A model generated the notes under the pieces. It was given only the letters and a program-made list of their open reading frames with translations. It searched no databases and had not been told where the DNA came from. From assembly GCF_004917065.1 (NCBI RefSeq), contig NZ_SSYA01000003.1, positions 62,001 through 126,000 of the forward strand: a stretch of 64,000 bases of DNA, given 5' to 3'. The position numbers and the translations under genes are program-made. Shown one piece after another: positions 1-64,000 of the stretch. This DNA is from Geomonas ferrireducens. Its GTDB lineage: Bacteria; Desulfobacterota; Desulfuromonadia; Geobacterales; Geobacteraceae. Position 1 is the stretch's first letter. Each line of letters starts with the position of its first letter.

Positions 1-167
1 TGCAAACGACGCAAGCGACGCCACCAGCACAAACCGTTGAAGCACGGCCGGTAGAGAGCAAACCCCAGCCCCAGACGCCCGCGGAGTTTGCCAAGGCCAA
101 GGAAGAAGCTCGTAAGGCGCGTCTTCTGTCGAGACGCCTGAGGGCCGGCTCCGACAGCGACGACTAA
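1..167 (+). CDS. C-terminal fragment of an unidentified protein (5' end outside window)
   Basis: An open frame enters from the left edge in frame 3 and stops at the TAA at 165-167, giving about 54 residues. The fragment is rich in Gln, Pro, Ala and Thr, then becomes a charged stretch of Lys, Glu and Arg that resembles a helical tail, and ends in Ser-Asp-Ser-Asp-Asp. No domain is recognisable. The Pro/Gln-rich composition fits a linker-plus-tail of a larger protein, but this is a weak inference. A run of A residues follows the stop. The reading frame is supported only by the absence of stops and by GC-rich codon use. Confidence 0.5.
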   Translation, partial: QTTQATPPAQTVEARPVESKPQPQTPAEFAKAKEEARKARLLSRRLRAGSDSDD

Positions 168-690
168 AAAAAAAATTCCCCGCGATTTGGCGAGGTGCGC
201 GGCGGCAGACATCCGCTGCGCCAAGCCGTCCCCGCGAAGTCCCCTACCACCTAAAGATCATCGATCAGCTTGATGCTGTCTCCCAGACAGCCCTTCCTTC
301 GGATGTCTTCCCTCGCACAATCTCCTGCACGCCCAAATACGTCAAAACACCAGCTCTACTTCCTAAACATCCGTTTTTGCTGAGCTTTGTACGTAAAATC
401 CCTAAATGTTTTCCATGAACATCCGATTAAGCTTTTGTGTGTTGCGAACAACGGCAGAGGGAATTTACGTCAGCACCGCAGGTGCAGGTCACAATTTCAA
501 CGCGCCGGAGAAAGCTCGTCTACTACCCTGCATTGCGGGGACTAAGCTAATATCGTTGAGTCACTGTCGGACGAAGGGTTGGGTGTAGATAATTAAATGA
601 AAGGAGGGGGTAGGTCTGAACTGAAATGCAATGAAATCAGTAGCAACCGCATCATGATGTTCATCACTTCAATGAAAAAAGGAGAGAATC
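168..690. other. Intergenic region upstream of the tetrahaem cytochrome
   Basis: About 520 bases lie between the partial gene and the cytochrome at 691. A frame of 60 codons at 406-588 has no convincing ribosome binding site or protein-like composition and is not called. The last 20 bases hold an AAAGGAG ribosome binding site for the cytochrome. I saw no canonical TTGACA/TATAAT pair and no GEMM-type riboswitch core, which I looked for because some Geobacter cytochrome genes carry one. Confidence 0.5.
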
Positions 691-1479
691 ATGAACAAGA
701 AGATGATGTTGTCCGTACTGGGTATCGTTGCAGTTTCCGCAAGCGCTGCTTTGGGAGGTACGACCCCCGGATCCGGGGTCGTGGGTTCCATCCACGACAT
801 GAATCAGTATACTGGTGCGACTCAGGATACCCAGGGGCGAGTCTGTGCCTTCTGTCACACGCCGCACCACGCCCTCACCGAGGGAAACGACTACCTGCCG
901 CTCTGGTCTCACCAGCTCCCCAGTACCACCTATATTCCGTACGCATCCGCCACCATCGATGCGACCATAACGCAGGCCACCATGATGGACGGGCCGAGCA
1001 AGCTCTGCATGAGCTGCCATGATGGCGCAGTCGCTGTCGATACCCATTACGCGACCACGGCTAACAAAACGCTCACTAGCGACGCATTCGGCGCGCCGGC
1101 CGTCGGCCTGGAGGGTTCTTTGAACAACGATCACCCGATCGGCTTCGTGTTTGACCAATCCGACGGCGGTGTTGCCAACGGCCCCGTCACAGGCAATCCG
1201 CCGGTCAGCCCCTCCGATAGCACCCAGAACAACGGACCAAGTGGCGTGCACAAGGACAACTGGATACGTCAGAAAGCCGCAACCTATATCGGCAATACAA
1301 CCCTGACGATCGCGGACCGGCTCTACGCGACGAGCAACGGACCCATCATGACCTGCGCCACATGCCATGACGTCCATAACAAGAAAAACGTAGACGTAGT
1401 GAGCGCCACTTCGGTCAACTATCTACTGTTATCGCCGAACGCCGGATCGCAAATCTGCCTCACCTGCCACATCAAGTAG
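691..1479 (+). CDS. Secreted tetrahaem c-type cytochrome (doubled-CxxCH type)
   Basis: A 262-residue protein with a Sec signal peptide (about residues 1-22, MNKKMM then a hydrophobic run ending in Ala-Leu-Gly). Four haem-attachment motifs are visible: CAFCH (52-56), CMSCH (106-110), CATCH (222-226) and CLTCH (256-260). Spare histidines near each site could be sixth ligands. The spacing and the short segments after each CxxCH, such as the acidic and His residues after CATCH, fit the doubled-CxxCH cytochromes common in Geobacteraceae. It should mature in the periplasm or outer membrane and carry electrons; the partner is unknown. The start is fixed by AAAGGAG seven bases upstream. It stands alone, followed by a hairpin terminator. 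The 58.5-kb cytochrome ends in the same way, with CLTCH a few residues from the C-terminus. Confidence 0.93.
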   Translation: MNKKMMLSVLGIVAVSASAALGGTTPGSGVVGSIHDMNQYTGATQDTQGRVCAFCHTPHHALTEGNDYLPLWSHQLPSTTYIPYASATIDATITQATMMDGPSKLCMSCHDGAVAVDTHYATTANKTLTSDAFGAPAVGLEGSLNNDHPIGFVFDQSDGGVANGPVTGNPPVSPSDSTQNNGPSGVHKDNWIRQKAATYIGNTTLTIADRLYATSNGPIMTCATCHDVHNKKNVDVVSATSVNYLLLSPNAGSQICLTCHIK

Positions 1480-1490
1480 CCGATGCATAA

Positions 1491-1524
1491 AGAAAGGCCC
1501 CCGTCTAGCGGCGGGGGCCTTTGT
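1491..1524 (+). terminator. Rho-independent terminator after the tetrahaem cytochrome
   Basis: A GC-rich stem with arms AAAGGCCCCCG and CGGGGGCCTTT around a short loop, beginning about 12 bases after the stop codon. The descending arm ends in TTT. Confidence 0.8.
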
Positions 1525-1574
1525 GCCTTACGTGAAAAGCCTTAAGGTTTAACCCTTCGTTTGTTGTTTTTACG

Positions 1575-1660
1575 TCCTTATCCCTTTAATCCCCTTCATC
1601 CCTGTTAATCGCCTCAGCTTTTGCCTTTCTTTGCGCCTTTGCGTCTTTGCGTGACAAGCT
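1575..1660. repeat. Dispersed palindromic repeat, family A/B, copy 1
   Basis: Contains the B motif, TCCCTTTAATCCCCTTCATC followed by CCTGTT, and then the A motif, a run of CTTTGCG-type heptamers (TTTGCGCCTTTGCGTCTTTG). The same two motifs recur at 3.6, 5.6, 7.7, 9.1, 9.9 and 40.7 kb, in both orientations. This copy lies at the 3' end of the first TMTC-like gene. Confidence 0.85.
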
Positions 1661-1668
1661 TTGGTTGG

Positions 1669-3453
1669 TTAGTGCCGACCAAGCGCCGCCTGTGCCCCCA
1701 TGAGATCCTGCCGATACGCCGCATTCCCCGGCGCGAGACTAACGGCGCACTGATAGAAGACCGCGGCCTTCTCCATGTCCCTGTTCATAATGTGCGCCGT
1801 CCCTATTTTGTCGTAGATGTCCGCATCCGTCGGGGTAAGTTGCACCGCCTGCTGATACTGTTCCAGCGCCTGCCTGGTGAGCCCCTTCAGCCGGAAAGCG
1901 TCCCCGAGGTTCACGTGCGCGCTCGGAAGGGACTGGTCGAGCCGCAGCGCCTCGCTGAACGCCGCGATTGCCTCGTCGTACTTCCCGTGCTTTCCGAATA
2001 TCGTCCCGATGAGGTCGAGCGGCTTCGGGTCGGTAGGCGCGAGGCGTGCCGCCGTGGCGGCTTCGCGCAGCGCCTCCTTGGGGAGCTCCGCATTTTCCAG
2101 GGCCATGGCGAGATTGTAGTGCGGGCGCGCCTTCCCCGGTGCTTTGGCCGCTGCATCCGACCAAAGGGAACGTGCGCTTCCCCATGCCTCGTTGCGGGCA
2201 TAGGTGGCGCCGGCAAGGATCAAGGCGACGACCCCGACCACCGCCAAGGCACCACGCTCGGAGAGCCTCCGGAAAAGTAAGGACGCAAGGGCGGCAAGCG
2301 CGATGAAGATGCCGACCGACGGAAGATAGACACGGTGCTCGAAAATGACGTCGGCGATGGGGATGAAGCTGGACTCAACCGAGAGGGTGATGAAGAACCA
2401 GAGGATGCCGAAGGAAACAAGCCTCCACTCGCGCCCGGTCGAGCGCAGAAGGTAAAGGGCGACGCCTGAAAGGGCTAGCAGAAGGAGTAGCGACAGGAAC
2501 ACCGGCGCCTGAAATAGTGAGTGATAAACAGGAAAGTCGTAATCGAGGTTCTGATGCACCGGGAAGAACAGCAGCCGCAGGTAGGTTACCACCACGGGGA
2601 ACTGGGTGAGCAGGTAGTCCAGACGCGGAATGCCGGTCTCGACACGTGTCACCGTAGTAACGTCCGAGATGAGCTGCCCGATACTCATCCTGCTCCCCAA
2701 AAGGCTCGCGGGCACCACAAGCGTGGTGAGTGCGAAGGGGGCGAGGTACATAAGCTTCTTCGCGGTGGGCAGGCCGAAGAACAGAAACTCGTAAAGCATG
2801 ATGATGAAAGGAAGCGTGAAGGCGATCTCTTTCGTCTTCATGGCCGCTCCGGCCGCGGCAAGAGAGGCGAGACACCAGAGGATGACCGAACGCGTCGTTT
2901 TGCCGCCCAAGTCCAGTTCGAGGCGTGCCTTGACATAACAACAGAGCGAGACGAGGTAAAAAAGGGCACAAAGCGAGGTGAGACGTTGGATGATGTAGGT
3001 GACCGCCTGGGTCTCAACCGGGTGGGCAATAAACAAGAGGGCGGCGCAAAGAGGGATGAAGCTGGTTACCGGGCGATGTGCCTCACCGTCCGGTTCAGGC
3101 CTTCCCTCCGTGAAGAAGGGGGTGGAAAGCGTCAGCCGGGTGAGGCTGTAGACGAGCCAGGCGGAGATGGTGTGGATGGCGAAATTCACCACATGGTAGC
3201 CGACCACCTCAAGCCCGCCGAAGCGGTAGTTGAGCGCGATCGAGAGGTAGCCCAGGAAGCGGCGCGGGTTGTATGCGTAACCGCCGCCGGAGAGGAAACC
3301 GTTCAGGTCCCTGATCGCGCTGTTGTTGATGATGGAAGTCTCGTCGTCGAAGATAAAAGGAACGTGGAAGGAGTTCGAGTACGCGACAAGGCCCAGGAGC
3401 GCGATCAACAGGAGATGGAAGACCGGGTGCTTAAAGAGAGTTCTGTGTGCCAT
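1669..3453 (-). CDS. TMTC-like GT-C membrane protein with C-terminal TPR repeats (paralogue 1 of 3)
   Basis: About 594 residues. The N-terminal two-thirds is polytopic, with roughly ten hydrophobic segments. Near its start is VPFIFDDETSI, the acidic Asp-Asp loop typical of the first periplasmic loop of GT-C glycosyltransferases and of the TMTC family of O-mannosyltransferases. Further conserved points are NPRRFLGYLS, HPVETQAVTYIIQR and EHRVYLPSVG. The last ~170 residues form tetratricopeptide repeats, with signatures such as ARPHYNLAMALENA and AHVNLGDAFRLKG. The likely role is transfer of a sugar from a lipid carrier to exported protein, with the TPRs gripping the acceptor; this is inferred from TMTC proteins. 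The ATG at 3453 is preferred because AAAGGG lies seven bases upstream; longer starts lack one. The two neighbours at 3.7 and 5.6 kb are full-length paralogues. Confidence 0.85.
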   Translation of the reverse strand: MAHRTLFKHPVFHLLLIALLGLVAYSNSFHVPFIFDDETSIINNSAIRDLNGFLSGGGYAYNPRRFLGYLSIALNYRFGGLEVVGYHVVNFAIHTISAWLVYSLTRLTLSTPFFTEGRPEPDGEAHRPVTSFIPLCAALLFIAHPVETQAVTYIIQRLTSLCALFYLVSLCCYVKARLELDLGGKTTRSVILWCLASLAAAGAAMKTKEIAFTLPFIIMLYEFLFFGLPTAKKLMYLAPFALTTLVVPASLLGSRMSIGQLISDVTTVTRVETGIPRLDYLLTQFPVVVTYLRLLFFPVHQNLDYDFPVYHSLFQAPVFLSLLLLLALSGVALYLLRSTGREWRLVSFGILWFFITLSVESSFIPIADVIFEHRVYLPSVGIFIALAALASLLFRRLSERGALAVVGVVALILAGATYARNEAWGSARSLWSDAAAKAPGKARPHYNLAMALENAELPKEALREAATAARLAPTDPKPLDLIGTIFGKHGKYDEAIAAFSEALRLDQSLPSAHVNLGDAFRLKGLTRQALEQYQQAVQLTPTDADIYDKIGTAHIMNRDMEKAAVFYQCAVSLAPGNAAYRQDLMGAQAALGRH

Positions 3454-3565
3454 ATCAGCCCTTTCACAACGATTCATTAGCGTTCCGGGGAACATGCGTG
3501 CATTCCCTCGACGCAGTAAACATGGCCGACCCTCTGCGAAGGGGGAGGACCAACCTGGAAGACGA

Positions 3566-3694
3566 TTAACAGGGATGAAGGGGATGAAAGGGATAACGTC
3601 TTTGCGTGAGAGCCTTCAAGGTTTACCCTTTGAATCGTTTCAAGCCTTTATCCCATTCATCCCTGTTAGAGTGCTTTTCGCCTTTCTTTGCGCC
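3566..3694. repeat. Dispersed palindromic repeat, family A/B, copy 2
   Basis: Forward B motif (AACAGGGATGAAGGGGATGA, 3568 onward) is followed about 65 bases later by its inverse (TTTATCCCATTCATCCCTGT), making a long imperfect inverted repeat. Short A motifs (CTTTGCG) lie inside and after it. It fills the gap between paralogues 1 and 2. A weaker relative of the C-family hairpin (CTCTGCGAAGGGGG) is just upstream, near 3530-3546. Confidence 0.85.
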
Positions 3695-3743
3695 CTGCGG
3701 CGGCGCGTTAAAAAAGCTACGCGCCGCGGCGGCAAAGGTCTCT

Positions 3744-5513
3744 TCACCTATGCAGCATCTGCTCCATCCTCTGCAACTCGGCCCGGTACAGCGGGACGGC
3801 CGGCGCCATTTGCGCAGCACTGCGCAGGAACACCACCGCTTTCTCCATATCGTTGGCGTTCGCCAGGGCGAGCCCCATCTTGTAAAAGATGCTCGCGTCG
3901 CCCGGCGTCAGCCTCAGGGCAATCTCGTATTCATCGAGCGCCTTCCGGGTAAGCCCGGTAAGCCGGTAGACGTCGCCAAGGTTCATATGGGCGCTGGCGA
4001 ACCCGGGGTCGAGCCGGATCGCCTCATCGAGCGCTGCGGCCGCCTGCACGTAGTTCCTGTTTTTCCCCATGATCTGCCCGATCAGGTTGTAGGCCAGCGG
4101 GTTGGACGGCTCGTAGCGGACCGCCTGAAGGGCGTGCGCAAGTGCCTCATCGCTGCGGTTCTCCTGCGCCAGAAAACGCGCCAGGTTGTAATGCGGCCTC
4201 CCCTTTTGCGGGGACTTTTGCACCACGTCGGACCAAAGGCTGATCCCGCTTTGCCATACCTGGTTGCGCGCGAAAGTGGCGGCGGTGAGCACCACGACGA
4301 CTACGCCGAGCGCGAGCGCACGCACGCGGGCCGGGTACCTCTTTAGCAGCAAGAAGGCGAAAACGGCAAGCGCCGCAAAGGCGCCGACCGAGGCGAGGTA
4401 GACCCGGTGCTCGAAGATGACGTCCGGGATGGGGATGATGCTCGACTCGACGGAAAGGGTGACGAAGAACCAGAGGATGCCGAAGGAGGCGAGCCGCAGC
4501 AGGGGCTCTCCCTGCGCGCTGCGCCGCAAGAGAAACAGGGCAAAGGCGAGGAGGGCCAGGAGCAGCGCGAGCGACAGCAGCACGGACGGGGCGGCGAGGG
4601 AGTGCTGGATCGGGAAGTCGTAATCCAGGTTCTGCCCCACGGGAAGAACGAGCAGGCGCAGGTACCTTGCTATGACGGTGAACTGGGTGAAGAGGTAATC
4701 AAGGCGTGGCAGAGCCGGGGTGACCCGGGCTGCCGCGTCGAGGTCTGAAAGAAGCTGCCCGATGGGGCGGCCCGTCCCTAAGATGCTGAGCGGGACGACC
4801 AGCGAACCGAGGACGACCGGGGCGAGCAGGATGAGCTTTTTCAGCGCGCTCATGCGGAAGAAAAGAAACTCGTAGATCAGGATGACGAAGGGGAGGGTGA
4901 AGGCCGTTTCCTTGGTTTTCATGGCGCAGCCGGCGGCAACGACGGCGCCTGCGTACAGCATGAGCGCCTTCCCGAGATTCCCCTCCCGCTGCTGGAGCAC
5001 ACGGGCCTTGCCGTAGCAGTAAAACGACAGGACGAAGAACAGCGTGACGAGCGAGGCGAAGCGCTGGATGATGTAGGTGACCGCCTGGGTCTGGATCGGG
5101 TGGGAGACGAAGAGGAGCGCCGCGCAGAGCGGGATGAACCGGGGGAGTTCAGGCTCGAGGGGGGCTTCCGGGTGCTCCGTGAAAAAAGGGGTCCGAAGCG
5201 TAAGCAGGACGAGCCCGTACACGAGCCACGCGGAGGCGAGGTGGACCGCCAGGTTGAAGACATGGTACCCGGTCACGTCCATCCCGCCGAAGTGGTAGTT
5301 GAGGGCGACGGTCAGGTAGCCCACGAACCTGCGCGGGTTGTAAGCGTACCCGGCCCCCGAGAGGAAGCGGTGCAGGTCCTGGATGAGGGCGTTTTCCACG
5401 ATGGACCCCTGGTCGTCGAGGAAGAAGGGGACCGTGAAGGAATTCGCATAGGCCAGCAGGCCGACTATGGCGACAAGGAACAGATGAAAGGCGGGTCTCG
5501 ATAACAATTTCAT
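3744..5513 (-). CDS. TMTC-like GT-C membrane protein with C-terminal TPR repeats (paralogue 2 of 3)
   Basis: About 589 residues, collinear with its neighbours. The N-terminal hydrophobic segment is followed by VPFFLDDQGSIVEN, which carries the Asp-Asp pair. Then come NPRRFVGYLTVALNYHFGG, HPIQTQAVTYIIQRFAS, MKTKETAFTLPF, QNLDYDFP and EHRVYLASVG. The C-terminal TPR block includes RPHYNLARFLAQ and AHMNLGDVYRLTG. I infer the same chemistry as paralogue 1: a lipid-linked sugar donor used at the membrane. An upstream in-frame TTG at 5540 would add nine residues. The ATG at 5513 is preferred because the protein then begins MKLLSRPAF, matching the other paralogues; a GAAGGA lies about 11 bases upstream. 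All three genes face the same way but are separated by repeat elements, so they may be separate transcription units. Confidence 0.85.
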   Translation of the reverse strand: MKLLSRPAFHLFLVAIVGLLAYANSFTVPFFLDDQGSIVENALIQDLHRFLSGAGYAYNPRRFVGYLTVALNYHFGGMDVTGYHVFNLAVHLASAWLVYGLVLLTLRTPFFTEHPEAPLEPELPRFIPLCAALLFVSHPIQTQAVTYIIQRFASLVTLFFVLSFYCYGKARVLQQREGNLGKALMLYAGAVVAAGCAMKTKETAFTLPFVILIYEFLFFRMSALKKLILLAPVVLGSLVVPLSILGTGRPIGQLLSDLDAAARVTPALPRLDYLFTQFTVIARYLRLLVLPVGQNLDYDFPIQHSLAAPSVLLSLALLLALLAFALFLLRRSAQGEPLLRLASFGILWFFVTLSVESSIIPIPDVIFEHRVYLASVGAFAALAVFAFLLLKRYPARVRALALGVVVVVLTAATFARNQVWQSGISLWSDVVQKSPQKGRPHYNLARFLAQENRSDEALAHALQAVRYEPSNPLAYNLIGQIMGKNRNYVQAAAALDEAIRLDPGFASAHMNLGDVYRLTGLTRKALDEYEIALRLTPGDASIFYKMGLALANANDMEKAVVFLRSAAQMAPAVPLYRAELQRMEQMLHR

Positions 5514-5587
5514 AGCAGGTGTTTCCTTCACGATGTTCAAGCAAGGTGCCTCGGTGTTCCAGCCACTGCAGAGAAAGCAAAGACTTA

Positions 5588-5680
5588 ACGCAAAGACGCC
5601 AAGGCGCGGAGGCGCTAAGAAGGCTTTATGTTTTACCCAAATCTGGTCTTAGCGTCTTTGCGGCTCCGCGTCTTTGCGTT
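5588..5680. repeat. Dispersed palindromic repeat, family A, copy 3, overlapping a gene end
   Basis: Two inverted A motifs (ACGCAAAGACGCCAAGGCGC, then TTAGCGTCTTTGCGGCTCCG plus CGTCTTTGCGT) about 40 bases apart form a palindrome. Its right arm overlaps the last codons and the stop of paralogue 3 (to 5649), so the repeat supplies that protein's final residues. Confidence 0.85.
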
Positions 5681-7508
5681 GATTTTGGGGGGGCTCCAGC
5701 TCCTGTGCCGCGCGCAGATGCGGCGCCGCAAGGTCGGGGCGCCCTGCCTTGCGGTAGAGTTCGCCCAGAGTATAGTGGGCCTTCGCGTAGGACGGGTTGA
5801 GCGCCACGGCCTGCAGGTAATGCTCCGCCGCGGCGGCAAGATCTCCGTGCGCCTCGTAAGCTGCGCCTAAGTTAAACTGTACGTTGGGGTTTGCAGGCGC
5901 GGCCTGCGCCGCCTTCTGCAGAAGGGCGAAGCCTTCTTGCGCCGCCTGGGGGCGTTGCAGGAGCAGTATGGCGAGCCTCGTGAGCGCGGTCACGTGAGCG
6001 GGATCCGAGGCGAGTGCGGCGCGGTAAAACTCTTCCGCCCTGGCTTGATCTCCCAGCGTCTCGTATTCGGCGGCGAGGTTGACGTAGGTGTCGGGCGAGG
6101 CGGTCCCCCGTCTGATGGCGACCTGATAGGCGACGATGGCCTTGCCGTGGTCACCCGCTTCGGAGAGGGCCTTCGCGTAATTGTGGTACGGCCGCCCGCT
6201 CACCGACGACTTGCTCGCCGAATCATACCAGAGGGTGAGCTCGCTCCTCCACACCTCGTTGCGCCGCCATGTGGTGATGCAGAGCAAAAGGACGATGAGC
6301 CCCCCCGCAGCTTTGAGGAGTCTCGGCCGACGCTCGAGAAGAAGGATGAGCCCGGCGGAGCACGCGAGGGCGAGGCCGATGGAGGGTAGGTAGAGGCGAT
6401 GCTCGTTGATCACGTCCCGGATCGGAATCACGCTCGATTCGACAAGCAGGGCAAGGTAGAACCAGAAGATCCCGAAGCCGATCAGGCGCCGGGCCGGGTC
6501 GCCGGAGGCGCCGGACGCGGTGCGGTAGAGCCAAGCCGCCAGGGCCAACAGTGCCGCGTGCAGCAAAAAGGCAAGAAACACCAGCGGCGCGAAAAAGCCG
6601 GTGGCGAGGCGGTAGTCGTGGTCGATGTTCTGGCCGTACGGGAGGATGAGCAGGCGCAGGTAGGTGGCGACCACCTCGAACTGGGTCGTCAGATACTGGC
6701 CGCGCGGGATGAGCTCCGTCTCGCGCGTCAACCGGTCCGCCGCGGAAAGAAGCTCACCCGCAGGGCGCCCGGCCGCCATGAGCATGAGCGGGACCAGCAA
6801 GGAGAGCGCGATGAGGGGAGCCGCGAGACGCAGGCGAGTAAGCCGGGAAGCGTTGAAAAAGCTCACCTCGTAGAGCAGCACGGCGAAGGGGAGGGTGGCC
6901 GCGATTTCCTTCGAGAGCATCGCCGCCACCGCGGCGATGAGTGCGCCCGCGAAAAGAGATAGCGCCTTGCCCCTGCGCTCCTGCAGGCGGGCCATGGCGT
7001 ACATGAGGACGGACAGGAGATAGAAAAATGCGGCGAGCGCCGTGGTGCGCTGGACCACGTAGGTGACCGCTTCGACCTGGACGGGGTGGCAGACGAAGAG
7101 AAGCGCCGACAGGAGTGCCACCGGCGTGCCCAACCCCGCGAGCCTGGAAGAGCGAAGGCGCGGCGTCCGCAGGGTGACCAGGGTGAAGACGTAAAGCGCC
7201 ATGCCTGTTGCGATATGCAGGACGAGGTTGAAGATGTGGTAACCGGTGACGTCGAGCCCGCCCATCCCGTAGTTGAAGGCGAAGGAGAGGTAAGTCACGA
7301 AGCGGCGCGGGTTGTACTTGAGCCCCTCGCCCTGCAGAAAGGCGGGGAGATCGCGGATCACCCGGTTCTGCACGATCGAGGTAATGTCATCGTAGACGAA
7401 GGGAACGCCGAAGGAGTTGGCGTAGGCGGCCAGAGCCGCCAAAGCGATCAGCACGACCGCGAGCAGGTGCCGAGGTCGGGAGGAAAAGGCGGGAGAAAGT
7501 TGCTGCAT
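5649..7508 (-). CDS. TMTC-like GT-C membrane protein with C-terminal TPR repeats (paralogue 3 of 3)
   Basis: About 619 residues, the longest and most diverged of the three. It shares VPFVYDDITSIVQN (Asp-Asp loop), NPRRFVTYLSFAFNYGMGG, HPVQVEAVTYVVQR, MLSKEIAATLPFAV, QNIDHDYR and EHRLYLPSIG with the other two. Its TPR region is longer, with ARAEEFYRAALASDP, VQFNLGAAYEAHG and AHYTLGELYRKAG. The predicted role is membrane glycosyl transfer with TPR-mediated acceptor binding. The ATG at 7508 has GAGG a few bases upstream; the longer frame adds a low-complexity, non-homologous tail. The last ~10 residues (QRKDAEPQRR) are encoded by the A-family repeat, so the original C-terminus was probably replaced. 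Confidence 0.83.
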   Translation of the reverse strand: MQQLSPAFSSRPRHLLAVVLIALAALAAYANSFGVPFVYDDITSIVQNRVIRDLPAFLQGEGLKYNPRRFVTYLSFAFNYGMGGLDVTGYHIFNLVLHIATGMALYVFTLVTLRTPRLRSSRLAGLGTPVALLSALLFVCHPVQVEAVTYVVQRTTALAAFFYLLSVLMYAMARLQERRGKALSLFAGALIAAVAAMLSKEIAATLPFAVLLYEVSFFNASRLTRLRLAAPLIALSLLVPLMLMAAGRPAGELLSAADRLTRETELIPRGQYLTTQFEVVATYLRLLILPYGQNIDHDYRLATGFFAPLVFLAFLLHAALLALAAWLYRTASGASGDPARRLIGFGIFWFYLALLVESSVIPIRDVINEHRLYLPSIGLALACSAGLILLLERRPRLLKAAGGLIVLLLCITTWRRNEVWRSELTLWYDSASKSSVSGRPYHNYAKALSEAGDHGKAIVAYQVAIRRGTASPDTYVNLAAEYETLGDQARAEEFYRAALASDPAHVTALTRLAILLLQRPQAAQEGFALLQKAAQAAPANPNVQFNLGAAYEAHGDLAAAAEHYLQAVALNPSYAKAHYTLGELYRKAGRPDLAAPHLRAAQELEPPQNQRKDAEPQRR

Positions 7509-7624
7509 TTGGGCCTCGTGAACAAAAGAGACTGATAACAGTAAAGACACATGACAATAAGGCGCGAGAGACCGCCGTGCCACGGCACAACTTACCACAA
7601 ATGCCGGGAATACGGAACATCTTC

Positions 7625-7830
7625 TCACGCCAAGTCGCAAAGAATGTAACGGGGATGCTCATCCCCTTCATCCCTGTTGATCGCCTTTGACTGTGCCTTT
7701 CTTTGCGTCTTTGCGTGAGGACCGTCTTTGAGGCTTTTCCCCTTTATAGGTTTGAAGCCTTCATCCCTTTCATCCCCTTCATCCCTGTTGATCGCCTTTC
7801 GCCGCGGCTTTTTTGCTCCTTCGCGTGATG
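7625..7830. repeat. Dispersed palindromic repeat, family A/B, copy 4 (compound)
   Basis: Two B motifs (CATCCCCTTCATCCCTGTTG at 7660 and again near 7775), each followed by an A motif (CTTTCTTTGCGTCTTTGCGTG). The unit appears tandemly duplicated, upstream of paralogue 3 and directly before the 42-bp array. Confidence 0.85.
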
Positions 7831-7870
7831 AACCCTTCAGGTCGCCTGTCGCGATTTCGCTGTCTTGGAC

Positions 7871-8151
7871 GAAACTGTGAAATTCCACCTTCGAACCTCA
7901 CTATTCATACGCTGACAGTGAGATTCCCGCCCCGAATCTCACGGTTCCCAACCCAAACAGTGAGATCTTGCCTCCGAATCTCACGTTTTCGGGATGAAAC
8001 AGCGAGTTCCCATCTCCGGATTGCACTGTTTCGTCGCGAAACAGTGAGATCCCGATCGGGACTTGCACTGTTTCGCGCTAAGATCTCAGTGTTGGCCGCG
8101 AAATAACGAGATCCGGAGATTGCGCTATCGCAGCCACGGCCGAAACAGTGG
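7871..8151. repeat. Tandem array of 42-bp imperfect palindromes
   Basis: Units begin at 7871, 7913, 7955, 7997 and 8039, exactly 42 bases apart. A 20-base half unit follows at 8081, another full unit at 8101 and a partial unit at 8143. The loose consensus is an AAACAGTGAGATCCC arm, a variable centre, and a GAATCTCACTGTTTCG arm, so each unit can fold on itself. Copies differ at many positions, which suggests an old array held by selection on structure or by slow decay. No unique spacers are present, so it is not CRISPR. Confidence 0.85.
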
Positions 8152-8297
8152 AGCCCCGTGTAGGCTTCGGCAGACGTCAAAGGGGAGATTTCGCGTGGAG
8201 AAATGCGGACAAGCGAAGGGGCGGTCGTTACTGCTGATGGGTTCCCGCGATCGGCTTGTTGAAAGGAGGCTAACGAAGGGGATGGGGAACAAACGAT

Positions 8298-8328
8298 GAA
8301 GGCGGCTGCACCTGGTGCAGCCGCCTTC
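8298..8328. terminator. Strong hairpin at the 3' end of the unknown 8.3-kb gene
   Basis: GGCGGCTGCACC and GGTGCAGCCGCC are perfectly complementary around a single T, and GAA/TTC extends the stem. It starts four bases beyond the stop of the minus-strand gene. The following bases are not a strong T tract, so termination efficiency is uncertain. Confidence 0.65.
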
Positions 8329-8332
8329 GCGT

Positions 8333-8980
8333 TTAGAGGATGATGAGCTCGACCACGTCCGACCATGGCCCGATTCCCGCGTTGTTGATCAGCCTGGACC
8401 TGAAGAAGGCTCTGCGCGCCGCTTCCAACCCGTTATGGGTGAAATGGCAGTAGTTGGATACCATCAGGCGCTGCCATGAACTTTCCTGATCCGGGGGGCC
8501 GTAAGTGAACTGCAACTCGACGCTTGCCTTGCCTTCCCAGCTGTTGACATGGAACTTCACCGATCCGGACTCCTTGCCGTGGGTGGCTTTGAATCTGTGG
8601 AACTTCTCCGGGATCTTCAGCGCCCAATTCCGCGGAGTCTTGTGCGTTCTGTCCACCCCTATGGTGTCCAACTCCCCCGGGTCCTTGGTGTAGGTTGCAT
8701 ACATCACGATGCACTGGCAACAATACCTTATGGTCTGTATCAACTTCTCTCGTGCCGCCACTCTTTCGGATTCCTTGGTCGGGTCGAGCCTTGCCGCGTG
8801 CGATGCCTGCTTGACCAACTGCGCCTCCTCGCGGAGTTGGTCCCCCGTCGGAGCCCAGCGAGACCTCGGTTCCTGAAAGGCTCCGTGCCCGTCCATGATG
8901 TCGGCGATGTTTTCCGCGCGTAGCGCCAGGTCCCCGTCGCTTAGTTCCTTAAGGCTTTGGATATCGTGAGTCTCGCTCAT
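8333..8980 (-). CDS. Conserved-looking protein of unknown function
   Basis: 215 residues with no signal peptide and no membrane segment, so probably cytoplasmic. The N-terminal half is charged and helical (QLREEAQLVKQASHAARLD). The middle has Cys-Cys-Gln-Cys (about residue 87) and a Lys/Pro-rich part. The C-terminal 70 residues look beta-rich and end RAFFRSRLINNAGIGPWSD, which resembles the last strands of a fibronectin type III domain (R-x-R-x-N-x-x-G-x-GPWS). I do not recognise the family. It is expressed from its own promoter (TTGACA at 9045-9040), has a good GGGAGG ribosome binding site and ends at a hairpin, so it is a single-gene unit. Confidence 0.7.
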   Translation of the reverse strand: MSETHDIQSLKELSDGDLALRAENIADIMDGHGAFQEPRSRWAPTGDQLREEAQLVKQASHAARLDPTKESERVAAREKLIQTIRYCCQCIVMYATYTKDPGELDTIGVDRTHKTPRNWALKIPEKFHRFKATHGKESGSVKFHVNSWEGKASVELQFTYGPPDQESSWQRLMVSNYCHFTHNGLEAARRAFFRSRLINNAGIGPWSDVVELIIL

Positions 8981-9017
8981 CGTTGCCTCCCATGGTGTAG
9001 TGAGCTGCCGGAAAGAG

Positions 9018-9045
9018 ATTATTAAATGGGTCTAAGAAATGTCAA
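9018..9045 (-). promoter_or_regulatory. Sigma-70-type promoter of the 8.3-kb unknown gene
   Basis: On the minus strand, TTGACA (9045-9040), a 16-base spacer and AATAAT (9023-9018). The -10 box lies about 38 bases upstream of the ATG at 8980. Confidence 0.6.
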
Positions 9046-9108
9046 GCGTTACGCGTAAGATTTTAGAGGCGGCGGTCAAGGGGAGAGGCGCAAACCCGAG
9101 AAGCGTTA

Positions 9109-9140
9109 TCACGCAAAGCCGCAAAGGCGCAAAGAAGGCT
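9109..9140. repeat. Dispersed repeat, family A, copy 5 (single arm)
   Basis: ACGCAAAGCCGCAAAGGCGC followed by AAAGAAGG. Only one arm of the palindrome is recognisable here, between the unknown gene's promoter and the DUF2442 gene. Confidence 0.75.
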
Positions 9141-9183
9141 GAACAACAACAGATTTCGGTTTAAACCGGAAAAGCCTTGTGTG

Positions 9184-9516
9184 TCAGGGACGGAACTCGC
9201 CGGTTTTGCGAATCGCTTCATACATCGCATCGGGAGCCAGGTCGAGATCTCCCGGCCAGGTCACCGCTCCCAAGTGTAGTGCTACCTGTGCGAACAACGC
9301 TTCGTCACGGAGGACTTCGAAGACGCCAGCCTCAGGAGAATTGATGAACCCGCCCATGAAGACGACACCTTCCGTTCCGTCATTGAAGCGCACCCTGAGT
9401 CTGTAACCTGGCAGGTGGGAGACGGAAGCCACCCGCCAATCCGCAGCAGGCACGACGGTCGGCACTACATCTATACCAGTGGGGAGATCTTTTCCGGCAT
9501 CTGTGTTTTTTCGCAT
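9184..9516 (-). CDS. DUF2442 family protein
   Basis: About 110 residues. The central stretch VASVSHLPGYRLRVRFNDG and the C-terminal VTWPGDLDLAPDAMYEAI match the DUF2442 pattern: a V-x-Y-x-L-x-V-x-F-x-DG strand pair and an x-W-P-x-G-x-D-L-x-P-D-x-L/M-Y end. DUF2442 proteins are small and often encoded next to DUF4160 proteins, as here; the pair has been proposed as a toxin-antitoxin-like module, but the activity is not established. The start is uncertain: an in-frame TTG at 9525, or the ATG at 9516 with AAGGA nine bases upstream, which I prefer. It overlaps the 3' end of the DUF4160 gene by about 46 bases, so translation is probably coupled. Confidence 0.8.
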   Translation of the reverse strand: MRKNTDAGKDLPTGIDVVPTVVPAADWRVASVSHLPGYRLRVRFNDGTEGVVFMGGFINSPEAGVFEVLRDEALFAQVALHLGAVTWPGDLDLAPDAMYEAIRKTGEFRP

Positions 9517-9731
9517 AGCTCCCAATCCTTCAGCAACTCGTCCCTATGGAGGTTTGCCCACTCCAGAACCAACCACAACGCGCGGTTCGGCAGACGTCCC
9601 CTTATCACTTCAAGTGTCTGGATGTTTATCAGTGCCTCGAATTCAGCGTAAAGAGCATGAAAGTGAGGAGGGGCGTGATCCGCCCAGAACATCTGGATGA
9701 CGATTCCGTAGAACATGCTGATAGTCGGCAT
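9471..9731 (-). CDS. DUF4160 family protein
   Basis: 86 residues. The sequence starts MPTISMFYGIVIQMF and has HAPPHFHALYAEFEA, the H-x-P-P-H-F-H signature of DUF4160, followed by a conserved P-x-R-A-L-x-L-V-x-E-W helix that ends the family. It is the first gene of a two-gene unit with DUF2442. GGAGGG lies just before the ATG, and a promoter-like TTGACG/TACCGT lies upstream. The paired His residues could bind a metal or act catalytically, but no reaction is known to me. Confidence 0.85.
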   Translation of the reverse strand: MPTISMFYGIVIQMFWADHAPPHFHALYAEFEALINIQTLEVIRGRLPNRALWLVLEWANLHRDELLKDWELCEKTQMPEKISPLV

Positions 9732-9755
9732 TTTCCCTCCGGAACGCTACTGCTC

Positions 9756-9784
9756 ACGGTACGTGAAAACGAAAAGAGCGTCAA
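9756..9784 (-). promoter_or_regulatory. Putative promoter of the DUF4160/DUF2442 pair
   Basis: On the minus strand, TTGACG (9784-9779), a 17-base spacer and TACCGT (9761-9756), about 25 bases upstream of the ATG. Confidence 0.45.
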
Positions 9785-10367
9785 GTTTACCACGCGGTCC
9801 GGCACAAAGCCGCAAAGCAAATCTTACATAAAGCGCAAAGCCATTTAACAGGGATGAACGGGATGCAGGGGATACAGGCAAAGCCTGTCTCACGCAAAGC
9901 CGCAAAGACGCGAAGAAAAAACAGGAATCGTTTTAAACCCAAGATCGTTTGATCTTTGCCTTTCTTTGCGCCTTAGCGTCTTTGCGTGACAAGAATCTCA
10001 GCCGTTTAGGCAGGTTTAAGCCTTATCCCTTTAATCCCCTTCATCCCTGTTAGTCGTTTTGCCTTCTTACTGTGCTTGCATCAAAACAGTCACGTCCCCT
10101 CCATTCAACAAACAAAACAAAGCCGTCGAGGGGGGCTGTTTAGCCGGATCTGGTGATGTTTTTGTTCTCTAATTATTAACAATTATGCTATCGGTTGCTG
10201 TGCTACTTTTGAAAGACATCTTCTGATGCTTCTGAAGGAATTCATAACCGCCTGTGTCTTGTTGAAAATGTGGTCAATAGTACCCTTTTATAAATGATAA
10301 TAGTGTGATAAGTGGAAAGCGTAAACTTAGTTATCGCACACAAAATATTCCTAAAACTAGGCGGGTC
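9785..10367. other. Intergenic region between the DUF4160 gene and the aminotransferase
   Basis: The left part is the compound A/B repeat. The right part (10080-10360) is clearly AT-rich and probably holds the promoter of the plus-strand sugar operon. TTGAAA near 10263 and TATAAA near 10289 are candidates, but their spacing is about 20 bases and not optimal, so no promoter is called. Confidence 0.4.
9803..10062. repeat. Dispersed palindromic repeat, family A/B, copy 6 (compound)
   Basis: Contains forward A arms (GCCGCAAAGCAA, ACGCAAAGCCGCAAAGACGC), a forward B motif variant (AACAGGGATGAACGGGATGC), an inverse A arm (CTTTCTTTGCGCCTTAGCGT) and an inverse B motif (TCCCTTTAATCCCCTTCATC). Together they form nested inverted repeats of about 260 bases. 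Confidence 0.85.
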
Positions 10368-11468
10368 ATGTCGGTTCCTTTACAAGCACCTCTGAGGCAA
10401 TATCAGCAACTCGCGACGGAAATAGATACAGCTGTGCAGTCGGCGCTGTCTAGCGGACGGTGGCTTTTTGGCACTAGTGTGGATCAGTTTGAGAAAAGCT
10501 TTGCGGCTTACTGTTGCGTCCCGTTTGTGATTACTGTCGCAAATGGCACCGATGCTCTAGAAATATCGCTCATAGCGGCGGGTGCAAAGGAGCGCGAAGT
10601 CATCACTGTAGCCAATGCCGGTGGGTACACGACAACCGCTTGCAGAATCATCGGTGCGATCCCGGTATATGTCGATATTGATCCAGAAACTCTCCTTATG
10701 TCTCCGCAGCATGCCCTTGCTGCCGTGACAAAGGACACTGCCGCACTGGTGGTGACACACCTTTACGGTCGCATGGCAGAGGTCGGAGCTTTCCGCGCAG
10801 GTCTTGCCGCCATGGGCCGAGAGGATGTCGTCATTATCGAAGATTGCGCTCAGGCACACGGCGCTTTATTGAACGGGAAGCGTGCCGGAAGCTGCGGAGA
10901 TCTCGCCACCTTCAGCTTCTATCCTACAAAAAACCTGGGGGCCATGGGAGATGGGGGGGCGATAGCGTGTCACGCCCCTGATATCGCGGCCAAGATCAGG
11001 GCGCTCAGTCAGTACGGCTGGTCCCAGCGCTACTGCAGCACTGTTCCTCATGGCAGAAACAGCCGTATGGACGAAATACAAGCTGCGATCCTTCTGTCCA
11101 AGCTCCCCCACCTGGATAACTGGAACGAGAGGCGCCGCCGAATCGTTCACCGATACCGAGCTGCCGCTTCAGCGGCATTCAATTCCTGGTACACCGATTC
11201 CCCTGCCTTCGTAGCCCATCTCGCCGTCTGTCGCCATCGGCAGAGAGACCATGTCCGGGCTCTTTTTTCCGAGGCCGGCGTTGCGACGGATGTTCACTAC
11301 CCGACCCTCGATTGTGACCAGCCCAGCCAGCAAGGCTTGCCGATGGTAGTTCACGACCTGCACGAAAGTCGCGCGGCATCCCGCGAGATTTTCACCTTGC
11401 CCTGTTTTCCCGAGATGACTGAAGACGAAATATCCCTTGTGGTCAGCGCATTGCAAGCCCACCGGTAA
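10368..11468 (+). CDS. DegT/DnrJ/EryC1 sugar aminotransferase (FdtB/QdtB-like)
   Basis: 366 residues, the usual length for PLP-dependent nucleotide-sugar aminotransferases. The N-terminus VPLQAPLRQYQQLATEID is the family start. Other landmarks are ANGTDALEISL (cofactor phosphate region), VIIEDCAQAHGA (Asp-159 for the PLP pyridine nitrogen) and FSFYPTKNLGAMGDGG, with Lys-188 forming the Schiff base. A glutamate-dependent 3-amination of a dTDP-3-keto-6-deoxyhexose is inferred because the third gene downstream is a fused 3,4-ketoisomerase/acetyltransferase. An in-frame GTG at 10305 would add 21 residues with no family match, so the ATG at 10368 is chosen. It is followed 13 bases later by a GT2 gene. 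Confidence 0.9.
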   Translation: MSVPLQAPLRQYQQLATEIDTAVQSALSSGRWLFGTSVDQFEKSFAAYCCVPFVITVANGTDALEISLIAAGAKEREVITVANAGGYTTTACRIIGAIPVYVDIDPETLLMSPQHALAAVTKDTAALVVTHLYGRMAEVGAFRAGLAAMGREDVVIIEDCAQAHGALLNGKRAGSCGDLATFSFYPTKNLGAMGDGGAIACHAPDIAAKIRALSQYGWSQRYCSTVPHGRNSRMDEIQAAILLSKLPHLDNWNERRRRIVHRYRAAASAAFNSWYTDSPAFVAHLAVCRHRQRDHVRALFSEAGVATDVHYPTLDCDQPSQQGLPMVVHDLHESRAASREIFTLPCFPEMTEDEISLVVSALQAHR

Positions 11469-11481
11469 TCGAGGAAACTGC

Positions 11482-12444
11482 ATGAGCCAAGAAAGCGCTT
11501 CCACTCCTGACTACTCCCTCATCATCCCGGTCTATAAAAATGAAGAAAACATCGATGACCTGTTGGTCGCTCTCACGCGCTTGCACGATGCGGTCGGCCG
11601 GGAGATGGAAGTAGTCTTTGTCGTGGATGGCTCGCCGGATCACTCCTATTCCCTGCTTTACAAGGCTCTTCCGCAGGCCGGTTTCCCCTCACAACTGGTC
11701 GCCCTCTCTCGAAACTACGGTTCGTTTGCCGCCATCCGGATAGGCCTTGAACGCGCATGCGGCAAATACTGCGCGGTAATGGCCGCCGATCTCCAAGAGC
11801 CACCAGAATTGATCACGTCCTTTTTTGCGGTGTTGGACGAAGACGAGGCCGATGTGGTCTTCGGGATGCGCACGGGGAGGGATGATGGCTTTATCTCCGG
11901 CCTATGTTCGGCGGCCTTCTGGGCTCTTTATCGAAAGCTGGTTTCTCCTGATATGCCTAAGGGGGGCGTCGACCTTTTCGGCTGCAACCAATTGGTAAGG
12001 AAAGCGATTTTGTCGATTTCCGAGCCGAACTCCTCGCTTGTCGCGCAGTTGTTCTGGGTGGGGTTCAGACGAAAGTTCATTCCTTATCGGCGGCTGCCTC
12101 GCGAAAAGGGTCAAAGCGCGTGGAAGTTTCGCTCCCGGTTCAAGTACATGCTTGATAGCATTTTTTCCTACTCGGAGCTTCCGGTTATCATCCTTTTGTG
12201 GACCGGTGGAATAGGACTTGCCGTCTCCTTCTTCTTCGGGATCACGACATTGCTGGCGCATCTTCTCGGTTACATCGAAGTTCCGGGTTACACGACCCTT
12301 ATTTTGCTGCAGGTCTTTTTTGCCTCCTCTCTTTTGTTTACCCAAGGGATCATAGCCTCTTATCTGTGGCGGGCCTTCGAAAATACGAAAAAGCGACCGC
12401 TGGCATTAGTCCAGAACCACACTGAATTTAACAGGAAGGATTGA
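11482..12444 (+). CDS. GT2 glycosyltransferase, undecaprenyl/dolichyl-phosphate sugar synthase-like (GtrB type)
   Basis: About 320 residues. A GT-A domain starts with YSLIIPVYKNEENIDDL, has VVDGSPDHS as a variant of the nucleotide-binding region and AADLQEPPEL for the metal/acceptor site. Two hydrophobic segments at the C-terminus (about 235-260 and 270-300) anchor it in the inner membrane, as in GtrB and ArnC-like enzymes. It probably loads a sugar onto polyprenyl phosphate on the cytoplasmic face for use by a GT-C enzyme. The start at 11482 follows GAGG; the longer frame overlaps the previous gene. Its place between the aminotransferase and the fused acetyltransferase suggests the amino sugar may be its substrate, though this is not proven. 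Confidence 0.88.
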   Translation: MSQESASTPDYSLIIPVYKNEENIDDLLVALTRLHDAVGREMEVVFVVDGSPDHSYSLLYKALPQAGFPSQLVALSRNYGSFAAIRIGLERACGKYCAVMAADLQEPPELITSFFAVLDEDEADVVFGMRTGRDDGFISGLCSAAFWALYRKLVSPDMPKGGVDLFGCNQLVRKAILSISEPNSSLVAQLFWVGFRRKFIPYRRLPREKGQSAWKFRSRFKYMLDSIFSYSELPVIILLWTGGIGLAVSFFFGITTLLAHLLGYIEVPGYTTLILLQVFFASSLLFTQGIIASYLWRAFENTKKRPLALVQNHTEFNRKD

Positions 12445-12447
12445 TAC

Positions 12448-13407
12448 ATGGATGACGTCTTCGTGCATGCTCACGGCATCTGCGAAAGCAGGCAGATCGG
12501 CAGTGGAACGCGGATCTGGGCTTTTGCACATGTGCTCCCGGGAGCGAAAATCGGCAAGAACTGCAACATCTGCGACAACGTTTTCATTGAAAACGACGTC
12601 GTCATTGGCGACGACGTGACCATCAAATGTGGCGTGCAAATCTGGGACGGCCTGCGCATAGGCGACAAAGTTTTCATCGGCCCAAACGCCACCTTCACTA
12701 ACGATATCTTCCCGCGATCGAAAGAATACCCCGAGGCCTTTGCTCAAACGTGCATTGGCGATGGTGCGTCGATAGGTGCCAATGCGACAATCCTTCCGGG
12801 ACTGAAGATAGGTGCCAAGGCGATGATCGGTGCGGGGGCCGTGGTGACGAAGAACGTGCCGCCCAATGCCATTGTCACCGGAAACCCCGCAACGATAAGC
12901 GGCTACGTCAACATAAGCAGGGAGAAGGTCAGAAGTTTCACCGCTGGTGCACCTGACTTGCAGTCTGTGACGGAACCCGTGAGTCTGCAGGTCGGCGGGG
13001 CTGTGCTCTACCCGCTGCCACGCTTCTCAGACATGAGAGGGGAACTCTCCCCGATCGATTTCGGAAAAGACCTCCCCTTTAACCCAACGCGGCACTTTCT
13101 GGTTTTCAATGTTCCGGGAGGAAAGGTGCGCGGCGAACATGCCCACAAGGTCTGCGCCCAGTTTTTGATGGTGATCAGGGGCAAGGTCAGCATAGTCCTC
13201 GACGACGGTAATGATACCTGCGAAGTCTCACTTGATAGCCCGTCCGCCGGAGTGTATCTGCCGCCGAATGTCTGGGGCATCCAGTACAAATTCACCCACG
13301 ATGCGATTTTGTCGGTGTACGCATCTCACCCCTATGATCCTGAGGACTATATCCGTTCTTACGAGGAATATCTTTCTTACATTCCGAATAAGGACATGCA
13401 GGGATAA
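12448..13407 (+). CDS. Bifunctional sugar acetyltransferase/3,4-ketoisomerase (WxcM-like; FdtC+FdtA fusion)
   Basis: 319 residues in two modules. Residues 1-150 are a left-handed beta-helix acyltransferase with hexapeptide repeats (IGSGTRIWAFAHVLPGAKIG, IGANATILPGLKIG) ending in the usual VTGNPA. Residues 180-315 are a cupin of the FdtA/QdtA type, with the hallmark KVRGEHAHKVCAQFL and a YLPPNVWGIQY strand. FdtA-type enzymes convert dTDP-4-keto-6-deoxyglucose to the 3-keto isomer, and FdtC-type enzymes N-acetylate the 3-amino product. With the aminotransferase at 10.4 kb, the three steps to a dTDP-3-acetamido-3,6-dideoxyhexose (Fuc3NAc or Qui3NAc type) are complete in one operon. AAGGATTGATAC precedes the ATG, three bases after the previous stop. 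Confidence 0.92.
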   Translation: MDDVFVHAHGICESRQIGSGTRIWAFAHVLPGAKIGKNCNICDNVFIENDVVIGDDVTIKCGVQIWDGLRIGDKVFIGPNATFTNDIFPRSKEYPEAFAQTCIGDGASIGANATILPGLKIGAKAMIGAGAVVTKNVPPNAIVTGNPATISGYVNISREKVRSFTAGAPDLQSVTEPVSLQVGGAVLYPLPRFSDMRGELSPIDFGKDLPFNPTRHFLVFNVPGGKVRGEHAHKVCAQFLMVIRGKVSIVLDDGNDTCEVSLDSPSAGVYLPPNVWGIQYKFTHDAILSVYASHPYDPEDYIRSYEEYLSYIPNKDMQG

Positions 13408-13433
13408 GATCCGGGCGTTAAAGGTACCTTGAA

Positions 13434-15560
13434 ATGAAATTGCGTAAGGAAGCTGTTGCGGATGTTGCCTTTCCGTTGCTGATACTCACCATCCAGAACC
13501 TGTTGGTCTTTAGCGGACATTACTTCAACCACTATCTCTTCCCCTGGGATTTCGCCCAGGCATACTACGGGTTCACGGCATTCTGGACCTCTGCCGTGGA
13601 TCAGGGGCTTTTCCCGCAATGGGTGCCGTTTCAAGCCATGGGGTACCCTCTGGCTTTGAACCTTCAATCGGGGCTTTACTATCCCCCGCTCTGGATTTTT
13701 CCCGCACTTGGCCTGCCATATACTCTCACAGCCGCCGTCATACTGCAGTGCTTACATGTTCTTTTCGGGGGCTTCGGGATGTTCTTCCTTCTCCGGCTGA
13801 AATTGGGGGGGCGCATGATACCGCTGATCGGTGCCCTTATGTTCCAGTTCTTCGGAGGTTTCTATTCCAATGCCGAACATGTCGACATCATCAGAGCCTT
13901 TGCCTTCATGCCTTGGCTTTTGTTCGTCTTTTCCTTCGAACCTGAGGGCGGGGAGGGAAACTTCAGGCCAATCTGGCAGCAATACCTTTTCGGGAATAAG
14001 CCGAGGAACCTGTTCATTCCGCTTTTTATCTATCTGATGGCGACCGGAGGATACCCTGGAAATTTCATCTCCGGGCTGTTCATGCTTGCGATCTATGTCG
14101 TGCTGCAAACGTGTCGAAGCTACATTGCTTCGAGGTCCCTCGTCGGATCGGGCTCTATAGCCCTTCCTGCATTGCTGCTTACCATTGTGGGGCTTGCCAT
14201 GTCCATCGTCCACCTCGGACCGACATGGGTGGAGAAGGCAAGTCTCACCCGAGAGCAGACGTCGGCCACCATCCAGAAAATGGGATTGTGGCTGACAGAG
14301 ATCCCAACGCTTTACCTCTCGAATGCGTCGCTGCCGAGCGAAATTTCGATGACTTCCTGCTACGTCACTTTGCCCGCTGTGATCCTATGTTTCTTCCTGC
14401 CCTTCCAGAAGTTAAAGGAATACTGGATCGAAGTCGTACTGTTAGTTCTTGCGCTGTTGATGGTGCCAGGCCCACGTAGCCCGTTCTTCACCCTCATCAC
14501 AAAAGTTCTCCCGCCACTGAACTATTCCAGGTTCCCGACGAGCGACTACCGTATCTTCATTGGGGTGATTCTTATCCTTTTGGCTGCCGTAGCTTTGAAA
14601 TCGTTGTCTCATGCGCCTCAAGGGTTAGCTGCGCTGCTGACCAGAGCGTCGGCTTCAATTGTCTTCATCGGTTCCGGGTACTTTTACTTTCAGAGCATCG
14701 ATCCTTTGCTTTCGGTTTCATCGCTTCAATTTGCAGCCTTTCTGGCTGTTTCCGTACTGACCCTCGCGGTGCTTCTTAGTGTCGCCATGAAGCGGTGGAT
14801 CCCCATTGACGCAGCGTTGGTACTCCTTGCCCTGCTTGTTTTGGGAGACGGCTTCCGGGTCCTTCCAAAGATAGAGTTGCACAGGCCTGGAGTTACCATA
14901 AGTGCCTGGCGTGATGGAGACTCTTATTCGGGCTACAAGGCTTACGGGTACCCCCTTGGTGCCGGTAGAAAACTCGCCATATACGAAGCGCTTAAGAACT
15001 CTCCGCCTTCACGTCCGCGGCGTATTGACGCAAAGGACAACTTGCTTTTCCCTTGGGCCGGGTATCTGACGGCAAACTATATGACTTCCGACCTTGGCGG
15101 AACCAAGATGACGGCACGGGAGGAGATTGAAAGACATCCTCTTACGAAAGAGATCATGATAAGCCCGTGGAGTATACTGTTGCTGCGGCACGGCCAACCT
15201 GCCCCTTTGGCACCGAATGAGAGCGTTGATCAGAAAGCCTACGGTATCAATGAAATCGCTTACGAGATATCACTGGAGAGCCCACGGTTGATGGTGGAGA
15301 ATGAGATCTATTTTAAAGGATGGGTGGCTGATTTGAGAGCAGCTAACTCGGAACTCAAAATAGCTGCAACGAGTATAGGGGAAGGGCTAAGAGCGTGGGA
15401 TCTGCCTTCAGGAAAATACCGTATGGTTGCCCACTTTGAGTTTCCCAATCTCAACGTGTATCGAGCTGTGAGCATTTCCGCATTTTTGCTGTGGCTGGTG
15501 ATTTGCGGCCTTAGAATAGTTGAACCTGCCCCACGCGGGGCAGGTTCAACTTGTTGTTAA
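13434..15560 (+). CDS. Large polytopic membrane protein, possible GT-C-type glycosyltransferase
   Basis: 708 residues with about 12 hydrophobic segments and a C-terminal ~220-residue soluble part. The N-terminal FPWDFAQAYYGF and WVPFQAMGYPLALN lie where GT-C enzymes carry an acidic first loop; FPWD could hold the catalytic Asp. YfhO-like membrane proteins share this layout. The substrate is unknown. It is the last gene of the plus-strand sugar operon, 26 bases after the fused acetyltransferase, with a weak AAAGG ribosome binding site. The final codons (after RIVEP) lie inside a 14-bp perfect hairpin, so the original stop may have been lost or the terminator is embedded in the coding end. Confidence 0.75.
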   Translation: MKLRKEAVADVAFPLLILTIQNLLVFSGHYFNHYLFPWDFAQAYYGFTAFWTSAVDQGLFPQWVPFQAMGYPLALNLQSGLYYPPLWIFPALGLPYTLTAAVILQCLHVLFGGFGMFFLLRLKLGGRMIPLIGALMFQFFGGFYSNAEHVDIIRAFAFMPWLLFVFSFEPEGGEGNFRPIWQQYLFGNKPRNLFIPLFIYLMATGGYPGNFISGLFMLAIYVVLQTCRSYIASRSLVGSGSIALPALLLTIVGLAMSIVHLGPTWVEKASLTREQTSATIQKMGLWLTEIPTLYLSNASLPSEISMTSCYVTLPAVILCFFLPFQKLKEYWIEVVLLVLALLMVPGPRSPFFTLITKVLPPLNYSRFPTSDYRIFIGVILILLAAVALKSLSHAPQGLAALLTRASASIVFIGSGYFYFQSIDPLLSVSSLQFAAFLAVSVLTLAVLLSVAMKRWIPIDAALVLLALLVLGDGFRVLPKIELHRPGVTISAWRDGDSYSGYKAYGYPLGAGRKLAIYEALKNSPPSRPRRIDAKDNLLFPWAGYLTANYMTSDLGGTKMTAREEIERHPLTKEIMISPWSILLLRHGQPAPLAPNESVDQKAYGINEIAYEISLESPRLMVENEIYFKGWVADLRAANSELKIAATSIGEGLRAWDLPSGKYRMVAHFEFPNLNVYRAVSISAFLLWLVICGLRIVEPAPRGAGSTCC
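15519..15550. terminator. Hairpin embedded in the 3' end of the membrane-protein gene
   Basis: GTTGAACCTGCCCC pairs perfectly with GGGGCAGGTTCAAC around the loop ACGC. It lies between convergent genes and could stop transcription from both sides. It ends eight bases before the TAA of the plus-strand gene. The T tract is weak (TTGTTGTT). Confidence 0.7.
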
Positions 15561-15645
15561 ATATTCTCACTTCATCCGGATCTTGATTTAAAGTAAAGCC
15601 TCGCTTGGCTACTTTGTCCCGTTTTGCTTGAGATGAGGCCAAGGT

Positions 15646-17787
15646 TTAGGCTTGGGCTCCTTCCCCTGTGTCGTCGCAAAGCTCAGACATGATCTTTCCG
15701 ACCTTTCCCTGAAAGGCTGATTGCGAGAAGTTGCAAGTAACGAATTCCCTTGCCTTGTCCCGGATACTCTCCCACAGTTGCTGGTTGCGGTGCAACTCCG
15801 AGACGGCGTGTGCAAAGTCAGTGTGGTTATCCGCTATCATGATGCTTTCCCTGTCAACCAGGCCGATCCCCTCCGCGCCAACTGAGGTAGTCACAACAGG
15901 AATGCCGTAATTGGCAGCTTCGATGATTTTGCCCTTGATCCCTGCACCGAAACGAAGTGGAGCGACATAGACTAGGGCTTTCTCGAAGAGCGGTCGAAGA
16001 TCGCTGACATAGCCCGTGAAATCTACGAGACTGAGATCGAGTCCCTTAAGCTCGTGGTGTGACACTTCTCCCGCAACCGTCAGTCTTATTCCGGGGACTT
16101 CCATGCTAAGTGGTGGAAGGATCTGTTGTATGAAGTAGCGCAGAGCATCTACGTTCGGCGGGTGCGTCCCACCGACGAAAAGGAGCCCGGTTCTTTTCTC
16201 GTAAGGAGCCTGAGATGCTTCGACGTCGTTTACCGGTAGGGGGATGACTTCTACGTGGGACCCCGGCAGTTCCTTCAAGATGATGTCGCGCTCGACGGGA
16301 CTGTGGATGCCGATGATGTCGCAGCTTCGGAAGAGGTAGAGTTCGCGCTCCTTTATCTTTGCCAGTTCCTTTAAACTCCCTCCGTCTTTCTCGAGGCGGC
16401 GCCCTTCACGAACGAATTCCAGGTCCGGATCGTGATAAATAACCTTCGGGATATGACGACGCACTGTGTCGATATACTTGATCCCTATGTGGTTTCTGGT
16501 AAGGATGGCAGCGTGGAAAAAACTGCCGAATTGCTTCAGGTAATCGTTCAGATTGTTCGAGCCGAAAATGACTTCTACGCCCATCTGCTGGAGGACGGCA
16601 GTGTAGGGCTGATGCGCAAACAGGTTGTCGGGCCAGAAAACGACCTTATAGTCCAGGGCTACCAGTGCTTTGAGCAAGCTGTACATGAAGAAGGAGCCTG
16701 CGTCCCTGTCGTACGTCGGGACGTAATGGTCTATAACGAGGACGGTTTTGCGGTACCTGCTACGGTCTCGCGCCTGAAATACTTCCTGCCCGTTGGGAAA
16801 ATGGTCACGCCCTAAAACTTCTCGCCAGCGTTCGAGAAACTTCTTCTTGTTCACTTCCTGATAGGCTTTGACACCCGTTGCCATGTCCTTGCCGTGAGAC
16901 ACCCCTTCAAAGTGCACGACTACGGATTTGGGCTGATACACGACGCGATAGCCAAGATTGCGTGCCTGAAATGCGAGGTCTGTGTCCTCAAAATAAGCCG
17001 GGGCGTACCTTTCGTCGAAGCCGCCCACTTTCTCCCATAGATCGCGCCGCACCATGATGCTGGCCCCTGATATATAGTCAGCATCCTTCACATAATTGTA
17101 TTCAGGTTTTTCCGGGTTGTCCCTCCAGCCAAAGTTCCAGCCGGATGCATCGTTCCATATGATACCGCCGGCCTCTTGTAGCATCCCGTCGGGATATACA
17201 AGTTTCGAACCGGTTATGCCGATGCTTTGGTCGGTCTCCATCAGCGTAACAAGTGGAAGGAGCCAGTCTGGTTGTACGTTGATGTCGTTATTAAGGAACA
17301 GAAGGTATTTCCCCCGGGCCGCCATTGCCGCGTTGTTGCAGTTGCGCAGAAAACCTAGGTTTGTAGTGTTCCGTACCACGGTGATGCCGGTAACCAGTTG
17401 ATCGATGTCGACTGTTCTGTCGGTGGAAACGTCGTCTGCGATGATGATCTCATATTCAACGTCACCGCTATGCTGGATGATTGAGGCGAGGCATGAGTGG
17501 GTGAAATCCCACTGATTGTGCACGGGTATGACAATAGAGACGGTCGGGGACTCACTGGACGGAACAGATAGGAGGGCATCTGGTGATATTACACCATGCA
17601 AAAGAAGCGGTTTGAAAGGTGTGGTGGCCGAGACCCTTCCGATGAAATAGTCCAAGCCGGAAAATAACCCCTTTAAATCCCCTCTTTTGATGTACGTGAA
17701 GGCAAGGCGGACGGTGTTGCGATCGACCGAGCGTACGAATCGCAGAGGGTGTAGGGTGATGTTGAGCAAAGGCTGTAATTTGGACAT
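15646..17787 (-). CDS. Two-domain glycosyltransferase (GT2 + GT4-type)
   Basis: 713 residues. After a ~75-residue lead comes a GT2 domain (about 80-340): VSIVIPVHNQWDFTHSCL, IIIADDVSTDRT, FLNNDINVQPDW, GGFDERYAPAYFEDTDL and VVHFEGVSHG. The C-terminal half is a GT-B glycosyltransferase of the GT4/GT1 type: GLLFVGGTHPPNVDALRYF, VAGEVSHHEL and LRFGAGIKGKIIEAANYGIP, the last being the donor-site Glu region. Such fusions build polysaccharide repeats by adding two sugars in turn. It is homologous, end to end, with the C-terminal ~650 residues of the 1183-residue protein at 23.9-27.5 kb, so the two probably arose by duplication. It is the last gene of the minus-strand cluster; AAGG lies six bases before the ATG. 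Confidence 0.9.
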   Translation of the reverse strand: MSKLQPLLNITLHPLRFVRSVDRNTVRLAFTYIKRGDLKGLFSGLDYFIGRVSATTPFKPLLLHGVISPDALLSVPSSESPTVSIVIPVHNQWDFTHSCLASIIQHSGDVEYEIIIADDVSTDRTVDIDQLVTGITVVRNTTNLGFLRNCNNAAMAARGKYLLFLNNDINVQPDWLLPLVTLMETDQSIGITGSKLVYPDGMLQEAGGIIWNDASGWNFGWRDNPEKPEYNYVKDADYISGASIMVRRDLWEKVGGFDERYAPAYFEDTDLAFQARNLGYRVVYQPKSVVVHFEGVSHGKDMATGVKAYQEVNKKKFLERWREVLGRDHFPNGQEVFQARDRSRYRKTVLVIDHYVPTYDRDAGSFFMYSLLKALVALDYKVVFWPDNLFAHQPYTAVLQQMGVEVIFGSNNLNDYLKQFGSFFHAAILTRNHIGIKYIDTVRRHIPKVIYHDPDLEFVREGRRLEKDGGSLKELAKIKERELYLFRSCDIIGIHSPVERDIILKELPGSHVEVIPLPVNDVEASQAPYEKRTGLLFVGGTHPPNVDALRYFIQQILPPLSMEVPGIRLTVAGEVSHHELKGLDLSLVDFTGYVSDLRPLFEKALVYVAPLRFGAGIKGKIIEAANYGIPVVTTSVGAEGIGLVDRESIMIADNHTDFAHAVSELHRNQQLWESIRDKAREFVTCNFSQSAFQGKVGKIMSELCDDTGEGAQA

Positions 17788-17852
17788 TTATACCTTAACG
17801 TGAGCGGTTTCAGCCGCCTGCCATTTTGTGGCGCGGGCCGAGAACATAATTG

Positions 17853-18815
17853 TTATTCGCCCGATGTGAAGTTCGTGGCCGTGGTTCTAAAAGACGATAA
17901 GAAGAATAAAACATCTCCTGTAACCGTTATAAAACGAAAGATAAGTGCGACAGCCAGGCTTTGCGGTTCTCCTATTAAACTTGTCAGTGACAGTACCAGG
18001 ATCGATTCGCGTATGCCGACTCCCGCCGGTGCACCGGGGATGATGTATCCTGCAACCCATGAAGCCGCATAGGTGCATATTGTAATGCCTGCCACTTCGA
18101 GCCCTTTCCAACCTGAAAGACATGTGAGGGGCATGAGAAGGACTACACCTGACATGAAGAAAAAGAGCATGTATCGCAGAAATGAAGGGGCCATAGCCCT
18201 CAGAAGGTCAATTGAAGACCCAGCAGGTAGCTGAAGGCTGTGTCGGAGGCTGCTTCTTCTCAACATCCAGTTCATGGTAAATGGGAGTGTTAGAGCCCCC
18301 GCGAGAATTAAAAAATATCCGGCACGAAAAGCGCTTGATGCTCCGCCCCCACCAACAAGCCCGCCTATAATGGACACGGTGCAGGCTCCCCCGATAAGGC
18401 CTGCTGCCTCAAAAACTGTAGCACCTGCTAAGGTGCTGTGACTGACACCCAGCTCTCTTCCCATAAGATGTCTGCCGGCGAAGTGAAACACGTTCCCCGG
18501 GAGATATTTGCCGATCTGCGACCGTGCGTATATTGAATACCAAGCGGAAGAGGAATTCTCTGCGCCAAGGTTCCGAATGAGAATGATCCAGGCGGAGGGG
18601 AGCAGGAAAGATACGATGCAATATGCAACGGCCCCAAAAGCAACTAATAATGCTATGGGAACGCAAGATTCAAGGGACGAGATCTTGCTCCAGTTCGCAT
18701 ATAGCTTACTTGCTACGACCCACCCAGAAAGAAGGACTAGGAGCGATCCCAGCACCCTGGTTGTGTGTTTGAATAAGGCTTTAGTCCGATTGCTTTGCAC
18801 GGCACAGCACCACAA
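17853..18815 (-). CDS. LPG-synthase-TM/UPF0104-like integral membrane protein
   Basis: About 320 residues with seven to eight hydrophobic segments. The C-terminal IPGAPAGVGIRESILVL matches the P-G-x-x-G-V/I-R-E motif of the lysylphosphatidylglycerol synthase membrane domain (UPF0104/AglD-like), and GKYLPGNVFHFAGRHLMG matches its conserved G-K-Y-x-P-G centre. Members translocate or handle lipid-linked molecules, but the substrate here is unknown. Association with polysaccharide genes suggests glycolipid handling. The longest frame begins with a TTG at 18815 and overlaps the preceding methyltransferase by 35 bases; internal GTGs at 18800 and 18752 are alternatives without clear ribosome binding sites. 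Confidence 0.8.
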   Translation of the reverse strand: MWCCAVQSNRTKALFKHTTRVLGSLLVLLSGWVVASKLYANWSKISSLESCVPIALLVAFGAVAYCIVSFLLPSAWIILIRNLGAENSSSAWYSIYARSQIGKYLPGNVFHFAGRHLMGRELGVSHSTLAGATVFEAAGLIGGACTVSIIGGLVGGGGASSAFRAGYFLILAGALTLPFTMNWMLRRSSLRHSLQLPAGSSIDLLRAMAPSFLRYMLFFFMSGVVLLMPLTCLSGWKGLEVAGITICTYAASWVAGYIIPGAPAGVGIRESILVLSLTSLIGEPQSLAVALIFRFITVTGDVLFFLSSFRTTATNFTSGE

Positions 18816-19425
18816 TCCATGGGGTGGGGGTTTCTACGCGGACGATGTCAAAGGTACTGGAAAGAAAGCTAAGGAAGCTTTTCCGGGACCAATGCTGTAT
18901 GTGCCCTGGGGTGTTACCCAGCTGCGCGACGTACTTGAACCTGGCAATGTTCATGATGCGCCACAAAGGCTCACGTGGGACGCTGACCAGTAGATATGGA
19001 GTGGCAAGCTCAGCCAGGATTTCGAGCGCCTTTTGAGGGGACTCCAGATGTTCCAATACCTCACAGCAGACGACTAGTTCGGCAGCATCGTGTTCAGGCC
19101 GCATGTCGTAGATGGAGCATGCTTTGAATGCCGTATCTACTCCATCTCTCTGGGCCAAAGCTTCAGCTTTTGCTATTACTGCCTGTGAGAAGTCCGATCC
19201 TCTAACGGCGTATCCCGCGTTGGCTAATCGTCTTGAGAGGTGTCCCTCGCCGCAACCTACTTCATGGATGTCATGAGCTCGGGTTATGGCGACAAGCCTT
19301 TCAACGCTTGCGAAAAAACGTTGCATTAAAAAACGGGCAATTGGATTCGAGGAGCCGTATTTGTCATAAAAATTACCGGCTATGATTCCATCTTCTGTTA
19401 TCACCAGGCCTTTTGACGGCAGCAT
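18781..19425 (-). CDS. SAM-dependent class I methyltransferase
   Basis: About 214 residues. Motif I for SAM is IHEVGCGEGHLSRRLANAG, with YAVRGSDFSQAVIAKAEA as the acidic-loop strand and ELVVCCEVLEHLESPQKAL as motif II/III, the pattern of the Methyltransf_11/23 group. The acceptor is unknown. In a Wzm/Wzt locus a methyltransferase can cap a glycan or modify a sugar, but the homologues of this subgroup act on varied small molecules. The ATG at 19425 follows the upstream GT2 stop by four bases and has GGAG eight bases before it; the in-frame TTG at 19452 is therefore less likely. Confidence 0.85.
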   Translation of the reverse strand: MLPSKGLVITEDGIIAGNFYDKYGSSNPIARFLMQRFFASVERLVAITRAHDIHEVGCGEGHLSRRLANAGYAVRGSDFSQAVIAKAEALAQRDGVDTAFKACSIYDMRPEHDAAELVVCCEVLEHLESPQKALEILAELATPYLLVSVPREPLWRIMNIARFKYVAQLGNTPGHIQHWSRKSFLSFLSSTFDIVRVETPTPWIVVLCRAKQSD

Positions 19426-19429
19426 CCAA

Positions 19430-20377
19430 TTACTCCGGTTTGGAAAGCTCAATTTTTTTAAGTCGGTAATCGATGTCTTCCAGCAGCTTTCTGTTCACAG
19501 AAATAAGGTCAGCCAGCAAACCAGTTATTCCCAGGAAGAAACCGGAGCCCAGCAAAAGAGCTCCAAGGATCAAGGATTGTATGTGCCCACTACCGTCTCC
19601 AGAGATGTAGAAATACATGAAGCGGAGTCCGATAGCAAGACCAAGGGAAAAACAGAGCGCTCCTGGTATGGCAAAGCAGCGTAAAGGCTTATAGGTCATG
19701 AAAATTCGCAATATGGTGAAGACAGAGCGTCTTACATAGCTATATATGCTTTTCACTAAGCGTGAAGGGCGCAAGTCCGCGTTGGTGCGAATCGGAACTG
19801 ACGTGGTGACCATCCCTTTGAGGCCTGCCTGGATGATTGTTTCCAGCGTATAGGTATATTGGTTGAAAACATGTAACTGCATTGCTGCGTTTCTGCTTAT
19901 AGCCCTGAAACCGCTAGGTGCATCGGGTATGTTTGTGTTGCTTGTTATCCTAACAATCCAACTCCCGAATTTTTGCAGCACCTTTTTAATCGGGGAGAAG
20001 TGCTCGATTTCACTGATAGGCCGAGCGCCGATTACAATTTCTGCTTTTCCTGCGAGGATAGGATCAACGAGTTTTTGGATGTCAGCGGCGCAATACTGGT
20101 TATCTGCATCGGTGTTAACGATAACATCTGCGCCGAGTTTCAATGACGCATCAATCCCGGCTAGAAAGGCCTTCGCCAAACCACGATTCCTAGGGAAACT
20201 AACGACGTGGTCCACGCCGTTGGCAATGGCCACCTCAACGGTATTGTCAGTGCAACCGTCATTTATAATAAGCCACTCAACCTTCTCTACCCCTGCGATC
20301 TCCCGCGGAAGGTCTGCCAGTGTGATCGCGAGGGTTGAGGCCTCATTGTAACAGGGGATCTGTATTAGCAATTTCAT
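19430..20377 (-). CDS. GT2 glycosyltransferase, DPM1-like with C-terminal membrane segments
   Basis: 315 residues. The domain starts MKLLIQIPCYNEASTL and has LIINDGCTDNTVEVA, VNTDADNQY (D-x-D metal site) and the PSGFRAISR acceptor segment. Two hydrophobic segments lie near 230-260 and 270-295, followed by a short basic tail. It belongs with polyprenyl-phosphate sugar synthases that make a lipid-linked donor for membrane GT-C enzymes such as the next gene upstream. AGGGAA lies five bases before the ATG. The gene is followed within four bases by the methyltransferase, so the two are co-translated. Confidence 0.88.
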   Translation of the reverse strand: MKLLIQIPCYNEASTLAITLADLPREIAGVEKVEWLIINDGCTDNTVEVAIANGVDHVVSFPRNRGLAKAFLAGIDASLKLGADVIVNTDADNQYCAADIQKLVDPILAGKAEIVIGARPISEIEHFSPIKKVLQKFGSWIVRITSNTNIPDAPSGFRAISRNAAMQLHVFNQYTYTLETIIQAGLKGMVTTSVPIRTNADLRPSRLVKSIYSYVRRSVFTILRIFMTYKPLRCFAIPGALCFSLGLAIGLRFMYFYISGDGSGHIQSLILGALLLGSGFFLGITGLLADLISVNRKLLEDIDYRLKKIELSKPE

Positions 20378-20403
20378 TTAAATTCCCTAGGCTATGAGAT
20401 GTA

Positions 20404-22377
20404 TCAACTAGTAAAACCAACGCTTTTCAAAATGAAAGACAGCTGTCTTGTGTCCGAAGCTGAATGGGGATCCCATTTTTTGTCTAAAGCCAGATATACA
20501 ATTGTGGGGCCTGTAGCCCTTATACCGTGGTCAAGGGGAAAGCTGGCGGTGAACTCACCCGATCTGTCGATTTTTATGTCTCTATATCGGATTCCGTCGA
20601 CAGCCACCTGTAGATGAACAACATTCGTGTGGTACCCTGTCATGTCTGGAATTTGAATGCGCAAAACAAGATTTTTTTGACCGCTCTTTTGCAGCAAAAC
20701 TGCCGATTTTTGCCGCGACCACCTTAAGCCTTCTTCGTGTTCATAGAGGCCTCTCACATATTGGTAATCGCTCTTTGTGAAGTCCGCAATTTGGAGCAAA
20801 TGAGCATGTTTCTCTTCTTCTGTGAATGGGGCAAAAGGATACAAACGTTTGATTTTATATAATGCATAGCCGTTTTTGCTAATAACGACCTCGTTGCCAG
20901 TTTTATCAAGAACTTCGTGGAGCTCTTCTTTTGCGGCAAGCCAAGCTTCTGGATCTGTTGCAAAATATAGGTTGTCTATTTTGTTACTGGGGGGAATCTC
21001 ACTGATGTCATAGAACATCCTATTCGATAAAAATGACAGAACGGATGCTTGCCACCATCCAGTGCCACAAACCCGTGCGGAAGCGGGCAGAGACTTGATC
21101 TTCGCTGCAACAGCGTCCGCGTCTGCTTTCTTTTCTTCTATTGAATTGGCCATTTTGAAGTTGCTGAGGTTGTTGGAGGCTACTAAGGCGAATACTATGG
21201 CAAGTGTGTAGGCGAGGAATGAGGTGAAAATAGTGAGGGTGCGGTTCGTTTTTTCGCTGAGAGCCGCTTTGATAATTTTCGCGAAAATGTAAAGTGTGAT
21301 GATGGTAAGGATCTCATGGATAATGTATCCGTTTATGATGCGTCTACCCCAAGCTTTGCTGGTCGGGGTGATGCATAGCCACCATACGAAGTAAGTGGCA
21401 CTAGTAAAGTAGATAACGGGTATCGTGAAGGAGGCGGATAAATATTTTTTTAAACGGTATAGTGGCATTAGGTAGGGAAGGAGAAGGAAAATTCCTAAAA
21501 CACACAGGTTTGTGGTGAATTGATCACCAAGTATCTCAAAGTGCTTAATCGTCTTGGCACTAAGTGAATTGGTGTCGCTGAACCTATGCGTGATGCCGGC
21601 TTGTGCCGTGATGTTGCTGAATTCATGACTCCACCATAGCCTATAATCGGTGGATCCCATTGCGCCCAGTTTGTACAATTCAAAAGACAGTAGAGGAAGA
21701 GTGGCCGCAAGTAACACTATTAGATGATATTTCGGGCGTATTCGTTTGAAGCACAGAAGATCTAAAAAGGTGGCCACTGTCAAGGCTGGGGCTATAATCA
21801 GGGCCACGGTTTTAGTTAAAAAGCCGAGTCCCAGCATGAGTCCGATGCCTAACGACAACAATATTGGACGGACGGAGTTTTTTTCAAGCTGAGTGTATAA
21901 AACCAGTGCGGCAAGCATGAAAAATAGCGCTACGATTTCACCATAGCCTTTTAGGCCGAATTTAAAAACATTAGGCGTGGTAGCAAAAGCAACAACTCCA
22001 AGCAGTCCTAACCATCTATTCGTCAACTTTACCAATAAAAAATATATCAAGCAGGCGCAACCCAAAAAATAAAATACATTGGGAAGCTGAGCCGTGAAGC
22101 TGGAGATGCCAAAAGCCTTAAATATGAGACTGTTCAGTAAAAGTAACGGCGCACCGGTCTGTACTTTGTGGTCGAAGTAGATGATGTGGTTGTATGTGGT
22201 TGCGAATCCCACTGAATCGAGGATATTATGGGCTACTTGCATGTTCATAGCGCCATCAAATGACAAGAACGAGTAGTAAGCCTGTGCAAATGCTGTGTAT
22301 ATTAGCGCTGGCACGATGATAGAGACTATCAAGCCGAAGCTGTAATCGTAAAAGGACACATGAGGTTCTTTATTCAT
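20404..22377 (-). CDS. GT39/PMT-like membrane glycosyltransferase (ArnT-like)
   Basis: About 657 residues with 11-12 hydrophobic segments. SFLSFDGAMNMQVAHN near the N-terminus carries the catalytic Asp expected in the first loop of GT-C/PMT_2 proteins. HKVQTGAPLLLLNSL and ATTPNVFKFGLKGYGEI are the second-loop and helix signatures. The C-terminal ~200 residues are soluble and probably periplasmic. It would take a sugar from polyprenyl phosphate, plausibly made by the adjacent GT2, and add it to a glycan or lipid on the outer face. The ATG at 22377 is chosen because AGGT lies upstream; an ATG at 22398 is possible. It starts 116 bases after the WbsX-like gene. Confidence 0.83.
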   Translation of the reverse strand: MNKEPHVSFYDYSFGLIVSIIVPALIYTAFAQAYYSFLSFDGAMNMQVAHNILDSVGFATTYNHIIYFDHKVQTGAPLLLLNSLIFKAFGISSFTAQLPNVFYFLGCACLIYFLLVKLTNRWLGLLGVVAFATTPNVFKFGLKGYGEIVALFFMLAALVLYTQLEKNSVRPILLSLGIGLMLGLGFLTKTVALIIAPALTVATFLDLLCFKRIRPKYHLIVLLAATLPLLSFELYKLGAMGSTDYRLWWSHEFSNITAQAGITHRFSDTNSLSAKTIKHFEILGDQFTTNLCVLGIFLLLPYLMPLYRLKKYLSASFTIPVIYFTSATYFVWWLCITPTSKAWGRRIINGYIIHEILTIITLYIFAKIIKAALSEKTNRTLTIFTSFLAYTLAIVFALVASNNLSNFKMANSIEEKKADADAVAAKIKSLPASARVCGTGWWQASVLSFLSNRMFYDISEIPPSNKIDNLYFATDPEAWLAAKEELHEVLDKTGNEVVISKNGYALYKIKRLYPFAPFTEEEKHAHLLQIADFTKSDYQYVRGLYEHEEGLRWSRQKSAVLLQKSGQKNLVLRIQIPDMTGYHTNVVHLQVAVDGIRYRDIKIDRSGEFTASFPLDHGIRATGPTIVYLALDKKWDPHSASDTRQLSFILKSVGFTS

Positions 22378-22514
22378 GCAATGACCTGTCGGCGTCATGT
22401 AACGTTCGAATGACGCAAGTTTACTTGCTACTGCTTACATCGTCTCCGCGTAGCGGGACAGTAGCCATCTTACAACTCTGTTGAGAGCATGCTGACGACC
22501 ACACAGTGTTGCTT

Positions 22515-23903
22515 TCACTTGAATAGGAGGTCGAACATCTTTCTTAATGGCGCAGTAAGTCGCCAGCTAGCGGAATTATGCAGAGCGAGAATTTCCTTTT
22601 CTTGCTCTGCAACCAGGTTTTGCAACTGCATAGTCCGCTGCTGGGGCTCAAGCGTCGGCGAGGGAATAAACGTGTCCAATTGCTTTAATTCTTGGGGGCC
22701 AAGTCCTTGTGTATCTTTATACAAGGTGCTTAACAGTTGAAACCAATTCTCTACCGAGGACGGAAAAGGCGCAGGATTTAGCCTGTTTTGCAAAGACACC
22801 TCGTAAGCGTCCTTTGCTAGTTTCAAGCCGAGTCGGTGTGCTTCCAAGTATTTCTGGCCGTATTTTTCATCCGGCTCAAGATGACATCCTTCGCCCCATT
22901 CATTCCAGGCATTTATGAAGATCAACCTTTCATCTCCGCAGTATCTCTCTAGCGTGTATCGGGCAATCTGAGATACCCAATAAGCATACGATTCAGGAGA
23001 TGAATTTACGAAAAGAAGGGGACTTGTTTTCCTTCTTGCGGAGTTATCCCAAGATGGAAAGGCACCTCGGAACAGTTTGTACGACGGGTTGGGCTTGCTA
23101 AGCATGTTGAGCATGCACTGGGTGTAATCGTATACCCTTAAATCATCTTCCAGCTGCTGGGGGGGCAGCCCGCAGTCACTGAGATTTGTTATCTGCTTTC
23201 CGATACTTCCCCAGTATGGCGCAAATTCCATCGCTGCATCGAAGCCAATGTCGGATGGGGCAATCTCGGCTTCGTCCAGGTTATCCATTCGGTTCTCAAC
23301 CCTTACCAAATAGATCTCACCGATCCCTGCTTTTATCATTGCCTCACGCCATATTTCCGCCGTTCGCTTGGCGTCTGGTAGCAACGCTGTGCGATATAGA
23401 AGAAGTAGCGGCTTTTGGTTTACTCTTATGTAGCGTTTGTCTCGAAAGGCTGGAATCAGGCTGTTTATGAAATCGAGGCTGTCCTGGTCGCTATATTTTT
23501 GCTCCATAAGCAATTGCTGTTCGGAGCCGTCCCAGCGCCTGGACCAGTTCTCATTGGCCCAGCAGAGACAGAACGGAAAATCAGGTTCACCATTGGCAAG
23601 CACCTCGTTGAATGGGTGTTCGAGCAACCTTTTTCCGTTGAACCAGTAGTGGTAATAACAAAAGCCACTGATGCCATAAGCCTTCGCTAGCTCAGCTTGT
23701 TTCGACCTCGCATACGGGTCACGAAGGTCATAATATCCAAGATCCGAAGGGACGTGGGGTTGGTAGTGACCTTCAAAGCGGGGCTTTGATTTTTTTACGT
23801 TCGTCCATTCTGTGAAGCCCTCACCCCACCACTGATCATTTTCAGGGATTTGGTGAAATTGAGGGAGATACATTGCAATAGTTCTGAGATCTAAAGTATC
23901 CAT
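22515..23903 (-). CDS. WbsX-like glycosyltransferase/GH99-like protein
   Basis: 462 residues. The N-terminus has AMYLPQFHQIPENDQWWGEG and FTEWTNVKKSKPRFEGHYQP, with YYHYWFNGKRLLEHP, FCLCWANENWSRRWDG and FINAWNEWGEGCHLEPD further on; these are characteristic of the Glyco_tran_WbsX family. Members occur in O-antigen and rhamnan loci and have a TIM-barrel GH99-like fold, so activity may be transfer or hydrolysis. The C-terminus ends LHNSASWRLTAPLRKMF, a tail shared with the next gene. The ATG overlaps the stop of that gene by one base (TAATG), which indicates translational coupling. Confidence 0.9.
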   Translation of the reverse strand: MDTLDLRTIAMYLPQFHQIPENDQWWGEGFTEWTNVKKSKPRFEGHYQPHVPSDLGYYDLRDPYARSKQAELAKAYGISGFCYYHYWFNGKRLLEHPFNEVLANGEPDFPFCLCWANENWSRRWDGSEQQLLMEQKYSDQDSLDFINSLIPAFRDKRYIRVNQKPLLLLYRTALLPDAKRTAEIWREAMIKAGIGEIYLVRVENRMDNLDEAEIAPSDIGFDAAMEFAPYWGSIGKQITNLSDCGLPPQQLEDDLRVYDYTQCMLNMLSKPNPSYKLFRGAFPSWDNSARRKTSPLLFVNSSPESYAYWVSQIARYTLERYCGDERLIFINAWNEWGEGCHLEPDEKYGQKYLEAHRLGLKLAKDAYEVSLQNRLNPAPFPSSVENWFQLLSTLYKDTQGLGPQELKQLDTFIPSPTLEPQQRTMQLQNLVAEQEKEILALHNSASWRLTAPLRKMFDLLFK

Positions 23904-26900
23904 TATTGATTCATTCCTAATTCAGTAAAAATTCCCTCTATGCATTTTTGGGCCGACATGAAGTTGTAGCGACTACGAATAAAGTCCCTGTTGTTACGGC
24001 TGGCATCTTCAAGGATTTTGGGGAACTGGTACAAATCAATAATCCGCTTTGCGAAAGCCTCTGCATCGTCGGTAGGGGAAATGACGTTGCTTATGTCTGG
24101 GATCCCTTCGATCCCGATACTGGTGGAGACGATGGGCAATCCGTAATACATCGCTTCTAGAGTCTTGCCTTTTACACCGGCACCGAAGCGAAGAGGGATC
24201 ACCACGAGTCTGCTGGCTTGATAATGCTGCTTTAACTGTTCATCTGTGACAAAACCTAGTATCTGGATGCGGTTGGATGCTAGACAACGGATTTCCGGAG
24301 GAGGATTGGAGCCGATGACCTTAAAGGTAAGGTTGGGAACAGCCGGATGCACAAGCGGCAGGATCTCCTTGCAGAACCAAGATACCGCATCGATATTGGG
24401 AGTGTGCGCAAAACCGCCTACGAACAAAACAGAGCTTCTGTTCTCGAATTCATAAGAAACAGGCGGGAAGTCTTCGTAAAAATACAGGGGCACTGTCTTG
24501 ACATTTACCTCTGGGAAGGATTTGCTGATTATTGAATTTTCTTCGGTACTAAAGGTGAAGACCATATCGGCTTTTGAAAAGATGTCGGATTCGATGTCTT
24601 TGTATTTCTTGGCCTCGGAGAGGACCTTTTTATCCCCTTCAACCTCATACTTTCGCTCTAAACGCAGGTAGTGTAAATCGTGAACCTGATAAATAATTTT
24701 AGCATCTGTATTTTCCTTGATGAAATCTAAAAACATGTTGGCTGGATCAGGCTTGTTTAATAGCACGTAGTCAAGATATTGAGCATTTTGCAATATCCAC
24801 TGTTTCCAATTCTCTCTGTACCAGTCACCATCTAGAGTCTCAATGCCAAGGTCATTAAGGGCTGTTGAATATGGCTCAATATGGTAGAAATCGGCGCCGA
24901 TGAACTTCACGTTGAATCCCATATGCAAGAGCATGCGAAGGTACATGTAATTTGTACGGGAACCGGCAAATTGGTCGAAAAGCGGGACTTGGTAGTCGAT
25001 GAAGAGGATAGTTTTCTTGTTCCTACTTCTATCGCGAGCAAGAAAGAGATCAGTGTCCATGGGGAAGTGCTTGGATTCAAGGACCTCACGCCATTTTTCT
25101 AAAAAGAAATTCTTGTTGCGCACCTGGTAGCTTTTGATTCCGCTGCCCAAGTCGGTGCCGTGTGAAATTCCCTCGAAGTGCACAACGACGGATTTAGGTT
25201 GATAAACAACCTTATAGCCGAGTTTTCTGATTGAAAAGGCGAGGTCGGTGTCCTCGTAGTATGCTGGAGCAAAACGCTCGTCAAAACCATGAAGACGATC
25301 CCACAATTCCTTCCTTACCATGATGCTGGCGCCGGAGATGTAATCTACCTCTTTTAGGTAGTTATACTCGGGCTTTGTACGGTCATCGAGCCTGCCATAA
25401 TTCTGCCCGTTGGCATCGTTCCATATGATGCCACCTGCTTCTTGTAACCGGCCATCTGGATAAACGAGCTTTGAGCCCGTCATGCCAATGCCAGGATTCT
25501 TGTCGAGAATTTCTGTAAGGGCTATCAACCAATCCTTTTGGACATTTGTATCATTGTTTAGGAAAAGGATATACTTGCCCCTTGCTTTTACGGCCGCATT
25601 ATTACAGTTAAGCAAAAAACCAAGGTTCGTATTATTTCTGATGTGCGTTATATTGCAAACATAATTAAGGATATCTTTTGTTTCATCGTTGGAACAGTCA
25701 TCAGCAATGATTATCTCATATTCTGATTCTGATGTATTTTTTAAAATAGAAGTTAAACAGGAAAAAGTGTATTCAAATTGATCGTATACTGGGATAATGA
25801 TGCTGACTGTAGGGCTAACGCTGATTGGAAACTCAAGAATTTCTTTTGGGGGAATAGTCGTAGGATACGTCTCGAGCCCATTGAGAACGGGTCCTAAAGG
25901 TTGGGTGTCGGTTGAGTATTTAGAACAGGTGCTAGTACCATTTAACGTGGGGCCAATATTCAAGAAATCGTAAATCTTTCTGAGGGGAGCAGTGATTTTC
26001 CAACTTGCTGAATTGTGCAAGTTTGTTATTGCTAGGCTTTGATTGACTATTGTATTTTCTTTTTCTTGCAATTTCTTTTGTAAAAAGGCCACTTCATGTG
26101 TTTTTTGCGTAATGGTGGCTTTCATCGCATTTATTTGATTCGATAGCTGCACCGTAATGTTTGAATGATGCGCTACTTCAACCTGAAGTCGTTCAATTCG
26201 TTCAAAAGATTCTTTGAGTTGCATTAAATTGTTCGAGTGCGATTGGTGCATAACTACAAGCTGGCTGATTAGGTGGTGGAAAGTCGTATTTTTTCTTGCG
26301 CTGTGGTCGGCAGCTAATACTTCTTTATACAGTTTGCAAAACTTTTGAGCGTAGATCTCAGCCGTAAAGTTGTTCAAGAAATGATCAGCAGCAGCTTCTC
26401 CTAACTTGGTGAGCATGTCCTTATCGCTGGCCAGTCTAAGAATAGCTTCAGAAAGGTTTTCAACATCGTTGACATCAGCTATAAAACCGGTAACTCCATC
26501 TATGATTCCTTCCTTTGAACCTCCACAATCAGTTGATATTACAGCTTTCCCAGCTGCCATCGCCTCAAGGATAACCATCGGGAAAGCTTCGTTGATAGAG
26601 GTGGAAAGGTAAATGTCAGCAGATTTAATAAGATCTTGCGCATCACGCCGGAAACCAAGATGCTTGACTGTGTTCTCAAGATGCAGTTCGGTTACTATTC
26701 GGTTAAAATCAGAGATAGAAGATTCAGACGCATGGCCGACCCACAAGAACTGCACATTTTGATTCTTCCTCGTAACTGCTGAGGCAACTTGTAGCCAGGC
26801 TGGATACCCTTTTCGTTCTGTAAGTTCCCCAACTGTAATAATAATTAAGTTTTCTGAAAGATGGAGATCTTTGCGCTTATCTACCTCTAAATCTTTAGGG

Positions 26901-27454
26901 AATATGCGCGGAGATATTCCATTATGGATTGTGATAAGTTTATCGCTGCTGATGATTCCTTCAAATTGTCTTTGAGCCGATGCAGCAACTGAAACAATGT
27001 AGTCTGAAAGAAATGACATTGCATTGAAAATTAAGGGTAACGGGTACATTGGGATCAGCTCTGGGTGCCCAACCAGCGTTTCGTGCACATGCCAGATATG
27101 CGGGACCCCGACTAAGCTTGCAGCAATCGCCCCTTCTATAACAACTGAGGTGTTTGTGTGGACTAGCTGTATATTTTCACTTCGTATGATACTTGCTATC
27201 GCTTCGACTCGGTCATTCAAACAAGACTCTTTCAAGGTATTGTCAAACGAATACCTGATCCACCGTTCTAGTGGCACAATAAAGGTCTTGATCTGCAGGT
27301 CCTTGATTTCATTAACTAGGGGGCCATCACTAGGGAAAACCACTACAGGATCGAAGGCTGTCCTGTCGAGGTGTTTCAAAAGTGTAAGGAGGCACATTTC
27401 AGCCCCGTTTATAAATGGGGAGTGAGAAACGTATAGTATTTTAACTTTGTTCAT
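23903..27454 (-). CDS. Trimodular glycosyltransferase (GT4 + coiled coil + GT2 + GT4-type)
   Basis: 1183 residues. Residues 1-385 form a GT4 (GT-B) domain: HSPFINGAEMCLLTLLKHLD, GELTERKGYPAW, STSINEAFPMVILEAMAAGK. About 395-480 is a coiled coil of Leu/Ile/Gln/Glu-rich heptads, followed by LHNSASWKITAPLRKI. The middle (about 555-800) is GT2: VSIIIPVYDQFEYTFSCL, IIADDCSNDET, FLNNDTNVQKDW. The last third is a second GT4-type domain (SVLFVGGFAHTPNIDAVSWF, LRFGAGVKGKTLEAMYYGLP). Three catalytic domains suggest assembly of several linkages by one polypeptide, in the manner of large polysaccharide synthases. The start overlaps the previous gene by four bases. The last two modules are homologous to the protein at 15.6 kb. 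Confidence 0.9.
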   Translation of the reverse strand: MNKVKILYVSHSPFINGAEMCLLTLLKHLDRTAFDPVVVFPSDGPLVNEIKDLQIKTFIVPLERWIRYSFDNTLKESCLNDRVEAIASIIRSENIQLVHTNTSVVIEGAIAASLVGVPHIWHVHETLVGHPELIPMYPLPLIFNAMSFLSDYIVSVAASAQRQFEGIISSDKLITIHNGISPRIFPKDLEVDKRKDLHLSENLIIITVGELTERKGYPAWLQVASAVTRKNQNVQFLWVGHASESSISDFNRIVTELHLENTVKHLGFRRDAQDLIKSADIYLSTSINEAFPMVILEAMAAGKAVISTDCGGSKEGIIDGVTGFIADVNDVENLSEAILRLASDKDMLTKLGEAAADHFLNNFTAEIYAQKFCKLYKEVLAADHSARKNTTFHHLISQLVVMHQSHSNNLMQLKESFERIERLQVEVAHHSNITVQLSNQINAMKATITQKTHEVAFLQKKLQEKENTIVNQSLAITNLHNSASWKITAPLRKIYDFLNIGPTLNGTSTCSKYSTDTQPLGPVLNGLETYPTTIPPKEILEFPISVSPTVSIIIPVYDQFEYTFSCLTSILKNTSESEYEIIIADDCSNDETKDILNYVCNITHIRNNTNLGFLLNCNNAAVKARGKYILFLNNDTNVQKDWLIALTEILDKNPGIGMTGSKLVYPDGRLQEAGGIIWNDANGQNYGRLDDRTKPEYNYLKEVDYISGASIMVRKELWDRLHGFDERFAPAYYEDTDLAFSIRKLGYKVVYQPKSVVVHFEGISHGTDLGSGIKSYQVRNKNFFLEKWREVLESKHFPMDTDLFLARDRSRNKKTILFIDYQVPLFDQFAGSRTNYMYLRMLLHMGFNVKFIGADFYHIEPYSTALNDLGIETLDGDWYRENWKQWILQNAQYLDYVLLNKPDPANMFLDFIKENTDAKIIYQVHDLHYLRLERKYEVEGDKKVLSEAKKYKDIESDIFSKADMVFTFSTEENSIISKSFPEVNVKTVPLYFYEDFPPVSYEFENRSSVLFVGGFAHTPNIDAVSWFCKEILPLVHPAVPNLTFKVIGSNPPPEIRCLASNRIQILGFVTDEQLKQHYQASRLVVIPLRFGAGVKGKTLEAMYYGLPIVSTSIGIEGIPDISNVISPTDDAEAFAKRIIDLYQFPKILEDASRNNRDFIRSRYNFMSAQKCIEGIFTELGMNQ

Positions 27455-28641
27455 CTTTGATTTTCCATTAACGATGAGGTAAGTGTACTGAATACATCAC
27501 TTAAGTCGGTTTCGTGTTTTATTCTGTCCTCGGCGCTGTGTGCGAAAAAAAACTCAGACACTAATGTAGAGCCAAAACCTATTTTAGTTTCAACGTTGAA
27601 AAGTAATTTTAAGGAAATGAATGAGGTGCTGAAAGTGCATACACAAATATTTTGTGGTGGTGGCGAAGTCGCTTGAAGCTTTTGAAGAAAAAGTTCGAAT
27701 GGTATGTATGGTAAGATATCGTCTTTCATACACAGGACATAATCAAAAAGGTCATCAAGTGCTTCTATTAATTTGTTGATTTTTGATAGATCATCTCGTG
27801 GATGTGGTTTGATTATCAAGACATTGTCTGAACTATTTTGCTGGTCAGAAATAAATCTTTTGTAAGCTTCAATTTCACTATCCAAGGACATTCTTTGCGC
27901 TTCAGAGAAGTTGGATGTCATTAATACTGTGACGTTTTTGCCTCTGAGCTTATCTAGAAGGATATCGACTTCGTTTCTATCAAGTATAGGCTCCATTTTA
28001 GAGAAAATGTCTCTCACGAGTTCTTTGGGAACTAACTTGAATGGGAATGGAGGCCTTTTTTTATAGATGTCTGGAAAAACAAAATATCCTTCATCGAAGG
28101 TCTTACACGCTCGCGAGTACTTCTTGCTAAATTTACGCTTGAGCCAATTCCAAAACGATTTTTGCTGTGCTGAAGCTAAACTGGGTTCGTTTCTCGTAAG
28201 ATAGGAGTAGTTCGAAGGGATATAAATGCCAAGGCCATCCCCAAAACAAACTCTATACGCTTCGGGAAAAGCTTTAATCATCGCTAGATTGGATGGATGA
28301 ACATCAGTACCCAGGTATATTTCGTCTACTGATGGGGCTGTAATCTTGCTAAGGATGTAACTTTTCAAACTCTTTTCGTCATCTTGAAATTGCAATGCTA
28401 CATTTAGATCTTCAGGCGCGAAATAAATTACCCGTTCCCAATCCATGATGGTTTGCGCCATTTCAACGATTGTCTTAAAGAAAAATTCTATCTGGCACTG
28501 TGGACAATAGAGGTCATAAACGACCAGAATGTTCTTGAAGTTAGTCGTGCGGCGCTTATCGCGCAGGAGCACTGCACAAATTGCTGAGACCAGTTGTATT
28601 GTGCCCTGGCAGGTTATGACTCTGTATTTTGTTTTGCCCAT
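27451..28641 (-). CDS. Sialyltransferase-like glycosyltransferase (GT52/polysialyltransferase type)
   Basis: 396 residues, no signal peptide. Three short elements match the bacterial sialyltransferase pattern: an acidic Asp-Gly motif (VCFGDGLGIYIPS), an HP motif (LIIKPHPRDDLSKIN) and a Ser/Thr-rich motif near the end (CTFSTSFISLKLL). The N-terminal TCQGTIQLVSAICAV resembles the start of polysialyltransferase and GT52 proteins. No sialic-acid synthesis genes are in the window, so the donor may be another CMP-activated acid such as Kdo. The gene is AT-rich with many AAA, TTT and ATT codons, unlike genes beyond 31 kb. It lies one base after wzt and overlaps the next gene by four. Confidence 0.7.
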   Translation of the reverse strand: MGKTKYRVITCQGTIQLVSAICAVLLRDKRRTTNFKNILVVYDLYCPQCQIEFFFKTIVEMAQTIMDWERVIYFAPEDLNVALQFQDDEKSLKSYILSKITAPSVDEIYLGTDVHPSNLAMIKAFPEAYRVCFGDGLGIYIPSNYSYLTRNEPSLASAQQKSFWNWLKRKFSKKYSRACKTFDEGYFVFPDIYKKRPPFPFKLVPKELVRDIFSKMEPILDRNEVDILLDKLRGKNVTVLMTSNFSEAQRMSLDSEIEAYKRFISDQQNSSDNVLIIKPHPRDDLSKINKLIEALDDLFDYVLCMKDDILPYIPFELFLQKLQATSPPPQNICVCTFSTSFISLKLLFNVETKIGFGSTLVSEFFFAHSAEDRIKHETDLSDVFSTLTSSLMENQR

Positions 28642-28642
28642 A

Positions 28643-29950
28643 TTAAAATAAAGCTTTCATTTTAAGATCGCTTACACCGCCAAATTGATAGTCACGTGTG
28701 ATGGCTACGCGGAAGAAAGCGGCTTCATCTTGCCAATGAAGCATTCTTTGAGCTCCATAATATTTGTCAGTCTCTTCCGAGATGTGAGCCTGTACTTCGT
28801 ACAGATTTTGGCCGAGCAAGCAACTACATTCCATTGTCACAGTTACAACTTCGCCTGCTTCAAATTGTTTTTCCCAAAAGACATCACCATCAGTAATTCC
28901 TGCCCATATTGCCTGATCTTGGTTTAGTGTGCCCCACGAATATAGCTTTATACCTTCTTTGTTGCGTATCCTAATGCCTACGTTTAGCCCACTCATACTT
29001 TTATTGATTCGGGAGGTAAGTCGAATCCGTATCAGATCACCAGGATAAAATACCGTATCTTCCTGGTCGTGTATGTTAAGAACTTTCACTTCCAAGACTT
29101 CTGCATCACCATCACCAAAAGACAAAAGGTCCGAGCGTCTAGCGTGCGATTGTGGTGATTCCTTCGCAGGTGATTGCTTAACCTCAGCGGTTTTCGCCCG
29201 CAAGTACCCTGATTCGTATTTATGCAAGAGTCGTCTGTACTCGAGCATTACTTCTGATGAAGTACCAGTCATATGTTGTTTGCCATTATTTAACAATATT
29301 GCACGAGACGTCAAAGTTCTAATGCTTTCTTGATCGTGTGACACGAATAAAAGGGTAGTGCCATTAGATATTAGTTCTTCCATCTTCTGGTAACAACGTT
29401 TTTGAAATAGAGAATCACCCACGGCAAGTGCTTCATCTACAATCAATATTTCAGGATTTACGAGAGCTTGGACAGCGAATGCAAGTCTTACAAACATTCC
29501 GCTCGAATAAGTTTTAACCGGCTGATGTATGAAATCCCCGATGTCAGCAAAAGACAAAATGCTGTCAAGCCGTGAATTCATCTCCTCTTTTGAGAACCCC
29601 ATCAACATGCCGTTAAAGTAAACATTATCTATGCCCGTGAGTTCTGGATTAAATCCTGTACCTAACTCTAAAAGGGCAGATATCCGGCCGTTCACATAGG
29701 CTGATCCAGTTGTTGGGGTAAGAACTCCGGTGATTATTTTGAGAAGGGTTGATTTGCCGGATCCGTTTCTGCCTATGATGCCAACAGTTTCACCTTTCAA
29801 GATCTCAAAGTTTATATCTTGTAATGCGTAAAAATCGTTATGATATTTTTTTCGGATAGGACTTATTGCTTCTTTTAACCTGTCTTGGGGAGTGTCGTAG
29901 AGCTTGTAAACTTTCGATAAATTTTCGACTTTTATTGAAATCTCTGACAT
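28643..29950 (-). CDS. wzt: Polysaccharide ABC transporter ATP-binding protein Wzt with C-terminal glycan-recognition domain
   Basis: 435 residues. Walker A is GRNGSGKST (about 60-68); the ABC signature is YSSGMFVRLAFA and Walker B is PEILIVDEALAVGD. This is followed by the Wzt-type SHDQESIRTLTSRAILL. Residues ~270-435 form an extra beta-rich domain typical of O-antigen Wzt proteins, which in that family recognises the end of the exported chain. The enzyme hydrolyses ATP at the inner membrane to drive export with Wzm, 35 bases upstream in the operon. Because the extra domain is present, a terminally modified O-chain is plausible; the methyltransferase and sialyltransferase-like genes are candidate terminators, by inference only. 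Confidence 0.95.
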   Translation of the reverse strand: MSEISIKVENLSKVYKLYDTPQDRLKEAISPIRKKYHNDFYALQDINFEILKGETVGIIGRNGSGKSTLLKIITGVLTPTTGSAYVNGRISALLELGTGFNPELTGIDNVYFNGMLMGFSKEEMNSRLDSILSFADIGDFIHQPVKTYSSGMFVRLAFAVQALVNPEILIVDEALAVGDSLFQKRCYQKMEELISNGTTLLFVSHDQESIRTLTSRAILLNNGKQHMTGTSSEVMLEYRRLLHKYESGYLRAKTAEVKQSPAKESPQSHARRSDLLSFGDGDAEVLEVKVLNIHDQEDTVFYPGDLIRIRLTSRINKSMSGLNVGIRIRNKEGIKLYSWGTLNQDQAIWAGITDGDVFWEKQFEAGEVVTVTMECSCLLGQNLYEVQAHISEETDKYYGAQRMLHWQDEAAFFRVAITRDYQFGGVSDLKMKALF

Positions 29951-29985
29951 ATTGCTGCCTACCTATTAGGTTTGGGTAAGGGGTT

Positions 29986-30798
29986 CTATAAGACGTCCGC
30001 AAAGTGGGGGCGGAGGCGTCTGAAGATAACCCCTCCAGCAAAAAAGAAAAAGAGAGTGAAACACCAGAAGTAGATTGTATAGGGAAGATCAGTTTCCCAA
30101 AAAAATGTTTTGTATATAAAACTTTGGCGGTAGCCTTCTATTATGTAATACATAGGATTTAATTTGATTATGGATAAATATTTCTGAGGCAGGTTTTTCG
30201 CAGACCAAAATATCGGAGTCATCCAAAAGCCAAACTGAAGCAACATCATTATAAGTTGCCCAACATCCTTTAAAAAAAGTATCAGTGAGGACGTTAGCCA
30301 TGACAGGCCTAGGATTAGCACAACCGTGGCAAAAATATAATATATGACCTGCAGGTTATAGAGTGAAGGGGTGTAGCCGTATATTAAAAAAATGACAAAT
30401 ATTGCAAGCACAAAGAAAATATGAATTATTAACGCACTGAGAATTTTTATTATTGGTAAAACCCCTATGCTAAAGGCCATCTTTTTGACTAAAAAAGAGT
30501 TTTCAATTATGCAGTTGGTAGTATTCTGCAGGCACTCACTGAAAAACAACCAAGGTGTGATAGCTGTTAACATCCAGAGGATAAATGGGAAATCTTCAAT
30601 AGGTTTTGATTTAAAACCAACTTGAAATACGAACCACAAGATCAGAATATATATGGTGGGATGAACAAATGCCCAAAATATGCCCAAATAAGAGCCGAGG
30701 TATTTTTGCCTGAAGTCTGCTTTTGTTAACTCTGCTATCAAATGGCGATTTCTAAACAGTTCTTTAATGAAAATTAAAAATTGCCTGAGGTGTTGCAT
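29986..30798 (-). CDS. wzm: Polysaccharide ABC transporter permease Wzm
   Basis: 270 residues with six membrane segments, the usual size for ABC-2-type polysaccharide permeases. It starts with a short cytosolic lead, then LIAELTKADFRQKYLGSYLG, the conserved amphipathic region before the first membrane helix. WMLTAITPWLFFSECL and FWMTPIFWSAKNLP are also family-like. It forms the channel for undecaprenyl-linked glycan with Wzt. It is the first gene of the minus-strand cluster; AAAGGAACCCC precedes the ATG, and ~220 bases upstream a GC-rich hairpin separates it from the collagen-like gene. Confidence 0.95.
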   Translation of the reverse strand: MQHLRQFLIFIKELFRNRHLIAELTKADFRQKYLGSYLGIFWAFVHPTIYILILWFVFQVGFKSKPIEDFPFILWMLTAITPWLFFSECLQNTTNCIIENSFLVKKMAFSIGVLPIIKILSALIIHIFFVLAIFVIFLIYGYTPSLYNLQVIYYIFATVVLILGLSWLTSSLILFLKDVGQLIMMLLQFGFWMTPIFWSAKNLPQKYLSIIKLNPMYYIIEGYRQSFIYKTFFWETDLPYTIYFWCFTLFFFFAGGVIFRRLRPHFADVL

Positions 30799-31017
30799 TG
30801 GGGTTCCTTTTGTTATTGCAGTATTTCAGGCGCTACCATACATCATTTTTCTAACCATTTCTATAGGGAACCGTTGGCTCTTTGGCTGTTTGCCATTCAC
30901 GCGTTCTCAACGCACTCTGCGTTTGCTTTCCCATTGCCTCAAATCAGCTTAGTTGGCTTCCGTATTCGTCCTACCTGAAGACGTTTGCGGTGCAAACAGT
31001 TCTTTTCTTTAGCGAAA

Positions 31018-31052
31018 GGGGGGCACCTCTGTGCAGGTGCCCCCCCCTTTTT
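31018..31052. terminator. Strong hairpin between the collagen-like gene and wzm
   Basis: GGGGGGCACCT pairs with AGGTGCCCCCC around CTGTGC. It lies about 30 bases after the collagen-like gene's stop on the minus strand. The T run is longer on the plus-strand side (TTTTT, 31048-31052) than on the minus-strand side (TTT). Confidence 0.7.
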
Positions 31053-31082
31053 CAAAATTGCCTGTGTATTAAGACCTTTTTG

Positions 31083-34000
31083 TTAATAGAGTGGTCTCCA
31101 ATCGTATTGGTTCGCCGCATCCTTTGCACAAACTTCCACCTGGTCTTTTGCTCCGACCGTACCTTGGGTGAACCAGAACGTCCCACGGCTAGTAGAGTCA
31201 CAGGTAGGTTTAGTTGTCGCGGGGTTAATTCTTACGCCACCGCTAACTTCAAGCCGTTGTGTAGGGGCGCTTGTTCCTAAGCCAATATTGCCAGACGAAT
31301 TTATTACCAACCGCTCAACGCGCGGGTTTCCTGTTTCGAATGCTATTTTCGCGGGGACAACACCCGCAGAGACTGGCCCATCTACTTTGCTGCTTACCCC
31401 CGTGGAATTCACAAAGCTTGAACCGTCATAGCCGCTGAAAAGGAAGTAACCGAGCCTATCTCCGTTTTGGACTGGCGCTTTTACTGCGTGGGACCCTCTT
31501 GAAAACCGGAACAGCCCCCCCCCACCAAAACTATAGTAGTTTGCATATGAATCAAAAGCGAAAGTGCTGTTGTTGTTTTCGTTGACAACATTAAGTTTAG
31601 AGCCACTTGAGTCTAACGTTGACGTGTTTATCAGTAGTGTCCCGTCTGCACTTATCCCAAACTTAGGCAGACCTGTTGAACTTGTAACCGCCAGTTTGAA
31701 CGCTGACGCAGATTCTGTTTCGGCCTGTTTCATTGTTAGAACAGCCCCTGTTGTTGCTGTTGCTATTTTTTCTATTATTTGTGCTTGTGTGTCAGGTGAG
31801 CCGGCGGGGCCTTGGGGGCCTTGCGGACCTGTAGCGCCTGTTGCACCGGTGTCGCCTTTCAAGCCTTGCGGCCCTTGAGGACCGGTGGCGCCGGTGTCCC
31901 CTTTGGGGCCTTGCGGACCTGCCGGACCTGCCGGGCCTGCGGGACCGGTCGCACCGTCTGCGCCGGGAAGACCTTGCGCACCTGCATTTCCTTTTGCAGC
32001 CACCAGCTGCCAAGCCGGGCTGGTACCGGGGACGTCGTTTACAGTCGCTGCTGCTGCGGCGATGTAGCTGCTGCCTTCGTACTGGACGCTATCGTCGGCC
32101 TTGTAGTCTCCGGCGACCCACTCTCCTTTCCAGCTCATGCCTTTTTGCCCTTGCGGACCGGCTTCACCTTGAAGGCCCTGGATCCCTTGCGGACCCTGCG
32201 GACCGGTCGGACCTACGGGGCCTGCTACGCCTTGGATACCCTGCTCGCCCTGCGGACCTGCGGGGCCGGTAAGACCGGTGTCACCTTTGGGACCCTGCGG
32301 ACCGGTCGAACCTGCAGGACCTGCTACGCCTTGAATACCTTGCTCGCCTTGCGGACCCGCGGGGCCGGTAAGGCCGGTGTCGCCCTTGGGACCTTGCGGG
32401 CCTGTCGGACCTGCTACACCCTGGATACCTTGCGGGCCTTCCGGACCGGTCAAGCCCGTGTCGCCTTTCGGGCCTTGGAGACCCTGGTCGCCCTTGAGAC
32501 CCTGCGGGCCGATCTCGCCCTGGGGACCCTGGATACCCTGCGGACCTTGGGCACCGGTGTCGCCTTTCGGCCCCTGCGGACCGGTGGCGCCTGCTGCACC
32601 GTCTGCACCTGCCGGACCTTGCGGGCCGGTCGCGCCGTCGAGGCCTTTTGCCGCTACGACTTGCCATACCGTGCTTACCGGGCCGGGGACGTCGTTAACG
32701 GTTGCCGCCGCCACGGCGAGGTAGGTGCTTCCCTGGTACTGCACGGCGTCCGTCTTGACATAGTCTCCGGCTACCCACTCGCCTTTCCAGGTCATCCCCT
32801 GTCCTGCAGGACCCTGCGGACCTTGCTCGCCCTGCGGACCTGCCGGGCCCATCGAGCCCGCCACACCCTGAGGACCTTGCGGACCTTCGGGGCCTGCCGG
32901 GCCGGTGAGGCCGGTGTCGCCCTTCGGTCCTTGCGGACCGGTCGGACCAGCGGGGCCTGCTACGCCTTGGATACCTTGCTCACCTTGCGGACCAGTAGCA
33001 CCGGTAAGGCCGGTGTCGCCTTTGGGGCCTTGCGGGCCGATCGGACCGGTCTGGCCTGCGGGGCCTGCCACACCTTGAATGCCCTGCTCGCCTTGCGGAC
33101 CTGCCGGGCCGGTAAGACCGGTGTCGCCTTTGGGGCCTTGCGGGCCGATTGGGCCGGTCTGGCCTGCGGGACCTGCTACACCCTGGATACCCTGCTCACC
33201 TTGCGGACCAGCAGGACCAGTGGCGCCGGTGTCACCTTTGGGACCCTGCGGGCCTGCCGGACCGGTAAGACCGATGGGGCCGGTCTGGCCGGGCTCGCCT
33301 TGCGCGCCGGTCGCTCCTGCTGCACCGTCGAGGCCTTTCGACGCTACGAGCTGCCACACGGCGCTTTGCGGACCGGGGACGTCGTTGACGGTTGCGGTTA
33401 CTACGGCGATGTAGGTGCTGCCGTTGTACTGTACTGCGTCTGTCTTGACATAGTCGCCGGCAATCCACTCGCCTTTCCAGGTCATCCCCTGTCCCGCGGG
33501 ACCCTGCGGGCCTTGCTCGCCCTGCGGACCTACGGGACCCATCGAGCCTGCCACACCCTGGGGACCCTGCGGACCCTGCGGACCTTCAGGACCTGCCGGA
33601 CCGGTAAGGCCGGTGTCGCCTTTAGGACCCTGCGGACCGGTGGGGCCGACGGGACCGGCAACACCCTGGATACCCTGCTGACCTTCAGGACCGGTCGCGC
33701 CGGTGTCGCCTTTCGGCCCTTGCGGACCGGTGGGACCCGCGGGGCCCGCTACGCCTTGGATACCCTGCTGACCTTCAGGGCCGATCGGGCCGATGTCTCC
33801 CTTCGGTCCCTGGATACCCTGTACGCCTTGGTCACCCTTGTCACCTTTGAGACCTTGCGGCCCTTGGATGCCCTGGTCGCCTTTGTCGCCCTGCGGACCC
33901 TGGATACCTTGGATGCCCTGATCCCCTTTGTCGCCTTTGAGGCCCTGAGGACCTTGGATGCCCTGGATACCCTGGATGCCCTGGTCCCCTTTGTCGCCTT

Positions 34001-35030
34001 GAAGACCCTGGATACCCTGCGGACCCTGTGCGCCGGTGTCACCTTTGGGACCCTGCGGACCGGTGGCCCCTGCCGCACCGTCCGCACCTGCGGGACCGGT
34101 TGCGCCTGCAGCGCCGTCGAGGCCCTTAGCTGCCACGAGCAGCCAGGTGGTGGTGCTGGTTCCGGGGACATCGTTTGCTGTTGCCGCACTGGCGGCTACA
34201 TAGGTGCTGCCCTGGTATTGCACCGCCTCGGTCGCGTTGTAATCGCGCGCGGTCCACTCGCCCTGCCAGATCATCCCTCTGGGACCGGGGGCGCCTTCCG
34301 CCCCTTGCGGACCCTGCGGGCCTGTCGCGCCCATGGGACCAACGGGGCCTACCGGACCGATGGGGCCCTGGATCCCCTGCTCGCCTTGCGGACCGGTTGC
34401 ACCGGTGTCCCCCTTGATGCCCTGGATGCCCTGGTCCCCTTTGGGACCCTGCGGTCCTGTCAGGCCGATCGGACCCTGGATGCCTTGGTCACCCTTCGGC
34501 CCCTGCGGACCGATCTCGCCTTGAATACCCTGGATACCCTGGGCACCGGTGTCCCCCTTGAGACCCTGGATGCCCTGGTCGCCTTTGGGACCCTGCGGAC
34601 CTACCTCGCCCTGGATGCCCTGGATCCCTTGAATGCCTTGCGGTCCCTGGGGACCGGTGGCGCCGGTTTCACCCTTGGCGGCCACGAGTTTCCAGTCGAG
34701 CGGCGACTGGTCGGGGATCGCGTTGATGTTGGCGCGAAGTGCCACGTAGGAACTGCCGTTGTATTGCACCACGGAGTCCTTCGCGTAGCCCGGCGTCGCG
34801 CTCCAGTCACCCTGCTGGTGCAGCGTGTTGGTGAGGTTGGAACCGTCGCCCGCATAGGAGGTGGCGCTTACGTTGCCGTCTGCGGTCACGTTGAAGGTGG
34901 TGTTGCCGGAACTGTCCTTGACGGTGAGTCGGTTCACCTCGGCGTTTGCTGCGCCGGAAACCAGTCCCACGAGCAGCGTGGCCATGCCAAGGCTCCTGTA
35001 GTACTGCCTTCTCTTGAACTTCTTTCCCAT
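31083..35030 (-). CDS. Giant collagen-like secreted protein with CBM5/12-like inserts and tail-fibre-like C-terminus
   Basis: About 1315 residues. A signal peptide ([14 protein letters not shown], then a hydrophobic stretch ending in Ala-Asn-Ala) leads to a short beta part, then a Gly-X-Y region of several hundred residues ([21 protein letters not shown]). This is broken by five ~50-residue modules. The first is [20 protein letters not shown] and the others follow the pattern WxGEWxAxDY, xxVQYxGSxYxA and VPGxxxxxWxLVAAKG. They resemble CBM5/12 carbohydrate-binding modules. The C-terminal ~230 residues contain [16 protein letters not shown], a motif common at the ends of tail-fibre-like and adhesin proteins. 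It probably trimerises through the collagen repeats and acts as a stalk with glycan-binding knobs. AAGGAGG precedes the ATG at 35030. It is 60 bases after the 1248-residue gene and likely co-transcribed. Confidence 0.9.
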
Positions 35031-35090
35031 TGGATCTGCCTCCTTTAAAAATTGAGCATCGAAAAATTTCAATAAGTAAGTTTCACAGGA

Positions 35091-38000
35091 CTATTGCAGT
35101 ACCAGCCCCTCCAGGACGGCTTCGCCGCTGTTTATCGTCAGCGAGTGGAGCTGCGTCGAACCGGTCTGGTTCTGGAATTGGCTGTCGTAGCCGCCTCTTA
35201 CCGTGACGGAGCGGTCCGCATCGAGCAGCAGGTCCTCGAGGGTGCTCACCGCGAGGCTCTGGATCACGCTTCCGGAGAAAGAGGCCTGGTAGGCCGCCTG
35301 CAGCGAGCCGTAGTATTCCTGGGTCCCCATGATGCGGAAGGGGGACTTGAAGAAGGCGTAGATGGTGTGGTCGCCGTTTGCCGGGCAGAGGGTGAAGGTG
35401 GAGGATGCGTTGTTCTGCCAGGCTCCGTCGACCTGGAAGTCGCCGAAGGTGAAGCCGTTATCCGGCGTGGTGGTGAAGTTCTGGCACGCCCCCGCCGCAA
35501 CGTTCACGTCGCCGGAAGGGGTGATGCTCCCCCCTGCGCTCGCGCTCGCGTGGATCACGTAGCTGCTCACGCCGCTGCCGGAGAGGGATACCTGCTTGTC
35601 GGCGGCGTACGGGTCGTTGGACGGGATGTGCAGGAGTGCGCTCTTCGCCCCTGCGCTTTCCGCGGTGAAATTCATGGTGATGCTGCAGCTTGCCGCCGGT
35701 GCGAGGGAGACCCCGGCACAGCCGTTGGCGGTGATGCTGAACTGCGCCGCGTCGGTTCCGGTTATGGTCGCGCTCCCAACACTCAGGTTGTATTGCCCGG
35801 CGTTGGTGACCGTGACCGTCTTCGTGGTGCTCGCGTTGATGGCGACGGAGCCGAAGGCCGCCGGGTTGGGGGTGGCGGAGATGACGGGGAGGAGCTTCGT
35901 CGCGACCTTCAGGGCCGTGTTGGTGACGTCGTAGAAGGCGATGTTCACGTTGTGGTTCGCGTCGACGACGAGTGCCGAGTACTGGCCGTAGTTGGTGCTG
36001 CCGCTGTCGGGGACCGCGGCCGGGGTGGTCCAGACGCCGTTGGGCGAGCGTTGCGCGTACATGAGCTGCCCGGTGCCGCCACCGTTGTTGCTGTAGAAAG
36101 CAACGTGGACGATGTCGAGCCCGTTTGCCTTGATCGAGGTGAAGGCCCCGGCGCTGCCAACGGGACCGAGGTCGTAGGGGGCGCTCCATGTGCCGCCGGT
36201 GGCCGCCTGCTTGTTGATGTACTGCAGGCGCTTGTTCGCGTCGACGTAGACCACGTGCAACAGGTCGTTGTTGTCGACGGTGATGGCCGGCGAGGAGACC
36301 GTGGTGTCGGTGAGCGTCGAGGTGACGAAGCCGCTTTCCTGCGCGGTCGGGTTCTCGGCGTACATCAGGCGGCCGTGGCTGCCGTTGGTCGGGTTGTAGT
36401 AGACGATGTGGATGTTGCCCAGCGAGTCAAGGGCGAGGTCGCTCTGTTTGCCCGCGCCCGCCTGCGGCGCCGTCGGCTCGAACTCGTGGTAGTACATGTC
36501 GCGCTCGTTCGCGTACCAGAGGTTGTAGCCGTCGGTGTAGCTGATGAAGGTGTTGCTGTTGGTCATGCTGCAGGGAGAGCCCTGGCAGAACTGCACGGCG
36601 CCGGTGAAGGTGTCGGTGGTCGTGTTGGAGATGGCCGGCTGCGGGTTCCCCATGGGGTCGACGCCGCCCGCTATGTCCTGCAGCTGCCAGTTGTTGGCAT
36701 CCACCGAGACGTAGAAGGGGGCGCCCGCGTAGTTGAGCGGATTAAGGTCGCTCCACTTGCGCGCCGAGACGTACTTGCGCTTGAGCGCCACCGGATCGTA
36801 GGTGTAGGCCATGACCCTGGGACCGGCCGGGGTGTAGACCGTTGCGGTACCCGCGTTGGTGACGTTGGGGATCGGCACGGTCTGTGACGCGCTCCAGGAG
36901 CCCGAGGCGTTGGTGGCGAGTTTCAAGACCGGTGTCGCCGCGGAGTTGTCCAGGTAGCCGATGGCAAGCTTGCCGTTGGCGGGGTTCGTCGCCATGGAGC
37001 AATACTTGCCGGTGTCGCTCCCCGTGTTGTCGACCGTGGTGACGCCCCAGGAGGTGACCGGGACCACCGGGTAGAAGACGGCGGTGATGCTGTGGTTCGC
37101 ACTCACCTCGGGGAAGGTGTAGGAGGTGACCGCGCCGAGCGGGGTCCCCATGTTGTCCGGCCCGGTGCCGTCTAAGTAGACGCCGGCGATGAGGTAGCCC
37201 GGGTTAGGCGTGATGGTGAAGGTCTTGTTGAGTCCGCCCGCAGCGCTCACCGCGCCGGAGGGGGAGATGGTGCCGCCGATGTCGGGGACCATGGAGCTGT
37301 TGTAGACCGCGGTGTAGATGGTGTAGTTCGCGCTCTGCGTGGTGGTACCTTTCAACGCCACCTGCTTGACCGGGAAGTTCGGGTCGTTGGAGGCGACGTT
37401 GAAGAGGGCGCTCTTGTCACCGGCGGAGAGCGGCGAGAAGCGGACCTCGGTGCTGCAGCTTGCCCCGGGGGCGAGTGAGAGCCCGGCGGTGCAGCCGTTG
37501 TTGCTCGTCACCAGGAACTCCGAGGCGTTGGTCCCGGAGATGGTCGGGGCGCCGGAGAGGGTGAGGTTCGTGGTGCCGCGGTTGGTGACGGTGACGCTTT
37601 TCACCGCCGCGGAGCCCTGGGCCGTATAACCGAAGAGAAGCGGCGCAGGGGCGGCGTCGATGGCCGGGGCCGGTTTGGTCGCCACCACGAGGGCCGTGTT
37701 CGCCACATCATAGAAGGCGATGTTCACCCGGTTGTACTGATCGATGGCGAGGGCGGCGTACTGCCCGTAGTCGCGGCTCGCACCGGTGTAGGTGATGGTG
37801 TCGGCTGCGCCGAAGGAGGAGCTTGCGCCCCCCTTCATGGCGTAGGTGAGGGCACTCGTGCCGCTGTTGTACCAGGCGGCGTGCACGTTGTTGGCGCCGT
37901 CGACCTTGAGGGTCAGGGAGCCGCCGGTCCTGCCGCAGGCGCCGATGTTGACCGGGGTACTCCAGGCGCCTCCGTCGGCGGCTGGCTTGCTCGTGTACCA

Positions 38001-38837
38001 GACGTTGTAGTTGGAGCCGCTGCCGTAGCTGTAGATGACGTGGATGACGTTGTTGCCGTCGATGGCGATGGCGGGGTTGACGAGGGCGCTCCCGGCAAGG
38101 GTCTGCAGTGTCGTTGCCAGCCCTGCAGCGGTCGGGTTCTTCGCGTACATGAGCTTGCCGGTCGGGTCGGCGTAGACCACGTGCACGTTGCCGTTGCCGT
38201 CGATGGCGAGGTCGCTTTGGCTCCCCGCCGGGGCGAAGGGGTACCACCGCATGTCCCGCTCGTTGGCGTACCAGAGTCCGCGCTCGGCGGGCAGGGCGTT
38301 GTCACTGCCGTTGTTGTAGGTGATGAAGGTGAAGCCCATGTACTGGACGGCGCCGGTCTGGGTGCCGGAGGCGATGGTTCCCATCACGGGCTCGGCAGCG
38401 CCGGTCATGGGGTTGATCCCCCCGGCGATGTCCTGGAGCTGCCAGCCGTCGCCGTTGATCTTCCTGGCCGCCTGGTACATGGTCCGTCCCGTGGCCGCGT
38501 TGTACGAGTAGGCCATGATGCGCGGCCCGCCGGGCGTATAGACGGTCGCCGTGGAGGCGTCGCTGGCGTTCGGGAGGATGTTCTTCAGGCTCTCCGTGTA
38601 CCAGCTCCCCGACACGTTGTTGGCGTATTTAAGATACGGGGCTCCCGAGGTCGAGGTGTCCAGGTAGCCCAGGTAGAGCTTGCCGGCCGGGTCGACCGCA
38701 ACGGAGAGGTTCTTTCCGGTCGCGCTCGCCGTGTTGTCGACCACGGACGCCGTCCAGGTGGAGGCGCGGGCCGGTTGCAGCGACAGCAGTAATAGAATAA
38801 CGGCTGCTGCGAGGTGATAGGCGCTTCTAAGTGTCAC
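35091..38837 (-). CDS. Large secreted protein with duplicated beta-propeller-like, ASH/choice-of-anchor and bacterial-repeat domains
   Basis: About 1248 residues. The signal peptide (TLRSAYHLAAAVILLLL, ending ARA) begins at a GTG at 38837 with AAGGAGG five bases upstream; the longer ATG frame has a non-signal lead. The protein is an internal duplication. Each half has ~400 residues of repeated x-Y-A-N-E-R-D-M and D-L-A-I/L-D-x-x-G-N-x-H-V/I-V-Y strands that resemble beta-propeller blades. Each continues with an Ig-like choice-of-anchor/ASH domain (LAPGASCSTEVRFSP and LAPAASCSITMNFTA) and a short Gly-rich repeat domain (GGTISPSGAVSAAGG and GGSITPSGDVNVAAG). A ~90-residue unique end follows. 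It is probably a cell-surface or matrix protein; no catalytic residues are evident. Confidence 0.87.
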   Translation of the reverse strand: MTLRSAYHLAAAVILLLLSLQPARASTWTASVVDNTASATGKNLSVAVDPAGKLYLGYLDTSTSGAPYLKYANNVSGSWYTESLKNILPNASDASTATVYTPGGPRIMAYSYNAATGRTMYQAARKINGDGWQLQDIAGGINPMTGAAEPVMGTIASGTQTGAVQYMGFTFITYNNGSDNALPAERGLWYANERDMRWYPFAPAGSQSDLAIDGNGNVHVVYADPTGKLMYAKNPTAAGLATTLQTLAGSALVNPAIAIDGNNVIHVIYSYGSGSNYNVWYTSKPAADGGAWSTPVNIGACGRTGGSLTLKVDGANNVHAAWYNSGTSALTYAMKGGASSSFGAADTITYTGASRDYGQYAALAIDQYNRVNIAFYDVANTALVVATKPAPAIDAAPAPLLFGYTAQGSAAVKSVTVTNRGTTNLTLSGAPTISGTNASEFLVTSNNGCTAGLSLAPGASCSTEVRFSPLSAGDKSALFNVASNDPNFPVKQVALKGTTTQSANYTIYTAVYNSSMVPDIGGTISPSGAVSAAGGLNKTFTITPNPGYLIAGVYLDGTGPDNMGTPLGAVTSYTFPEVSANHSITAVFYPVVPVTSWGVTTVDNTGSDTGKYCSMATNPANGKLAIGYLDNSAATPVLKLATNASGSWSASQTVPIPNVTNAGTATVYTPAGPRVMAYTYDPVALKRKYVSARKWSDLNPLNYAGAPFYVSVDANNWQLQDIAGGVDPMGNPQPAISNTTTDTFTGAVQFCQGSPCSMTNSNTFISYTDGYNLWYANERDMYYHEFEPTAPQAGAGKQSDLALDSLGNIHIVYYNPTNGSHGRLMYAENPTAQESGFVTSTLTDTTVSSPAITVDNNDLLHVVYVDANKRLQYINKQAATGGTWSAPYDLGPVGSAGAFTSIKANGLDIVHVAFYSNNGGGTGQLMYAQRSPNGVWTTPAAVPDSGSTNYGQYSALVVDANHNVNIAFYDVTNTALKVATKLLPVISATPNPAAFGSVAINASTTKTVTVTNAGQYNLSVGSATITGTDAAQFSITANGCAGVSLAPAASCSITMNFTAESAGAKSALLHIPSNDPYAADKQVSLSGSGVSSYVIHASASAGGSITPSGDVNVAAGACQNFTTTPDNGFTFGDFQVDGAWQNNASSTFTLCPANGDHTIYAFFKSPFRIMGTQEYYGSLQAAYQASFSGSVIQSLAVSTLEDLLLDADRSVTVRGGYDSQFQNQTGSTQLHSLTINSGEAVLEGLVLQ

Positions 38838-38946
38838 GGTACCCTCCTTTAGATTAAAATCTGCCGGCAGGTGGACGGCAGCGCTGAAATGAGAGCCGGG
38901 CGGGCAGTGCCGCGGGTCTCGCAATGCATTTTGTTTTTGATTCCTG

Positions 38947-38986
38947 GGCCTTAAACTCCCCCTTCGCAAAGGGGGGAGTTTAAGGC
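38947..38986. repeat. C-family hairpin repeat, long perfect palindrome
   Basis: GGCCTTAAACTCCCCCTT pairs with AAGGGGGGAGTTTAAGGCC around CGCA. The core CCCCCTTCGCAAAGGGGG recurs at 39.4, 40.8, 42.2, 42.3, 46.3 and 56.8 kb. Confidence 0.9.
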
Positions 38987-39323
38987 CGCCTTCGGGAAGT
39001 GGTAGCTTGAAGGCTGCCTTCGCAAGTGTGCTGCGCTTCGGTCCGTGCGGAGCTTCGTGGACGGCGAGTTGTGAACCGATTTTTGCGGCGCTTGCCGTTA
39101 CGCGGTCGGTGGTTGGCGGCGGGGACTGGGGAAAATCGCTTGGTAACGGTTAATTGGACGGGGGCAACGTTAGCAACATTGGTACCAAAATATGAAGCGT
39201 TTATAAGTATTCGATATTCGGGATTTTCATATGTTGAGGTGAGGGGAGGGGGTAGGAGGTTGTAGGTGTTATACCCACATATGGGTGAGACAGGGGTGAA
39301 TTTGCCCCATAACTAAAGATATA

Positions 39324-39443
39324 GGCCCCCCTTCGCATAAAGCTACGGGGGGCAGGCTTCCCCTTCGCATAAAGCTAGGGGGGCAGGCTCCCCCCTTCGC
39401 ATAAAGCTTCGGGGGGCAGGCTCCTCCTTCGCAAAGGGGGGGA
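39324..39443. repeat. C-family hairpin repeat amplified as a 32-bp tandem array (4 units)
   Basis: TTCGC recurs at 39332, 39364, 39396 and 39428, exactly 32 bases apart. Units 1-3 have CGCATAAAGCT in the hairpin loop; unit 4 has the ordinary CGCAAAGGGGGG. Each unit ends in GGGGGGCAGGCT or a close variant. Confidence 0.9.
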
Positions 39444-39538
39444 CGCTGGGGCGCGTGCGGTGCTTTGTGGATGCTGTTACTGTTGGTTCCCCTGTGTTCT
39501 AGGAAGAAACTTCTCAAAATGGTGGGCGTAAGACGACA

Positions 39539-39572
39539 AAAGGGGACTGGCTCCTTCGGTGCCAGTCCCCTT
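39539..39572 (-). terminator. Terminator after the GT2 gene at 39.6 kb
   Basis: AAGGGGACTGGC pairs with GCCAGTCCCCTT around a nine-base loop, about 20 bases beyond the GT2 stop on the minus strand. The 3' side on that strand ends in CTTTTGT. Confidence 0.65.
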
Positions 39573-39592
39573 GTCTACAGTCCCCTTATCTA

Positions 39593-40609
39593 TTATTCCC
39601 CGGCGTCGAGGAGTTCGTGGAAGGTGAGCCGGTAACGCCGCAATAAGCGCAGCATCTCCATCGTCCCAATCTTCCGGTGCCGCATCACTTGGGCCCGCTT
39701 CGCGAACAGCTTCGGAAGGGCGGCCAGCGCATCGCGCGCCCCCCTCGCTACGGCGAGGACGCACTCCTTCTTGCTCCCGCTGGTCAGAAACTCTCCGCCT
39801 GTTCCTTTTGCCCCAACGACGACCCGTGCCTGCGTGAAATAACGCATCAGGGTGGTCACCGGGAGGAGCAAAAGGAGCGGGAAAGGAAGATTTTTTAACG
39901 CTGCGTAAAAATGATTGCGCTCGACCAGGTAGAGCTTGAAAGGGGAGAGCGCACCGCCTGTCATGGAATATTTGTGGTAGACGACGGCATCCCGTGCCAG
40001 CACGGCGCGCCAACCGGCAACTCTTCCCCTAAGCCCCAGGTCGGTGTCCTCGCAGTAGGCAAAGAAGTCACCGTCGAAAAAGCCTATTTCATCAATCATG
40101 GCGCGGCGGTAGAGCGCCACGCAGGCGGAGGGGAAAAGGATCTCCGGGGCCGCAGCAGGAGCGACTTCGGCGTAGCGCCTCCCCCTGCTGTTGCCGCGCG
40201 ACATGCCGTCCAGGCAGACCGCCATTCCCAGGCTATCGACCCGTTCCGGTTCCTGGTAACTCAGGATCCGGCAGCCGACCATGCCGGCGTCAGGATGCGC
40301 TTCGGCTACCGACACCAGCTTTTCGAGCCAGTCCGGCTCGGCCTTCGTGTCGTTGTTCAGGGTGACGAGGTACGTGCCGCGTGCATAGGGGAGGGCGGCG
40401 TTGTTGCCGTCGGCGAAGCCCCTGTTTTCCTTGAGCGCAACCAGGCGCACCTCGGGGCGCCCCTCCAGGTAGGCAACCGAGCCGTCGCTCGAGCCGTTGT
40501 CCACCACGATCACCTCGAAATCCTTGAAGCTTTGGGCTGCCAGGCTGTCAAGGCACTCCGGTAGATGGACCAGGCCGTTCCAGTTCACGATGATGATCGA
40601 TACGCGCAC
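39593..40609 (-). CDS. GT2 glycosyltransferase, rhamnosyltransferase-like
   Basis: 338 residues, with no membrane anchor at the N-terminus. The GT-A core begins VSIIIVNWNGLVHLPECLDS, then VIVVDNGSSDGSVAYLE, VTLNNDTKAEPDWLE (D-x-D-like metal site), FPSACVALYRRAMIDEIG and FDGDFFAYCEDTDLGLR, the acceptor/catalytic acid region of this GT2 subgroup. The C-terminal part has a hydrophobic stretch (LPFPLLLLLPVTTLM) and a basic helical tail that could sit on the membrane. It starts with GTG at 40609, with AGAGG five bases upstream. The probable role is addition of a deoxyhexose or hexose during surface-glycan synthesis. It is monocistronic, flanked by repeats and a terminator. Confidence 0.88.
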   Translation of the reverse strand: MRVSIIIVNWNGLVHLPECLDSLAAQSFKDFEVIVVDNGSSDGSVAYLEGRPEVRLVALKENRGFADGNNAALPYARGTYLVTLNNDTKAEPDWLEKLVSVAEAHPDAGMVGCRILSYQEPERVDSLGMAVCLDGMSRGNSRGRRYAEVAPAAAPEILFPSACVALYRRAMIDEIGFFDGDFFAYCEDTDLGLRGRVAGWRAVLARDAVVYHKYSMTGGALSPFKLYLVERNHFYAALKNLPFPLLLLLPVTTLMRYFTQARVVVGAKGTGGEFLTSGSKKECVLAVARGARDALAALPKLFAKRAQVMRHRKIGTMEMLRLLRRYRLTFHELLDAGE

Positions 40610-40663
40610 TTATACCTCTGTCTAAAATCCCACATAAAGCGTTCTTAGCGACAAAACATAAGC

Positions 40664-40784
40664 AAACAGGGATGAATGGGATAAAGGGGATAACAACAAA
40701 GGCAATAGACTTTAGGTTTTGAAACCCTTAAATGTTTGAAGGTTTAAGCCTTTATCCCTTTCATCCCCTTCATCCCTGTTAAAT
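40664..40784. repeat. Dispersed palindromic repeat, family B, copy 7
   Basis: Forward AACAGGGATGAATGGGATAA and inverse TTTATCCCTTTCATCCCCTT plus CATCCCTGTT, about 80 bases apart, form an inverted repeat. No A motif is attached here. Confidence 0.85.
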
Positions 40785-40814
40785 TGGTTGTTGAGCAGTC
40801 CCTCAACCTCCAGG

Positions 40815-40850
40815 CAAATCCCCCCTGTCCCCCCTTCGCAAAGGGGGGGA
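40815..40850. repeat. C-family hairpin repeat
   Basis: CCCCCCTTCGCAAAGGGGGG preceded by AAATCCCCCCTGT, the commonest form of this repeat in the window. Confidence 0.9.
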
Positions 40851-41033
40851 TGTGACGCCCAGTGCCGTACTGTGACATTTACTGTCCGGCTGAAACTTCT
40901 GTAGGTGTTTGTCTGTGTTTTTTTTAATTGCTTGCGGGGTGTTATTTATATTAAGATCGGGCGCCTTTGCAAGGGGAAAATTGGTCCGAATTTTGTATTC
41001 ACTACCAGTCAACATGTTTTGCGGCTATTCGCT

Positions 41034-41047
41034 ACGTCATATGACGT
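41034..41047. promoter_or_regulatory. Perfect 14-bp palindrome before the GT2 start
   Basis: ACGTCATATGACGT lies 17 bases upstream of the ATG at 41065. This is a position where a dimeric repressor could act, but no regulator is known to me. Confidence 0.35.
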
Positions 41048-41064
41048 GGCCTCTGTGAGGGAAC

Positions 41065-41766
41065 ATGAAGATTCTGGCTATAATTCCAGCGTACAACGAG
41101 GCCGGCAACATTCAGGCCGTGATCGAAGACCTCAAGTCATTTGGCGGAGATATCCTCGTCGTCAACGACGGGTCGACCGACGCCACCGCCGCCATCGCCA
41201 AAAGCATGGGGGCACTGGTGGTTTCGCACCCCTTTAACTTGGGGATCGGCGGCACGGTGCAGACCGGCATAAAGTACGCCTTCCAAAACGGCTACGACGC
41301 GGCGATCCAGTTCGACGGCGACGGGCAGCACCGCGGCGACCAGATCTGGAAGATCGTGGAGCCGGTGCAAAGGGGGGAGGCGGACCTGGTCATCGGCTCG
41401 CGCACCCTGCCCGGCGGCTACAAGATGGGAATCACCCGCTTCATAGGCTCACGCATCTTCCACTGTCTCATCCGCTTTCTCGCCGGCAAGGCGATCGAGG
41501 ACCCGACCTCGGGCTTTCGCTGCTACGGCAGGAGAACCCTCGCCCTTTTTTCCCGCTTCTATACCGACGACTACCCTGAGGTCGAGTGCATCATCACCGC
41601 AGCCAGAAACGGCCTCAAGGTGATGGAGGTCCCCGTGCTGATGCGCGGGCGGCTTTCGGGACACTCCTCGATCACCAGGTTGAAGTCGGCCTATTACATG
41701 ATCAAGGTGAGTCTCGCCATGGTGATTGACGCCATGCGCGGCAAGGAACTGATCGAGGAACCTTAA
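41065..41766 (+). CDS. GT2 glycosyltransferase, DPM1-like, without membrane anchor
   Basis: 233 residues. MKILAIIPAYNEAGNIQAVI is followed by ILVVNDGSTDATAAIAKS, IQFDGDGQHRGD (D-x-D site), DPTSGFRCYGRR and VEVPVLMRGRLSGHSSI, a complete DPM1-type catalytic domain. Members use nucleotide-sugar donors and polyprenyl phosphate as acceptor. It starts with ATG after GAGGGA and is followed three bases later by a DUF2304 gene. GT2-DUF2304 pairs are common in polysaccharide loci and suggest that the DUF2304 protein supplies the membrane anchor. Confidence 0.93.
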   Translation: MKILAIIPAYNEAGNIQAVIEDLKSFGGDILVVNDGSTDATAAIAKSMGALVVSHPFNLGIGGTVQTGIKYAFQNGYDAAIQFDGDGQHRGDQIWKIVEPVQRGEADLVIGSRTLPGGYKMGITRFIGSRIFHCLIRFLAGKAIEDPTSGFRCYGRRTLALFSRFYTDDYPEVECIITAARNGLKVMEVPVLMRGRLSGHSSITRLKSAYYMIKVSLAMVIDAMRGKELIEEP

Positions 41767-41769
41767 TAC

Positions 41770-42147
41770 GTGGACCTGACGAAACTCGCTTCACTTTCCA
41801 TCAGCATCGGCATCTTCTTCTTCGTCCTGTGGCTGGTGCGTCAGCGCCGCCTGCGGGAAAAATACGCCATCCTCTGGCTTTGCACCTCGGTCTTCGTGGT
41901 GCTTTTGACCGCGTCCAGGCGGGTGCTCGAGGTCGCGGCACTCTCGGTCGGGATCTACTATCCCCCCTCGCTTTTGTTCCTTGTCGGCGTCTTGTTTCTG
42001 CTTATGGTGGTGATCGGGCAGTCGGTGACCCTCTCCAGGCTCTCGGAGAGTAACCACAACCTCGCCCAGGAGATGGCGCTTCTGAAAAAGAGGATCGAGG
42101 ATCTTAGCGGGGAGCAAAAGGAAAAGAAAAAGGCGGAGAAGGGGTGA
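41770..42147 (+). CDS. DUF2304 small membrane protein
   Basis: 125 residues, starting with GTG three bases after the GT2 stop. Three hydrophobic segments are visible (about 8-24, 36-55 and 68-85), with LREKYAILWLCTSVFVV between the first two. A charged C-terminal helix with a run of Lys/Glu follows. This is the DUF2304 pattern. Members occur next to GT2 genes and may hold the glycosyltransferase at the membrane; the function is not proven. A C-family hairpin directly after the stop may end the transcript. Confidence 0.85.
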   Translation: MDLTKLASLSISIGIFFFVLWLVRQRRLREKYAILWLCTSVFVVLLTASRRVLEVAALSVGIYYPPSLLFLVGVLFLLMVVIGQSVTLSRLSESNHNLAQEMALLKKRIEDLSGEQKEKKKAEKG

Positions 42148-42150
42148 GCT

Positions 42151-42186
42151 CCTCTCCCCCCTTTGCGAAGGGGGGCGGGGGGGGAT
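42151..42186. repeat. C-family hairpin repeat after the GT2-DUF2304 pair
   Basis: CCTCTCCCCCCTTTGCGAAG followed by GGGGGCGGGGGGGG. The stem could also act as the operon's terminator; it lacks a T tract. Confidence 0.8.
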
Positions 42187-42278
42187 TGCTTTTTGTCGAC
42201 GTGTCCTGCAGTTGGTCAGCATCTGCCGTCTGTCTGCGCAGTTTTTGCTGTATTGGCCTTGGTTGCATCCCTATGAAG

Positions 42279-42320
42279 GCAAATCCCCCCTGTCCCCCCT
42301 TCGCAAAGGGGGGGACAGGG
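42279..42320. repeat. C-family hairpin repeat
   Basis: AAATCCCCCCTGTCCCCCCT then TCGCAAAGGGGGGGACAGGG. CCCTGTCCCCCC pairs with GGGGGGACAGGG, so this copy has a longer stem than most. Confidence 0.88.
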
Positions 42321-42399
42321 TTCCCAGGCTTGGTATTTCCGGGGACACACGCATGGTTCCTCGGCGTTGCGGGAGGAGGAACAGGGGGGGGTGAGACAG

Positions 42400-43098
42400 C
42401 TACTTCGGGTGACCCGGGGGAAGGGTGCTTTCCGCGGGTGCGGACGCGGCTCCGTTACCGGCGACGCCTGAGGAGAAGTAGATCACGTCGAAGGTGCGGT
42501 TGAGGCTCTTGCTGGTGAATTTGTCCATCCGCATCCCCGGCAGGGCGGCGAGTTCGTCGCCTACCTTCACCTTGGTCACCGGCAGGGCGACCCAGACGTT
42601 TTTGCCGTCGCGCTCCAGGTTGACGTAGGTGTAGCCGCCGGCGTCCATGGTTTCCACCACCTTGCCGGAGAGGTCGCTGGACAGGGGTTCCGCCGTCATC
42701 TTCCCTTTCTTCTCCTTTTTCACGGCAGGGGCATCGGCACGCCCGTCGGAGAAGATGATCCGGTCAAAGGTCCGGTTGAGCGCGGCGCTCTTGAAGTTGG
42801 TCATCACCATGCCCGGCTTGAGGGTGACCTCCTCGCCGACCTTGGCCTCGTATTCACCGCTGATCGCGGCCCAGGTGCTGACCCCGTCCTTCTCGAGCCG
42901 CAGGTAAAGGTACCCGGAACCCTTGGTCGCCTCGACGACCTTACCGGAAAGGGCCTCCACGACCTGAAGGGGAGGCGCCGCGGGGGGCGTGGCGACGGGC
43001 GTTTCCGCGACTTTCGCGGTCCCGGCGCAACCGGACTGCAGGGCGAGGGCAAAGCCCAGGGTCATTGCGGTGGCGAAGATGCTGCGTGTTCTTTTCAT
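42400..43098 (-). CDS. NrfJ-like lipoprotein with two OB-fold-type repeats (paralogue 1)
   Basis: About 232 residues. MKRTRSIFATAMTLGFALAL leads to QSGC, a lipobox-like end, followed by a Pro/Ala-rich linker. Two ~75-residue repeats follow: LSGKVVEATKGSGYLYLRLE and LSGKVVETMDAGGYTYVNLE, each with a K/R-D-G-x-x-x-W-x-A segment and then an x-V-G-x-E/D-x-x-x-x-P-G-M strand. This pattern is that of NrfJ-like proteins seen near cytochrome genes; no enzyme role is established. Each repeat ends with LNRTFD. A paralogue lies at 57.0 kb. The start at 43098 follows AAAGGAG. Confidence 0.8.
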   Translation of the reverse strand: MKRTRSIFATAMTLGFALALQSGCAGTAKVAETPVATPPAAPPLQVVEALSGKVVEATKGSGYLYLRLEKDGVSTWAAISGEYEAKVGEEVTLKPGMVMTNFKSAALNRTFDRIIFSDGRADAPAVKKEKKGKMTAEPLSSDLSGKVVETMDAGGYTYVNLERDGKNVWVALPVTKVKVGDELAALPGMRMDKFTSKSLNRTFDVIYFSSGVAGNGAASAPAESTLPPGHPK

Positions 43099-43456
43099 AC
43101 AACCAGCTCCTTTGCAATTACAGTGAAGTTGAGGCAGCGAGCTGCCCACGATGCGGCAGATTCTACTACAGTTTCGCTCATCAATAAAAGGCAAATTCTG
43201 TAGCGGTTCGGTTTACATCTGAACGCCCCCCACGGGGCGCAGAGGAGGCCGGCGCCCCTCATAATCGCGCATCTTTCGAGCAGCACGCGAAGATGCCGGT
43301 TTTAAAAGGTTGTATTTACAGGAAATATTTAGTATATGAATGCTTTGCCTTGGCCGGTGGACGCTTCTTCGGAGCGTGAACCGGGGCCGGGGCGGTTGCT
43401 ATGTTTTTACTCCGCCTGCTCGTTGGAGCGGGATGTCGGAGATGGAGGGCCCTGTT
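43099..43456. other. Intergenic region between divergent lipoprotein genes
   Basis: About 360 bases that must hold two outward promoters. TTGTAT (43310) with TATATG or GTATAT ~16 bases later is a weak candidate for the plus-strand gene. No repeat of the A, B or C families is present. A long minus-strand frame through here and the FnIII/NHL gene is an artefact of codon bias. Confidence 0.4.
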
Positions 43457-45118
43457 TTGGTCAAGTTCGTTCTTTCGTTGTTGTTGATGTCTTTTCTCGT
43501 CTCTTGCGGGTCCATCTCGGCTCCTTCGGTCACCGGCAACGAGGCTGCGACCCCGCCGACCGAGCTCGCGGTGGCGAAGACGACCTCCACCTCGGTCGTC
43601 CTCACCTGGAGCCCTGCTGCAGGCGACGTCTACGCCTACAAGATCTACCGCGACGGCACCGAGGTCGGCACGACCATCAAGGCCGGCCCGGCAAGTGCCG
43701 CACCCACCGTCTACAGCGACAACAACCTGAACCCCTCCACCACCTACGTCTACTCGGTGGCCGCCTCCTCCACCTTCGGCAAAGAGACCGCCTCTCCGGA
43801 CACGGTCATCGCCACGACCCTCCCCGCGGGGCCGCTCGACCCGCCGACCAGGGTGACGGTAACCCAGACCACCGTCGATTCGGTCTCCCTCACCTGGGAG
43901 GCCTCCAACTACACCGTTCCCGGCGCCGTACTCACATACTCCATCTACCGAAACGGCACCCTGATCGGGACCACCACGGCAGCGGCGGGGCAGGGGGGGA
44001 CCTTCACCGACACGAAGCTCTCGCCGGCGACCACCTATTATTACAGCGTCTCGGTTTCCACGGAGTCCGCGCTTTCGCCTCCGGTCCAGGCGACCACCGC
44101 AAGCACCAGCATCTCGCTTTCGAGTACCGTGATCACCTTCGCGGGTAGTCCCTCGCGGCAGGGTTCCGCCGACGGGCTCGGCGGGTGGGCGACCTTCTAC
44201 CAGCCCTACGGCATGGTGCGCATGGGAGGCTACCTCTACCTGGCCGACAGCGGCAACCACACCATCCGCCGCATCGACATCGCCACGAGCGAGGTGAGCA
44301 CCGTGGCCGGCACCGCTGGGAGTATCGGCGCCGAGGACGGCATCGGCACCGCCGCCCGGTTCAACACCCCGCGCGGCGTCGCCACCGACGGCATCTACCT
44401 CTACATAACGGACAGCGGCAACAACGCGATCCGCAGGTTCGACCCGGTCTCCGGATCGGTCGTCACCTTCGCGGGCACTATGGGGGGGAGGGGCTTCCTC
44501 GACGGCACCGGCGCCGATGCGCGCTTCTACGCCCCGCGCGGCATCACCTCGGACGGGACGTACCTCTACGTGGCGGACACCTACAACAACGTCATCAGGA
44601 AGATCCGCATCGCCGACGCCGCCGTCACCACCTTGGCCGGCACGAAGGCCAAGGGGACCAACGACGGCATCGGGCCGGGGGCGGCCTTCTTCTACCCCTA
44701 CGGCATCACCTGCGACGGTCCGAACCTCTACGTCACCGACACCTGCAACCACACGATCAGAAAGGTCGTCATCGCCACCATGCAGGTGACCACCTTGGCG
44801 GGGAGGGCGGGGTACTCCGGGAGCGGGGACGGTATCGGGAGCGACGCCGGGTTCTACTATCCGGACGGGATCCTGAGCGACGGCACCAATATCTACATCT
44901 GCGACACGAGCAACAGCACCATCCGGCAGGTGAAGATCGCCACCGGCATGGTCGCGACCCTTGCCGGGAAGGCGGGTGCGGCCGGCACCACGGACGGCTC
45001 CGGCACCGTGCCCCGTTTCCGCACCCCGCGCGGCGTGGCCATCTCCGGCAGCCAGCTCTTCGTCACCGATTTCGCAAGCCACACGGTGCGCCGGATCACA
45101 TTGCAGCCGGCAAACTGA
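43457..45118 (+). CDS. Lipoprotein with two fibronectin type III domains and an NHL beta-propeller
   Basis: About 553 residues. The signal VKFVLSLLLMSFLVSCGS is a lipoprotein type with Cys after LVS. Two FnIII domains follow (about 33-125 and 128-220), each ending in a Y-x-Y-S-V-x-x strand. Then come about six NHL repeats with G-x-x-x-Y-x-P-x-G-I/M and Y-L/V-A/T-D-x-x-N-x-x-I-R-K/R (YLADSGNHTIRRIDI, YVADTYNNVIRKIRI, YVTDTCNHTIRKVVI). NHL propellers bind proteins or glycans; no catalytic site is seen. The TTG at 43457 has GGAGGG seven bases upstream; ATGs at 43433 or 43442 are alternatives but add an acidic lead before the signal. It ends at a combined terminator and promoter. Confidence 0.85.
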   Translation: MVKFVLSLLLMSFLVSCGSISAPSVTGNEAATPPTELAVAKTTSTSVVLTWSPAAGDVYAYKIYRDGTEVGTTIKAGPASAAPTVYSDNNLNPSTTYVYSVAASSTFGKETASPDTVIATTLPAGPLDPPTRVTVTQTTVDSVSLTWEASNYTVPGAVLTYSIYRNGTLIGTTTAAAGQGGTFTDTKLSPATTYYYSVSVSTESALSPPVQATTASTSISLSSTVITFAGSPSRQGSADGLGGWATFYQPYGMVRMGGYLYLADSGNHTIRRIDIATSEVSTVAGTAGSIGAEDGIGTAARFNTPRGVATDGIYLYITDSGNNAIRRFDPVSGSVVTFAGTMGGRGFLDGTGADARFYAPRGITSDGTYLYVADTYNNVIRKIRIADAAVTTLAGTKAKGTNDGIGPGAAFFYPYGITCDGPNLYVTDTCNHTIRKVVIATMQVTTLAGRAGYSGSGDGIGSDAGFYYPDGILSDGTNIYICDTSNSTIRQVKIATGMVATLAGKAGAAGTTDGSGTVPRFRTPRGVAISGSQLFVTDFASHTVRRITLQPAN

Positions 45119-45138
45119 CGCCAGATTCAGCCTATCGT

Positions 45139-45168
45139 TTGACATGGGAGGGGGGCCGTGGCTATAAT
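45139..45168 (+). promoter_or_regulatory. Perfect-consensus sigma-70 promoter inside a terminator hairpin
   Basis: TTGACA (45139-45144), an 18-base spacer and TATAAT (45163-45168). Both hexamers match the consensus exactly. Transcription would begin near 45175 and give a ~40-base leader for the lipoprotein at 45215. Confidence 0.8.
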
Positions 45169-45179
45169 GGCCCCCTTTT
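45151..45179 (+). terminator. Hairpin terminator overlapping the promoter
   Basis: GGGGGCC (45151-45157) pairs with GGCCCCC (45169-45175), and TTTT follows. The 11-base loop holds the TATAAT of the next gene's promoter. It ends the FnIII/NHL transcript. Confidence 0.75.
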
Positions 45180-45214
45180 CTATCACCACACACCTTTGGA
45201 AAGGCGGTAGCATA

Positions 45215-46168
45215 ATGCGCGCATTTTATCTCTTGGCGGTACTCTTTGGGCTCGTTCTCGGCGGCTGCGGCGTCGAGTGGTTGCCGCCTCCGCCCCAGGT
45301 GGAGCAATTCTCCTTCACTCCGAGCTCCGTGGACGGGGTTGCCACCGGCTCGACCCAGACCTCCAACGCGGTGACGCTTACCATGGACACCTCGAACGCC
45401 AACATCAGCGTGAGCGGCGGGGAATACTCGGTGAACGGGGGGGCCTTCACCTCGACCGCCGGGACCGTGGTGAACGGCGACACGGTACAGGTGCGGCAAA
45501 CCGCGGCTAGCACGGCGGGTACCACGGTGACCACCACGCTCACCGTCGGCGACAAGCGCGCCACCTTCTCGAGCACAACGGCGGGGGGCGCCGACGCCTT
45601 CTCATTCTCGCCGACCGCGGTGTTCAACGTGACCCCTGGCTCGACCCAGACTTCGAACGCCGCGACGGTCAAGGTGAGCGGCACGGCGCCGATCAGCGTG
45701 ACCGGTGGGGAATACTCGGTAGACGGCAGCGCCTTTACGAGTTCGTCCGGCAGCATCGGCGCGGGAACCCACACGGTGCAGGTGCAGCAGACCGCCGCCA
45801 GCGGGGCCACCACCACGGCGACCACCACGGTCACCATCGGCGGGACCAGCGCGAGCTTCATCAGCTCCACCACCAATGTGGCGGACCAGACCGTGAATGC
45901 GACCGGGGCGGCCGATACCACGGTTACCACGCCGGTCACCCTGCATCTGGTTAGCGGCACACACTCCATCCAGGTCGTCGAGGGGGCCGGGGCCTACTCG
46001 CTGAACGGGGCTGAGGGGGACTTCTCGGTCGATGAACAGACCGTGACGCTCACCGACGGGCAGGTCATCTATGTGCAGGATTTCGCCCTTCCCGGCACCG
46101 GCAGCGTGGCTACCACCCTCGTCGCCATCGACGGCGGCATCATCACGTACGAGGTCACGACGCAGTAG
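45215..46168 (+). CDS. Small secreted lipoprotein with two repeated beta domains
   Basis: About 317 residues. MRAFYLLAVLFGLVLGGCG ends in the lipobox LVLGGC. Two ~90-residue repeats follow: PSSVDGVATGSTQTSNAVTL ... ISVSGGEYSVNGGAFTSTAG and PTAVFNVTPGSTQTSNAATV ... ISVTGGEYSVDGSAFTSSSG. Each is Thr/Ser-rich, which suggests beta-sandwich modules. The last ~90 residues differ. I do not recognise a catalytic domain. The start at 45215 is set by AAAGGCGG and by the promoter at 45139; a GTG at 45158 lies inside the promoter. A hairpin with a T9 tail follows the stop. Confidence 0.85.
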   Translation: MRAFYLLAVLFGLVLGGCGVEWLPPPPQVEQFSFTPSSVDGVATGSTQTSNAVTLTMDTSNANISVSGGEYSVNGGAFTSTAGTVVNGDTVQVRQTAASTAGTTVTTTLTVGDKRATFSSTTAGGADAFSFSPTAVFNVTPGSTQTSNAATVKVSGTAPISVTGGEYSVDGSAFTSSSGSIGAGTHTVQVQQTAASGATTTATTTVTIGGTSASFISSTTNVADQTVNATGAADTTVTTPVTLHLVSGTHSIQVVEGAGAYSLNGAEGDFSVDEQTVTLTDGQVIYVQDFALPGTGSVATTLVAIDGGIITYEVTTQ

Positions 46169-46194
46169 CGGCGTCGCGTCGAAAGAAACACCCA

Positions 46195-46228
46195 AGGAAG
46201 CCGGTGCGAGCCGGCTTCCTTTTTTTTT
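46195..46228 (+). terminator. Terminator after the small lipoprotein
   Basis: AGGAAGCCGG and CCGGCTTCCT around a six-base loop, followed by a run of about nine T residues. Confidence 0.92.
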
Positions 46229-46316
46229 GCGCTTTCGTGTGGGGCAGGGGATTTGCCATTGTCGGACCACCCATCCAAGAGTAAAGCAAGACCTGGAATC
46301 CCGTTCCTGACAAAAT

Positions 46317-46433
46317 CAAATCCCCCCTTGCCCCCCTTCGCAAAGGGGGGGGGCGTGATGCCATACTCACCGCTTCGAAACTAAGCACACATGGTTCCCC
46401 GGAATTCTCTGAAGGACCTTCGCAGGGGAGGGC
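46317..46433. repeat. C-family hairpin joined to an 80-bp repeat unit
   Basis: CCCCCTTCGCAAAGGGGGGG is followed by CGTGATGCCATACTCACCGC and TTCGAAACTAAGCACACATG, then TTCCCCGGAATTCTCTGAAG. The same 80-base unit occurs twice at 56781-56940, beyond the other end of the cytochrome and cohesin block. Confidence 0.85.
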
Positions 46434-46658
46434 GAGGCACCGGTCCCATCCTTCATCAGCGTCCCGTTGTCATTTCTGAACTGCATTTCATGTCTAATGC
46501 TCCATTTTTTCTTATCTTCCTACGAAAAATTCTTTACAACGCTTGCATTTTTTCTTACAAACACTAAAGTCTCATGAGCCCACGGCGCCTTCTCGCCTAA
46601 TTAACGCACCACAACCTTTCCTTTTTTAATGTAATCGTTGTCGTTCAAGGAGGTTCGC
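46434..46658. other. Upstream region of the 12-haem cytochrome gene
   Basis: About 225 bases, AT-rich in the middle. TTTACA (46533) with TTACAA, and TTGCAT (46543) with TAAAGT (46565), are two overlapping candidate promoters with 16-base spacers. A ~90-base leader follows, then AAGGAGG before the ATG. Confidence 0.35.
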
Positions 46659-49286
46659 ATGATCAAGAAGGCGCTGCTGTTGTTGCTCATCCTCACCTGT
46701 CTCCCTTCGCTAGCCCTGGGGTGGACCCTGACTGCGAGGATCGGAAGTCCATCCGGGAGCATCGCCGGTGGTTCCCCCTACAAGGTTGTCACCACCGGGA
46801 CAGGCTATCTCACCATTCCGGCCGGCGACACCACGGTCGCCGTGACTCCGGCCGACGGCTACACCGTCTCCATGGTCACCCTTGACGGCGTCGTCCTCTC
46901 CGTTCCCTCCGCGGGGGGTAATGTCGCGGTGCCGCAGGAGGGGAAGACCTCGCGCACCCTGGTTGCCTACTTCACCTCGGCCACCTACTCGATGACGGCG
47001 AACCAGTCCTCCGGCGGCGTGCTGTCGCTGCAGCGGATCTCCCCCACCATCGGCACCATCACCACCACGACGCTCACCGGGCTGCGTACCGGCAACGTGG
47101 TGCGCGTCACCGCGACGCCAGACTCGGGGAGCAGCGCCACATCCCTTACCGTGGCGGGGAGCCAGGTCTGGAGCGGAAGCTCACCCTCGGCGGTCACCTA
47201 CGATTACACGGTGGGCACGAGCAACGTGAGTGCCCAGGCAAGCTTCGTGAGCATCCCGGTTGTTACGGCGCGCCTGTCGACGGCAACGACCAGTACCGCG
47301 GTCGGCACCCCGGTCACCCTCGATGCTTCGGGCACGACGAGCAACGATCCGCCCCTTTCCTACCGCTTCGAAGTGGTGACGGGTGATCCGGCCGCGGTGA
47401 CGCTAAGCCCCGCGGGGCCTGGCCCCACCGCCGTCACGAGCTTTACCGCCACGCTTCCCGGAAACTACGCGGTGCGGGTGACGGTCACCACGACACGCGG
47501 CGCGACCTCGACGGCGATCTCGCCCGTCATCACCGTGCTCACCAAGGCGGGGTATGACTCTGGCGAATGTCTCTCCTGTCACGCCAATCGGGATCCGGCC
47601 ATCGCCGCGGCTTACCAGCAATCCACCCACTATCTGACCGCCGCGGTAAGCTGCTCTAAGTGCCACAACCCGGACGGAAGCCTCGGGCACCCCTATCTCC
47701 CCGAGCCGGGCAGCTCCTGCCTGCCGTGCCATAGCACGGTGACGCCGCAGATCGCGACGGATTTCTCGGCCTCTCCGCACCTGAACACCGGCTGCATCGG
47801 CTGTCATTACGACCATACGGCGACCTCGACCTTCAACCGCTGCAGCGTCTGCCACGGACAGCCGCATCCCTGGGAGAGCCTGGGGATCTGCGGCCGCTGT
47901 CACCTGACCCACAACCCGTACACGATCACGGCGCCGCCGCCGCACTTCAACTCCTTCACCACGGCGCGCTACGTAACCCCGCGCATCAGCTGCGACAACT
48001 GTCACAGGACCATCGACGAGGCAGGGGTGAGCACCTTCAACATCTACAGCGCGAACCGGCAGTGGGGACGCTCGGGCAAGGGGAACAGCACCTCGCCCTC
48101 CTATGTCTCCTACGACTTCAAGACGCTCGGCACCGCGCTCCCCGCCACACTGGCCACCTCCGTCGGGCCGGACTGCGTCCGGTGCCACACGACGACCGGA
48201 TACGTGAAATACGTGGAATCGGGCTTCAAGGACATCGCGCCGTTCGAGGACCCGAGCGGGCAGCGCTCCCGCGAGATGATCGTCTGCTCGGCCTGCCACA
48301 CCCCGACCCCCTTCCTTTCCTACGACGTCGTGGACTGGGACACCTACACCTATGTGCCGGCGTTCAGCAGGCGGGACGTGCCGCAGGTGATCGCCTACTA
48401 CAACTACAGCACGAGCGGGACGAAGGTGCTGAACCCGATGGTGATGCCTTACGACGCCGGGGAGTCGAACAACTGCATCGTCTGTCACGCCGGACGGACG
48501 GGGGGGAGCACGCTGAGGCTACTGGCGCAGCTCTACGGCAGCTCGGGCACCTTCTGGGGGAGCGTTTCCTTCATCGACCCGCACGGCATGGCGGCGGCCG
48601 GGGTTTTGTACGGCAAGAACGGGTACGAATTCTTCAGCAAGAGCTACAGCGGCACTTTCGCGGTCCATGGGGCTTTGGGGGGCGACGACCCTGGGGCATG
48701 CATCTTCTGCCACATGTCCGCCGACCAGAAGCACACCTTCTCGCCGGTGGAGAAGGACTCCTCCGGGGCCATCACGCAGATCACCGCCTTCGCCCCGACC
48801 TGCAGCGGCTGTCACGACCAGACGTCGAAGCCGATCCCGCTGAACGACCCGGCGCAGCTTGAAGCGAAGCGACTGGAATACGCCTCGGCGCTTAAGGCGC
48901 TCGCCGCGGTCCTTGCGCGCAAGGGGATCAACTACAACGGCGCGCTCTCGCCGTACTTCTTCACCACGGCGGATAAGGCCGCACAGGGTGACGCGACGGC
49001 CTTCCGCAACTGGCGCGCCTTCTACGTGGCGGGGAGCCCGCCGCTCTACAGCGGCAGCGACCTCATGGGGGCCGCCTTCAACCTGAGGCTTTTGGACGGG
49101 GAGAAGGGTGGGTACGCGCACAACAGCTACTACGCGAAAAGGCTTACCTACGATTCGATCGACCTCGCCGACGACGGAAAGCTGAACGCGACGGTCGCGA
49201 TGACGCTGCAGAACCTCCCGGCGACGGAGAAGTTCACCGAAGAGGACCGGTCGCGTGCCGTTTCCTGGGTCGGGGTGAGACCGTAG
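46659..49286 (+). CDS. Dodecahaem c-type cytochrome with N-terminal Ig/PKD-like domains
   Basis: About 875 residues. The signal peptide is IKKALLLLLILTCLPSLALG. The first ~290 residues are beta-rich, including a PKD-like domain (about 205-295; VGTPVTLDASGTTSNDPPLS). Twelve CxxCH sites follow between about 304 and 720: CLSCH, CSKCH, CLPCH, CIGCH, CSVCH, CGRCH, CDNCH, CVRCH, CSACH, CIVCH, CIFCH and CSGCH. The last ~150 residues lack haem. Twelve haems is the number in some outer-membrane Geobacter cytochromes such as OmcB, but the domain layout differs, so I do not assign it to that family. It probably carries electrons at or beyond the outer membrane. The start is set by AAGGAGG. It ends at a terminator, just before the cohesin/dockerin operon. 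Confidence 0.92.
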   Translation: MIKKALLLLLILTCLPSLALGWTLTARIGSPSGSIAGGSPYKVVTTGTGYLTIPAGDTTVAVTPADGYTVSMVTLDGVVLSVPSAGGNVAVPQEGKTSRTLVAYFTSATYSMTANQSSGGVLSLQRISPTIGTITTTTLTGLRTGNVVRVTATPDSGSSATSLTVAGSQVWSGSSPSAVTYDYTVGTSNVSAQASFVSIPVVTARLSTATTSTAVGTPVTLDASGTTSNDPPLSYRFEVVTGDPAAVTLSPAGPGPTAVTSFTATLPGNYAVRVTVTTTRGATSTAISPVITVLTKAGYDSGECLSCHANRDPAIAAAYQQSTHYLTAAVSCSKCHNPDGSLGHPYLPEPGSSCLPCHSTVTPQIATDFSASPHLNTGCIGCHYDHTATSTFNRCSVCHGQPHPWESLGICGRCHLTHNPYTITAPPPHFNSFTTARYVTPRISCDNCHRTIDEAGVSTFNIYSANRQWGRSGKGNSTSPSYVSYDFKTLGTALPATLATSVGPDCVRCHTTTGYVKYVESGFKDIAPFEDPSGQRSREMIVCSACHTPTPFLSYDVVDWDTYTYVPAFSRRDVPQVIAYYNYSTSGTKVLNPMVMPYDAGESNNCIVCHAGRTGGSTLRLLAQLYGSSGTFWGSVSFIDPHGMAAAGVLYGKNGYEFFSKSYSGTFAVHGALGGDDPGACIFCHMSADQKHTFSPVEKDSSGAITQITAFAPTCSGCHDQTSKPIPLNDPAQLEAKRLEYASALKALAAVLARKGINYNGALSPYFFTTADKAAQGDATAFRNWRAFYVAGSPPLYSGSDLMGAAFNLRLLDGEKGGYAHNSYYAKRLTYDSIDLADDGKLNATVAMTLQNLPATEKFTEEDRSRAVSWVGVRP

Positions 49287-49337
49287 GCGATGGACGATTG
49301 ACAATGGATAGTTGACTAATAACGGCTAGTTATCACA

Positions 49338-49371
49338 GCCCTCCCCCTGAACCCCGGGGGAGGGCTTTTTT
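49338..49371 (+). terminator. Terminator after the 12-haem cytochrome
   Basis: GCCCTCCCCC pairs with GGGGGAGGGC around an eight-base loop, then TTTTTT. Confidence 0.92.
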
Positions 49372-49393
49372 GTGTTTTTAATATTTTTTCATC

Positions 49394-49423
49394 TAGACAA
49401 AGGGTCTTGAGCTGGCGTATTAT
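49394..49423 (+). promoter_or_regulatory. Putative sigma-70 promoter of the cohesin/dockerin operon
   Basis: TAGACA (49394-49399), an 18-base spacer and TATTAT (49418-49423); each hexamer differs from the consensus at one base. It lies directly after the cytochrome terminator and gives a leader of about 360 bases. Confidence 0.5.
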
Positions 49424-49429
49424 AGGGCG

Positions 49430-49791
49430 CCGTTTTAGCCCGTTTGAGGCCGTCCCTCGCCGCAGCAGGCGCGCTGCGATGGACAGGCTCCGTTGCAAGC
49501 TACGCGGTTGCGGAGGCGGGCAAAAGGCGTTGCCGTTCCGCCAATTGACGGAATGGCGTGGGAACGCACCCCAATGATAACCGGCACATCGAGCCAACTT
49601 GGCGTTTTATCTGGCTAAAGTCTCGTCCTTTCGATATTTTTTCTGCCGCTCCTCTTTGGGAGCACTTATTGCTACAGCATCTGTTGTCCCGGCAGGGCCG
49701 GGTCGAGAGCCGCACCAGACGCGGCTCTCTGGGAGACAGGCCGAACCGCCCCTGGCTGAAGCGCCCGGGTGGTGAACAAAGAGGAGGCAGG
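49430..49791 (+). promoter_or_regulatory. Long structured leader of the cohesin/dockerin operon
   Basis: Two clear hairpins. In 49527-49567, GCGTT-GCCGTTCCG pairs with CGGAATGGC-GTGGG-AACGC: 14 base pairs, a G-U pair and a five-base bulge around CCAATTGA. In 49705-49729, GAGAGCCGC pairs with GCGGCTCTC around ACCAGAC. The region then runs to GAGGAGG before the ATG at 49792. The sequence does not match a GEMM, cobalamin or TPP riboswitch that I can recognise. A cis-acting RNA is an inference from structure and length. Confidence 0.4.
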
Positions 49792-51816
49792 ATGCTGTTC
49801 AACATTTTTAAGCGATTTAACGTAGTATCCGCCGCAGGGACGGCACTCGCCGGCGCGCTAGTCGCGCTCGTGCTCCTTTTAGCGCCGCAGGCGGCGCTCG
49901 CGACGGTGGCAACTGGTACGCTGACCACGAGCCACTGGAAGCAGGGGACCTCCGAGGGGTACTCCATCACCGCGACGGTCACGGTGCCGCTAGCGCAGAA
50001 GGGGAGCGCGCAGATGTACATCTCCGGCGCGCAGGTTTCCTCGACCGCGCTCGTTGAGGACACCGCCGGGACCACCTACAGCTTGACCTTCCCGGTCGCG
50101 TCGCGTCCCGCGCTCAACGAGGCCTACACGGTCGACATCACCTACTTCGACAACCCCGACACCCCGACACCGCCCGAGACCCTGAACCTCACGGTCGGCA
50201 CGGTGCTCGACTCTTTCGCCACCATCACCTCCCCGGATTGGGGTGTCGCGGGCTCCACGGCTCCCACCTTCACCTGGCAGGCCCCTGCTTCTCTCCCCGT
50301 TGGCGGCGTGGCGGGGTACCAGGTTGCCTTGAGCGGTGTGACTGACACTCCGTGGGTTTCCGCCAACCTTCCTGCCACGACGTTTACCGTCGCCTACACC
50401 GGGAGCACCGCGCTCACCCGCGGGTTCACCTACCCCTGGTCCGTGACAACCTTCGACGCGGCCGGCAACAGCGCGGAGAACCGTGACGGTCTCGTCATGA
50501 TCGACGCCAACATCTCCGGTAAGGTGACCGACTTCTCCGGCAACCCGATCGAAGGGGCTACGGTGACCGTTTACCTCACCACCGGTTCGGTCTACACCAA
50601 TATCCCCTCCTCCGTCACCAGGGCGGATGGCAGCTACTACATCGGCGGGTTGAACACCGCGAGCTACAGGATCCGGTACTCCAAGGACGGGAGGGTGGTC
50701 TGGTACAGCAACCGCCTCGACGCCTCCAGTGTCTACGACAGCTACGGAAACACCTACGGTTCGTTGAAAACCGGTGTGAACGCCGTACTTACCGGGTGGG
50801 GCGCCATCGAAGGCAAGGTGGTGAACAGCTCCAATTCCGGAATTACCGGTGTGACCGTTCAGCTTCTGGACGCAAGCGGCCAGGCAACCTCCTACCCCTC
50901 GGTTACCACGACCGCCGGCGGGGCTTTCACCTTCACGCTCATCGCCCCGGGGATCTACAAGATGCGGGTGATCGGTACCGGCGGGTACGCCACCCTGGAT
51001 TACCCTTACTCCGTTGCCGTGACCGACGGCTACATCTCAGCTACGAGCGATGCCGTGCTCCAGAAAATCAACGTAACCGGCACAGTCACCAACTCTCTAG
51101 GCGCACCGGTTCCCGGTGTCTGGGTCTACCTTTACACCTCAGCCGGGCTGCTGGTCGACACCTTCCCCGGCGCCAAGACCGCAGCGGACGGGACTTACGT
51201 CGTTGCCGGGGTAGGCACAGGAAACTACAAGGTCCTCTTCGACGCGGGCTCCAGCTACGCGAAGCAGTACTACAACCACAAGGCGACGCTGGATGCCGCC
51301 GATATCATCACCGTCGGCACCACGGCGCTCTCCGGCATCAATGCCGTGCTCGGTTCGGGCAAGCCGACCGTCACCACCTTCACCGTCCCCGCGACCTCGT
51401 CGTCTCTTACCGTGAGCGGGATCACTTTCACCGCAAGCGAGCCGACCTACGGCGTCGCAGGCTACATGATCACCGAGAGCGCGTCCGCCCCCTCCGCTTC
51501 GGACTCCGGCTGGAAGAGCACGGCTCCCACGAGCTACACCTTCACCGGGGTGGGTGAAAAGACCCTATATGCGTGGGCCAAAGGGGCAACCGGCCTCATC
51601 TCCGATTCCGTGGCGCGCAGCGTTACCGTCGACGCCTCTGCCGTAACCCCCGGAGACAGCGATGGGAACGGGGTGATCACCATCTCGGAAGTGAAATTGG
51701 CCCTCGATATGTATCTCGGGGTGCAACCCTCGGCATACTTTGTGGATACGGACAAGAACGGTTCGGTCAGCCTTCAGGAGGTCCAGAAGGTGATCAACAG
51801 CTTCCTCGCGCAGTAG
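49792..51816 (+). CDS. Secreted protein with carboxypeptidase-regulatory-like repeats and a C-terminal dockerin-like domain
   Basis: 674 residues. An extended signal peptide (MLFNIFKRFNVV, then a hydrophobic stretch ending ALA) is followed by a ~190-residue beta-rich part. Three CarboxypepD_reg-type beta-sandwich repeats come next (ANISGKVTDFSGNPIEGATV, GAIEGKVVNSSNSGITGVTV, INVTGTVTNSLGAPVPGVWV), then an Ig-like domain that recurs in the 900-residue protein downstream (GEKTLYAWAKGATGLISDS). The last ~60 residues hold two EF-hand-like loops, PGDSDGNGVITISE and VDTDKNGSVSLQE, with Asp/Asn at positions 1, 3 and 5 and Glu at 12, as in dockerin domains. The likely role is a surface protein docked by Ca-dependent cohesin binding. 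GAGGAGG precedes the ATG. Confidence 0.87.
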   Translation: MLFNIFKRFNVVSAAGTALAGALVALVLLLAPQAALATVATGTLTTSHWKQGTSEGYSITATVTVPLAQKGSAQMYISGAQVSSTALVEDTAGTTYSLTFPVASRPALNEAYTVDITYFDNPDTPTPPETLNLTVGTVLDSFATITSPDWGVAGSTAPTFTWQAPASLPVGGVAGYQVALSGVTDTPWVSANLPATTFTVAYTGSTALTRGFTYPWSVTTFDAAGNSAENRDGLVMIDANISGKVTDFSGNPIEGATVTVYLTTGSVYTNIPSSVTRADGSYYIGGLNTASYRIRYSKDGRVVWYSNRLDASSVYDSYGNTYGSLKTGVNAVLTGWGAIEGKVVNSSNSGITGVTVQLLDASGQATSYPSVTTTAGGAFTFTLIAPGIYKMRVIGTGGYATLDYPYSVAVTDGYISATSDAVLQKINVTGTVTNSLGAPVPGVWVYLYTSAGLLVDTFPGAKTAADGTYVVAGVGTGNYKVLFDAGSSYAKQYYNHKATLDAADIITVGTTALSGINAVLGSGKPTVTTFTVPATSSSLTVSGITFTASEPTYGVAGYMITESASAPSASDSGWKSTAPTSYTFTGVGEKTLYAWAKGATGLISDSVARSVTVDASAVTPGDSDGNGVITISEVKLALDMYLGVQPSAYFVDTDKNGSVSLQEVQKVINSFLAQ

Positions 51817-51869
51817 CGCCGGGGGATGGATTCTCGTCCGGTAACTTAGTAACCAACAAGGAGAGGAGT

Positions 51870-52625
51870 ATGAAGCTTAAAGGTCTGTTGATAGCCGTCT
51901 TGCTGCTGGTCGGTGCGACCTCGGCATTCGCGGTGGATGCGACGCTTAACGTCGGGGATGGGTTTTACACCGCCGGCGGAACGGTCACGGTGCCGATAGT
52001 GCTGAAGACCAACGGGAACAACGTTTCGGCCGTCGCACTGGACGTGAAGTACAACACGACGCTCCTCTCGGCGCCGGTCGGCACTCTCGGCGTAGCGGCG
52101 AACAGTGCGAAGAAGGCGCTCTATAGCAATGTGTTGGCCCCTGTCGGCACTGAGGGCACCTATCGCATACTCATCGCCGGTGGCATGATCGAAAGTTCGA
52201 GCTATCCCAACGGCGGGATCATGACGGACAAAACCGATGCCGGCACCAGCGGACTCATGACCGATGGCGTCGTCGCCCTGGTCAAGTTCACCGTTGCCAA
52301 CACCGCCAGTGGTGCAGTCACGGTACAGACCACTCCCGGCGCTGTCGATCCCCTGGCGAACGCGGTGACCGTCACCGGGGCCGTCGTCGACATGGTGGCC
52401 GGGGTAGCCGGCGATTGCAACGGGGACGGCAATGTTAACGTCTTCGACATAGTCAACACCGTCAATATCATTTTCAACAAGCCAGGTTTCACCTTCAACA
52501 AAAGATGTGACATCAACATGGTGAACGGCGTCTGGAACCCGGATGGCGGGGCCAACATTTTCGACATCGTCGCACTTTCCAATGTTATCCTCGGCAAGTG
52601 GAATCTCCCCGACCCCAAACCTTAA
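51870..52625 (+). CDS. Secreted cohesin-like plus dockerin-like protein
   Basis: 251 residues. The signal peptide is MKLKGLLIAVLLLVGATSAFA. Residues ~22-180 form a cohesin-type beta-sandwich: LNVGDGFYTAGGTVTVPIVL, VSAVALDVKYNTTLL and GVVALVKFTVANTASGAVTV. The C-terminal dockerin-like domain has DCNGDGNVNVFDIVNTVNII, with Asp/Asn at loop positions 1, 3, 5, 9 and 12. A second half-repeat, GGANIFDIVALSNVIL, keeps its helix but has a degenerate loop. A protein with both partners could bridge or polymerise if its dockerin binds a cohesin in the operon. The start follows AAGGAGAGGAG. It is 53 bases after the first gene and 14 before the third. Confidence 0.87.
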   Translation: MKLKGLLIAVLLLVGATSAFAVDATLNVGDGFYTAGGTVTVPIVLKTNGNNVSAVALDVKYNTTLLSAPVGTLGVAANSAKKALYSNVLAPVGTEGTYRILIAGGMIESSSYPNGGIMTDKTDAGTSGLMTDGVVALVKFTVANTASGAVTVQTTPGAVDPLANAVTVTGAVVDMVAGVAGDCNGDGNVNVFDIVNTVNIIFNKPGFTFNKRCDINMVNGVWNPDGGANIFDIVALSNVILGKWNLPDPKP

Positions 52626-52639
52626 ACGGAGGTTATAAG

Positions 52640-55342
52640 ATGAAAAGATGGCTTATTCTGCTGTGTGCGCTGTTCTCTTTATACAGCCCGCAGTCATTGC
52701 TGGCGGCTACCGCAGCCTTGACCATTGGCACTGTGCAGGGCACTGCTGGCCAGAGCGCCTCTGTGCCTGTGAGCATCAACAACGGAGGAGCGCAGGTAGG
52801 CGGCCTTCAGTTGCAGATCGCTTTCGACCCGACGAAGTACTCCGCGCTGCCTACGGTAACCAAGGGCGCGGCTGCCACCGTTTCGGGTATCGCATTCTCC
52901 TCGAACGTGTCCGCTGCCGGGACCATCACCATCCTGGCTTACGCGGACGGCTCTGTTGACGGCGCCGTGATCGCCAACGGGACCGTTGCCAGTCTGAGCT
53001 TCCCTGTGAAATCCGATGCCGTCGGCACCTTGCCCATCACCTTCGGCACTGCTCCCCTGGTGAGCGACCCGCTTGGCGCCGCTGTCAGCGTCACGGCCAC
53101 CAACGGCGCTATCACCGTATCCGATACGGCGGCCCCGACGGTTTCGGCCTTCACCATCCCGGCGACCTCAACCTCCAGGACCATTACCAACATCGGCATC
53201 ACCGCGACCGACAACCTTGCCGTCACCGCATACAACGTTTCCGAGAGTGCCACCGTACCCACAACCGGCTGGAGCACTACCGTTCCGACGCAGTACAACG
53301 TTACCGCGAGCCTGTCGACCGGCGTGGCCAAGAGCGTCACTCTCTACGGCTGGGCTAAGGACGCCGCAGGCAACGCCGCGTACAAGACAGCCGCGGTCAC
53401 CATCACGCTGCCCGACACCACCGCTCCGACGGTCACCGGCGTAACCATCCCCTCGACCTCGACCACGCTTCAGGTTGCCGTCTCCGGCTTCACCGCGACC
53501 GACACCGTTGGCGTTACCGGCTACCTGCTGACCGAGACCTCGAGCACCCCGGCTCTGACCGACACCGCCTGGAAATCCACCGGTAGCGCATGGACCAGCT
53601 TCACCTTCTCCTCGGGCGGGGCCAAAACCCTCTACGCCTGGGCCAAGGACGCTGCGGGCAACATCTCCACCCCGCTGACGCGGAACATCACGATCACCCT
53701 GCCGGACGCAGAAGCGCCGGTGGTCTCCGCCTTCACCGTCCCGGCTACCTCCATCACGACTGTCATCCCGGTCAGCACCTTCACGGCGACCGACAACAAG
53801 GCGGTAACCGGCTACCTCGTGACCCAGAGCTCCACCAAGCCCACCGCCGCCACGGCCGGCTGGACCACCACCGCGCCCACCAGCTACACCGTGACCGGCA
53901 CCATATCGCAGGGCGTAACCACGAACGTGACCCTTTACGGCTGGGCGAAGGACGCAGCAGGCAACGTCTCCGCCGGTGTGAGCGACGTAGTCGCCATCAC
54001 CCTCCCCGACACCACTAAGCCGGTGGTCGGCACCTTCACCGTTCCTGCCACCGCCACCAGCGCTACCGTGACCGTCACCGCCTTCACCGCCACCGACAAC
54101 CTCGCCGTCACGGGCTACCTGGTCAACGAGAGCGCTACCGCTCCGGCGGCCGACGCGACCGGCTGGACCGCAAACGCCCCGACCAGCTACACCTTCACCG
54201 GCCTGCCGCAGGGGACCAGCAGCAAGACCCTTTACGCTTGGGCCAAGGACGCCGCAGGCAACGTGTCGCTCAGCAAGAGCGCGTCGGTTTCCATCACCCT
54301 GACCGGCCCGACCCTGACCCTGACCGGCATGCTCGCCGACGGCGCGACGACCAAGAACCCGGCCCTCACCGTGGCCGGCACCGTGACCGGCACCTCGCTT
54401 TCGGGCCTCACCGTCAAGGTGAACTCCGGCGCGGCGCAGAACATCACCTACGATCAGAACGGCGCGTTCTCCACCGCGGCCACCCTCGCGGAAGGGGCTA
54501 ACACCGTCGTAGTAACCGCCACCGATGCCAACGGCCAGACTTCGGTGACCAGGAACATCACCTACAACCCGAACGCTGCCGACCTCGCGGTGACCACGCC
54601 GGTTTCCGACAGCTTCGTCAAGAGCTCTCTCGTCGACGTGACCGGCACGGTCGGCGCGCCGCAGACCACCACGCTGACCATCGCGCTGAACGGCGGCACC
54701 CCCGCTACTGTCGCCCTGAACGGCGGCAACAGTTTCACCTATCAGCTGACCCTCGTTAAAGGGGTCAACACCATCGTGGTCACCGCTACCGACACGGTGA
54801 ACGGCCCGCACACCCAGTCCATCACCGTCACCTACGATCCGGATGCGCCGGTCCTCGCGGTCACCGCGCCGGCCGACTCCTTCGCCACCGCCAAGTCGAG
54901 CGTAACGCTCAGCGGTACCGTGACCGATGCACTCACCGCCCCCGCTGTCGTAGTCAAGCTCGACGGTACGAACATCCCGACCCAGCCCGTGGTGGGCACC
55001 AACGGCTCGTTCAGCGCGACCATCGACCTGCCGACCGTGAAGACCTACTCCGTCACGGTAACCGCCACCGACGAGTCGGGCAACAGCTCGACGGTGACCC
55101 GCACCGTGATCAGGAAGAACCCGAGCGGCAACCTCACCGACGGCGTTTCGGCTCCGACCATCACCGACGTTCAGAACGTGCTGAAGTTCGCCCTCGGGCT
55201 CGCAACCGCAACCGCCGATCAGAAGACCAACGTCGACGTAGCCCCGCTCGTCAGCGGCAAGCCGGCCCCGGACGGGGCGGTGGACGCAGGCGACGCCCTG
55301 GTGATCCTCGAGAAGATCACCGGTACCGTCAGCTGGCAGTAG
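52640..55342 (+). CDS. Secreted cohesin protein with Ig-like repeats and a degenerate C-terminal dockerin-like domain
   Basis: 900 residues. After the signal (MKRWLILLCALFSLYSPQSL, ending ALAA) comes a clear cohesin domain at about 25-160: LTIGTVQGTAGQSASVPVSI, VGGLQLQIAFDPTKYSALP, GTVASLSFPVKSDAVGTLPI. Five ~95-residue repeats follow (TATDNLAVTGYLVNESATAP, KTLYAWAKDAAGNVS), then three Ig-like repeats (LSGTVTDALTAPAV-type). The end, GVSAPTITDVQNVLKFALG and DGAVDAGDALVILEKITG, has the two helices of a dockerin fold but lacks full Ca loops. It is likely a surface scaffold. CGGAGG precedes the ATG. Confidence 0.87.
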   Translation: MKRWLILLCALFSLYSPQSLLAATAALTIGTVQGTAGQSASVPVSINNGGAQVGGLQLQIAFDPTKYSALPTVTKGAAATVSGIAFSSNVSAAGTITILAYADGSVDGAVIANGTVASLSFPVKSDAVGTLPITFGTAPLVSDPLGAAVSVTATNGAITVSDTAAPTVSAFTIPATSTSRTITNIGITATDNLAVTAYNVSESATVPTTGWSTTVPTQYNVTASLSTGVAKSVTLYGWAKDAAGNAAYKTAAVTITLPDTTAPTVTGVTIPSTSTTLQVAVSGFTATDTVGVTGYLLTETSSTPALTDTAWKSTGSAWTSFTFSSGGAKTLYAWAKDAAGNISTPLTRNITITLPDAEAPVVSAFTVPATSITTVIPVSTFTATDNKAVTGYLVTQSSTKPTAATAGWTTTAPTSYTVTGTISQGVTTNVTLYGWAKDAAGNVSAGVSDVVAITLPDTTKPVVGTFTVPATATSATVTVTAFTATDNLAVTGYLVNESATAPAADATGWTANAPTSYTFTGLPQGTSSKTLYAWAKDAAGNVSLSKSASVSITLTGPTLTLTGMLADGATTKNPALTVAGTVTGTSLSGLTVKVNSGAAQNITYDQNGAFSTAATLAEGANTVVVTATDANGQTSVTRNITYNPNAADLAVTTPVSDSFVKSSLVDVTGTVGAPQTTTLTIALNGGTPATVALNGGNSFTYQLTLVKGVNTIVVTATDTVNGPHTQSITVTYDPDAPVLAVTAPADSFATAKSSVTLSGTVTDALTAPAVVVKLDGTNIPTQPVVGTNGSFSATIDLPTVKTYSVTVTATDESGNSSTVTRTVIRKNPSGNLTDGVSAPTITDVQNVLKFALGLATATADQKTNVDVAPLVSGKPAPDGAVDAGDALVILEKITGTVSWQ

Positions 55343-55371
55343 GCCATCAATAACTAACAGGAGAGAAACCT

Positions 55372-56538
55372 ATGAAAATCTGGAAAGGACTATTCGTCGC
55401 AGCTCTTCTGATGCTCACTGCAGCCTGCGGTGGCGGCGGTGGGGGAAGTAAATCCACCACGGTCACCGGGGTCGCTGCCGCCGGTGTCATCAAAGGGGGC
55501 ACCGTCAAGGTCTTCGCCCCGTACAGCAGCGCAACCGGAGCCGATAAGAAACAGCTTGGCACCACAGCCACTACCGATGCCAACACCGGTGTCTACTCCG
55601 TGAACATCGGGAGCTACACCGGCCCGGTGATCGTCGAGGTGTTCGGCAACTACACCGATGAGGCGACCAACCAGACCGCCACCATCCCGTCCACCGCTCC
55701 GCTGCGCGCCATGGCGGTCACCACCTCGGGTAAGGTCGATGTCGCCGTCACGCCGCTCACCGAGCTCGCCGCGCGGCAGGCCGTCACTCTTTCCGGTGGC
55801 GCCGGCAACAAGGTCACTGCTGCCAACATCGACACCGCCAACGCCCAGATCTCGGATCTGTTCAAGGTGAACGACATCATCGCAACCCAGCCGCTTGACG
55901 CCAGCGCACCGCTCACCGGGACCTCGGACCAGAAAAACTACACCCTGGTGCTCGCCGCGCTTTCACAGTTGGGGGTGATCAACAGCACAAGCCTCTCCGC
56001 GACGCTCGACACGGTGGCCGCCGGTATCAACACCTCCGGGGTCATGACCGCTCCCGTGGCGACCAGTATCACCGATGCGCTCGACGCCTTCGTGACTAAC
56101 ACCAACAACAAGACCGGGATCACCGCCACGACGCTTCCCGGCGAGCTTGCCGACATCGGCACGACCACGGTGACGCTTACCATGGTACTTACGGGAACCG
56201 GCGTGAAGAGCGTGCAGACCGACATCACGCTCCCCGCCAACGTGAGCGTTGAGACTGACAACACCGGCGCCTTTGCCTCCGGCGTGCTGACCAACCTGAT
56301 CGGCGGGACCAACGTCTCCCTCGTTGGGAGCGAGCTCACCGCGAGCAGCGTGCGCGTGATCTTCAACCGGGCAGACGTGACGCCCATGCCGGCCGGTGAT
56401 ATCGCCACCGTGAAATTCCTGGTGGCCCCCGGTGTGGCCGAACCCGCCGCTACCGCCTTCACCACCGCCAACACCATGCTGAAGGACGCAAATGGTGCGG
56501 TAGTGACCGGCGCAAGCCTCGCCCTCGTCAAACGCTAG
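55372..56538 (+). CDS. Lipoprotein with a cohesin-like C-terminal domain
   Basis: 388 residues. MKIWKGLFVAALLMLTAACG carries the lipobox LTAAC, followed by a Gly tract (GGGGGGS) that frees the protein from the membrane. The N-terminal ~80 residues look like a CarboxypepD_reg-type fold (VAAAGVIKGGTVKVFAPYSS), the middle is helical and Ala-rich, and the last ~130 residues (VTLTMVLTGTGVKSVQTDIT, MPAGDIATVKFLVAPGVAEP) resemble a cohesin fold. As the only lipid-anchored member of the operon it is the natural anchor for the others; this is an inference. It lies 29 bases after the previous gene and ends the operon at a strong terminator. Confidence 0.8.
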   Translation: MKIWKGLFVAALLMLTAACGGGGGGSKSTTVTGVAAAGVIKGGTVKVFAPYSSATGADKKQLGTTATTDANTGVYSVNIGSYTGPVIVEVFGNYTDEATNQTATIPSTAPLRAMAVTTSGKVDVAVTPLTELAARQAVTLSGGAGNKVTAANIDTANAQISDLFKVNDIIATQPLDASAPLTGTSDQKNYTLVLAALSQLGVINSTSLSATLDTVAAGINTSGVMTAPVATSITDALDAFVTNTNNKTGITATTLPGELADIGTTTVTLTMVLTGTGVKSVQTDITLPANVSVETDNTGAFASGVLTNLIGGTNVSLVGSELTASSVRVIFNRADVTPMPAGDIATVKFLVAPGVAEPAATAFTTANTMLKDANGAVVTGASLALVKR

Positions 56539-56573
56539 CGAGGCGGCCTTCGGGCCTGAACCTGCCGTAGTAC

Positions 56574-56609
56574 AAAAAAGGACCTTCCCTGCCGGGAAGG
56601 TCCTTTTTT
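56574..56609 (+). terminator. Terminator of the cohesin/dockerin operon
   Basis: AAAAAAGGACCTTCCC pairs with GGGAAGGTCCTTTTTT around TGCC: a 16-bp stem with flanking A and T tracts. Confidence 0.95.
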
Positions 56610-56745
56610 ATTGGTTCTTCGATGGAAGTGGGGACACGGGTGAATTGTCTTTGTTCCCATCAGCCAAGTGGCAGGCATCTCGCGTCTGATCCCGCTGCGT
56701 GTGCCATGGGCTTTTCAGTTGGTGCTTGTTTGGAATGACAAGGCT

Positions 56746-56940
56746 AAATCCCCCCTGTCCCCCCTTCGCAAAGGGGAGAACGTGATGCCATGCTCACCGC
56801 TTCGAAACTAAGCGCGCATGCTTCCCCGAAATCCCCTGAAGAACCTTCGCAAAGGTGAGGCGTGATGCCATTCACGGCTTCGAGACTAATGCACAGACGC
56901 TTCCCCGGATTTCCAGAAGAATCTTTGCAAGGGGGGCGCG
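56746..56940. repeat. C-family hairpin plus two tandem 80-bp repeat units
   Basis: CCCCCCTTCGCAAAGGGGAG is followed by two copies of an 80-base unit beginning CGTGATGCCAT at 56781 and 56861. Shared points are CACCGCTTCGAAACTAAGC (CACGGCTTCGAGACTAATG in the second) and CTTCCCCG. The third copy in the window is at 46354. Confidence 0.88.
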
Positions 56941-56981
56941 GAATGGCAACGGAATTCGGAAACAGCGATCCTTACGGAGCC

Positions 56982-57011
56982 AAAAAAAAGAGGGGCCTGA
57001 TGGGCCCCTCC
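56982..57011 (-). terminator. Terminator after the second NrfJ-like gene
   Basis: On the minus strand, GAGGGGCC pairs with GGCCCCTC around CATCA, followed by a run of eight T residues. Confidence 0.92.
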
Positions 57012-57038
57012 TTGGTGCTGCCGTGATGCCTTGCGTCT

Positions 57039-57806
57039 TTACTGGTCTTCGTCGAGCACCAGTCCCCTGGAGAACACGATGTTCTCGAAGGTGCGCTTCA
57101 GGCTCTTGCTGGTGAAGCTCGGCATGATGTTGCCGGGGAAGATGCTGATTTCGGCACCGTTCTTCAGTTTGGTGACGGGAATGGCGGCCCAGGTCTTGCG
57201 CCCGTCCTTCTCAAGGCAGACGTAGGTGTAGCCGTTGGAGTCCAGGGTCTCAACGACCTTCCCGGAGAGAACCGGCTGGTATGCCGGCTTGGCCTCCGCT
57301 GCGGGCTGTCCCATCGGCGGGTGGTTTGCCGGCATCGCGCCGGCAGCCTTGGCGTCACCCGCAGCCTGGTTGAGGGCAGGGTGGTTGGAGGGCATACTAG
57401 CGGTCTGCCCAGCATGGTCCTTTTGCTGCGGCACTGCGTAGGGTTTGCCACCTTTGACCCCGGCGGAAAAATGGATGTACGGGAAAGTGCGCCCGAGCGT
57501 CATGCTCTTGAAGTTCACCATGTCGATCCCCGGAACCAGGGCGATCTGCTCACCGGTCTTCACGTCGGCCAGTGGGATGGCGGACCACGTGCTGCGTCCG
57601 TCCTTCTCGATGAGGAGGTAGGTGTAGGAATCGACGTTCACCATATCAACTACTTTCCCCTCCAGCACCGGTTCCGGTACCGGTGCCTCTGCCGGCGCAC
57701 TCTGCGGCTCCGGTGCCATGCGTGCATTCTTGGTGGTCCCTGCGCAACCGGTCATTGCAGCCACGGCCACAAGGCCTACGGCGATTCTCATAGCAGTTTT
57801 CTTCAT
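57039..57806 (-). CDS. NrfJ-like lipoprotein with two OB-fold-type repeats (paralogue 2)
   Basis: 255 residues. MKKTAMRIAVGLVAVAAMTG is followed by the lipid-attachment Cys in AMTGCAGT, the same CAGT as in the 42.4-kb paralogue. Two repeats follow: LEGKVVDMVNVDSYTYLLIE and LSGKVVETLDSNGYTYVCLE, each with K-D-G-R-x-T-W-x-A-I-P and an acidic/P-G strand. Both repeats end with L-x-R-T-F. Between them is a flexible Ala/Pro/Met-rich linker of ~55 residues with repeated N-H-P motifs (SNHPALNQAAG, ANHPPMGQPA), possibly a metal-binding or spacer segment. AAGGAGCATTGA precedes the ATG. It sits beyond the cohesin operon, so the two paralogues bracket the cytochrome and cohesin block. Confidence 0.82.
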   Translation of the reverse strand: MKKTAMRIAVGLVAVAAMTGCAGTTKNARMAPEPQSAPAEAPVPEPVLEGKVVDMVNVDSYTYLLIEKDGRSTWSAIPLADVKTGEQIALVPGIDMVNFKSMTLGRTFPYIHFSAGVKGGKPYAVPQQKDHAGQTASMPSNHPALNQAAGDAKAAGAMPANHPPMGQPAAEAKPAYQPVLSGKVVETLDSNGYTYVCLEKDGRKTWAAIPVTKLKNGAEISIFPGNIMPSFTSKSLKRTFENIVFSRGLVLDEDQ

Positions 57807-58478
57807 TCAATGCTCCTTCTCTGGTTAAATGGGACCGGCCGGTGGATGTACCGTAAGCGACGGGTGACCGGCGACACGCCCACTATTTTTACCTCATTTC
57901 CACTATTTTTAAAAGATTATTGTGCCGCCGAAATTATTCTGATGCCTGCTCTTTGCTGCCTCCATCTCCGGCGCTTCTGTCACAGCGTTCGTTCCTTCTG
58001 AAGCAGATCATTTTCCAGAATTTTATGACAATTTTCTCGCCAGCCATGCAGCGACCTCGTGGCGAGGGGGGCGACGGACCGGGCAGTTCAGATTTTGCTC
58101 ACCACCGCCCCGGCGGCTGCACACCCACCGTTACCGGCACTGCCAGCCACTTGAATAGCCACCCGTCCCGGGCCGGAGCGCCTGCTGTTGCAGACTCCCC
58201 GTGCTGAGGCAGGCGTGGCGACGGGCTCCTGCCGGGTGGGTCGGAGGATAGGGGAGATTCCCTTGCCTCACGGGCTTGAGAGCGGGAAGTGAAAAAATAG
58301 GTCGGGTAAAAGTGTGCAGCTCTTGAACAGGAGGTTTTTGAAAACAGGATTCATCAGAGTCAGACTGGTGCATGAAATAATGAATAATTTGAAGCGCTTA
58401 TAAAATTTTGATCGGCATCCCATGTTCCGGTATCCCCCTTGTAATGGGTAAGACAAACACCCAAGGAGGTAACGGAAC
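57807..58478. other. Intergenic region between NrfJ-like gene and trihaem cytochrome
   Basis: About 670 bases. A short direct repeat, CCACTATTTTTA, sits near 57880-57915 next to the NrfJ-like promoter region. The 58030-58290 part is GC-rich with several potential stems (for example GAGGCA near 58204 and TGCCTC near 58264). The last 130 bases are AT-rich, with TATAAAAT near 58400 as a possible -10 element. I see no gene or known RNA. Confidence 0.4.
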
Positions 58479-59111
58479 ATGCGAGCTAACAAAAGAACAA
58501 ACAAGATCGTGTTGACGGCCGCTGTTGCGATGACCCTTTGCTCTGCCATTACCCAAGTGAAGGAATCAGCGGCTTTCCAGCCCATCGGTGTGGCCTCCCG
58601 CGGTAACGGCGAAACCTGTGCGCTGACCGTGCAGATGCAGAACAAGCAGTTCCGGGCGCGTTACATGCAGAAGGTGGCGCAGTATCAGGACGGCGCGGCC
58701 CCGAAGGTGGCGAGCGTCGAGGAAATGTACCAAAACATCGAACCGGCCTCCTTCTTCCCCGACGACAACGAGCCCGTTTCCAACACCATCGGTGTTGATC
58801 CTCTGAGCCTCGACTGCCTCGGTTGCCACGACGGCTCCAGGGCAAGCGACGTCACCATCAACCTAAGAAACGACCCCTTCCGGCGCCAGCAGATGCAGGG
58901 CACTGCGAAGGATCACGCGATAGGGATGGATTACGCAGCCTATGCATCCAACCCCCGCGATTTCAAGCCGGTCTTCGGCAATTCGAAGATGGTCTTTGTG
59001 GACGGTAAGGTCGGCTGCCTCACCTGCCATGATCCCGCCAACCAGGAACGCGGCCACCTCGTCATGAGCGACCGTCGCAGCGCGCTCTGCCTCACCTGCC
59101 ATAACAAGTAA
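58479..59111 (+). CDS. Secreted trihaem c-type cytochrome
   Basis: 210 residues. The signal is RANKRTNKIVLTAAVAMTL, with cleavage near residue 32. Three haem sites are CLGCH (113-117), CLTCH (180-184) and CLTCH (204-208). The segment ETCALTVQM (about 45-53) has a single Cys but no CxxCH, possibly a lost site. CLGCHDGSRA is close to CMSCHDGAVA of the 0.7-kb cytochrome, and both end in CLTCH shortly before the C-terminus, so they are probably related. AAGGAGG precedes the ATG. It is monocistronic, ending at a shared hairpin. The role is probably periplasmic electron transfer. Confidence 0.9.
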   Translation: MRANKRTNKIVLTAAVAMTLCSAITQVKESAAFQPIGVASRGNGETCALTVQMQNKQFRARYMQKVAQYQDGAAPKVASVEEMYQNIEPASFFPDDNEPVSNTIGVDPLSLDCLGCHDGSRASDVTINLRNDPFRRQQMQGTAKDHAIGMDYAAYASNPRDFKPVFGNSKMVFVDGKVGCLTCHDPANQERGHLVMSDRRSALCLTCHNK

Positions 59112-59113
59112 CG

Positions 59114-59155
59114 AAAAAAAGCGGCGCGGGAATTTCCCGGCGCCGCCTTTTATCT
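59114..59155. terminator. Bidirectional terminator between the trihaem cytochrome and OmpA-like genes
   Basis: GCGGCGCGGGA pairs with TCCCGGCGCCGC (one bulge) around AATT. A residues precede and TTTT follows, so it suits both converging genes. Confidence 0.85.
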
Positions 59156-59171
59156 GCAATTGCTTCCCCTT

Positions 59172-60527
59172 TTAGGGCGGGGTCACCTCGATGGTGGCCC
59201 TTCTGTTTTTCGACCTTCCTTTTTCCTCTCTGTTGCTCTCGATCGGCAGACGGCATCCAAAGGCCTGCTCGGTAAGCTTCACCTTCACCCTGCCGATCTT
59301 CTTGACGAGCGCCTGCCTTACACTGATCATGCGCGCTCTCGATAGGTCGACGTTCTTGTCTGAAATACCGTTGCGGTCGGTGTGCCCTTCGATGTGGACC
59401 TCGCTTCCGGGGTGCTTCTTTACATAGGCGGCGATCCTGTTGATTTCGGGCATGAACTGCGGCTTTATCACGGCACTGCCGTTGTCGAAGAAGATGGTCG
59501 TCGACGGTTTCTTAAGTACCCTCTGCTTCTGCGTCGCCGGAGGATCGAGGGGGCATAGGATGGATTCGATCATCTCCTGGGAGGACGCTTCGGGAAGCGG
59601 CGCCGCGAACGGCTCGGCAAGCTCGACCTTCACCGGCACCTTCGTCTGCGGGGCGGGCTCGGGCTGGGGCTGGGCCTCGACCGGTTTCGCAGCGGGGGCT
59701 ACCGCCTCCTGCGGCGCTGCAGTCTTTGGTTGCTCCGGCTGGCTCAACAGACCGGTGACCGCGGCGACCGGTGCCGCGATAACCGCAGCGGGAAGCGGAA
59801 CCTGCGCCGGTGTTTCCGGCTCGGCCGGTTTCTCAGGTGCCTTCTTACCCGGCTCCTGCTGCTTGTCGAAGTCGATGACCGGGACGGCGGGTGCCGCGGT
59901 CCCTTTTCTCTCTGCCGGTGGGGGAGGAGGCAGCGGCAAGCGCCTGATCTTCGTGTCGCGGTCCATGAGGAAGCTGAGGCCGAGCATGTACTGGAAGTCG
60001 TTGCGGCTTCCGACGTTGAACAGGATGTTCTGGCGCACGTCCAGCCTCAGGGCCAGGTACTCCGTGAGGAAGTACTTCATCCCGCCGCCCCAGGCCAGTA
60101 GCGGTGATCCCTCGGTTGCGGTCGGGCGCTCGATCACCATACCTCCTGCGCCAACGGCGAGAAAGGGGACCAGGCGCTTACGGGGGAGAAACGGATAGAT
60201 GGCGTCGATCCTCATCAGGTAGGCGCGGGCCTTCGTGTTGTCCTTGGATGAGGTGGAGGAGGCGTAGGAGAGCCCCCCCTCGATGCCGAAGCTGTCCACA
60301 ATGCTGGTGCCGACGATGTCGTAGCCGAACCTGATGTCGTACACGAGGCTGTGGCGCAGTTCATCCTGCCCGGAGAACTTAAGGCCGCCGGCGGAGACGT
60401 TCAGGGTGTAGTCGTGCGGGGTCTCAGCCGCCAGAACCTGGGACGTGTCGGCCAGCGCAGCGAGGAAAAGCAGGGCGCACGCCGCGGCCCTGATCCTTGA
60501 TACCGGTTTTCTAGCGGTTTTTTGCAT
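59172..60527 (-). CDS. OmpA-family outer-membrane protein with N-terminal beta-barrel and Pro/Ala-rich linker
   Basis: About 451 residues. A signal peptide ending in VLAAE is followed by a ~170-residue beta-barrel-like part (YTLNVSAGGLKFSGQDELRH, RAYLMRIDAIYPFLP). A ~130-residue Pro/Ala/Glu-rich linker comes next (PQPEPAPQTKVPVKVEL), then an OmpA_C peptidoglycan-binding domain: TIFFDNGSAVIKPQFMPEIN, VHIEGHTDRNGISDKNVDLS and NRRATIEV, with Asp and Arg of the diaminopimelate pocket present. It links the outer membrane to the cell wall. The start at 60527 gives a proper signal; the upstream ATG at 60557 is possible but has no ribosome binding site. It converges with the trihaem cytochrome gene. 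Confidence 0.9.
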   Translation of the reverse strand: MQKTARKPVSRIRAAACALLFLAALADTSQVLAAETPHDYTLNVSAGGLKFSGQDELRHSLVYDIRFGYDIVGTSIVDSFGIEGGLSYASSTSSKDNTKARAYLMRIDAIYPFLPRKRLVPFLAVGAGGMVIERPTATEGSPLLAWGGGMKYFLTEYLALRLDVRQNILFNVGSRNDFQYMLGLSFLMDRDTKIRRLPLPPPPPAERKGTAAPAVPVIDFDKQQEPGKKAPEKPAEPETPAQVPLPAAVIAAPVAAVTGLLSQPEQPKTAAPQEAVAPAAKPVEAQPQPEPAPQTKVPVKVELAEPFAAPLPEASSQEMIESILCPLDPPATQKQRVLKKPSTTIFFDNGSAVIKPQFMPEINRIAAYVKKHPGSEVHIEGHTDRNGISDKNVDLSRARMISVRQALVKKIGRVKVKLTEQAFGCRLPIESNREEKGRSKNRRATIEVTPP

Positions 60528-60588
60528 AGGTGGCACTCTGTGGATGGTTATCTGCAAAAAATGTCAAGGCGCGTTGCCGCGCTCCATG

Positions 60589-60951
60589 TCACACGTATTT
60601 CTCGATGAGCTCCTCGAGGATCTCGCCGATGGTGGTTCTGCGGTAGGCGGAGGCGATCTTCAGCTTCAGGTGCAGGTCCTGGCGGATGTTGGCGGTGAGC
60701 CGTACGTCCCCCTCCGGTACGAGCCCCGAGACACCCTTTGGCGCCGCTTTCGAGAGGGGGGCCTTCTTCCGCCCGGGGGCGGCACCCTTTCTGGGGCGGG
60801 AGGGCTTAACGAGCGCCTCTCGTACCGTTGAGGCCGGGCTATCCTCCGGCGCCTTGGGAGCGGGTTGCGCTGCCTGCATGGCCGGAGCAGGGGGAGGGAC
60901 CGGCGCCGGGGCAGCCTCGAAGAGTCCCATCTGGTTTTCCATGTCGGACAT
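60589..60951 (-). CDS. Small ribbon-helix-helix DNA-binding protein with Pro/Ala-rich N-terminus
   Basis: 120 residues. The N-terminus MSDMENQMGLFEAAPAPVPP is followed by a disordered Ala/Pro/Lys-rich part. The C-terminal ~45 residues are VRLTANIRQDLHLKLKIASA and TTIGEILEELIEKYV: a beta-strand and two helices in the MetJ/Arc/CopG (ribbon-helix-helix) pattern, with the strand N-terminal to R-x-D-x-H-x-K-L-K. This may be a repressor or ParG-like factor, with no visible toxin partner. The longer frame to 61287 has unlikely composition. The ATG at 60951 has AAAGGAACACC upstream. It lies between the GT4 and OmpA genes in the same orientation. Confidence 0.75.
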   Translation of the reverse strand: MSDMENQMGLFEAAPAPVPPPAPAMQAAQPAPKAPEDSPASTVREALVKPSRPRKGAAPGRKKAPLSKAAPKGVSGLVPEGDVRLTANIRQDLHLKLKIASAYRRTTIGEILEELIEKYV

Positions 60952-61156
60952 AGGTGTTCCTTTGCGAAAAATCCCCGGCACTATAGCAAGCAACCCCTTG
61001 CCGGGGCAACTGTTTTTCCGTATCCAACGGCACCGGATCAAGGCCTCCCGCGTCGGCAGCAGTCTCGCCCCGGGAGAAAGGAGGGGCGTGCGCGTCGCGT
61101 CGACCTCAAAGAGCCTTTGACCGGGTGCTTTCGCTGCTGTGTGTGCCGGGATACGG

Positions 61157-62329
61157 CTAAGGGGACTGGCGCCGTTTCTGCAGCTCGGCGTAGGCTGACT
61201 CGATGCGCTCCAAAATCGCCTCCATGCTGAAGTTGGCGGTGACGAAGTCGTGGCCGCCTTGGGCCAGGCGCCCCCTTTTCTCTTCATCTTGCAGCAGTGA
61301 GATCACCGCGTCGGCGAAAGCCTCAGGGGTGTCCGCCACCAACAGATGCGCTCCCGGAGAGGCGTTGATCCCCTCGTTGCCGATGCTGGTGGTGACCACC
61401 GGGGTGCCCGCGGCCAGCGCGTCGAGGATCTTAACGATGATGCCGCCGCCGGTAAGTATGGGGGCGACGAATACCGAGGCACTCTTGTAAACCGGATCGG
61501 TATCCTCGACGAAACCGGTGACCTTGGTGCCGGGGTCGGTCTCTGCCAGCCGCAACAGCTCGTCGGGAGGGCCATAGCCTGCGATGACGAATTCCGCCCC
61601 TGGAAACTCGCGGCGCACGAGCGGCAGCACGCGAGAGTGGAACCAGAGCGCGGCCTCTACGTTCACCGGCCGGTACCGGTACGAGGCGAGGAAGAGCAGG
61701 CGCTCGGGGATCCTCGGATAGCTGACATCGGTCACGTCCATTCCGGCCGGAATGGGAACGGTAGAGACGTCCAAGCGCGGCGCGAGTTCCAGCAGGTAGC
61801 GCCGATCGAATTCGGACATGGTGAAGATCCGGTCGAAGCGGGACATGATGGCGCGTTCCACGCCACACACCAAGCGCCAGCGCAGGGCGTGCCAAAGTCT
61901 TGCCGCACCGCGGGAGCGCTCGAAGGCGCGCTGTGCCGGCTTGGTGATGACGTCGTGGGCATCGAGTACCATAGGGGTTCTTCCACGCCGGATGAAGAGG
62001 GCGGTCTCCACCCATTCGACCTGTACGAGGTCGTAGTCGCCGGTGCGGATGAGCCGGTCGGCGAAGCGGCTGAAGGCGAGGTAGTTGGCCACAAGGCGCA
62101 GTGACCCAAAAATTCCCCTGCGGGAGATGCGCGGGTAGCTGAAGGGATGGATGCGGGCGCAGTAGGGGGCCAGCTCGGCGAGGGATGCTTCCTCCCCCTC
62201 TTCGAACCGGGTGGCGAGGTGGATCTCGTGCCGCTCCGAGAGCCGGCGCAGCAACTCATTGACGTAGCGTCCCCCGGCATGGTAGGCGTTTTGCTGCGGC
62301 AGGAACAGGGAAACGAACAGGATCTTCAT
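61157..62329 (-). CDS. GT4 glycosyltransferase
   Basis: 390 residues, GT-B fold. The N-terminal half starts MKILFVSLFLPQQNAYHAGG with RRLSERHEIHLATRFEEGEE, and the C-terminal half has ERLLFLASYRYRPVNVEAAL, PGAEFVIAGYGPPDELLRLA, TKVTGFVEDTDPVYKSASVF, and GGIIVKILDALAAGTPVVTT (donor-site region; the usual acidic residue is Asp in ILDAL). PGAHLLVADTPEAFADAV closes the domain. It is related to the C-terminal modules of the proteins at 15.6 and 23.9 kb but much more GC-rich. Which glycan it serves is unknown. The ATG at 62329 is chosen because the protein then starts with the family's first strand. Confidence 0.88.
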   Translation of the reverse strand: MKILFVSLFLPQQNAYHAGGRYVNELLRRLSERHEIHLATRFEEGEEASLAELAPYCARIHPFSYPRISRRGIFGSLRLVANYLAFSRFADRLIRTGDYDLVQVEWVETALFIRRGRTPMVLDAHDVITKPAQRAFERSRGAARLWHALRWRLVCGVERAIMSRFDRIFTMSEFDRRYLLELAPRLDVSTVPIPAGMDVTDVSYPRIPERLLFLASYRYRPVNVEAALWFHSRVLPLVRREFPGAEFVIAGYGPPDELLRLAETDPGTKVTGFVEDTDPVYKSASVFVAPILTGGGIIVKILDALAAGTPVVTTSIGNEGINASPGAHLLVADTPEAFADAVISLLQDEEKRGRLAQGGHDFVTANFSMEAILERIESAYAELQKRRQSP

Positions 62330-62454
62330 GGCGGGGCGTGCTCCGCTTGCGGGGCGGCGCGTGGACGCCCGGGTGATGTTCTCTGGGGCAACAGAGTAAC
62401 CCGATTGCGGCGCATTGGTAAAGCTAAATCTCTGAGGGGAGAGCGTCGGAGTTG

Positions 62455-62482
62455 TTGACACTCTGGGCTCCCCATTTAGAAT
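62455..62482 (+). promoter_or_regulatory. Promoter of the small ORF at 62.5 kb
   Basis: TTGACA (62455-62460), a 16-base spacer and TAGAAT (62477-62482), a near-consensus sigma-70 promoter that starts transcription near 62490. Confidence 0.6.
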
Positions 62483-62523
62483 GTTTAATCATGCAGGCAA
62501 GTCACAACGACGCGGAGCAAGAC

Positions 62524-62700
62524 ATGAATCCGGATCTGACAAGGTTGACCCCGGGACAGAAGCTGATGAAGCAGGCGATCCACGAGATCGACGATTATTT
62601 CGGCGAGGGAGTGGCCTTCAAGAACATCGATTTCCTGGGAGAGTACATGCAGGCCCTTGCCATCCTCGAGCTCAAGGAGACGCTCAGGAACAAGCTGTAG
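62524..62700 (+). CDS. Small protein of unknown function (58 residues)
   Basis: 58 residues starting MNPDLTRLTPGQKLMKQAIH and ending with a helix, ILELKETLRNKL. GGAG lies six bases before the ATG and a near-consensus promoter ends ~40 bases upstream. An in-frame ATG at 62491 would lie at the transcription start. The composition is charged and helical, with no signal or membrane segment. I do not recognise a family. It converges on the histidine kinase gene with 17 bases between the stops. Confidence 0.6.
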   Translation: MNPDLTRLTPGQKLMKQAIHEIDDYFGEGVAFKNIDFLGEYMQALAILELKETLRNKL

Positions 62701-62717
62701 GGCGCCACCTCGCGGGG

Positions 62718-64000
62718 TCACACGGACGGCGGGGGTGTTTTCGGAAGCGAGAACCAGAAGCTCGCGCCGCCGTCCACGGTCCCTTCGGCCCAGACGCGTC
62801 CTCCGTGTCTCAGCACGATGCGCTGGACGATGGCAAGCCCGACACCGGTACCCTCGAACTCCTCGTTGGCATGCAGGCGCTGGAACAGCCCGAACAGCTT
62901 GTTGGCGTAGGCCTCGTCGAAGCCGACGCCGTTGTCCTTCACGAAGATGTCGGTTTCCCCTTCCAGTTCCACCGAACCAACGGCGATTCTAGCCACCTCT
63001 CTCCCGCGCGTGAACTTGACGGCATTGCCGATCAGGTTGATAAGCACCTGCCGCAGCATCGCCGCGTCGCCTAGCACCACCGGAAGCACGGTCACGTCCC
63101 ACTCGATCTTCCTGTCCTGCGCGTCCGCCTGCTGGTCCGCCACGATCTCCCGCACCAAAAGACCCAGGTCAACCCACCCCTTCATCATGTCGCTGCGTCC
63201 CATGCGGGAGAAGGCGAGCAGGTCGTCGATCAGCATCCCCATCTTCGTGGCGGCGCCGCTGATCACGTTGAGGTAGTGCCTGCTCTTGTCGTCGAGATTG
63301 GTCCCCCCCTTCGCGGTCAACAGGTCGACGAAACCGATGATGTGCCTTAAAGGCGCGCGCAGGTCGTGGGAAACCGAGTAGCTGAAGGATTCCAGCTCCC
63401 GGTTGGTCGCGGCGAGCTGGTCCAACTGGTTCCTGAGGGTGAGGTTCAGTTCCAGGATCTTCGCCTCCCCCTGCTTTTGCAGCGTGATGTCGCGGATGAC
63501 GGCGAAGACCCAGGTGGCGTCCTGCGCCGCGATCGGGTTCAGCATGATGTCGACCGGGATCTCCGCGCCGTTTTTGTGGCGCCCGTAGAGCTCGAGGCCG
63601 ATTCCCATCTTGCGGGCCCGCGGGTCGCCGAAGTAGTTGCGCAGGTGCTGGCGGTGGCGTTTGTGGAAGCGCTTCGGGATGAGGAGCTCGATGCGCTGCC
63701 CGAGCATCTCCTCGCGCATGTAGCCGAAGATCACCTCGGCCTGCTGGTTCACCTTGCGGATCACCCCGCCGCCGTCCACGACGACGACGGCGTCCGGCGC
63801 CGTCTCGAAGAGGCGTTCCAGCATGTTGCGGCTCTTCACCATCGCTTCTTCCGAGGCGCGCCGCTCCGTGTTGTCGTGGAGGATGAGGGAGTAGCCCAGA
63901 ATGCTGCCGGTATCGTCCTTGAGAGCGGTGAGCGCGATGGAGGCCCAGAAGCGGCCGCCGTCCTTGCGAAGCCGCCAACCCTGCAGCTCCAGGCTCCCCA
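62718..64000 (-). CDS. PAS-domain sensor histidine kinase (5' end outside window)
   Basis: The frame runs open through the right edge; 427 residues are visible. The first ~50 are the end of a PAS/PAC domain (RKDGGRFWASIALTALKDDT, HDNTERR). A second PAS follows (LFETAPDAVVVVDGGGVIRK, FGYMREEMLGQRIELLIP). Then come the HisKA helix with SYSVSHDLRAPLRHIIGF (phospho-acceptor His) and an ATPase domain with N-box NLIGNAVKFT, G1 VKDNGVGFD, an F-box-like FGLFQRLH and G2 GTGVGLAI. No membrane segment is seen in the visible part. It senses an unknown signal and would phosphorylate a response regulator not present here. A frame beginning at 63842 covers only the second PAS onward. Confidence 0.92.
   Translation of the reverse strand, partial: GSLELQGWRLRKDGGRFWASIALTALKDDTGSILGYSLILHDNTERRASEEAMVKSRNMLERLFETAPDAVVVVDGGGVIRKVNQQAEVIFGYMREEMLGQRIELLIPKRFHKRHRQHLRNYFGDPRARKMGIGLELYGRHKNGAEIPVDIMLNPIAAQDATWVFAVIRDITLQKQGEAKILELNLTLRNQLDQLAATNRELESFSYSVSHDLRAPLRHIIGFVDLLTAKGGTNLDDKSRHYLNVISGAATKMGMLIDDLLAFSRMGRSDMMKGWVDLGLLVREIVADQQADAQDRKIEWDVTVLPVVLGDAAMLRQVLINLIGNAVKFTRGREVARIAVGSVELEGETDIFVKDNGVGFDEAYANKLFGLFQRLHANEEFEGTGVGLAIVQRIVLRHGGRVWAEGTVDGGASFWFSLPKTPPPSV

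Follow-up and report, generated by a model that had tools for sequence, protein, structure and literature searches.

Genes 3 and 4 of a four-gene operon in the soil-type metal reducer Geomonas ferrireducens, which encode a dockerin-tailed repeat protein and a cohesin-bearing lipoprotein, form a recurrent two-gene unit that is widespread in this bacterial order. We think it probable that the operon as a whole specifies a lipid-anchored, non-enzymatic surface scaffold, joined by two classes of cohesin-dockerin bond that we designate A and B. Non-cellulosomal cohesin and dockerin modules are already known; what is new here is the two-gene unit, DocB/CohB, and the replacement of the class-A modules as a block among close relatives.

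The operon and its modules

The four genes (g1 to g4; Table 1) lie in the window, the whole 64,000-nt stretch of DNA that was analyzed. They are co-directional over 49792-56538 with intergenic gaps of 53, 14, and 29 nt, and re-analysis recovered all of the layout described in an earlier note on this DNA, including a promoter-like site and a strong terminator. The promoter-like site falls inside a 41-44 nt island that is 91-93% conserved in the relatives G017 and G019; such sites are present at near-chance frequency, with 3 observed in 10.5 kb versus 1.4 +/- 1.1 expected by chance. An Rfam scan of the window and the 5' leader gave no match over threshold, so the leader corresponds to no known riboswitch. 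The leader was also considered as a repeated element, and this was rejected as it is present solely before operons of the g1-g4 type, in three genomes. Genes for multiheme cytochromes and an OmpA protein flank the operon. Profile searches of the four proteins placed no enzyme domain above its own cut-off, in keeping with the earlier claim that neither a glycoside hydrolase nor any other enzyme is encoded, and the cohesin and dockerin modules sit where the earlier note had put them.

Table 1. Features of the operon, its modules, and the block replaced in relatives.
Feature	Position	Strand	Description
Sigma-70-like promoter	49394..49423	+	TAGACA-N18-TATTAT; sequence motif, predicted
5' leader	49424..49791	+	368 nt; final ~277 nt 82-83% conserved in two relatives
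Gene 1 (g1)	49792..51816	+	674 aa; secreted; Ig/FN3-like and CarboxypepD_reg repeats, C-terminal dockerin; putative docked part of the outer tier
Replaced block versus G017/G019	51631..53072	+	g1 dockerin, entire g2, g3 cohesin
DocA1, dockerin of g1	51652..51813	+	two canonical EF loops; EF-hand matches
Gene 2 (g2)	51870..52625	+	251 aa; small secreted adaptor, cohesin and dockerin
CohA2, cohesin of g2	51969..52352	+	Pfam Cohesin 7e-8
DocA2, dockerin of g2	52407..52610	+	Pfam Dockerin_1 0.0022, weak
Gene 3 (g3)	52640..55342	+	900 aa; cohesin, Ig-like repeats, dockerin; predicted primary scaffold/adaptor
CohA3, cohesin of g3	52715..53119	+	Pfam Cohesin 62.2 bits, E 1.9e-16
Ig-like stalk of g3	53120..55100	+	four ~100-aa repeats and three Glucodextran_B-type
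DocB, dockerin of g3	55124..55339	+	degenerate first loop, extended second loop
Gene 4 (g4)	55372..56538	+	388 aa; predicted lipoprotein anchor
Lipobox Cys19 of g4	55426..55428	+	followed by poly-Gly tether
CohB, cohesin of g4	56155..56535	+	AlphaFold and Foldseek
Intrinsic terminator	56574..56609	+	16-pair stem, T-run

The two dockerin EF-hand-like loops previously proposed at the end of g1 are both canonical 12-residue loops by sequence, with Pfam EF-hand scores slightly below cut-off, and a dockerin of this type is also present in G025 and G038. Both g2 and g3 had been described as combining a cohesin-like N-terminus with a dockerin-like C-terminus, and the cohesins of both exceed the Pfam cut-off (PF00963, 24.1 bits), CohA2 with 33.2 bits and CohA3 in a whole-genome search that returned four single cohesin matches, none of them in a tandem array. 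DocA2 has a canonical first EF loop and an insertion in the second, and its orthologue in L053 scores over the Pfam cut-off. Orthologues of g2 occur in G017, G019, and G027; a contig scan with g2 as query found only distant MAG matches, chiefly over the dockerin end, and was uninformative. In DocB the first EF loop is degenerate (NLTDGVSAPTITD), unlike most members of its family, in which this loop is canonical, and the second bears a 9-residue insertion. The DocB family profile matches solved dockerins (best E 1e-3), and the C-terminus of g3 aligns with DocA2 at a probability of 93%. When the G027 dockerin and g4 were folded as one artificial chain, a read-through translation with stop codons read as Gly, the dockerin had a pLDDT of 93-97 at a pTM of 0.83, values that speak to fold and not to interface.

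On the sequence of its signal peptide and lipobox (LTAAC), g4 is predicted to be a bacterial lipoprotein, and Cys19 is invariant in 40 of 40 homologs. There was no Pfam match in g4, and hhalign with the g2-family profile found nothing in its C-terminal domain, so the attempt to prove cohesin identity from sequence profiles failed and structure was used instead. The AlphaFold model of CohB (pLDDT 90.5) has cohesins as its best PDB matches (Foldseek probability 1.00, TM to target ~0.5), and the fold was reproduced with a model of the G027 orthologue. The structures nearest to this fold are 1tyj, 2y3n, 2w1n, and 2vo8, which are type II or cohesin-like modules, and the A. fulgidus cohesin 2xdh is also a match. 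Fold and gene pairing are the basis of this assignment, so we limit it to a cohesin fold of divergent sequence; at that level the modeling supports the proposed lipoprotein with a C-terminal cohesin.

A recurrent dockerin-lipoprotein gene pair

Among the listed CohB genes, 44 of 84 lie directly downstream of a DocB-tailed gene, no more than 1.6 kb away and on the same strand, against an expectation of 0.045; about half have no listed DocB neighbor, and some DocB and CohB genes are solitary. The pair of DocB followed by a CohB lipoprotein is present in 39 of 45 g4-type loci and extends to other families of the same order. Synteny with relatives, suggested earlier as a check on the operon, was strongly positive: relatives carry either all four genes or three of them, and the 2-gene core of g3/g4 type is found order-wide. 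The smallest CohB partners (179-184 aa) are a lipobox and a cohesin alone. Because such minimal partners hold nothing else, and given the recurrent pairing, g3 and g4 are very probably an anchoring pair, and we strongly infer that DocB binds CohB. A mirror-tree comparison was set aside as proof of their co-evolution, the correlation of DocB and CohB distances (r = 0.66) being present but not specific: that between DocB and the N-terminal domain of g4 is no weaker (0.72), and much of the signal can thus be put down to the two genes being inherited together.

Class-A modules and the proposed order of the chain

Relative to G017 and G019, the replaced block covers exactly the class-A modules and is ~40-48% identical, against an identity of 89-95% retained in DocB and g4. 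The replacement is a single event, and a recombination hotspot could be its cause. Two further relatives, G025 and G038, lack g2 and carry a 3-gene version, g1-g3-g4; g2 is an optional insert. The dockerins of g1 and g2 are 17% identical in the G. ferrireducens strain and 77-81% identical in G017/G019; cross-identities among the CohA modules gave no signal as a guide to dockerin partner choice. The docked proteins at this and other loci are giants built of Ig, FN3, PKD, or beta-propeller repeats.

If these modules bind as we propose, then g4, tethered through Cys19, would present CohB at the anchor and grip the DocB of g3, and CohA3 would in turn hold the dockerin-tailed g1, either directly or through the adaptor g2. 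Direct contact between g1 and g3 would have to apply in the relatives that lack g2. Which class-A modules are partners, the placement of the scaffold on the outer surface, and a role in adhesion, matrix formation, or contact between cells are inferred. The lipobox, the module identities, and the DocB/CohB synteny all support the earlier proposal that the operon encodes a non-cellulosomal cohesin/dockerin system anchored by the lipoprotein.

The earlier note also held that the bifunctional g2 and g3 can chain, and both do carry a cohesin and a dockerin. Taken further, this would give a long homopolymeric fiber in which g2 (and g3) self-chain, g1 caps, and g4 anchors; with g1 and g2 dockerins as similar as those of G017/G019, one cohesin could accept either. 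This fiber seems unlikely to us, since in the present strain these two dockerins are only 17% identical, G025 and G038 lack g2, and the g3 dockerin belongs to the other class and tracks with lipoprotein cohesins. As g2 is optional and the g3 dockerin goes with g4, the sequence data favor an ordered chain of two specificities over free polymerization in this strain.

Less probable again is that the modules, though folded as cohesin and dockerin, work in cis or serve as structural caps that bind calcium, the proteins being separate surface adhesins that function independently. The degenerate first loop of the g3 dockerin and the solitary DocB and CohB genes would fit such a role, but the pairing is far above chance, and lipoproteins of lipobox and cohesin only would make little sense partnerless. 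A scaffold docking polysaccharide-degrading enzymes encoded elsewhere, much like a cellulosome, we consider very improbable. Geobacter dockerin-bearing transcripts are read as cellulose degradation in PMC6199725, and among the docked proteins some with BNR propellers hit a glycosylhydrolase model of NCBIfam; against this, the operon has no enzyme domain, the partner proteins examined are Ig, FN3, PKD, or propeller repeats, and the whole-genome cohesin search found no multi-cohesin scaffoldin. A cellulosome is marked by carbohydrate-active enzymes that bear dockerins and by a carbohydrate-binding multi-cohesin scaffoldin; the operon showed no enzyme domain above cut-off and the genome only single cohesins, and the linked cohesin and dockerin genes lie outside a cellulolytic context, as expected of a non-cellulosomal system.

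Beyond the two-tier scaffold itself, we tentatively raise a broader and rather doubtful possibility, that in this order the outer surface is assembled from cohesin-dockerin cassettes that can be exchanged. The DocB/CohB socket would then carry strain-specific outer modules swapped as a cognate block, giving a lock-and-key layer for cell-cell or cell-mineral contact beside the cytochromes.

Significance and relation to known systems

Dockerin-tailed giant repeat proteins are abundant in this family of metal reducers. The CohB lipoprotein is a concrete candidate partner for many of them, and a lipobox-cohesin socket would explain how they are retained at the cell. For protein engineering in diderms, DocB/CohB is also a source of new candidates for orthogonal cohesin-dockerin pairs, and the role of non-cellulosomal modules becomes directly testable in cultivable bacteria. 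Because the anchoring half of the operon is a widespread two-gene unit in the order, it seems that the cohesin-dockerin system of cellulose degraders is also at work here in the absence of enzymes that break down cellulose.

In one study of soil undergoing Fe(III) reduction, Geobacter proteins that bear dockerins and resemble fibronectin or sialidase were highly expressed, and these are probably dockerin-tailed giants of the kind described here; the passages of the paper that describe them interpret them as cellulose degradation, with no anchor or cohesin partner identified there (PMC6199725). Putative cohesin/dockerin adhesins are also described in ANME archaea and their sulfate-reducing partners, by that description likewise organisms of extracellular electron transfer with cohesin and dockerin proteins together; the ANME versions set out in those sections include multi-cohesin scaffoldins and S-layer links, and the lipobox-cohesin/DocB unit does not feature in them (PMC9012536, PMC10553843). 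Non-cellulosomal modules are known from Archaeoglobus fulgidus and other organisms (Peer et al. 2009, as cited in PMC9012536 and PMC2930009), where, as in the present system, cohesins and dockerins occur apart from the degradation of cellulose; the recurrent lipoprotein-cohesin partner, the second module class, and the natural block exchange set ours apart from those modules as cited. The cellulosomes of Clostridium thermocellum and, for type II, Bacteroides cellulosolvens have, as we propose for the present scaffold, two bond classes, type I and type II, an outer one that loads cargo and one that anchors the scaffold, but here there are no enzymes, no carbohydrate-binding scaffoldin, and one cohesin per protein, and a predicted lipoprotein anchor in a diderm stands in place of the SLH or sortase anchor of the cellulosome.

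The operon and its lipoprotein

The four co-directional genes g1-g4, which would encode a cohesin/dockerin surface scaffold, are confirmed; the system is well conserved and occurs more generally than the earlier note saw. Multiheme cytochromes and the relatives of the genome suggest a Geobacter-type metal reducer. Re-analysis recovered all four genes described in the earlier note, with starts picked by ribosome-binding site, together with the gaps between them, the terminator and the arrangement of domains. The statement there that no enzyme is encoded held: no enzyme family scored above its cut-off in the four proteins. Pfam placed Cohesin above cut-off in g2 and g3 (62.2 bits for g3 in the whole-genome search), EF-hand/dockerin-type matches in g1 and g2, and Ig-like repeats in g1 and g3. 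Promoter-like sites in the operon region are no more numerous than expected by chance; the one tabulated lies inside a 41-44 nt island that is 91-93% conserved in two relatives. The leader is structured (fold z-score -2.4), its last ~277 nt are 82-83% conserved in two relatives, and no Rfam family matched it; it may be a cis-regulator or may just be diverging slowly.

The g4 protein had no Pfam match, and neither Pfam nor profile comparison could link it to known cohesins by sequence. An AlphaFold model built with 40 homologues as input was confident (mean pLDDT 90.5, pTM 0.85), and in a Foldseek search of the PDB with this model cohesins held ranks 1-6 and many lower ranks, with ~120-150 residues covered. 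Type II cohesins were again top for a second model, that of the g4 orthologue from a relative (G027), and its matches include the non-cellulosomal A. fulgidus cohesin 2xdh. Foldseek E-values were modest because the query is a multi-domain protein, and TM-scores of ~0.5 to the targets indicate that the modeled C-terminal domain shares the cohesin fold, not close kinship. The lipobox cysteine is unchanged in 40 of 40 homologues.

Positions of features (L-numbers denote loci with local coordinates; other positions are in the window)
Feature	Position	Description
g1, g2, g3, g4	49792, 51870, 52640, 55372	gene starts
Promoter-like site	49394	
Leader	49424-49791	368 nt
Operon neighbors	46662-49286; 58479-59111; 59172-60557	include PKD-containing multiheme cytochrome
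Repeat-protein pair	31083-35072 / 35091-38969, - strand	adjoining, large
Orphan lipobox-cohesin	L132:6593-7102	169 aa; own genome
Solitary DocB giant	L058:3281-8941	1886 aa; own genome
Secretin	L056:3260-5800 (own genome C3 ~398260-400800)	type II/IV-pilus-like secretion locus; C-terminal Pfam cohesin, 40.9 bits
Secretin-locus protein	L056:11103-12482	5 kb downstream of secretin; 459 aa; weak cohesin match, C-terminal EF-hand-like motif
ORF in G144	L140:4298-6649	783 aa; family 2 glycosyltransferase-like start, DocB-like dockerin end
DocB giants	L086:2313-7328; L055:4595-9430; L066:26-6580	BNR/Sortilin-type beta-propellers

A dockerin and cohesin-lipoprotein gene pair

Of 48 genomes searched in the family, 28 have g4 homologs, often more than one per genome. 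At 38 of the 45 g4-type loci read, the directly preceding same-strand gene has a C-terminal dockerin of the g3 class (DocB); a whole-genome search adds one further such locus, for a total of 39. The DocB consensus is GDLNGDGKVDISDALLALQIAVG...GDVAPLVNGKPxPDGxIDIGDALVILRK; the g3 C-terminus is a member, and the profile matches solved dockerins and can be aligned to the dockerin of g2. DocB dockerins have 8-9 extra residues in the second calcium loop, a feature also found in the g2-type dockerin and absent from the g1 dockerin of this strain.

With the C-terminal cohesin of g4 (CohB) alone as query, matches came from 52 of the 146 genomes searched in the taxonomic class. Among genomes common to both searches, at least 44 of the 84 CohB genes follow a listed same-strand DocB at a distance of no more than 1.6 kb; randomly shifted positions gave 0.045 such pairs on average. 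The count of 44 is a minimum, because weaker DocB matches, as in G008, fall outside the listing. The pair is found in other families of the order too. In two genomes (G199, G008) the CohB partner, at 179 and 184 aa, has nothing beyond a signal peptide, a lipobox and the cohesin, and the cohesin is therefore the part that matters. Many CohB proteins with no DocB neighbor are small lipoproteins. An orphan CohB and a solitary DocB giant lie ~40-45 kb apart in G000 and several congeners, the spacing in the own genome being ~45 kb, and this recurrence of unlinked genes suggests a pair acting in trans.

The cohesin-tailed secretin could hold dockerin proteins in export, and the G144 ORF may be an ORF-calling artifact.

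Exchange of the class-A modules

The second module set, class A, comprises the g1 dockerin, g2 and the g3 N-terminal cohesin. Compared with G017 and G019, g1 is similar through residue 613 (last window 22/25 identical to G019) and then falls to 3/19, g2 is 46-48% identical, and the g3 cohesin is ~40% identical to about residue 144, after which similarity returns. Identity is 89-95% for the g3 dockerin and for g4 and 84-87% for the flanking cytochrome, and inside the block the two relatives agree with each other (cohesins 68-91%). Because identity drops across these modules yet stays high on either side, a single contiguous block of ~1.4 kb, containing exactly the class-A modules and ending at domain boundaries, has been replaced. 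The g1 and g2 dockerins resemble each other in G017 and G019 (77-81%); in this strain they are only 17% identical, and its g1 dockerin resembles the counterparts in G025 (54%) and G038 (37%). The simplest reading is that cognate class-A modules must move together; as there is one event, the exchange could also reflect a hotspot.

Proposed assembly and known systems

In the assembly we propose, g4 would be the anchor through its lipid, the g3 dockerin would bind the g4 cohesin, and the g1 dockerin would bind the g3 cohesin, either directly or via g2. The g2 gene occurs in this strain, G017, G019 and G027, and is absent from G025 and G038, which have g1, g3 and g4, so the minimal chain would be g1-g3-g4 with g2 as an adaptor; in G025 the cohesin-like stretch of g3 is internal, after an additional CarboxypepD_reg domain. 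Docked proteins at the loci examined carry Ig, FN3, PKD, MBG or beta-propeller repeats. A PKD-containing multiheme cytochrome lies upstream of the operon and a lipoprotein, small cytochrome and OmpA protein downstream, a setting partly retained in G017, G019, G025 and G038. From these repeat types and the cytochrome/OmpA setting we infer a role in adhesion, matrix or cell-mineral contact. Direct involvement in electron transfer would be speculation. Elsewhere in the window, the repeat-protein pair comprises a 1329-aa collagen-repeat protein with a CBM5/12 match and a 1292-aa protein with ASH/Ig-like domains.

Cohesin/dockerin use outside cellulosomes is already known in general: PMC9012536 cites such proteins from many phyla, and PMC9012536 and PMC10553843 treat them as putative adhesins in ANME archaea and their sulfate-reducing partners. 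Within the portions of the open-access literature on dockerin, cohesin and Geobacter that we consulted, no description of the DocB/CohB-lipoprotein unit was found. The propeller-bearing DocB giants, of which L066 scores above the cut-off of the NCBIfam 'glycosylhydrolase' model and L055 slightly below, are likely the source of 'sialidase' annotations in Geobacter. According to a soil metatranscriptome study (PMC6199725), dockerin-bearing Geobacter fibronectin and sialidase genes were highly expressed and taken as cellulose degradation; the present data suggest a role in surface anchoring instead.
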